Below are positions 1-26,818 of a stretch of DNA of 26,818 nucleotides, one piece after another; position 1 is the stretch's first letter, and the number at the start of each line of letters is the position of its first letter. The notes beneath the pieces are model-generated. The model saw nothing but the letters and a program-made list of their open reading frames with translations. It had not been told where the DNA came from and searched no databases. The stretch comes from a virus: positions 1 through 26,818 of IMG/VR virus record IMGVR_UViG_3300030098_006066. One strand, given 5' to 3'. The translations under genes were made by a program, and so were the position numbers.

Positions 1-1
1 T

Positions 2-1177
2 AATTCAGATGTTACAAAACGAAATCGCAATGGACAGACTAAGTCAGGATTATATTCTTTGTTTATTCCTATGGAATGGAATTACGAGGGCTTCATCGAT
101 GAATATGGACAACCTGTATTCAGCGCTCCTGATGAACAAACGTTTGATCCACATGGAATAGAGATAGATTATGGTGTTGTAGATCATTGGGAAAATGAAG
201 CAGATGGTTTAAGAGATGACCAAGATGCTTTAAATGAATTTTATCGTCAATTCCCAAGAACAGAAGAACACGCTTTTAGAGATGAGACTGGTCATAGTTT
301 ATTTAATCTTATAAAGATATATGAACAAATAGATTATAATGAAGGAAATAAAAATTCATCTGTATTAACAACTGGAAATTTTCAATGGATGAATGGAGTC
401 AAAGATACTCAAGTAACCTTTAATCCAGATCCTAAAGGAAGATTTAAAATAAGTTGGGTACCTAGTGCGAGATTACAAAATAACGTTATATTAAAAAACG
501 GCGTAAAATATCCAGGTAATGAACATATGGGTGCATTTGGTTGTGATTCATATGATATATCTGGAACAGTAGATAGTAGAGGATCGAAAGGAGCTTTGCA
601 TGGTTTAACTAAGTTTTCAATGGAAGATGCTCCTGTTAATACATTTTTTTTAGAATACATAGCTAGACCACAAACTGCTGAAATATTTTTTGAAGATATT
701 TTAATGTCATTAGTTTTTTATGGAATGCCTATACTTGCTGAAAATAACAAACCAAGATTATTATATTATTTACGTAGAAGAGGTTATAGAGGATTTAGTA
801 TGAATAGACCAGATAAAATATGGAATAAATTATCTGTAGCAGAAAAAGAAGTTGGTGGTATACCAAATTCTAGTGAAGATATAAAACAAGCTCACGCCGC
901 TGCTATAGAAATGTATATTAATGACCACGTCGGTTTATTAAAAGACGGCACTTACGGTACTATGTATTTTAATGAAACTTTAAATGATTGGTCTAAGTTT
1001 GATATAAATAAAAGAACAAAGCATGATGCCTCTATTAGTTCTGGATTAGCAATAATGGCTTGTAACAGACATTTATATAGACCAAATCCAGAAAAAACAA
1101 AACAACCAATAAACCTAAACATATTAAAGTATAACAATAAAGGATTTCAATCGACAATAATAAAAAATAAAGTATGA
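2..1177 (+). CDS. terL: Terminase large subunit (TerL), 3' part; 5' end lies outside the window
   Basis: TerL is the packaging motor that threads phage DNA through the portal and cuts the concatemer. Only the C-terminal part is present: the frame is open from position 2, so the real start is upstream. The TTG at 59 is an internal codon. Seen in the sequence: the end of the ATPase region, with RTEEHAFR (typical of TerL) near position 260, then an RNase H-like nuclease domain. Its likely metal-binding acidic residues are the Asp codons at 545 and 554 (GCDSYD), the Glu-Asp codons at 692-697 (FFEDILMSL) and the Asp codon at 1025 (KHDASISSGLAI). These follow the usual order and spacing for TerL nucleases. 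The stop codon overlaps the portal start (ATGA, 1174-1177), which suggests translational coupling. The nuclease assignment is strong; the packaging mode (pac or cos) cannot be read from this fragment. Confidence 0.93.
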   Translation, partial: NSDVTKRNRNGQTKSGLYSLFIPMEWNYEGFIDEYGQPVFSAPDEQTFDPHGIEIDYGVVDHWENEADGLRDDQDALNEFYRQFPRTEEHAFRDETGHSLFNLIKIYEQIDYNEGNKNSSVLTTGNFQWMNGVKDTQVTFNPDPKGRFKISWVPSARLQNNVILKNGVKYPGNEHMGAFGCDSYDISGTVDSRGSKGALHGLTKFSMEDAPVNTFFLEYIARPQTAEIFFEDILMSLVFYGMPILAENNKPRLLYYLRRRGYRGFSMNRPDKIWNKLSVAEKEVGGIPNSSEDIKQAHAAAIEMYINDHVGLLKDGTYGTMYFNETLNDWSKFDINKRTKHDASISSGLAIMACNRHLYRPNPEKTKQPINLNILKYNNKGFQSTIIKNKV

Positions 1178-3576
1178 TAGAAGGTCACGTAAATTTTCCA
1201 TCTCAAGCAGTTAGTGACTTAGAGAAATTATCTGAAGAATATGGACTTCAAGTTGCGCAAGCTATAAGGCAAGAATGGTTTAGCGGTGTTACATCTAAGT
1301 TTGATGGTAATATAAATAATTTTCATCAATTAAGATTATATGCTAGAGGAGAACAATCGATACAAAAATATAAGAATGAATTATCTATAAACGGTGATTT
1401 ATCTTATCTTAATTTAGATTGGAAACCAGTTCCAATTGTACCTAAGTTTGTGGATATTGTTGTTAATGGAATGTCCCAAAGAAATTATGAGATTAATTGT
1501 TTTGCGCAAGATCAATATGGAGTAAGTAAGAGAACTGAATATATGGAGTCTATTATAAAAGACATGAAAGCAAAATCGTTTAATGATTTAGTTAAAGAGC
1601 AGTTTGATATAGATCTTTATAATAATGATCCAGAAACTTTACCAGATACTGAAGAAGAATTAGCATTACATATGCAACTCAATTACAAGCAAGCTGTTGA
1701 AATAGCAGAAGAACAGGCTATAGACGTTTTAATGGAAGCTAGTGATTATGATTTAATAAGAAGAAGATGTTTATACGATTTAGTAACAATAGGTATTAGC
1801 GCTACTAAAACAACATTCGATTGGACAGACGGCGCTAAAGTTAGGTATGTTGATCCAGCAAACTTAATTTACTCTTACACAGAATCTCCTTATTTTGAAG
1901 ATATATATTACGTTGGAGAAGTTAAAGAAATACCAATTAATGAGTTAATTAAAGAATTTCCAGAATTAACAGAAGAAGAAATAAAAGAAATATTAGATAA
2001 CTCAGGTCAAGGTTTTTATGGTCGAGCTAATTATAGAAAAAATACAGATAGAAATAAAATAGAGGTTCTATATTTTAATTATAAAACTCATATGAATGAT
2101 GTTTATAAATTAAAAAAATTGAATAGTGGAGGAGAAAAGGTAATTGAGAAAGATGATACTTTTAATCCACCTGAAAGTATGGATGGTGAGTTTAGAAAAT
2201 TAGAACGAGTTGTAGAATGTTTATATGAAGGAGTTTACTTAATAGGATCCAACAAGTTGATAAAATGGAAAATGATGGATAATATGATGAGGAGTGATTC
2301 TGATTTTGGTAGTGTTAAGATGAGTTATCAAATTGTTGCGCCTAGAATGTATAAAGGTAGAGTAGAATCAGTGGTAAGTAGAATAACAGGTTTTGCTGAT
2401 ATGATTCAATTAACTCATTTAAAATTACAACAAGTAATGTCGAGAATGGTACCAGACGGTGTTTATCTTGATATTGATGGTATAGCTGAAGTAGATCTTG
2501 GTAATGGAACAAATTACAATCCACAAGAAGCTTTAAATATGTTCTTTCAAACTGGTAGTGTTGTAGGTAGAAGTTTTACAGCAGATGGAGATGGTAATCC
2601 GGCTAAAGTACCAATTCAACAAATACAAAGCGGTGGTGGAGGAAACAAGATCCAAAGTCTTATTACTACATATAATTATTATATGCAAATGATAAGAGAT
2701 ACTACTGGATTAAATGAAGCAAGAGATGCCGCAACTCCAGATAAAAATGCGTTAGTTGGTGTACAAAAACTAGCAGCTGCTAATTCTAATACTGCAACTA
2801 GGCATATATTGCAATCGATGCTATATATAACAGCTGAAGTAGCAGAATGTATGTCGTTAAGAATATCTGATATAATAGAATATTCTCCAACTAAGAATGC
2901 TTTTGTTCAAGCTATAGGAGCGCATAATGTAGCTACATTAGAAGAACTGTCATCATTACATCTATACGATTTTGGTATATTTATAGAATTACTACCAGAT
3001 GAAGAAGAAAAAGCATTGTTAGAAAATAATATACAAGCTGCGTTATCTCAGCAAACTATAGATTTAGACGACGCAATAGATTTACGTAATATAAGAAACA
3101 TCAAATTAGCTAATCAATTATTAAAGGTTAAAAGAAAGGCTAAAGCCTCTAGAGATCAAGCTATGCAACAACAAAATATACAAGCTCAAGCACAAGCAAA
3201 TGCACAAACACAACAAGCAGCAGCACAAGCAGAAGCTCAAAAGCATCAAGCTAAAACTCAAGCAGAAGCCCAATTAGAACAAACTAAAAACCAATTAAAA
3301 ATAGCATATTTACAACAAGAAATACAAGCCAAAAAAGAATTAATGCAATTTGAATTTGAATTAAATTCTCAATTAGAAAATATGAGGCAGGATACTGATA
3401 AAGAGAAGGAAGATAAACGAGAGGATAGAAAAGATGAAAGAGTTGATATGCAAGCCACACATCAGATGAATATGATAGAGCAAAGAAAACAAGGTGATGT
3501 AGATAAAAAATTTGAGTCATCGGGTAATGATATACTTACAGGAGGAGTAGGATTAGATAGATTCTCACCTCTTTAA
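1174..3576 (+). CDS. Portal protein with long Gln/Ala-rich C-terminal helix
   Basis: The portal is a dodecameric ring at one capsid vertex and the channel for DNA packaging and ejection. This 800-residue protein sits directly between terL and a scaffold/capsid pair, the standard place for a portal. Residues 500-519 (YNYYMQMIRDTTGLNEARDA), followed by a Gly/Ala-rich stretch around 520-545, match the conserved stem/wing region of P22-like and Bacteroidota-phage portals as I recall them. Residues about 655-775 are a highly charged, Gln/Ala-rich predicted coiled coil, as expected of an extended C-terminal barrel reaching into the capsid. The start is fixed by the ATGA overlap with terL, with no Shine-Dalgarno sequence before it. 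The protein is long for a portal (most are about 400-750 residues), and the excess is the coiled coil. Confidence 0.9.
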   Translation: MIEGHVNFPSQAVSDLEKLSEEYGLQVAQAIRQEWFSGVTSKFDGNINNFHQLRLYARGEQSIQKYKNELSINGDLSYLNLDWKPVPIVPKFVDIVVNGMSQRNYEINCFAQDQYGVSKRTEYMESIIKDMKAKSFNDLVKEQFDIDLYNNDPETLPDTEEELALHMQLNYKQAVEIAEEQAIDVLMEASDYDLIRRRCLYDLVTIGISATKTTFDWTDGAKVRYVDPANLIYSYTESPYFEDIYYVGEVKEIPINELIKEFPELTEEEIKEILDNSGQGFYGRANYRKNTDRNKIEVLYFNYKTHMNDVYKLKKLNSGGEKVIEKDDTFNPPESMDGEFRKLERVVECLYEGVYLIGSNKLIKWKMMDNMMRSDSDFGSVKMSYQIVAPRMYKGRVESVVSRITGFADMIQLTHLKLQQVMSRMVPDGVYLDIDGIAEVDLGNGTNYNPQEALNMFFQTGSVVGRSFTADGDGNPAKVPIQQIQSGGGGNKIQSLITTYNYYMQMIRDTTGLNEARDAATPDKNALVGVQKLAAANSNTATRHILQSMLYITAEVAECMSLRISDIIEYSPTKNAFVQAIGAHNVATLEELSSLHLYDFGIFIELLPDEEEKALLENNIQAALSQQTIDLDDAIDLRNIRNIKLANQLLKVKRKAKASRDQAMQQQNIQAQAQANAQTQQAAAQAEAQKHQAKTQAEAQLEQTKNQLKIAYLQQEIQAKKELMQFEFELNSQLENMRQDTDKEKEDKREDRKDERVDMQATHQMNMIEQRKQGDVDKKFESSGNDILTGGVGLDRFSPL

Positions 3577-3602
3577 TATTTAATATTTTATAAAATTTTA
3601 TT

Positions 3603-4808
3603 ATGGAAGAAAACAAAGAAGCTGTTGAAGAAACAGTAGACAAACCTATAGAAAAGGTTGAAGAAACAAAAACAGAAGAACAACCAAGAGACGATAAAGG
3701 TAGATTTAAATCTAAATTCGAAAGTGCTGATGATGACACTGTTATCAAGGTAGATTTAAGTAAGCCGCCTCCTCCTCCTAAATCTGAAGAAAAAAAGGAG
3801 GAAGTAGTAAAAGAAAATGTAGTTGAAGAACCTAAGATTGAAGAGACAAAAGTTGAAGAGCCTGTAGAAAATACTACAGAGGAAACTCCAGTAATGGAAG
3901 AGATTACAGAAGAAACCGCAGAACAAGTTCAAGAAACTGTCGAAGAAGCTATAGTTGAAGCGGAAGAAACTGGTAAACCACTTCCAGAAAATATACAAAA
4001 ACTTGTAGATTTTATGGATGAAACTGGTGGTGATATAAACGACTACGTAAAGTTAAACAGAGACATTAAAGAAATGGATGACTCTGACGTATTAGATGAG
4101 TACTACAAAAGTACTAAATCTCATTTGAATCCAGAAGAAAGATCTTTTTTATTAGAAGATACATTTGGTATAGATGAAACGGTAGATGATGAAAAAACAA
4201 TACGCAAAAAGAAAATAGCCCTTAAAGAGCAAGTTGCCGAGGCTAAAGCCTATTTAGACGGGCAAAAGTCTAAATACTATGAAGATATCAAAGCTGGGTC
4301 AAAGTTGACCGAAGAACAACAAAAAGCTATTGATTTCTTTAATAGATACAAAAAGGAATCTGAAGAGCAAAAGAAAATATCAGAAGCAACTAAAAAAACA
4401 TTTTTAAAGAAAACTGATAATGTATTTAATAATGAATTCAAAGGTTTTGAATACAATGTTGGAGACAAGAAATATCGGTTTAATGTTAAAGATGCTGATA
4501 AAGTAAAAACAACTCAAAGTGATATAAATAACTTCGTTAATAAGTTTACTAACGAAAAAAATGATACACTTGAAGATGCTAAAGGTTATCATAAATCTTT
4601 ATTTACAGCTATGAATGCGGACGCTATTGCTAAACATTTTTATGAACAAGGTAAAGCTGACGCTATCAAAGGACAAATTGCTAAAGATAAAAATATTAAT
4701 CTAGATCCTAGACAAACACATGGCGAAACAAACGTTGGTGGTGTTAAGTATAAAGTTCTAGGTAATAATGCTAAAGATTTCAAGTTTAAAATTAAAAAAA
4801 GAAAATAA
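3603..4808 (+). CDS. Putative capsid scaffolding protein
   Basis: Scaffolding proteins guide capsid assembly from inside and leave before or during packaging. The 401-residue product lies between portal and major capsid genes, the usual scaffold position. Residues 1-130 are extremely acidic and low in complexity, with repeated Val-Glu-Glu/Thr-Glu-Glu/Pro segments. The middle is charged and helical with coiled-coil character (about 195-270). The tail is strongly basic (KDFKFKIKKRK), like the C-terminal capsid-binding ends of known scaffolds such as that of P22. No catalytic Ser/His/Asp arrangement of a prohead protease was recognised. The role is inferred from position and composition because scaffolds are poorly conserved. 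The start is ATG after an A/T-only leader. The gene is separated from portal by 26 bases and from the capsid gene by 20. Confidence 0.75.
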   Translation: MEENKEAVEETVDKPIEKVEETKTEEQPRDDKGRFKSKFESADDDTVIKVDLSKPPPPPKSEEKKEEVVKENVVEEPKIEETKVEEPVENTTEETPVMEEITEETAEQVQETVEEAIVEAEETGKPLPENIQKLVDFMDETGGDINDYVKLNRDIKEMDDSDVLDEYYKSTKSHLNPEERSFLLEDTFGIDETVDDEKTIRKKKIALKEQVAEAKAYLDGQKSKYYEDIKAGSKLTEEQQKAIDFFNRYKKESEEQKKISEATKKTFLKKTDNVFNNEFKGFEYNVGDKKYRFNVKDADKVKTTQSDINNFVNKFTNEKNDTLEDAKGYHKSLFTAMNADAIAKHFYEQGKADAIKGQIAKDKNINLDPRQTHGETNVGGVKYKVLGNNAKDFKFKIKKRK

Positions 4809-4828
4809 CATTTTAAAGTAAATTAATT

Positions 4829-6262
4829 ATGGCAATTACAAGTGCAAGTGGGCCGGATGCGGCTCCTAGAAAACACGCTCTAGCTCAGAATTATGTAGAT
4901 TTTACATCTTCTGATACTGAAGGATGGGCACAACAATACTTACCAGATCTTATGGAAAAAGAAGCCGAGATCTATGGTAAAAGAACAATTTCAGGCTTCT
5001 TAGCTCAAGTAGGTGCAGAAGAAGCATCTCAATCAGATAGAGTAGTTTGGTCAGAACAAGGTAGATTACACTTAGGATATCAATGTAATTACAAAGATTC
5101 TAATAATGTGTACACAATCTCTAAAGACATGGATGGTAACGCTGTTACAACAACTCATGGCGTAAGAGTTGGTGATATAGTACTTATGTCTAACGCTTCT
5201 GCTACAGCTAAAGGTTATGTTTCTGCTGTATCAGGTGCTGATGTAACAGTACTAGCTTATGCAGATGGTAACATGGTTGATGCTGACGCATTAAACTCTA
5301 CTGCTACAACTGCTAATGCTCATAGAATGCTAGTTATTGGTTCTGAATTTGAAAAAGGATCTTCTGCTAGAAGTTCTTCTAACTCACCGCAATTTAAATC
5401 TTATCAAAATAAACACATAATCATGAGAGACTTTTACCAAGTAAATGGATCTGATGCTTCTGCTATTGGTTGGGTTGAAGTTTCTGGTGAAGACGGACAA
5501 AATGGTTATCTATGGTATTTAAAAGCTGAAGGTGATACTAGAGCTCGTTTTACTGATTATTTAGAAATGACTATGTTAGAAGCTGAAACTGCTCATGCAG
5601 ACGCTGGAGCAATTGGTGGTACTGATGGAGGTGCTCTACAAGATGGTACGCAAGGTTTATTCCAAGCTATTACTTCTAGAGGGCATTCAACTACTGGTAT
5701 TACCGGTGTTAATGCTGCTACTGACTTAGCCGAATTCGATGCTATTTTAGCTGTATTTGATGAAAATGGAGCTATTGAAGAAAACATGATGTTTGTAGAT
5801 AGAGCTACTAGTTTAGCTATGGATGACATGCTTGCTTCAATGAATTCTTACGGATCTGGAGGTACTTCTTATGGAGTATTTGACAATGAAGAAGATATGG
5901 CGTTGAATTTAGGTTTCTCAGGATTTAGAAGAGGTTCTTATGACTTTTATAAATCTGATTTTAAATACTTAAATGACAAAGGAACAAGAGGTGGATTAAA
6001 CGATACTGTTAACGCAATTAGAGGTGTTGTTGTTCCAGCTGGTGTTTCTTCAGTTTATGATGAGCAGTTAGGTAAAAACATGAAAAGACCGTTCTTACAC
6101 GTAAGATATAGAGCTTCACAAACAGAATCTAGAAAACTAAAAACTTGGATTACTGGATCTGTTGGCGCGGCAACTGATGGTGTTGACGCTATGAAAGTTC
6201 ATTTCTTATCTGAAAGATGTTTAGTTACTCAAGGTGCTAACAACTTTATGTTGATGAACTAG
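4829..6262 (+). CDS. Major capsid protein, HK97-fold expected
   Basis: This 477-residue protein builds the icosahedral shell. Evidence is position (after portal and scaffold, before connectors), length, balanced non-charged composition, and an N-terminal arm (about residues 10-80) followed by a segment beginning LMEKEAEIYGKRTISGFLAQ. I recall that segment from major capsid proteins of Bacteroidota and marine phages. Residues about 112-180 (VRVGDIVLMS and what follows) look like an inserted small beta domain, possibly surface-exposed. The C-terminal part (about 395-477) is conserved-looking and ends in FMLMN. The leader TAAATTAATT before the ATG lacks a Shine-Dalgarno sequence. A strong hairpin terminator starts 13 bases after the stop codon, consistent with a very abundant transcript ending here. 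No prohead-protease cleavage site can be called from sequence alone. Confidence 0.9.
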   Translation: MAITSASGPDAAPRKHALAQNYVDFTSSDTEGWAQQYLPDLMEKEAEIYGKRTISGFLAQVGAEEASQSDRVVWSEQGRLHLGYQCNYKDSNNVYTISKDMDGNAVTTTHGVRVGDIVLMSNASATAKGYVSAVSGADVTVLAYADGNMVDADALNSTATTANAHRMLVIGSEFEKGSSARSSSNSPQFKSYQNKHIIMRDFYQVNGSDASAIGWVEVSGEDGQNGYLWYLKAEGDTRARFTDYLEMTMLEAETAHADAGAIGGTDGGALQDGTQGLFQAITSRGHSTTGITGVNAATDLAEFDAILAVFDENGAIEENMMFVDRATSLAMDDMLASMNSYGSGGTSYGVFDNEEDMALNLGFSGFRRGSYDFYKSDFKYLNDKGTRGGLNDTVNAIRGVVVPAGVSSVYDEQLGKNMKRPFLHVRYRASQTESRKLKTWITGSVGAATDGVDAMKVHFLSERCLVTQGANNFMLMN

Positions 6263-6275
6263 TATTTATTATTTG

Positions 6276-6312
6276 AAATAGGGGCAGTAAAATACTGCCT
6301 CTATTTTATTTT
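6276..6312 (+). terminator. Rho-independent terminator after the major capsid gene
   Basis: The left arm AAATAGGGGCAGTA (6276-6289) and right arm TACTGCCTCTATTT (6293-6306) form a 14-bp stem with one G-T wobble and a 3-base AAA loop. A T-rich run follows on the + strand. The core is GC-rich in otherwise AT-rich DNA, so it stands out clearly. It would end, or partly end, the terL-portal-scaffold-capsid transcript. Confidence 0.88.
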
Positions 6313-6320
6313 TATTAATT

Positions 6321-6335
6321 ATATTATATTATATT
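6321..6335 (+). repeat. Three perfect ATATT pentanucleotides abutting a start codon
   Basis: Three tandem ATATT units end exactly at the ATG of the next gene (6336) and form its whole immediate leader. The tract has no Shine-Dalgarno sequence. Low-complexity A/T leaders are usual in this window, but a perfect tandem repeat touching the start is seen only here. Confidence 0.7.
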
Positions 6336-7175
6336 ATGACAAAGAAAAAAGAAATAAAAGTTGAGGCTGAAAGTCCTCAAGTAGAAAAAATGGTTATTGA
6401 AAAACCAGTGGTTAAAGTACAACCACAAATAAAAAAGAAAAAAGGATTAGAAGATAATTGGGAAATAAAAGATAGAATGTATTATTTACTTGGCAGTAAA
6501 TCGCCACTAACTTATTTAATAAGAGGTAGTAATATTCATTATTGGGATGAAGAAAAGGGTTATGAAAGAGAATTAAAGTATTGTTCGAATCAAAAAACTT
6601 GTTTTGTAGATGAAATGAAAGGAGATCAAAGATTAGAACATATTATTTTTAGAAACGGATCTTTAATGGTTCCTAGAACTAAAACAGTTTTGCAAAAACT
6701 TTTATCATTATACCATCCTCATAGAGATAGGTTGTTTAAAGAGCATAGGCCTGTTAAAATAGCAGAGAATCAAATTGACATGCTAGAAATGGAGATAGCT
6801 GCGCTAAACGCCGCTAAAGATTTAGATATAGATATGGCAGAAGCTATCATGAGGGTAGAAGTTGGTTCTAAAGTGTCAGAGATGAGTTCTAAAGAATTAA
6901 AAAGAGATTTACTATTATATGCTAAAAGAAATCCTAAATTATTCTTAGAATTGTTAAGTGATGAAAATGTTCATCTTAGAAACTTTGGAATAAAAGCAAC
7001 TGAGATGGGGATAATAAAATTATCACAAGATCAAAGGACGTTTTTATGGGGCTCTAATAATAGAAAGTTAATGACAGTTCCATTTGAAGAACATCCATAT
7101 ACAGCGTTAGCTCATTGGTTTAAAACTGATGAAGGGATGGAAGTATTTTCCAATATAGAAAAGAGATTAAAATAA
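6336..7175 (+). CDS. Conserved phage protein of unknown function downstream of the capsid gene
   Basis: The product is 279 residues. Residues 1-35 are a Lys/Glu/Val-rich, probably disordered tail. After that comes a mixed alpha/beta part with a conserved-looking core, YCSNQKTCFVDEMKGDQRLE (about 89-108), then FRNGSLMVPRTKTVLQKLLS and a YHPHRD segment, and a helical C-terminal half. I recall similar proteins next to capsid genes in Bacteroidota and marine phages but know no assigned function. A head-associated or head-completion role is a guess from position only. The gene is unusual in being flanked by two terminator hairpins (6276-6312 and 7193-7230) with no copy of the downstream promoter-like element before it. 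Its expression may therefore depend on read-through from the capsid transcript. Confidence 0.8.
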   Translation: MTKKKEIKVEAESPQVEKMVIEKPVVKVQPQIKKKKGLEDNWEIKDRMYYLLGSKSPLTYLIRGSNIHYWDEEKGYERELKYCSNQKTCFVDEMKGDQRLEHIIFRNGSLMVPRTKTVLQKLLSLYHPHRDRLFKEHRPVKIAENQIDMLEMEIAALNAAKDLDIDMAEAIMRVEVGSKVSEMSSKELKRDLLLYAKRNPKLFLELLSDENVHLRNFGIKATEMGIIKLSQDQRTFLWGSNNRKLMTVPFEEHPYTALAHWFKTDEGMEVFSNIEKRLK

Positions 7176-7192
7176 TAATTTCTTAAATCATT

Positions 7193-7230
7193 AAAAGTAG
7201 CCACCTATTACGGGTGGCTATTTTTATTTA
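7193..7230 (+). terminator. Rho-independent terminator after the 6336-7175 gene
   Basis: TAGCCACC (7198-7205) pairs perfectly with GGTGGCTA (7213-7220) around a 7-base loop, TATTACG. The stem can extend outward through A-T pairs to about 7193/7225. The + strand continues as a T-rich run (TTTTTATTT). It lies 22 bases downstream of the stop codon and just before a promoter-like element, so it separates two transcription units. Confidence 0.88.
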
Positions 7231-7252
7231 AGTACTAACCTTTCACTTTATT

Positions 7253-7276
7253 ATGTAACTATATAATAGTAAAATA
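7253..7276 (+). promoter_or_regulatory. Candidate phage late promoter, copy 1
   Basis: A 24-base A/T-rich segment beginning ATGTAACTA and containing TATAAT (7262-7267) recurs exactly at 17473-17496. In both places it starts 31 bases before an ATG and ends 7 bases short of it, while the flanks differ. Here it directly follows a terminator, which is where a new transcript would need to begin. No conserved -35-like element is shared upstream of the two copies, and the Bacteroidota -7 consensus TAnnTTTG is absent. The promoter reading is an inference; a conserved mRNA leader element controlling translation is the alternative. Confidence 0.6.
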
Positions 7277-7283
7277 TAAACAA

Positions 7284-8039
7284 ATGGCAATAAGTATAGA
7301 TACAGTATATCAAAAGGTATTAGCAATGGCTAATAAAGAACAAAGAGGTTATATAACACCTCAAGAATTCAACTTACTAGCAGACAAAGCCCAAAATGAA
7401 ATATATGAAAATTATTTTCATGGAGTTAAAATGACTGAAGCAAAACCTAAGCATTCAGAATACTACGCGGATGAACTTGAAATGTTAGAAGAAAAGCTAC
7501 ATCCTTTCCATGTTGATACTACTATAAAAATAAACTCTAACCCATTAACTCTACCAACAACATATCCAGTTCAAAAACTTATTAGTATAACAAGAGGTAA
7601 TGGAACTAGAGTAACTCAACTTAATAAAAGCGAAATAGCTTATACAGAGAGTCATCCTTTGACAAAAGCGACAGCGACAAGATCTGTTTTTGTAAGAGAA
7701 GATGCTGGAACGGTAACAATATATCCTGCTCCGTCGTCATCAACTTATAATGTAGTTTATGCTACTAATTTATCTGGATTAAATAACGATTACGAAACAT
7801 TTGAAGTTAGTTATTATAAAACTCCTACAACTCCAAAATGGACTTATGTTGTAGTAAATGGTAAAGCTCTTTATAATGGTCAAGCTTCAGATGCACAGGA
7901 TTTTGAATTACATATTTCTGAAGAAGAAAATTTAGTATTAAGGATATTAATGTTAGCTGGATTAACAATTAAACAACCTGATATCATACAAGCTGGAGGA
8001 CAAGGTTTACAAATGATTAAACAAGAACAAAATAGTTAA
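7284..8039 (+). CDS. Head-tail connector / ring-type adaptor protein
   Basis: A 251-residue structural protein, probably docking below the portal to form the connector. Its N-terminal helix carries NKEQRGYITPQEFNLLADKA (residues 18-37), a signature I recall from connector-region proteins of Bacteroidota phages including crAss-like ones. A beta-rich centre follows (about 75-175), and a helical C-terminal end rich in Gln/Leu closes the protein. It is the first gene of the second block, opening 7 bases after the candidate promoter. The next gene follows after only 2 bases. The exact ring (first, second, or adaptor) cannot be decided without structural comparison. Confidence 0.75.
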   Translation: MAISIDTVYQKVLAMANKEQRGYITPQEFNLLADKAQNEIYENYFHGVKMTEAKPKHSEYYADELEMLEEKLHPFHVDTTIKINSNPLTLPTTYPVQKLISITRGNGTRVTQLNKSEIAYTESHPLTKATATRSVFVREDAGTVTIYPAPSSSTYNVVYATNLSGLNNDYETFEVSYYKTPTTPKWTYVVVNGKALYNGQASDAQDFELHISEEENLVLRILMLAGLTIKQPDIIQAGGQGLQMIKQEQNS

Positions 8040-8041
8040 TT

Positions 8042-8959
8042 ATGGGATTATTAGACGGAACAAATCAAGCTACTTATTATAATTCAAGTAATTCACCTAA
8101 TTACGGTAATTATCAATTTATAAGTTTAGATCATATTATAAATGGATTTATGATATCTTACGTTGGGGAAGGTAAAATAATAAAAAAAGTAAATAGAACA
8201 GATGTGCAATTTCATGCAATGAGAGCTATACAAGAACTTTCATATGATGTATTTAGGTCTATTAAAGCATACGAAATAAACGTACCAAATACGTTGAAAA
8301 TGATTTTACCACAAGATTATGTAAACTACGTAAAATTAACTAGAATTGATTCTAATGGTATTGAAAGGCTTTTATATCCTACTGGAAAAACATCAAATCC
8401 ATTTCATATAAAACAATCTACAGATGGTACATATGGTTTTGATGATTTAGATAATGATGGCACAGATGACACTCTTGATACTGGTGGTGGAGATCCATAT
8501 ATATATACTGATAGTTCTGCTTGGGAAAACTACCAAGATCAAACCGCAGATGATTCTTATGGAGATGACGAGACAGATAGAGATATAGATAGTAGAGGAA
8601 GAAGATATGGTTTAGATCCACAGCATGCTCAAGCTAATGGTACTTTTTATATAGACTATCTTAGAGGATATATACATTTTGGCTCTAGCTTAGCTGGACA
8701 AGATATAATACTAAAGTATATTAGTGATGGTTTGGGTACTGATGATGAAATGGTGGTTCATAAATTTTGTGAAGAAGCTTGTTATAAGTGGATAGCTCAT
8801 GGTGTATTAGCAACAAGATCTAATGTACCAGAGTATTTAATAGCAAGATTCAAAAAAGAAAGATTTGCTGAATCTAGAAAAGCAAAGATAAGATTATCTA
8901 ATATTAAAATAGAAGAATTTACTCAAGTATTAAAAGGAATGAGTAAACCAATAAAATAA
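8042..8959 (+). CDS. Head-tail connector / neck-type protein with Asp-rich insert
   Basis: The 305-residue product belongs by signature to a connector family common in marine phages. The conserved C-terminal half runs from RRYGLDPQHAQANGTFYIDY through RGYIHFGSSLAGQDIILKYI to SDGLGTDDEMVVHKFCEEAC (about 180-245), then a basic helical tail. The N-terminal helix-rich part (about 25-110) is likely the portal- or ring-facing face. Between the halves (about 118-178) lies a very acidic low-complexity stretch containing DDLDNDGTDD (residues 134-143), similar to Asp-rich calcium-binding loops. The gene follows its predecessor by 2 bases and precedes the giant hub gene by 5, so the three are probably co-translated. 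The neck or ring assignment comes from family resemblance and position. Confidence 0.75.
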   Translation: MGLLDGTNQATYYNSSNSPNYGNYQFISLDHIINGFMISYVGEGKIIKKVNRTDVQFHAMRAIQELSYDVFRSIKAYEINVPNTLKMILPQDYVNYVKLTRIDSNGIERLLYPTGKTSNPFHIKQSTDGTYGFDDLDNDGTDDTLDTGGGDPYIYTDSSAWENYQDQTADDSYGDDETDRDIDSRGRRYGLDPQHAQANGTFYIDYLRGYIHFGSSLAGQDIILKYISDGLGTDDEMVVHKFCEEACYKWIAHGVLATRSNVPEYLIARFKKERFAESRKAKIRLSNIKIEEFTQVLKGMSKPIK

Positions 8960-8964
8960 TAAAT

Positions 8965-11900
8965 ATGCCGGAGATTAAACATACATTTCATGCCGGAAAA
9001 ATGGACAAGGATACAGATGAAAGACTTGTCAAAAACGGTGAATATAGGGATGCTTTAAACGTACAAGTTAGAACTACAGATGGTGGATCTGATGGTACTG
9101 GTGATGCTGGTGCTATTCAAAATATAAAAGGTACTAAACGAGTTATATTGGTTACTCCTACTACGAGTTATATAGATGATAATATATCAGGAGAAAAAGA
9201 TGAAACTAGGATTATAGCAAGTATTGCTGATGAAGCAAAAGATAGAGCGTTCTTTTTTGTGGCGTCTCCAGTTCCTTTTAATGGTATAGAAAGCATATCG
9301 CATACAGATATAATAAATGCTAGTCTTAATAGTGACGGTGATGTTGTAACTGGTCAATCTAAAAGAGATTGGATAGATAGAATAGTCGAATTAAATTATA
9401 GTCCTCAAAATGGTGGTGGTACTGATTACGACACTATATTTGTAGATAAATGGGCAGTCACCTGTACTTATGCAGACGCTGTTTCATCTCCTAGTTCTTC
9501 TACTAGTTATTCTTATATAACTGTCACAAATGGTGCTTTATATAGAGAGGGAATGATATTATACGCTCAAAATAGCAGTGGTGTTGATTTATTACATCAT
9601 ACAATAACAGTAGATGGAGAAACTTATAGTAGTACTCCTGGAGTTGAAATTGTAAAAATATCAGGTAATGATCTAGTATTAGCTGAAACACAAACATCAA
9701 ATCTACAAGAAAGTTGTGCTGTAATGAAATTCATACATCCAGAAAGAGTATTAGAATTTGATTATTATAAATCATCAGAAAATAATGTACAAAGAATTCA
9801 TAATGTAATTACTGGTATTAATATCATTGATGATTTATTATTCTGGTCTGATGGTATTCATGAGCCTAAAAAAATAAATATAGAAAGATCTAGAAAAGGT
9901 ACAACAACTGATGCTACACATACAGAGCTTTGGGTTACACATCCAGTAACTCATGAGTTAGTAAAAGTAACGGATATAGAACCAGATTTAAATACAGCGG
10001 ATATAAAAAAAGAACATATAACTGTTATAAGAAAAGCTCCGCAATCCGCTCCAACTTTACATATGGATATTAGCGACAGGGAGAATGATACCTCGTTTGA
10101 GATTAGTTATAATTTTAAAGATAATAATAGTATACCAAGTATACCTACTGAAGGATGTACAAGAATAATACCTTTCCCAATAGAAATAGATTGTAGAGAA
10201 GATGATGTTTTTAAGTTTACATCTGATAATATTTTTTCTAATGAACCATCAATAGTACGAGCTAAAGTTATTAATATAGATGGTACTAATGTTACTGTTA
10301 GATTAATATTTATGAGTAATGATGTGGCTGAAAATGATCCTAGTAATTGGGATGTAGAATTAGAGCAAAGAAAACCTTTATTTGAAACTAAATTTGGTAG
10401 ATTTGCTTATAGATACCAATACGATGATAACGAATATTCTAGTTTTTCACCTTGGTCAGAATTAGCTTTCTTACCTGGAGAGTTTGAATATTCACCTAGT
10501 AAAGGATATAATAAAGGTGTTGTTAATAATGTAAGAAGTTTGATTGTTAAAGATTTTGTGCCTCATGATGTTATAAGACCTAGCGATGTTAAAGCTATAG
10601 ATATACTTTGGAAAACAACAGATAATGCTAACGTATATATTGTAAAAACTATAACAAGAGAAAGAGATATAGAGTGGGAGAATTATACAAATACTATTAC
10701 TGATAATACTGGTTCTATTACAATAACATCTGAGATGATACACAAAGTTGTTCCTTCTAATCAAACACTTAGAGGTTGGGATAATGTACCTAGAAAAGCT
10801 GTTGCTCAAGAAATGACAGCTAATAGACTTATATATGGTAATTATATTCAAGGTTATGATTTACAGAATTCTTTTGGATTAAAGCAGTCTGTAATATCAA
10901 ATAGAGTACAATTTCCTAAACCTAGAAAATCTGTAAAATCAGATAGAAGTTATAGATTTGGAGCGGTATTTGGTGATAAGTATGGTAGAGAAACACCAGT
11001 TATGGCTAGTGGTTATAAAAATATACAGTTACAAGGAGATAATGAAGTAATTGAGAATATATCTGGTGATTTAGTTGTTGAAAAAAGTTTATCAGCTTAT
11101 AGTAATAAATTTCAATTAGAACAAAGTTGGGATGGTGTACCGGGAGAGTGGATGGATTATGTAAAATATTTTGTAAAAGAAACATCTAACGAATATTATA
11201 ATCTAATAATGGATAGATGGTATGAGGCTGAAGATGGTAACATATGGGTAGCTTTTCCTTCTGTTGATAGAAATAAGGTTGATGAAGAAACATTCTTGCT
11301 ATTAAAAAACGGGCATGGAACCCAAATGCCAATTGCAGAAGAAGCTAGATATAAAATTATAGCTATAGAAAATAATGCTCCAGATTTTATAAAAACTGAG
11401 AATAGAGATTACGATAAAATATACATAGTTAGAGATAATATTTATAGTGGAAGTCAAAGTGCTGTTACAGATGCCATACCAGATAAACTAATAGAAGAAA
11501 GAGAAATAATGATAGCAGCGGAACATTGGGATGCAGTAAAACCTAATACAGCTGATTTTAAAGGTATAGCAAAAGCTAGGATTATAGGTATATTCTCTAG
11601 CCCCGCAGATGGTGATGTTCAAGTTGAGAGTCCTTGGAGAAATTTAACTAAAATAATAGATCACGATAATGGAGGCGATCCTGTTAGAGGTGTTGTTTTT
11701 AATAAGCCGTTTGAGGAGAGTGAAGTCAACATGTACGAGAAATTACTATTAGAACTTTCAGATCCATCTGAATTAACAGATAATAAAGCAACTGTAGATA
11801 ATCCTAATGCAGATGGTTGGATACAGTATTATATACAACTTAGAGATGCTGTTATTGATAATAAACCACAATTTGATGGTAGATTTTTTGTTAAATTAGA

Positions 11901-14900
11901 AAAAGATTCTGTATTAGAAAAATCAGTATTAGGTACACAGGTTAGTTATGAAGTTCAAGCTACTTATGAGGTGGCTTATATTGCCGCAAAAGCAGAAAAT
12001 GAAGCAAATGTCTCTGAAGAAGATGATTTTACTCCAGGTCCTTATAATAATCCAAGTGATGCTACTTCTAATGATTGGCCTGGGAATGTATTTACATCAG
12101 CAGAAATAGAATATGATGCAAGTTATAATAACTCCTTAACTGCGCAAGGACCTCCTGCTGGAGAATCAGTACCAGCTGGTAATGTTAAAGTTGAAGATTT
12201 AACTAATGCAGATGGAGAGGTAAATGAAGATTTAACAACAAATGAAAATGGTATATCAGAAGCAGAGCAAACTGTTCCGCTATTCGGTCCTGGAGATCAT
12301 AGTAGTAATGGGAATAAAACAGAGCAATTCTGGGAATGGTGGTGGAATCAAGGTGTAGGTGGTAATACTAATAGAAAAAGTAATATATTTATAGATAGTG
12401 CCCCAGCATATAGTGGTTTTAGTAAAGTAATAGATTTAGTTAATTCTGATGATGGTACAGAAACAAAACGTCAAATTTTAAGATTTCTTAATTCTGGTTA
12501 TCAACCTTTAAGTCATTTTAAAGATAATTATATATATGGTCCTTATCCTTCTGGAGCGACATATCCTTATCCACCATACGATCTTGAATGGGATGGATCG
12601 GAATCAAAACAAAATTGGTCACCACAAGGACTTAGTAATGGTCATTTATCAAATGGAGAACTTGGGCAATTTACGTTTTCAGTAATTAAAGATGATTGGT
12701 CCACATCAGCTAGCGATGCTTTATTTAAAAGTGCTATGACAACTGTTGGAACTATATTTAGATTTGAAAATGATCCTAATAATGTTAATTATAAAATAAT
12801 ATCTTTTGTACAAAATACAGATGGTGACGGATTTGAGGGATTTGGTTCATTTTCAAACGGACAAGAAATAACAATAGAAAGTAGAAACTACGCAAACACA
12901 GAAGGTAGTCTTCGTAATAGATATTCAATTATAACTAGATTTGTAAGACTTAATGCTAGTAATGTAGAAGAACCTAATACTGGTATAGACATCAGTAAAT
13001 GGGATCCAAGAGGAGAAGTTAGACATGATGGTATAGGTAGTTTAAAAATACAAGTATTAACTCAAGTAGGAAACTTTAGTTTATCGGATAGATCACTTGC
13101 TACTAACGCGGCTTGCTGGGAAACTGAACCTAAAGAAGATATTGGTTTAGATATATATTATGAAGCTAGTGAGGCAATACCTATGAATTTAAAAGATACG
13201 GGAGATTTAATAACTTTTACTAAACCTTCGGCAAATAAGAAAAGAGCAAGTAACACAACGTTAGTAGATCGAACCTTTGATAGTAGTATGATTAGACCAA
13301 CTTTACCGTCAGACGCATATGTTAGTAATGTGTTAAGTAACGACGCTATTAAAATAATGTACCAAGGTTATGAGTTAGTAAACGGCGTGCAACAACCTAG
13401 CTACGAATTACCTTTAACTATTGATGTAGATAGACCTGGGTATGGTTTATTTCCAGGTGATATAATTAATTTTATACATAAATCTTCTCCGTATAAAAGT
13501 GGGATAATAACTAATTCAAAGATAATAGATTATTATGATGTTATAACAGGTTTACCTGGAAGTACAACGATACCAACTCTTTCTCCTAGAGAGACTAGAG
13601 ATGGTGTTCCGTATGCAGTTGGTGGTCAGGTAGCTGGAGCTGAAGGAGGTGGAGCTTGGTTAAAAACAGATGTAGGTGATATAAGTGGTAATAGTATAAT
13701 TGGTGCAGCTGTAACAGGACCTGGATTACCAGAAGTAGGTGTTGTTGTTTTAGATACTGGTTATGCAGGTTTTGGCGAACCTGCAGTAAGAGTTAATTGG
13801 AAATTTGATAATGATTATGCAAACGTATCAAATGCTTATGAATTTAAAATTTCTACTGGATGGTATAAAATAGATACTGAGGTTTGGAGATATCCTATAG
13901 AATTAGGATGGTTTAATTGCTATTCATTTGGTAATGGTGTAGAATCCGATAGAATAAGAGATGATTTTAATGCACCAACAATTGATAATGGTATTAAAGT
14001 TTCTTCTACATTTTTAGAGTATGGAAAAGAAAAGTTAGGTAGTGGATTAATATATTCTGGTTTATACAATTCAACTTCTGGCGTTAATAATTTGAATGAA
14101 TTTAACATGGCAGAGAAGATAACGAAAAATCTAAATCCAATATATGGCTCTATACAAGCGTTGAAAACTTCTGAAAAGAATTTAATCGTATTTGCTGAAG
14201 ATAAAATATTAAAAGTTTTAGCTAATAAAGATGCTATATATAACGCTGATGGCAATCCACAATTAACCGCAACAAATAAAGTATTAGGAGACACAACTCC
14301 TTACGCTGGAGACTTTGGTATATCTAAAAACCCTGAATCGCTTGCGTGGGATCAATATAGAATGTATTGTACTGATAAACAAAGAGGTGCAGTACTTAGA
14401 ATATCAATGGATGGTATAACACCTATATCAGATGTAGGTATGAGAACTTATTTTAGAAATAGGATGAAACTTAGCGATAGTATGGTTGGGACTTTTGATA
14501 CTGTAAACGGTGAGTATAACGTAACATTAGATAAAGGGTGGAAATATAATACAGCAGATGCAGTACCAACAACAGTATCATTTAATGAAAGATCTAAAGC
14601 TTGGACAAGTTTTAAATCGTTTATTCCATCAACTGGTGTTTCTGTTAATGGTAGATATTTAACAGCTAATAAAAATATGGTTTGGGAGCATTATTCAGAT
14701 ACAGCACCAAGAAATAATTTTTATGGTACTCAATATCAATCTGAAGTAGAAGTAATATTTAATGACATGCCTAGTGTTATTAAATCTTTTAAGACCATAA
14801 ATTATGAAGGAACTCAATCTAAAGTAATTCAATCTTATAATATATCTACAAGTAGTACTATATTGGATGCTGTCGGAAATAGCGTTTCTACAGATGATGG

Positions 14901-15213
14901 AGAATATTATAATTTAACATCTAAAAATGGGTGGTGGGTACAATCTTTTACAACGGATTCGCAAGAAGGTGCCGTACCTGAGTTTATAAATAAAGAAAAT
15001 AAATGGTTTAATAGAATAAGTGGAATAGCAACTACTGAAAGTAATTTAGATATGAATGAGTTTTCCGTTCAAGGTATAGGATTTCCATCTACTATTACTT
15101 CAGCGTCTACAGAAGATGCATCTGTACCTACAGCTGGTGATGAAGTTGACTTTATCATTGAGGATACTTATGATGGTGTTGATACAGGGATATATGGAGA
15201 TGATAGTTTGTAA
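8965..15213 (+). CDS. Giant stabilization / tail-hub protein (P22 gp10-like family, 'muzzle'-like)
   Basis: A 2082-residue protein, likely the closure or hub of the short tail that seals the channel and retains packaged DNA. Motifs I recall from the phage stabilization-protein family: GKMDKDTDERLVKNGEYRD (residues 11-29), FGRFAYRYQYDDNEYSSFSP (477-496), AEDKILKVLANKDAIYNADG (1744-1763) and ISKNPESLAWDQYRMYCTDK (1786-1805). These are spread along the chain, and the last two may belong to a beta-propeller-like C-terminal region. Residues about 1010-1135 are an acidic, Asn/Gly/Pro-rich linker. Around 1570-1600 there is a VTGPGLPEVGVVVLD motif typical of small beta domains in virion proteins. The protein is much longer than P22 gp10 (under 500 residues), so most of it is extra. 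It follows the connector gene by 5 bases. Confidence 0.82.
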   Translation: MPEIKHTFHAGKMDKDTDERLVKNGEYRDALNVQVRTTDGGSDGTGDAGAIQNIKGTKRVILVTPTTSYIDDNISGEKDETRIIASIADEAKDRAFFFVASPVPFNGIESISHTDIINASLNSDGDVVTGQSKRDWIDRIVELNYSPQNGGGTDYDTIFVDKWAVTCTYADAVSSPSSSTSYSYITVTNGALYREGMILYAQNSSGVDLLHHTITVDGETYSSTPGVEIVKISGNDLVLAETQTSNLQESCAVMKFIHPERVLEFDYYKSSENNVQRIHNVITGINIIDDLLFWSDGIHEPKKINIERSRKGTTTDATHTELWVTHPVTHELVKVTDIEPDLNTADIKKEHITVIRKAPQSAPTLHMDISDRENDTSFEISYNFKDNNSIPSIPTEGCTRIIPFPIEIDCREDDVFKFTSDNIFSNEPSIVRAKVINIDGTNVTVRLIFMSNDVAENDPSNWDVELEQRKPLFETKFGRFAYRYQYDDNEYSSFSPWSELAFLPGEFEYSPSKGYNKGVVNNVRSLIVKDFVPHDVIRPSDVKAIDILWKTTDNANVYIVKTITRERDIEWENYTNTITDNTGSITITSEMIHKVVPSNQTLRGWDNVPRKAVAQEMTANRLIYGNYIQGYDLQNSFGLKQSVISNRVQFPKPRKSVKSDRSYRFGAVFGDKYGRETPVMASGYKNIQLQGDNEVIENISGDLVVEKSLSAYSNKFQLEQSWDGVPGEWMDYVKYFVKETSNEYYNLIMDRWYEAEDGNIWVAFPSVDRNKVDEETFLLLKNGHGTQMPIAEEARYKIIAIENNAPDFIKTENRDYDKIYIVRDNIYSGSQSAVTDAIPDKLIEEREIMIAAEHWDAVKPNTADFKGIAKARIIGIFSSPADGDVQVESPWRNLTKIIDHDNGGDPVRGVVFNKPFEESEVNMYEKLLLELSDPSELTDNKATVDNPNADGWIQYYIQLRDAVIDNKPQFDGRFFVKLEKDSVLEKSVLGTQVSYEVQATYEVAYIAAKAENEANVSEEDDFTPGPYNNPSDATSNDWPGNVFTSAEIEYDASYNNSLTAQGPPAGESVPAGNVKVEDLTNADGEVNEDLTTNENGISEAEQTVPLFGPGDHSSNGNKTEQFWEWWWNQGVGGNTNRKSNIFIDSAPAYSGFSKVIDLVNSDDGTETKRQILRFLNSGYQPLSHFKDNYIYGPYPSGATYPYPPYDLEWDGSESKQNWSPQGLSNGHLSNGELGQFTFSVIKDDWSTSASDALFKSAMTTVGTIFRFENDPNNVNYKIISFVQNTDGDGFEGFGSFSNGQEITIESRNYANTEGSLRNRYSIITRFVRLNASNVEEPNTGIDISKWDPRGEVRHDGIGSLKIQVLTQVGNFSLSDRSLATNAACWETEPKEDIGLDIYYEASEAIPMNLKDTGDLITFTKPSANKKRASNTTLVDRTFDSSMIRPTLPSDAYVSNVLSNDAIKIMYQGYELVNGVQQPSYELPLTIDVDRPGYGLFPGDIINFIHKSSPYKSGIITNSKIIDYYDVITGLPGSTTIPTLSPRETRDGVPYAVGGQVAGAEGGGAWLKTDVGDISGNSIIGAAVTGPGLPEVGVVVLDTGYAGFGEPAVRVNWKFDNDYANVSNAYEFKISTGWYKIDTEVWRYPIELGWFNCYSFGNGVESDRIRDDFNAPTIDNGIKVSSTFLEYGKEKLGSGLIYSGLYNSTSGVNNLNEFNMAEKITKNLNPIYGSIQALKTSEKNLIVFAEDKILKVLANKDAIYNADGNPQLTATNKVLGDTTPYAGDFGISKNPESLAWDQYRMYCTDKQRGAVLRISMDGITPISDVGMRTYFRNRMKLSDSMVGTFDTVNGEYNVTLDKGWKYNTADAVPTTVSFNERSKAWTSFKSFIPSTGVSVNGRYLTANKNMVWEHYSDTAPRNNFYGTQYQSEVEVIFNDMPSVIKSFKTINYEGTQSKVIQSYNISTSSTILDAVGNSVSTDDGEYYNLTSKNGWWVQSFTTDSQEGAVPEFINKENKWFNRISGIATTESNLDMNEFSVQGIGFPSTITSASTEDASVPTAGDEVDFIIEDTYDGVDTGIYGDDSL

Positions 15214-15231
15214 TTAAAATAAATATAAAAA

Positions 15232-17085
15232 ATGGCAAATAATTATTTTATAGAAGGTAATGGAGAAATAGATAGTCTTGGTAGAGCTATCTTTAAAACT
15301 TCTGAAAATAAAGGTGACTCGACTTTCGATGGAAGTATGGTTACATCTGGTGCATTAATAGTACAGCCAAATGCTGGATACACTGTTGCTGCAGCTGATT
15401 TTTCTATTTCTAATTTAAGTACGCTAACAACCCCATACTTAGATAATGGTGAAGAAAACCCTGATTATAAGTGGGTTGAAGGTATTACTATAGCAGACAC
15501 TGGTACTCCTGGGACTATATCAAATACTATACGTATTACAGTATCTTTAGTAACATCAGGACCAAGAGGTCCTCTAGTTCTATCCAGTAATTTTACTATA
15601 GGATTAGATATAGATGGGGATGCTTTAGTTAATAATGTACCTGAAAATGTTGCATTTAATATACCTATTATAAATCAAAACAACGCGGCAAATCAATTCG
15701 CTGGATCAGATACAGATATAAATGCCAATGCCACTGTAACACTAACTCCTGAATCTGGTGTTTCTATAAACACTGTAGCTAATGGAGAGTTTAGTGAAAT
15801 GACACTAACTGGTCAAGTAGCACCAGATGAACCAACTAACGTTGGTAATATAAATATAGCAGCTAACGCTGGGTATTACTTTCAAGAAACCCCTTATTTA
15901 TCATACGTAGATACACCTAGTGATATCATCGCTTTAAATTCTCCAACTATAACATATAATAGCGATAATTTAGCAACTGCTTTTAGTTTTAATGTTGTAT
16001 ATAAAAATAGTGTAGATACAACAAACAATTCTCAATCAAAAACATTTGTAAGATATAAAACAACACAAATACCTACTGCAACAAAAGAAATTCAAGATAT
16101 TAAATTTGGCCAAACTCAAGTATCAAATAGAGGCGATATGAGAAATATTGCAGTACATGGTGACGCTGACGCAGAGTTTGATATCACTATACAAGATAGC
16201 CGTAGTGTATCTATTATAGATTCAAATCTTTCTAATAAAAAAACACTAACAGGAGATATTGCAGAATCTGATGCTATTAGTAAAAAATTAAAATCAACTG
16301 GTAGAAAAAAGGGAAAAACTTCATATAAGTTCGATCAAGAATTTCCTGCTTATAAGTCATTAATAAGAGACACTGCTCTTAATATGGGTGGAGGTTTAAG
16401 TGGTACTAAGGCTATATTTACCAGTTTAACTGGTGTAGCAGTAGGGGATAGAGTAATGATGGATGAAATACCTAATAGCACAGAAGTAACCGTTTCAGCA
16501 TTAAATCCAGATGGGGATAATGTAAACGAATGTACTCTCTCATCATCTGTTACTGCAAGTAACGGTAGTAAGGTAAGATTTCATAGACCACAAACATATT
16601 ATATAAATATTTATCCAAGAGAAGGAACTACATTAAGTTCTAGAATTCCTACAGTAACACCTCACTATACTATAAAACAATATGACGATCCTATTCTTAC
16701 TCTAAAGACTAAAGAAACTGATGCTGGTTATGCTGCTATAGGTACTTATAAATATACAGGTAAAGCTAATGCTCATCCAAGTCAATTAAAAGATACGCCA
16801 AGAATGTTCTCTTGTAAAATAACTGGTACTAGAAGTGATGGTGGTACTTTTGCTGCTGTAGGTGCTACTAGTGGTATACCAACTTGGTCAAGTACGGATT
16901 CCACAGTTTCATCTTGGAGTAACTCTACTTATGCTGATAATGGTGGTATGCATATAGAAATATTTAATATAGCTGTTAGTGGTATAGGTGGTGCAAGTTA
17001 TGTATTAACATTTGAAGTACTCATAAAAAGATGGGGTACAGAGGACGTTACCATGATTTTAGATTTAGACACAATAATAACATAG
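15232..17085 (+). CDS. Beta-rich virion protein with repeated Ig-like segments
   Basis: The 617-residue product is dominated by Ser/Thr/Asn/Val beta-strand sequence with no enzymatic motif seen, as in phage tail appendages or head decorations. Two parts resemble each other: one around residues 40-110 containing QPNAGYTVAAADFSISNL, and one around 195-265 containing IAANAGYYFQETPYLSY. This suggests duplicated Ig-like domains. Residues about 400-450 hold a GVAVGDRVMMDEIPNSTEVT segment, a small beta-domain motif also seen in neighbouring proteins. It is transcribed with the hub gene (18-base gap) and the small gene downstream (5-base gap). Host-range or receptor-binding function is possible but not shown. 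Confidence 0.72.
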   Translation: MANNYFIEGNGEIDSLGRAIFKTSENKGDSTFDGSMVTSGALIVQPNAGYTVAAADFSISNLSTLTTPYLDNGEENPDYKWVEGITIADTGTPGTISNTIRITVSLVTSGPRGPLVLSSNFTIGLDIDGDALVNNVPENVAFNIPIINQNNAANQFAGSDTDINANATVTLTPESGVSINTVANGEFSEMTLTGQVAPDEPTNVGNINIAANAGYYFQETPYLSYVDTPSDIIALNSPTITYNSDNLATAFSFNVVYKNSVDTTNNSQSKTFVRYKTTQIPTATKEIQDIKFGQTQVSNRGDMRNIAVHGDADAEFDITIQDSRSVSIIDSNLSNKKTLTGDIAESDAISKKLKSTGRKKGKTSYKFDQEFPAYKSLIRDTALNMGGGLSGTKAIFTSLTGVAVGDRVMMDEIPNSTEVTVSALNPDGDNVNECTLSSSVTASNGSKVRFHRPQTYYINIYPREGTTLSSRIPTVTPHYTIKQYDDPILTLKTKETDAGYAAIGTYKYTGKANAHPSQLKDTPRMFSCKITGTRSDGGTFAAVGATSGIPTWSSTDSTVSSWSNSTYADNGGMHIEIFNIAVSGIGGASYVLTFEVLIKRWGTEDVTMILDLDTIIT

Positions 17086-17090
17086 ATATT

Positions 17091-17462
17091 ATGGCAGAGA
17101 TTACTTTATACTTTCCAGAAACAGAACAGTCATCAGTACAAGTGGGTGACACGGCTTATTATATAAATCCTGATGATGATTCAGGTGGATTTCAAGTTGC
17201 TAACCAAGATAATTTAGTACTTATTGGTACGATAATAGAAATACAACCATCTCCTCCTAATAGCACATTTGTTATAAAATGTAATATAGATGATAGCACA
17301 CCTTTACCTACTTCATCAAGTTTTATATTATTTTCTAAAAACAATTCTGTTAATTGTTCTTCTTTATTAGGATATTATGGTTCTGCTAAATTTAAAAACA
17401 ATTCTACGGAAAAAGCAGAGATGTTTGCTACTAGTTGTGAGGTTAACGAAAGTAGTAAATAA
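17091..17462 (+). CDS. Small conserved virion protein, 123 residues
   Basis: The likely start is the ATG at 17091, five bases after the upstream stop and preceded by an A/T leader. An in-frame ATA codon at 17031 would force a long overlap with the upstream gene and is less likely. The protein is beta-rich. Its N-terminal part (VQVGDTAYYINPDD, then LIGTIIEIQP) looks like a small barrel. The C-terminal part contains YGSAKFKNNSTEKAEMFATS followed by CEVNESSK, an ending I recall from small structural proteins of marine phages. The three Cys residues are scattered. Function is unknown; a tail or baseplate accessory role is inferred from position. It is the last gene before the second promoter-like element, with no hairpin terminator behind it. 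Confidence 0.75.
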   Translation: MAEITLYFPETEQSSVQVGDTAYYINPDDDSGGFQVANQDNLVLIGTIIEIQPSPPNSTFVIKCNIDDSTPLPTSSSFILFSKNNSVNCSSLLGYYGSAKFKNNSTEKAEMFATSCEVNESSK

Positions 17463-17472
17463 CAAGTAAAAA

Positions 17473-17496
17473 ATGTAACTATATAATAGTAAAATA
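17473..17496 (+). promoter_or_regulatory. Candidate phage late promoter, copy 2
   Basis: An exact 24-base copy of 7253-7276, with TATAAT at 17482-17487. It ends 7 bases before the ATG of the next gene, the same spacing as copy 1. It lies in the 41-base gap between two genes. Sequence outside the 24 bases is not shared, which argues against a recent segmental duplication and for selection on the element itself. Confidence 0.6.
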
Positions 17497-17503
17497 ATAA
17501 AAT

Positions 17504-18208
17504 ATGTCGACAATTAGAAAAGATAACGAATCACCTTTTAAAATATGGCAAGCTATAGGCGGCCTAGTAGGTGGTTTGTATACTGGTATACAAGCTGGTA
17601 AAGCCGCTAAAAAGGCTGAAAAAGCGGAAAAAAAGGCTAGAAAAGAAAGAGATGCTGCGAGGCGTGATATGAGGAATATAGATATGAGTAATCCATTCGA
17701 AGGAATGCAAAACCAATTTGCTGGCATGGAGAACAAAATGGAGGATTTAACGATTAATCAAAAAGAAGCGCAATTTGCAGCACAACAATTTGCTCAGAGT
17801 CAATCTAATATTATGTCAGGGTTAAGAGGAGCCGCAGGTGGTAGTGGTATAGCAGCATTAGCTCAATCATTAGCACAACAAGGACAATTAGCTGCTCAAA
17901 AATCAGCAGCTGGTATTGGTCAGCAAGAAGCAGCTAATCAAGCTAAAATGGCTCAAGAAGCTAGTAATATACAATTAAAAGAAAGAGCAGGAGCTGCTCA
18001 AGTTGCTCAACAAATAGCAGCGGGTGAAGCGGCTTCTCAAACAAGAGAGTTACAAAAACAACAAGCAATATTTAATGATGCTTCTGCTGAGTACCGAGCG
18101 GCTCAAGGAACGGCTGCGGCTGCCCAAGCACAGAAAGATCAAGCTTGGGGTGGTGTTATAGAAGGTGGAGTAAGCGCTATTGGATCGCTAGTAACTGGCG
18201 GTGTTTAA
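17504..18208 (+). CDS. Putative internal virion (ejection) protein, Ala/Gln-rich, T7 gp14-like architecture
   Basis: The 234-residue protein has a Gly-rich hydrophobic N-terminal helix (WQAIGGLVGGLYTGIQAG, about 15-32), a Lys/Ala/Glu coiled coil (33-55) and a long Ala/Gln-rich helical region (about 85-205). It ends in a second Gly-rich hydrophobic segment (GGVIEGGVSAIGSLVTGGV). This matches in plan, not in aligned sequence, the small internal core protein gp14 of T7 and similar ejection proteins, which line the channel and insert in the host envelope. Its position just before large unknown virion-type genes fits. It is the first gene after promoter-like copy 2. A tail chaperone or a minor capsid protein are alternatives. 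Confidence 0.68.
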   Translation: MSTIRKDNESPFKIWQAIGGLVGGLYTGIQAGKAAKKAEKAEKKARKERDAARRDMRNIDMSNPFEGMQNQFAGMENKMEDLTINQKEAQFAAQQFAQSQSNIMSGLRGAAGGSGIAALAQSLAQQGQLAAQKSAAGIGQQEAANQAKMAQEASNIQLKERAGAAQVAQQIAAGEAASQTRELQKQQAIFNDASAEYRAAQGTAAAAQAQKDQAWGGVIEGGVSAIGSLVTGGV

Positions 18209-18229
18209 CATAAAATATAAAATATAATT

Positions 18230-19186
18230 ATGCAAGAAGAATATATACCTCGAACAGAACAACCAGTAGAAGACATACAGCCTCAAGTAACAAATGAAGA
18301 TTTTTTTAGTGCAATGAATAATGAGTTTAATAGAGAATCAAAATTTTCAGAGGAAGAAATGTCAGCATTACGTGAGATGTTCAAAGTTATGAGTGATGAA
18401 TATCCTAATTTAAATAAGGAGCAACAAGCATTGTATGAAGCTAAAGTAGTGACAGTAGGAGATAGATTATTTAAAAATGAAGAATTTAAAAAACAGTTGT
18501 CAGGTGACTTAAATGATAGTAGTTTAATAGGAGATGATCCTGTTAAAAAGTTTGGCAATGAACTAGCTACTGATTTAATAAATATAACTAATGGAAATAA
18601 TGAAACTGTATATAAAGATAATACGCCTGGGTATATGATGAAAGATGGAAGTTTCATGTCTATGGAAGATATACAATCACTTGTTAAGGGTAAGTATATA
18701 GATCAAAAGTCAATAGATGTACTTACTGCCGCTACTGATGAGCAAATTAAATTAGCAGGTAATGTGCAGCCAGGTGAAAATGCTGAATTTAATTGGCCAA
18801 AACAACATAATTTTGTAAAAAATAATTTGATTGGAAACGGTGATATAAAATCATTAGCAACTGATAAAATATTTGGTAATAGAGTTTTTGAAGATGATTT
18901 AATGTCTTCTATAGAAGCTGGTACATATAAAGAAATGGGGATACCAGAAAACTTAGTAGTAGATCCAACTCCTAATGATGGTAAAATATCTTCTGAAGAT
19001 GCAGCACAAATAACATCGAATATAATACAAGATCCGGATTTATTAACTGAGTATTTATCAGATTATTATACAAAAGTTTTAGAGCAAAATTTTTATAGTA
19101 ACTTAAGTCCAGAAGTTAGAAAATATACACAAACAAAAAATCCATTTACACCAGAAAATCTAAAAGACGAGAACGAATACGCGTAA
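18230..19186 (+). CDS. Acidic protein of unknown function, probable internal virion component
   Basis: The product is 318 residues. I do not recognise the family. Residues 1-25 are Pro/Gln/Glu-rich and probably flexible. The remainder is acidic and mostly helical, with many short Asp/Asn/Gly turns and no Cys, signal peptide or membrane segment. It lies 21 bases after the putative internal core gene and 37 before the giant ORF, all on one strand, so co-expression with ejection-type proteins is likely. It might be a partner or chaperone of the giant protein, but that is a guess from position. The start is ATG after TATAATT, again without a Shine-Dalgarno sequence. Confidence 0.75.
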   Translation: MQEEYIPRTEQPVEDIQPQVTNEDFFSAMNNEFNRESKFSEEEMSALREMFKVMSDEYPNLNKEQQALYEAKVVTVGDRLFKNEEFKKQLSGDLNDSSLIGDDPVKKFGNELATDLINITNGNNETVYKDNTPGYMMKDGSFMSMEDIQSLVKGKYIDQKSIDVLTAATDEQIKLAGNVQPGENAEFNWPKQHNFVKNNLIGNGDIKSLATDKIFGNRVFEDDLMSSIEAGTYKEMGIPENLVVDPTPNDGKISSEDAAQITSNIIQDPDLLTEYLSDYYTKVLEQNFYSNLSPEVRKYTQTKNPFTPENLKDENEYA

Positions 19187-19223
19187 AATAAACGCATTAA
19201 TAACGGGTAACTAACGATACAGT

Positions 19224-22200
19224 ATGAAAAAAAGATACAAAGTAATTGTAAATGGTAAAACTGTTTATAAAAATGTTTTACCAGAAAATGAAGAAAAATT
19301 CTGGAAAGATTACGGACAATACGATCCTATTGAAGTAAACATGCCTGGCTTCCAAAGCGAGGAAGAATTAGCAGTAACGCTAGAAAATCAAAATCAAAAT
19401 CAAAATCAAGACGAGTCAGTCAAAAAAGAATCCAAAGAAATAAAAATTGATAAAATTAATTTAGAAGATTATCCAATAAATAGTCCTGAAAGAAAAAGTA
19501 AATATGATGAATTAGGTTGGGTCTATGACGCTACAATAGATGGGTACGATGTAGATAATTGGAAAAAGAAGGGGATATTAAAAGAAGACAAAGTATTTGA
19601 ACAAGAAGAAAATGGGAAAATTTGGACTCAAACTGGAGGATTCGGTGAAAGTGAAGAAAGTGGGAAACAAGTATGGGAATGGGTTAGTGCAGAAGAATAT
19701 GAAAAAATAAAACTAAAAAAATATGATCTAGAAGAGTTTAATCCTATCCAAAAAAATATACTTGAAGCACATAAGAAAAACGTAAACGATCCTAATTACA
19801 AGGGTCTGACTGATAATCAAGAAGCTATAATGGAAACCGGGAATCCTCTTTATGGTTACACTATGAGTGAAGTAACTGGCATGGGTGTAGATGCTTATGA
19901 AGATCTTTCTTCAGAAGAAAAAGATGCAATTAAAGAAGATTTAAGAAATGAAGGTAGTATAGGGGCAGGGGATTATAGTATACCAGTAAATCTTAAATAC
20001 CCTACTGAAGAAGAAATCTCCGAATATTTAACCAATGTACTCCCTCTATCTGATAGAACTCATATAAAAGGCACAAGATATACAAAGAATACCGCTACTG
20101 CTGTAGAAAATATATATAAAGAAAGAGGAGCAGAAGGAGTTTATATTAACAATTATAGTGCTGATGGTATAGCTATTAATATTGGAGAGGGTCCTATTAG
20201 TGAAGCTTTTCCTCATATACATGCTGATGCCACTGTAAGTACATACAACAATTATTATGTAGGTGATTTAAATACGTACGTAAGAACAATAACCGAACCT
20301 AAATATAAAGAAGAATTATATTCATATATATATGATTTAGCTGGTAACTCACTTTATTTAGAAGATTTAGGACAATTTATTGGTGATTTAAATGTTAGAA
20401 AAGCATTTTATTCTCAACAAGATTATTTATCACCTAGAGAGCAGAGTATAGAAGGGTATGAAACTAATAGAAGAGTAGAATTATTAGATGGTTTATACAA
20501 AAGAGGATTGTATAATAGAGATATAAAATCTTTAATGGATTCTTATTATAATGCGTCTGCTAAGCCGGTGCTCCATCCTTTATTTCAAGATTGGGTGGAT
20601 CCACAAGATCAACAAGCTTATCAAGGTTATGGAGTTTCAGCTATGGGTTACGATTTATACGAAGCGGATTTTGTTAAAGAGCCAGGTATCAACGGATGGG
20701 ATCCAAATGTTCCTTGGGAAAGTCTTAGTACAGAGCAAATTGAAAAAATGAAAGCTGACCCTGATCTTAGTTTCTTATTTGATTACGAAAAAGAATTTAA
20801 TAAAAAATTCAAAAAAAGAAGTGAAGGAGGATATGAGTATGCTTACGGTGTTAATCCATTTATTAGCATGGGGTACTCTACAAATAATATACACGCACCG
20901 TATATATCGCCAGGTATGATAGAAAATGGTAATAATAAAACCCAATTTAATAGAGCTGGTGATTTAAATATGTATTTACAAGAAAATTCAAAATTTGCTA
21001 TAGGGGGAATAATGGATTTGAAAAAACGGTTCGGTGATGATTTTGTTAGTGAATCCAAAGGTGGGTATATTACTTTAGAGGATGGGACGAAAATATCGCA
21101 TGATTTTATTTGGAAAAACAAAAAAGATATTTTACAAATTGGTAGCGAAATAAATATTCAAAAAGGAAAAGAAAAAGAGAAAGAGAAAATAGCAGAAGGA
21201 CGTTGGGGTAGTGAGGGGCATGAAACAGATCTACATAAATGGAGAGAAAAGAAAAAAAATGAGGTAAATTCAATATACTTTAGTGATGTAACGTTTAATG
21301 GTATATCTAGTGATGGTACAAATGAAGATGGAGAAAAAGTAGCTAATGGTGAAGATATTTGGAGAGAAGGAGCTATGTATAGTTATTATACTGATGAAGG
21401 TCAATTCGATCCATATTTGTTACATCATTCTGATGGTAAAATAAATGTAAAAATAGCTAAATATAAAGATTTAGTAGCAAAATTAGATGAATACCCTCAA
21501 GATGATTTATATGGTAAACATTTTTCAGGAGGAGATGATAAAACGACAATTGGTGAAGTAAGAAATATTTATGCGAATGAAATGGCGAAGATGTATAGAC
21601 AGCAGGGACATCAACCATTATATGATGATGATGGTAATTTCATAGATGTAATAAAGAGGGAATGGAAAGAAGAAAATGGCTATAATGTTTTAAGGGATAT
21701 TAATGGTAAAATCATAGAGAAAGTACAAATAATAGGTACTATGGAAGAAGCAGAGGTTTTAGCTGAAGCCAATGATCTATCTGCACTAGAAGCCAAATTT
21801 AATGATTTACACTATAGACTTGTAATGAACGCTAAAGCTCTTGCGGGAAATATGGACGAAGTTCTAGGTGATCAAAAAAATGTACATAAAAATATTTCTT
21901 ATATAAAAGGGCTTTTGGGTGCTGGAGATGATTCTTGGATGCATGATATGAAGCAAATAATAAAAGTTGCTTATGGTGAAAAATTAACAGGTCTTGATAG
22001 TGACGATGTATTACTTAAGTACTTTCCTCAATGGAGTGATAAAGATGCTTTTGGTTATGATTTAGATGATGATTTACCTTACTTAACCAAAATATCTGGA
22101 ACTAATGATTTATCTAAAAAACATAATGCTCTTTTAAATCAATTAGTAACAACATATCTAGCTATTAGAATAAATACGAATCCAGTTAAATTACCAGTGG

Positions 22201-25200
22201 AAGGCGTATTATCTGAAATGAAGAAAAACTTAGCATTAGCTTTTACTGGTGAAGATTATAATCCCTCAGATCCTAAAGTAGAAGATATTAAAAACACCGC
22301 AGTACAAATATTTAACGATATGAACTACGACGTTCCTGCTAACACTGTCGTACGAGAAAGCCTTGACAGACAAACTTATGATAGAATTACAAGTGGTGTT
22401 TTCAGTATAGCACAATTAACAGTTGCTGTGGCCGTCGGTAATAGAGCCCTTGCTCTTGGTAAAGGATTTAAGTTATTAAATGCTTGGGTTAATGGGACAA
22501 AGACGATAAGGAATGCTAGCAAAACAGCAAAACTAATAACACAATGTGGTTTAGGAGCACTTGCTACAACAGTGCAATTTACTGCTGGTGAGCAAACTTG
22601 GTCTATTGCGACTGGAAATGATATAAATATGACGCTCTATCAAGATGAAAATGGAGAATGGGTTTTTCATCCAACTATAGCAGTAGCGTTAGGAGTTGGT
22701 ATGCCTATGTGGACGCAGTTTAAGAATGTTATGAACGGTAGATTAATGAAGGCTAATAAGAACTACGCGCGTTTAAATAAGTTAATGCCTGAAACAGTTA
22801 AAAAAGTTGTTTCTAAAGCGGGTAGCGGTGTGCTTCCAGCAACGATAATAGCAGTACCAACAGAATTAGAGAGTTTATTAAAGACTGGGGAATGGTCTCA
22901 AACACCTGATAATATATCACATTACCAAGCATTTCTTGAATCAATTATAACATTTTCAGCATTTGGAATGATGAAAGGTGGCCCTAAAGAATATTATGAA
23001 GCTGCTAAAGTAGATGTATTAAAATTAAAAGGTTTTGATGTAGCGCAATATAATGGCATGAATACCCTTGGGATTAAGAAGAACCAAAGAACTAAAGATG
23101 GTATAATAGATTATGATTTAATAGAAAATACAGCTAATAATAAAAAGAAAGAAATAGATAATGAAATTAAGAAAGTAGAAGAGTCAAATATATCTGCAGA
23201 AAAAAAAGGTGAAAAGATAACTGAATTAGAAAATAAAAAAGCTGAATATGAGCAAGCGAAAAGAGATTTAAATACTTATAATCTTTATGTAGAAGCCAAG
23301 ACTATTGCTAAAAAAGAAAATAACTACGGAGAGTTTTTACAAAGAACTTATCTAGATACCCAAACATTTAATAATTTAATACGTAATCCAGAAAACTTAA
23401 CTATAAAAGAAATAGAGTTAATAGGTAACTCTTGGAGAGGATTAAGACCAGAAGCACTTAGTCAAATATATAGCAAATTAGGATGGAAAGAAGGTTCGGT
23501 AAATATGCTGCATGCTGATTTCCTAGCATTTCAAGTTATGAAAAGTGTACATAAACTTGATATGATGGGCATTGAAACGAATAACTTAAAAAGACAATCT
23601 TACTTAAGAAAAAATCTTGAAATAGCATATAATCAAAATAAAATAAATATTTTAAAAAATGCTATTGAAAAAAATCCTGAATCAAAAACTGTAAATACAG
23701 AAAAAATAAAAAGAATAGAGAAGGAGAACAAGGAACTTAGAGAAGAAACACATAATATAGAAGTAGAGTTTGCTGAGAATTTTAAAGGAGAATTAAAACG
23801 TGAAAATGATTATTTAAAGCTAGTATTAGAAGGAGATAATAAAAAAATAGATGCTAAGATTGAAAAAATTAAAAAAGATAAAACATTATCTGTACAAGAA
23901 AGAAATCAAAAAATAGCTAAACTAAATGCAGATAAAAGAGGATATCACGCTGTTAATACAAATAAATTTAAAAATATAGTAAAAAAAGAAGGTGGTATTT
24001 GGGAAAAAACTATGTTTGCATTTATTTCAAAAGATGGTAAAAGAATATATGTAGATCAACAAAAAGCTTTTAAAGAAAAATCATTATCAGATGGTATGCA
24101 TGATGGTATACACATGATGTTATACAATCATCTAAAAACTGTAAATTCTAAAGGTCAAAGAGTATTATCAAAAAAAGGTATAGCAACTATAGATCGTATG
24201 TTAGATTTATTACCTGGTGGAAGGTCTGGGGATGCTTATCAAACACTTAAAAAAATCGTTGAAACGAATTATAGATATAAAGTAGATATTGAAGCTTCGC
24301 AAAAAGAAAGTTTAAAAAGAGGTGAAGAAACAATTATATTTGAAAAGGATAAAAATGGTAAACGTATAGAAACTCCAAAGGAAGAGTATTACGAAGAATA
24401 CGTTACCAAATTAGGTCAACTTATAAGAAGTGGAAAAATAGAATCAACAGAAAACTTAGGCACAAGACTTGGTAAAGCTTTTTATCCAATATTTAAAAAA
24501 GTTGGTCCTTTTAAAGGTATGTACGAATTCGATATAGGTAATACTAATACCAAAAAAGCTGGAACAGATTTATTAAAATTTGTAGAATGGGTGGGTACTA
24601 AAGGCTTTACGGAAAATGTACTTGAGCTTGGCAGAGGAAAAGGATTTGGAGAGGGTATATCTGCTATAGCGAAGTCTAAAGATATACATTCTCAAATATC
24701 AAAACTTAAATCTGGTTCGAAAAAAATTGTTGATAATAACAATACTATATCAGAAATGTTAACAAAACGTGCCAAAGAAAAGTTTGGTGAAAATTGGAAA
24801 GAAATTTTAACGAGTAAAACACCTTCAAATAAAGCTAAACAAAAAGAGTTTATTGAAGAAACATCGGAATTAAGAAATGCTATAGTAAAGAATAATGAAA
24901 ATGTAGCACATTGGATGGCGTCACATCCTAAGTATGGTGGTAAAGGTGGATACAGTGGTATAGAAGGCGACATATTAGTTGGTAAAGACAGATTTTTTGA
25001 AAAGTTTGAAAATGAATTATATGAATTGAGTAGAACCTACAATCCAGCTAAAGGTACTCCAGTAGGTGCTTATTTATTTGAAACTATAAGATATAGATAT
25101 CCAAAGATAATGGAGCAATTAGCACCTGAAACTCGTACTAGATCAATAACAACAGAAGATGGGAAGATACTTGATGTAAAAGATATTGTTAATTATGAGA

Positions 25201-26818
25201 GATTTGAATCTGAAAACATCCTTGAAATAGAATTAAAGAAACAGCGAGAAAAAGAATTTGAATCAGAAGTAGGAAACATAATACCGAAATCTAAACTTAG
25301 GAAGGAAATAGGTATAACAGATGTGCATAAAAATGAAATATTTAAAAAAGTAGAAATAGATATTAGATTAGCAGAAGCACCTATTGGTAAACAAAAAGAT
25401 TTTTTAAAATCATTAAATAAAGTAACTGAAAATACTCATTATAATATATTATCTAAATTATTACCAAAAGAAAAAATGTTGCAACATAAAAATGTTATAT
25501 TAGAATCTATACCTATATCACAATTAGTTCAAATGGGTAAGTTTCTACCTCAAGGTAATATATTTGTAAAAGAACATACACATCCAACAAAAACTAAATG
25601 GAGTACTGAATCTAATATACAAGAATTTATGGGTATTAGACCTGAAGGTGGATTTATTGTTAATAAGACTGGAAAAAACTTATTACCAGAAATGAGGAAT
25701 CTTTGGGATAAATTTTCTAAAATGCCTTTGGAAAAACAAAAAGCTTCACCTGAATATATAGAATATAAGAAAAAATTAAAAGTTGGATTCCCTAAAATAT
25801 TTGAAAGATTAGAAGTTGGGCAAAATGCATGGAAAGAATATTTAGAAGCTGCGACTAGAGGTAAAAGACAGATAGCAGCTAAATCAGGTACAAAAGGAAA
25901 TAATAGAGATAATATTATAAGAAAATTATCGACTGCATTAACTAAAGATGCTATACCAGAATTATTAGCAGATAAAAATGTTGTTGAAAAATATATGGAT
26001 TCTAAGAATCTTAAAGAACAAATAGAAGCTAAAGCATTAATTGAAAGGTTTGTTAATAACGTAGATAGAGCGCAAGGATTACAATTTTCTAAAGAAATAA
26101 AAACAGGAGATTTAGTATCAAGTGGTGAGCGATCTATAAGAGGTATGTTTAAAGTTGTTAATAAAATAGCTGAAGTAGGTGTACATAAAGTTTATGATTT
26201 TATCCCAGTAGGAAAAAAGTTTGAATATAAACTTAAAAAAGAATATGAAAACTGGATTAGTAAAACAGAAGCTAAATTTCTTTTTGAAAACTTAATACTT
26301 GAAAACAAAGTTTTTAATAAAGAAGGTAATGTAGTAGTTGAAAAAATATTAGAAGGTATAGATGCTGGACCTAAACGTAATTTAGGTTTTGAGCAATTTA
26401 TCATTAATCAATTTAAAGGAATAAAAGGTTTAGTATTAAAAACTGAAGTACAAACAGAAAAAGGGGATATGGCGGATGTTCCTGCTGAAATTGCTGGTGA
26501 AGCATTTAATGTAGAGGTTAAAATGCATAATGGTAGATTAGGTAGTTATACTGCTGGTATAGATATAAAGAATAACACAATAATACCAGTATCAACAAAA
26601 AACTTCAGTAAAGTTAGAGATAGAGCTCAAATAGAATCATTACAAAAAGAATCGCTAAAAGGTTGGCGAAAAATAAGAAGTTACTATAAAAAATTATCTA
26701 AGTTTCCTGGTATATCAAGTAGAGATAGGATACTTTTAGAGAATTTTAATAAGCATAGTGACGCTGTTCCAGAATGGGCTTTTGAAGCAGCTAAAGAAGC
26801 TAAGTTATATAGTCAAGC
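19224..26818 (+). CDS. Giant multidomain virion protein (polyvalent-protein-like), 3' end outside the window
   Basis: I translated this frame through the window and met no stop: at least 2531 codons. Visible parts: an N-terminal motif, MKKRYKVIVNGKTVYKNVLP, with a Gln-Asn repeat (aa 54-61); a long acidic region. Hydrophobic patches lie at aa 1057-1079, 1104-1122, 1151-1163, 1200-1215 and 1237-1250. Predicted coiled coils are at 1301-1365 and 1460-1576. HDGIH (1626-1630) resembles a zincin HExxH with Glu replaced by Asp. A helix with YNPAKGTPVGAYLFETIRYR (1939-1958) resembles sigma-factor region 2. A PD-(D/E)XK-type set comprises E2390, D2418, E2431 and K2433. Such mosaics are known for large phage 'polyvalent' proteins and for internal proteins ejected with the DNA, and position after the core-like genes fits. 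It is not recognisably an RNA polymerase or a transglycosylase. The gene is certain; each domain call is tentative. Confidence 0.88.
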   Translation, partial: MKKRYKVIVNGKTVYKNVLPENEEKFWKDYGQYDPIEVNMPGFQSEEELAVTLENQNQNQNQDESVKKESKEIKIDKINLEDYPINSPERKSKYDELGWVYDATIDGYDVDNWKKKGILKEDKVFEQEENGKIWTQTGGFGESEESGKQVWEWVSAEEYEKIKLKKYDLEEFNPIQKNILEAHKKNVNDPNYKGLTDNQEAIMETGNPLYGYTMSEVTGMGVDAYEDLSSEEKDAIKEDLRNEGSIGAGDYSIPVNLKYPTEEEISEYLTNVLPLSDRTHIKGTRYTKNTATAVENIYKERGAEGVYINNYSADGIAINIGEGPISEAFPHIHADATVSTYNNYYVGDLNTYVRTITEPKYKEELYSYIYDLAGNSLYLEDLGQFIGDLNVRKAFYSQQDYLSPREQSIEGYETNRRVELLDGLYKRGLYNRDIKSLMDSYYNASAKPVLHPLFQDWVDPQDQQAYQGYGVSAMGYDLYEADFVKEPGINGWDPNVPWESLSTEQIEKMKADPDLSFLFDYEKEFNKKFKKRSEGGYEYAYGVNPFISMGYSTNNIHAPYISPGMIENGNNKTQFNRAGDLNMYLQENSKFAIGGIMDLKKRFGDDFVSESKGGYITLEDGTKISHDFIWKNKKDILQIGSEINIQKGKEKEKEKIAEGRWGSEGHETDLHKWREKKKNEVNSIYFSDVTFNGISSDGTNEDGEKVANGEDIWREGAMYSYYTDEGQFDPYLLHHSDGKINVKIAKYKDLVAKLDEYPQDDLYGKHFSGGDDKTTIGEVRNIYANEMAKMYRQQGHQPLYDDDGNFIDVIKREWKEENGYNVLRDINGKIIEKVQIIGTMEEAEVLAEANDLSALEAKFNDLHYRLVMNAKALAGNMDEVLGDQKNVHKNISYIKGLLGAGDDSWMHDMKQIIKVAYGEKLTGLDSDDVLLKYFPQWSDKDAFGYDLDDDLPYLTKISGTNDLSKKHNALLNQLVTTYLAIRINTNPVKLPVEGVLSEMKKNLALAFTGEDYNPSDPKVEDIKNTAVQIFNDMNYDVPANTVVRESLDRQTYDRITSGVFSIAQLTVAVAVGNRALALGKGFKLLNAWVNGTKTIRNASKTAKLITQCGLGALATTVQFTAGEQTWSIATGNDINMTLYQDENGEWVFHPTIAVALGVGMPMWTQFKNVMNGRLMKANKNYARLNKLMPETVKKVVSKAGSGVLPATIIAVPTELESLLKTGEWSQTPDNISHYQAFLESIITFSAFGMMKGGPKEYYEAAKVDVLKLKGFDVAQYNGMNTLGIKKNQRTKDGIIDYDLIENTANNKKKEIDNEIKKVEESNISAEKKGEKITELENKKAEYEQAKRDLNTYNLYVEAKTIAKKENNYGEFLQRTYLDTQTFNNLIRNPENLTIKEIELIGNSWRGLRPEALSQIYSKLGWKEGSVNMLHADFLAFQVMKSVHKLDMMGIETNNLKRQSYLRKNLEIAYNQNKINILKNAIEKNPESKTVNTEKIKRIEKENKELREETHNIEVEFAENFKGELKRENDYLKLVLEGDNKKIDAKIEKIKKDKTLSVQERNQKIAKLNADKRGYHAVNTNKFKNIVKKEGGIWEKTMFAFISKDGKRIYVDQQKAFKEKSLSDGMHDGIHMMLYNHLKTVNSKGQRVLSKKGIATIDRMLDLLPGGRSGDAYQTLKKIVETNYRYKVDIEASQKESLKRGEETIIFEKDKNGKRIETPKEEYYEEYVTKLGQLIRSGKIESTENLGTRLGKAFYPIFKKVGPFKGMYEFDIGNTNTKKAGTDLLKFVEWVGTKGFTENVLELGRGKGFGEGISAIAKSKDIHSQISKLKSGSKKIVDNNNTISEMLTKRAKEKFGENWKEILTSKTPSNKAKQKEFIEETSELRNAIVKNNENVAHWMASHPKYGGKGGYSGIEGDILVGKDRFFEKFENELYELSRTYNPAKGTPVGAYLFETIRYRYPKIMEQLAPETRTRSITTEDGKILDVKDIVNYERFESENILEIELKKQREKEFESEVGNIIPKSKLRKEIGITDVHKNEIFKKVEIDIRLAEAPIGKQKDFLKSLNKVTENTHYNILSKLLPKEKMLQHKNVILESIPISQLVQMGKFLPQGNIFVKEHTHPTKTKWSTESNIQEFMGIRPEGGFIVNKTGKNLLPEMRNLWDKFSKMPLEKQKASPEYIEYKKKLKVGFPKIFERLEVGQNAWKEYLEAATRGKRQIAAKSGTKGNNRDNIIRKLSTALTKDAIPELLADKNVVEKYMDSKNLKEQIEAKALIERFVNNVDRAQGLQFSKEIKTGDLVSSGERSIRGMFKVVNKIAEVGVHKVYDFIPVGKKFEYKLKKEYENWISKTEAKFLFENLILENKVFNKEGNVVVEKILEGIDAGPKRNLGFEQFIINQFKGIKGLVLKTEVQTEKGDMADVPAEIAGEAFNVEVKMHNGRLGSYTAGIDIKNNTIIPVSTKNFSKVRDRAQIESLQKESLKGWRKIRSYYKKLSKFPGISSRDRILLENFNKHSDAVPEWAFEAAKEAKLYSQ
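19384..19407 (+). repeat. Hexanucleotide microsatellite (AAAATC)x4 coding Gln-Asn repeats
   Basis: Four perfect AAAATC units lie inside the giant ORF and encode alternating Asn and Gln. The unit is two codons, so copy-number change would lengthen or shorten a flexible linker without shifting frame. It separates the short N-terminal motif from the rest of the protein. Confidence 0.85.

Follow-up and report, generated by a model that had tools for sequence, protein, structure and literature searches.

Some phages bring alternative sigma factors with promoters of their own, well-known examples being gp55 of T4 and gp28 and gp33/34 of SPO1. Such factors, again with promoters of their own, are likewise described for staphylophages of the Herelleviridae (PMC10383478). 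In all three cases a sigma factor made by the phage redirects the host polymerase to later genes by way of promoters that are not those of the host. The regulation that we propose below for a group of marine phages would be of this known type, while its promoter sequence appears to match none that has been described. Unlike in T4, SPO1 and the Herelleviridae, the promoter is predicted to read T[GT][TA]AA[AT]-N17-extended RAYTAT, and the sigma gene lies directly before one of its presumed targets. Literature searches returned no paper that we recognised as describing a sigma factor or a late promoter in phages of this group.

The DNA that was analysed (hereafter the window) is a fragment of 26,818 bases, which is the whole of its IMG/VR record and covers structural genes only. 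It encodes a terminase, a portal, a 401-aa protein, a capsid-type protein and a 279-aa protein and, further, virion proteins of adaptor-like and ring-like type, a protein of 2082 aa that ends in a C-terminal crAss muzzle domain, and a giant open ORF. The latter (19224-26816, plus strand) runs over at least 2531 aa and has no Pfam or PHROG match; its relatives reach up to 3789 aa and contain a DxDGDG acidic loop. The relatives of the portal, all below 60% identity, belong to Flavobacterium elemo phages, to Cellulophaga, Tenacibaculum and Maribacter phages and to one spring-water phage, and a DNA similarity search against INPHARED gave short chance-level matches only. The phage is marine, and its kin are Elemovirus and Pachyviridae.

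The sequence ATGTAACTATATAATAGTAAAATA is present twice in the window (Table 1). The first-pass annotation had described two identical 24-mers with unlike flanks, both stopping 7 nt short of an ATG, and the coordinates in the window, with the two ATGs at 7284 and 17504, bear this out, as does the strong hairpin directly ahead of copy 1 for its placement behind a terminator. The search for further copies with mismatches that the annotation had proposed found these two only in the window at up to three mismatches (0 in 100 shuffles), and at least three promoter-placed core copies in near-complete relatives, so that near-complete genomes do hold more copies.

Table 1. Positions of the element and its neighbours in the window, and of the early element in related genomes (G numbers).
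Feature	Position	Strand	Remarks
Intrinsic terminator closing the operon ahead of copy 1	7197-7230	+	10-bp stem, T run; hairpin 7196-7232, -16 kcal/mol, z -4.2
Putative -35-like box of copy 1, ACTAAC	7234-7239	+	place of the conserved T[GT][TA]AA[AT] box of 43 class-3 sites
24-base element, copy 1	7253-7276	+	core TGTAACTATA at 7254-7263
Putative extended -10 of copy 1, TG-T-AACTAT	7254-7262	+	predicted start near 7269
Adaptor-like virion protein, first gene behind copy 1	7284-8039	+	phrog_14543, E 1.5e-35; SU10_adaptor below cut-off
Putative -35-like box of copy 2, AGTAAA	17454-17459	+	overlaps end of preceding gene
24-base element, copy 2	17473-17496	+	core 17474-17483; predicted start near 17489
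234-aa protein (ORF17504), opening the operon behind copy 2	17504-18208	+	no PHROG match
Early element	G059 31802; G065 55782/56223; G083 38380/38607; others	+	
Early element	G063 11853/11422/7477	-	

The exact 24-mer was found in 65 IMG/VR stretches, which is far beyond chance. Among 62 records searched at up to three mismatches, 24 hold two copies and 38 hold one, never more, and the copies within any record always lie on one strand; a reversed control pattern gave one match. Class 1 copies precede the adaptor operon behind the terminator and class 2 copies precede the ORF17504 operon, the classes being assigned by flank strings, which leaves 82 of 225 contexts unclassed, many of them coding matches. 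The terminator sequence followed by CTAACCTT occurs in 118 IMG/VR stretches, this block being conserved by construction of the search in the context alignment.

The distance to the start codon, which had been taken as fixed, is equal in the window and varies among the relatives. Behind the 66 exact copies, two of which come from the one stretch L047, the first ATG (not a verified start) follows after 7 nt in 39 cases, 9 nt in 10 and 6 nt in 8, and after another distance, in all from 5 to 24 nt, in 8, the copy of L067 being cut by the contig end. Since the offset in the relatives changes with the first gene, its equality in the window is no rule. A small gene (M..KSKGLGD...) stands between the class-1 element and the adaptor gene in L010, L017, L028, L040, L043 and others, and from this insertion it follows that the promoter serves whichever gene comes first.

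The TATAAT that the annotation had pointed out is indeed contained in both window copies, but it is not a conserved part, as relatives vary in what follows ACTATA (of 95 distinct contexts, 47 have A as the next base and 45 have T). What is conserved is the core TGTRAYTATA together with a -35-like T[GT][TA]AA[AT] box at a constant distance: in 43 distinct class-3 sites the box occupies positions -20 to -15, counted from the T of TGT, with A in 43/43 and 42/43 at two of its positions, and is followed by a variable spacer and then by YRTGTRAYTATAWWTATA. If RAYTAT, preceded by TG, is read as the -10 hexamer, the spacer would be 17 nt long, like that used by sigma-70-type holoenzymes, and recognition would probably involve the -35 box T[GT][TA]AA[AT], 17 nt and the extended -10 TGT-RAYTAT. 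The earlier statement that the two copies share no -35 element was therefore too strong, as ACTAAC and AGTAAA lie equally distant in both and relatives keep such a box. Leaderless-like mRNAs, which had also been suggested, are unlikely because the predicted starts would leave leaders of about 15 nt and because the offset to the ATG varies. A scan of positions 6800-18000 with an E. coli-type sigma-70 consensus was not informative (77 matches vs 61.1 +/- 7.0 in shuffles); among the matches listed, none lies at copy 1 on the plus strand and an ATAACA-17-TATAAT overlaps copy 2.

We compared the group with four phage genomes, the flavobacterial phages elemoA, Panino and phi19:3 and MW202828, which share its structural gene order and likewise have the adaptor operon behind a promoter of its own. 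They differ from it in using TAnnTTTG boxes, which we take to be the Bacteroidota housekeeping promoter consensus, and in having neither a sigma homolog (0/4) nor, in a domain search, a Sigma70_r4 domain (0/4). Upstream of the adaptor homolog this box reads TATCTTTG in elemoA, MW202828 and Panino and TAACTTTG in phi19:3, and in elemoA and MW202828 it also stands directly behind a terminator-like hairpin. In the stretches that were scanned, TAnnTTTG at 5-45 nt before ORF starts occurs 14, 13, 7 and 9 times in these four phages (reversed control 0, 3, 1 and 2) and 0-3 times in the window and seven further records of its group (control 0-3), where ORFs are ATG-only greedy calls and counts before starts shift slightly between scripts. 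In the window it is found 0 times before any start; the annotation had seen no Bacteroidota -7 motif in the two elements. TGTRAYTATA, for its part, stands before starts 2-4 times in the eight group sequences, window included, and 0 times in the four comparison genomes. The element appears to take the place of a host-type promoter at this orthologous site before the adaptor gene, supporting a promoter role, and we hold it to be very probably a promoter.

A candidate for the factor that reads it came from the relatives. In the 59-kb genome G059, a domain search of 41 chosen early and middle proteins, part of its ORFs, found that the protein encoded at 38945-39700 has Sigma70_r2 (25.5 bits) and Sigma70_r4 (29.4 bits), both over cut-off, so that a phage gene with sigma regions 2 and 4 is present (among the families listed, 25 of 34 and 25 of 47). 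This gene is the last one before a third core copy, which precedes an ERF recombination gene. The AlphaFold model of the protein is weak (pLDDT 61); among the Foldseek matches listed, those with an informative title are chains from bacterial holoenzymes or transcription initiation complexes. Its sequence matches in the PDB are mostly sigma factors, besides one weak NusG, the best being FliA/sigma-28 (6.2e-05) and SigA (2.6e-04), both weak. The sigma-28 consensus is TAAA...GCCGATAA and differs from the promoter described here. Among 50,697 phage records no close relative of the sigma factor turned up, apart from Bacillus phage BM15, which matches it in part (29.7% over 44%).

Sigma homologs were found in 9 of 43 IMG/VR records. 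Exactly the same 9 records contain the ERF gene, which Panino also has at 50% and without sigma, and the absences are therefore best explained by contigs that do not reach the region. The window's own phage would carry a sigma gene too, as judged from its relatives.

A sigma relative is encoded at 213 IMG/VR loci, and we surveyed the best 79 of them (80 were kept, and L280 was left out as the same phage as L279). Within 80 nt after the sigma stop the exact TGTRAYTATA was present at 62 of the 79 loci, with one mismatch at 7 and with more at 10, against 1 exact and 87 one-mismatch cores in 4757 control windows from the same loci. At three of the 79 (L335, L336 and L338) nothing similar to the core follows sigma. 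The core persists behind sigma down to a sigma identity of about 57%. L421 (51%, from a Saprospiraceae bin), which is the most distant sigma relative, has a host-type box, TATATTTG, after its sigma stop.

The pattern TGTRAYTATAWWW gave 60 matches in 31 sigma-bearing records (13 for the reversed control) and 4 in the four comparison genomes (1 for the control). In distant sigma phages, 9 of 20 matches fetched lie at the adaptor/ORF6336 junction and 8 behind the ORF17031 homolog, two have no assigned neighbour and one looks coding. A drift of CG for TG is common to two promoters of one genome in G110 and in G111, and not in G108 or G123. In L365 (G117), L368 (G121) and L370 (G115) the element precedes a strong-looking adaptor-leader hairpin and does not stand behind a terminator, and several other phages have such a hairpin without the element. 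A fourth promoter-placed core copy is seen before a gene starting MINW at G063 52492, G064 49140 and G008 40927, all on the plus strand.

Taken as a whole, one shared promoter precedes several later operons, as in a sigma regulon, and we consider it likely that host RNA polymerase reads the element once it carries a phage-encoded factor of the sigma-70 family. Against this reading stand L335, L336, L338 and L421, which lack the element behind sigma, and the missing common drift in G108 and G123. The early operon, with sigma as its last gene, would be transcribed first. Sigma would then send the host polymerase to the copy that immediately follows the sigma gene, and so to the ERF recombination/replication operon, as well as to the two copies before the adaptor and ORF17504 operons, and so to the late, structural genes. 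The annotation had thought of a polymerase either encoded or modified by the phage. The second option gains from an element that replaces a host-type promoter and travels with a sigma gene, and the first loses by the lack of an Rpb1-type domain in 7 sigma-bearing records.

A different reading, to which we give a rather low probability, is that the element serves the unmodified polymerase of a host with an unusual housekeeping sigma factor while the phage sigma acts elsewhere; the link between sigma and element is, after all, a correlation. The early genes bear on this question. In the clade they too are without TAnnTTTG, and small early genes are preceded by a second recurrent promoter-like element, ACAAA[CG]TAAATACGA-N9 (about 9 nt)-GATAATA, as a different host code would give. 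In a slightly relaxed form this pattern is present in 14 of 21 relatives scanned, and in the 13 of these in which the sigma gene was located it lies on the sigma strand only (the sigma region of G026 was not found); a pattern scan found it neither in the four comparison genomes nor in the window, which has no early region. A TATCTTTG at G059 -31824 was tried as a host promoter and rejected, being the reverse complement of the early element. Against an unusual host, however, early and late elements differ, so that one and the same host sigma would need to recognise the two, the core is no TTGACA/TATAAT promoter, and the copy directly behind sigma is kept across 57-100% sigma identity. Moreover, the sigma relatives found in species genomes lie in Bacteroidota bins in 3/3 cases, phage contigs being liable to misbinning, and the use of Shine-Dalgarno sequences is near the shuffled level, as it is in the comparison phages except phi19:3. 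It is conceivable, and we put it forward tentatively, that the clade has left the host promoter code, with the second element driving its early genes, the sigma element driving the middle and late ones, and a virion-delivered factor or a changed host holoenzyme reading the early set.

It is much less probable that the element is not a promoter at all and acts as an operator, with a phage regulator bound to the dyad TAACTAT-ATA-ATAGTAA, or as a translation or leader signal near the start codon. Most copies of classes 1 and 2 retain the ACTAT/ATAGT arms around a variable 3-nt centre, but the inverted repeat does not stand at every copy: it is lost in several late copies and in class 3, where its absence led us to reject ACTAT-N3-ATAGT as the operator. 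A translation signal is at odds with an offset to the ATG of 5-24 nt, and an RNA hairpin at the element was discarded, the RNA having no fold (z -0.48 and -0.09). In classes 1 and 2 a phage regulator may bind over the promoter as well. Least credible of all is a promoter for a T7-type or crAss-type virion polymerase encoded by the phage, since, despite the crAss-type muzzle domain in this phage and the virion polymerases for which crAss-like phages are known, no Rpb1_2 domain was found in 7 sigma-bearing records (control 14/14) and the -35/-10 geometry fits a sigma holoenzyme better. A T7-type polymerase domain search gave no match, with its control silent too, and the candidates for a virion polymerase from a DxDGD search were rejected as acidic-looking loops in structural or giant proteins.

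Should the clade have left the host promoter code, its phages would use a Bacteroidota polymerase for a phage-specific transcription programme in two steps, whereas their sister phages rely on host-type promoters. If the reading by a phage sigma factor is right, sigma and element would form a predicted pair in a group of marine phages that is well represented in IMG/VR, with 213 loci encoding a sigma relative, and the genomes of sister phages would show directly how one promoter has been replaced by another. The pair would also be a candidate for orthogonal transcription in Bacteroidota, a group with unusual promoters of its own.

Follow-up and report, generated by a model that had tools for sequence, protein, structure and literature searches.

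A giant gene closing the structural module of a flavobacterial-type podovirus likely encodes an injected polyvalent protein with a predicted sigma70 region 2 fold

The DNA analysed here (the window) is a 26,818-base IMG/VR virus fragment, and all features described below lie on its + strand. They include a portal protein (1174..3576), which places the phage with the flavobacterial podoviruses, and a muzzle (tail tip) protein of 2,082 aa (8965..15213; crAss_MUZ_C, phrog_14478), followed by four small genes and a giant open reading frame (ORF), which closes the structural module. The first of the four encodes a 617 aa protein (15232..17085) and sits between the muzzle and the ejection genes. It is followed by genes for a 143 aa protein (17031..17462; phrog_18548) with a conserved position in the module, a 234 aa Ala/Gln-rich basic protein (17504..18208), likely an ejection protein, and a 318 aa acidic protein (18230..19186), directly upstream of the giant and likely a virion or ejection protein. 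The last 55 bases of the 617 aa ORF (17031-17085) are also the first of the 143 aa ORF, read in another frame, and the true start of the latter may lie further downstream. A sequence-only reading of this DNA had placed a core-like and an acidic protein ahead of the giant, and both were recovered: the 234 aa protein has a core/ejection-like composition (Ala 21%, Gln 13%, pI 9.3) and the 318 aa protein has a pI of 4.4. Relatives of the 318 aa protein were sought and none was found. In three related contigs (L002, L003 and L004) the order is muzzle, 438-895 aa, 127-146 aa, 230-294 aa, 321-534 aa and giant, the window equivalents of the four small products being 617, 143, 234 and 318 aa. Among the phage collection, the portal and muzzle proteins match only cultured Flavobacteriia phages, plus the environmental genome MW202828, while portal and terminase belong to PHROG families of the same kind as that of the muzzle. 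From the portal and muzzle matches we infer that the phage stands near Elemovirus, Pervagoviridae and Pachyviridae, which would make it distant kin of the crassviruses.

The giant ORF (19224..26816) starts with an ATG and runs for 2,531 codons without a stop up to the window end; it is open at its 3' end because the fragment stops there. That a frame of at least 2,531 codons runs off the window had been noticed from the letters alone, and relatives align to it. BLAST comparison with P0004, L063, P0002, L016 and L033 gave 38-44% identity across 1,700-2,240 residues, and partial, weaker matches were obtained with others among the family loci. Since alignments of ~2,000 residues at this level of identity come together with a conserved upstream gene order, the ORF represents a real gene and not a chance frame. 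Complete giants of close relatives measure 3,675 aa (P0002), 3,610 aa (L033) and 3,569 aa (L016), so that about a third of the window giant is missing; as these close relatives extend ~1,400 residues past the nuclease motif described below, a full protein of ~3,800-3,900 aa is expected. The complete giant of a more distant relative, P0003, reaches 4,072 aa. An IMG/VR search identified relatives in L002, L003 and L004/L005. A family search with the downstream module of the relatives (HAD plus kinase) as query returned 72 loci, of which 67 carry the module (58-100% identity), always within a larger reading frame (1,260 to 4,518 aa, with some frames cut short at contig edges).

Scans of the full 2,531 aa protein against Pfam and PHROGs gave no match, nor did tblastn against the 50,697 phage records of the cultured-phage collection, in agreement with the initial remark that the chain matches no single known protein. 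RNA polymerase families were likewise absent from the Pfam and PHROGs scans, and a search with PF00940 gave no match, its positive control being equally silent. A Pfam match to SLT (lytic transglycosylase) was absent from these first 2,531 residues, and none of the catalogued LPD domains showed a Pfam match on the window protein.

The giant opens with a motif of ~40 aa (Y.V.GK..Y..V.PENE..F...; 19224..19343) that is common to otherwise divergent members. In 18 giants it is followed by a conserved Q/N/S/T-rich low-complexity linker (EPGKSQGTSQPQNNQQQNTESSSEDGSSES-like). This N-terminal region was noted in the window at 19224-19450 and in L030, L031, L033, L040, L063 and others; a pattern search of the other ORFs of these loci did not find the linker. 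Motif and linker may together possibly act as a virion-targeting tag. L018 and L035 have two copies of the motif, and none was found among cultured phages. Further along, the Kyte-Doolittle mean exceeds 1.4 in a single 19-residue window, at residue 1059, and this most hydrophobic segment (residues 1059-1077; 22398..22454) is the only candidate membrane-active stretch. Residues about 1300-1560 (23121..23903) are Lys/Glu-rich and helical-looking, and could form a coiled coil. Of the mosaic of membrane-like, coiled-coil and enzyme-like segments initially proposed, the enzyme-like part thus holds, through the zincin and nuclease motifs described next, the coiled-coil part is plausible, and the membrane-like part is weak.

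Residues 1607-1770 (24042..24533) are recognised as a putative zincin of the gluzincin type (HExxH...E) by the zinc-ligand pattern H1626, H1630 and E1725. Iterated profiles seeded with window residues 1590-1770 gathered 58 members, and the three ligands are invariant across the 51 that were aligned. HExxH itself is present in 57 of the 58; the sole exception is the window, where HDGIH (24099..24113) replaces the general-base Glu by Asp. Members such as L063 and L016 read HEVAH and HEVTH, respectively. Compared with HEVTH and HEIGH in its neighbours, all three inner residues of HDGIH have changed, making a single miscall improbable as the cause, but an assembly or sequencing error in this one record may still lie behind it. 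An Asp in place of the Glu of HExxH usually cripples such enzymes, and a weak or dead protease is therefore expected in the window lineage: the zincin has kept its zinc ligands and is probably slow or inactive. When the members were compared with Pfam, Peptidase_M78 recurred most, weakly and in five of 51, beside scattered chance matches to unrelated families, and the zincin profile found nothing significant in the PDB. No cultured phage contributed to this profile, and it retrieves elemo gp72 (E 4e-10) and MW202828 (E 5e-6). With phmmer, residues 1534-1647 matched a clostridial neurotoxin chain (E 0.003), but this match was rejected: it lies upstream of the zincin, with a partial overlap, and is not paired with the zinc motif, ending 17 residues past HDGIH, and no wider evidence accompanies it. 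The part of the neurotoxin chain to which it aligns presumably lies beyond that protein's own motif.

A second enzyme-like domain, at residues 2336-2475 (26229..26648), is a candidate PD-(D/E)XK-like nuclease. Its residues E2390, D2418, E2431 and K2433, which make up the E...D...ExK signature of such nucleases, are invariant in all eleven members, i.e. the window and ten relatives. A dedicated model of the domain (mean pLDDT 70, weaker in the core) retrieved no PD-(D/E)XK structure and no useful match with Foldseek or VIA-align, so that the assignment rests on the conservation of the motif. Past the point where the window ends, close relatives continue with the HAD motifs DFDDT, LTARP and VDDA, which flank an inserted P-loop kinase with Pfam AAA_33/Zeta_toxin matches above cut-off, and then with a conserved helical domain, matched to no named LPD, and C-terminal Cys/His repeats resembling zinc fingers. 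The interrupted HAD is found at L003:16952-18071, L002:16229-17348 and L004:13811-14930, and similarity to its nested kinase part was seen in hypothetical proteins from Pelagibacter and Methylophilales phages. In P0003 an insert of several hundred residues (L004:14931-16500), with repetitive strand-like segments at residues about 2845-3280, separates the HAD from the helical domain. A kinase and a HAD phosphatase in one chain form a nucleic-acid end-healing layout, as in T4 Pnk, although in the relatives the kinase sits within the HAD.

Between zincin and nuclease, residues 1826-1968 (24699..25127), including YNPAKGTPVGAYLFETIRYRYPKIM, are predicted to adopt the fold of sigma70 region 2. A profile built from window residues 1868-1990 gathered 24 members, and Pfam Sigma70_r2 matched weakly in four of the 18 scanned (best E 0.0047), with no other family found in more than one member; the Sigma70_r2 match falls on giants in three records. 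The top match of a PDB sequence-profile search was also a sigma factor (E 0.078). An AlphaFold2 model of residues 1582-2531, based on 23 sequences, reached a mean pLDDT of 67, and mostly 75-90 in the sigma-like region, apart from a loop of low confidence (model residues 321-340). When this region was compared with the PDB by VIA-align, all 50 of the 50 matches listed were sigma factors (Z 7.3-9.7), with 95 of 96 residues superposed at 3.2 A on the RpoS region 1.2-2 fragment 5h6x and 99 residues at 2.9 A on 8ftd. In the BFVD a phage sigma factor was matched at probability 0.89, the best match (E 2.2e-4) being an unnamed uncultured-virus protein. Structure prediction combined with Foldseek had been suggested at the outset as a check of the whole giant; for this domain Foldseek listed sigma factors among its weak matches (probability up to 0.82, with sigma E-values above 1).

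On this evidence we consider a region 2 fold fairly probable for residues 1826-1968. The similarity consists of the predicted fold and the helix order over about 100-115 residues; unlike members of the sigma70 family, the domain is embedded in a giant chain and shares about 10% identity with them, and neither Sigma70_r4 nor any other Pfam family was found in the window protein, so that regions 3 and 4 are unrecognised within its first 2,531 residues; a region 4 may be encoded past the window end or have diverged too far. Two aromatic residues which we take, from RpoD, to help melt the -10 element seem to be E and T in the window. The domain might also be a generic, convergent helical bundle that serves as spacer or protein-protein adaptor and never contacts transcription. 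The weak sequence statistics fit such a bundle, as does the profile-profile comparison (hhalign) of the domain with the stand-alone sigma factor of the clade, which gave a probability of 0.3%; helical folds reach middling Z values by chance, and the Z of 7-10 obtained here is below the level of about 13 under which caution is advised for such folds by the aligner. Against it, sigma factors are what the independent routes (Pfam, the PDB profile search, Foldseek and VIA-align) point to in every case, with no second family recurring, and the match spans the whole region 2 domain, including a colinear xNPxK...F/VGAY segment. We therefore regard the bundle as unlikely, if worth keeping in mind.

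Near-full-length relatives (64-72 kb) also bear on what a region 2 fold would be for. In five of the six, a separate protein of ~252 aa exceeds the Sigma70_r2 cut-off; these stand-alone sigma70-family proteins are located at L086:525-1283 and in L087, L088, L089 and L090. For this reason the view of the giant as the phage's sole sigma factor was dropped, and the presence of a separate full sigma factor, next to which a second one is not needed, again fits a plain helical bundle. A transcription-related role of the region-2-like domain is put forward with some reserve, as a possibility rather than an expectation. A division of labour, with the giant as the sigma factor of entry and the stand-alone protein as a later one, is speculation.

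The evidence on where the giant acts comes from cultured relatives. In cultured flavobacterial podoviruses, too, the structural block ends with a gene for a giant protein, in the same place: elemo gp72 (3,757 aa), Gundel gp74 (2,482 aa), phi38:1 gp101 (1,691 aa), phi18:3 gp123 (1,935 aa) and Panino (1,829 aa), to which the environmental genome MW202828 adds a protein of 3,859 aa. For phi18:3, gp123 as well as gp114, gp115, gp120 and gp121 have been annotated with 'experimental MS/MS proteomics analysis', and the MS-detected gp120 is placed similarly to the 234 aa protein of the window. phi18:3 gp123 resembles phi38:1 gp101 (E 2e-19) and Gundel gp74 (E 3e-14), and phmmer connects it to the family members L043, L060 and L078 (E 6e-10 to 5e-9; no reversed sequence did better than 0.095); the C-terminal domain of the family finds Gundel gp74 (E 4.5e-12). 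Profiles from window residues 600-1600 reached none of the cultured giants, and the link to the MS-proven phi18:3 gp123 is therefore transitive.

The same observations bear on whether the giant could be a multi-enzyme that is synthesised early, once infection has begun, works in the cytoplasm and never enters the particle. Its modules are enzyme-like, which would suit such a role, and the MS data are those of phi18:3. All relatives, however, have the giant at the end of the late structural operon, with strand and position unchanged, and its syntenic homologue phi18:3 gp123 has been detected by MS in virions, which leaves the cytoplasmic alternative highly improbable. Another possibility is that the giant is a structural ejection protein of the T7 gp16 type (ejectosome- or tape-measure-like), which builds the DNA channel and whose embedded domains are vestigial scaffolding, with no enzymatic role in the host. 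It does adjoin ejection-like proteins and has long helical stretches, and phi38:1 gp101 and phi18:3 gp123 are much shorter and have no zincin, so that enzyme modules are dispensable there; the Asp that replaces the catalytic Glu in the window zincin points the same way. On the other hand, the retention of zinc ligands and HExxH in 57 of 58 zincin members and of E...D...ExK in all eleven nuclease members requires selection on activity, and the kinase of the relatives is recognisable by Pfam. A purely structural function is, in our opinion, rather improbable, and T7 gp16 and the N4 virion RNA polymerase, both mentioned in the sequence-only reading, are unsupported as specific relatives.

We consider it likely, instead, that the flavobacterial-type podovirus of the window carries the giant in its virion and injects it, as a polyvalent (cargo) protein. 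The notion that it is kept in the capsid and enters the host along with the genome had been raised from the sequence, and has gained support from the position after the muzzle, the syntenic giants and the MS/MS detection of phi18:3 gp123; with its transitive link it is well supported by synteny and homology rather than by direct proteomics. Several effector-type domains occur per chain, namely the zincin, sigma-region-2-like and nuclease-like domains in the window part and the HAD/P-loop kinase in relatives. The comparison with polyvalent proteins, also made at first sight, is appropriate: in that class the zincin is the commonest and the hub domain, with the Glu of HExxH as predicted general base, and its members are very long phage-borne chains with several enzyme-like domains around this metallopeptidase (PMC5512222). 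Unlike in that account, where 'sigma' occurs 0 times and a HAD-kinase module is absent, the present family has a predicted sigma-fold domain and, in relatives, a HAD-kinase module, and the window zincin has HDxxH. The cargo proteins of crassviruses (phicrAss001 gp45-gp50) are similarly large and encoded after the muzzle and tail genes; head and tail are their expected place of storage, and according to the published model the stored cargo is ejected after the muzzle opens (PMC10172136). The giant there is RNA polymerase-associated, in contrast to the window giant with no recognised RNA polymerase domain, and the relatives of the window encode a stand-alone sigma factor instead. With the giants of Elemovirus, Pervagoviridae and Pachyviridae the genomic place is common; the zincin is shared with elemo gp72 and MW202828, and the C-terminal domain with Gundel gp74, whereas the phi38:1 and phi18:3 giants have no zincin. 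The elemo and Gundel giants (L007:15640-26913 and L012:22109-29557) carry other modules, a DUF3293 and a GNAT-like region, respectively.

We infer packaging of the window giant, its ejection and the activity of every module, and the events could proceed as follows. The giant would be packaged near portal and tail with the 234 aa and 318 aa proteins, and would exit the particle through the muzzle, with or ahead of the DNA. It would then refold in the host, where its modules could act prior to phage gene expression. The zincin may process the giant itself or host proteins, and the PD-(D/E)XK-like domain may cut nucleic acid. Healing of nucleic-acid ends may fall to the HAD/P-loop kinase, a C-terminal module that only the relatives show. 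The sigma-region-2-fold domain could dock on the clamp of the host RNA polymerase and interfere with or retarget host transcription. That a clade with no recognised virion RNA polymerase injects a sigma region 2 domain, by which the host RNA polymerase is seized or blocked at entry, with the stand-alone sigma factor taking over later, is a conjecture that we rate as doubtful.

Phages need control of host transcription from the first seconds. To this end, N4 and crassviruses are known to bring RNA polymerases in their virions, and T4 brings a modifying enzyme, Alt; a clamp binder of the sigma type carried in the particle would, if true, be a third virion route to this control. What is new here is the unusual set of modules, and its surprising, testable piece is the sigma-region-2-like domain; a literature search turned up no giant virion protein described as having a sigma-fold domain. 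The idea can be tested on more than 60 related contigs and on cultured flavobacterial phages that have the gene in the same place. Within the family, domain sets appear to be swapped among injected giants while the position and the N-terminal motif stay constant. An alternative N-terminal tag, M[ST]K.KSPLKH, was observed at L004:6407-6450 and in L041, L048, L050, L051 and L075, and the two tags look as if they were exchanged loading signals.
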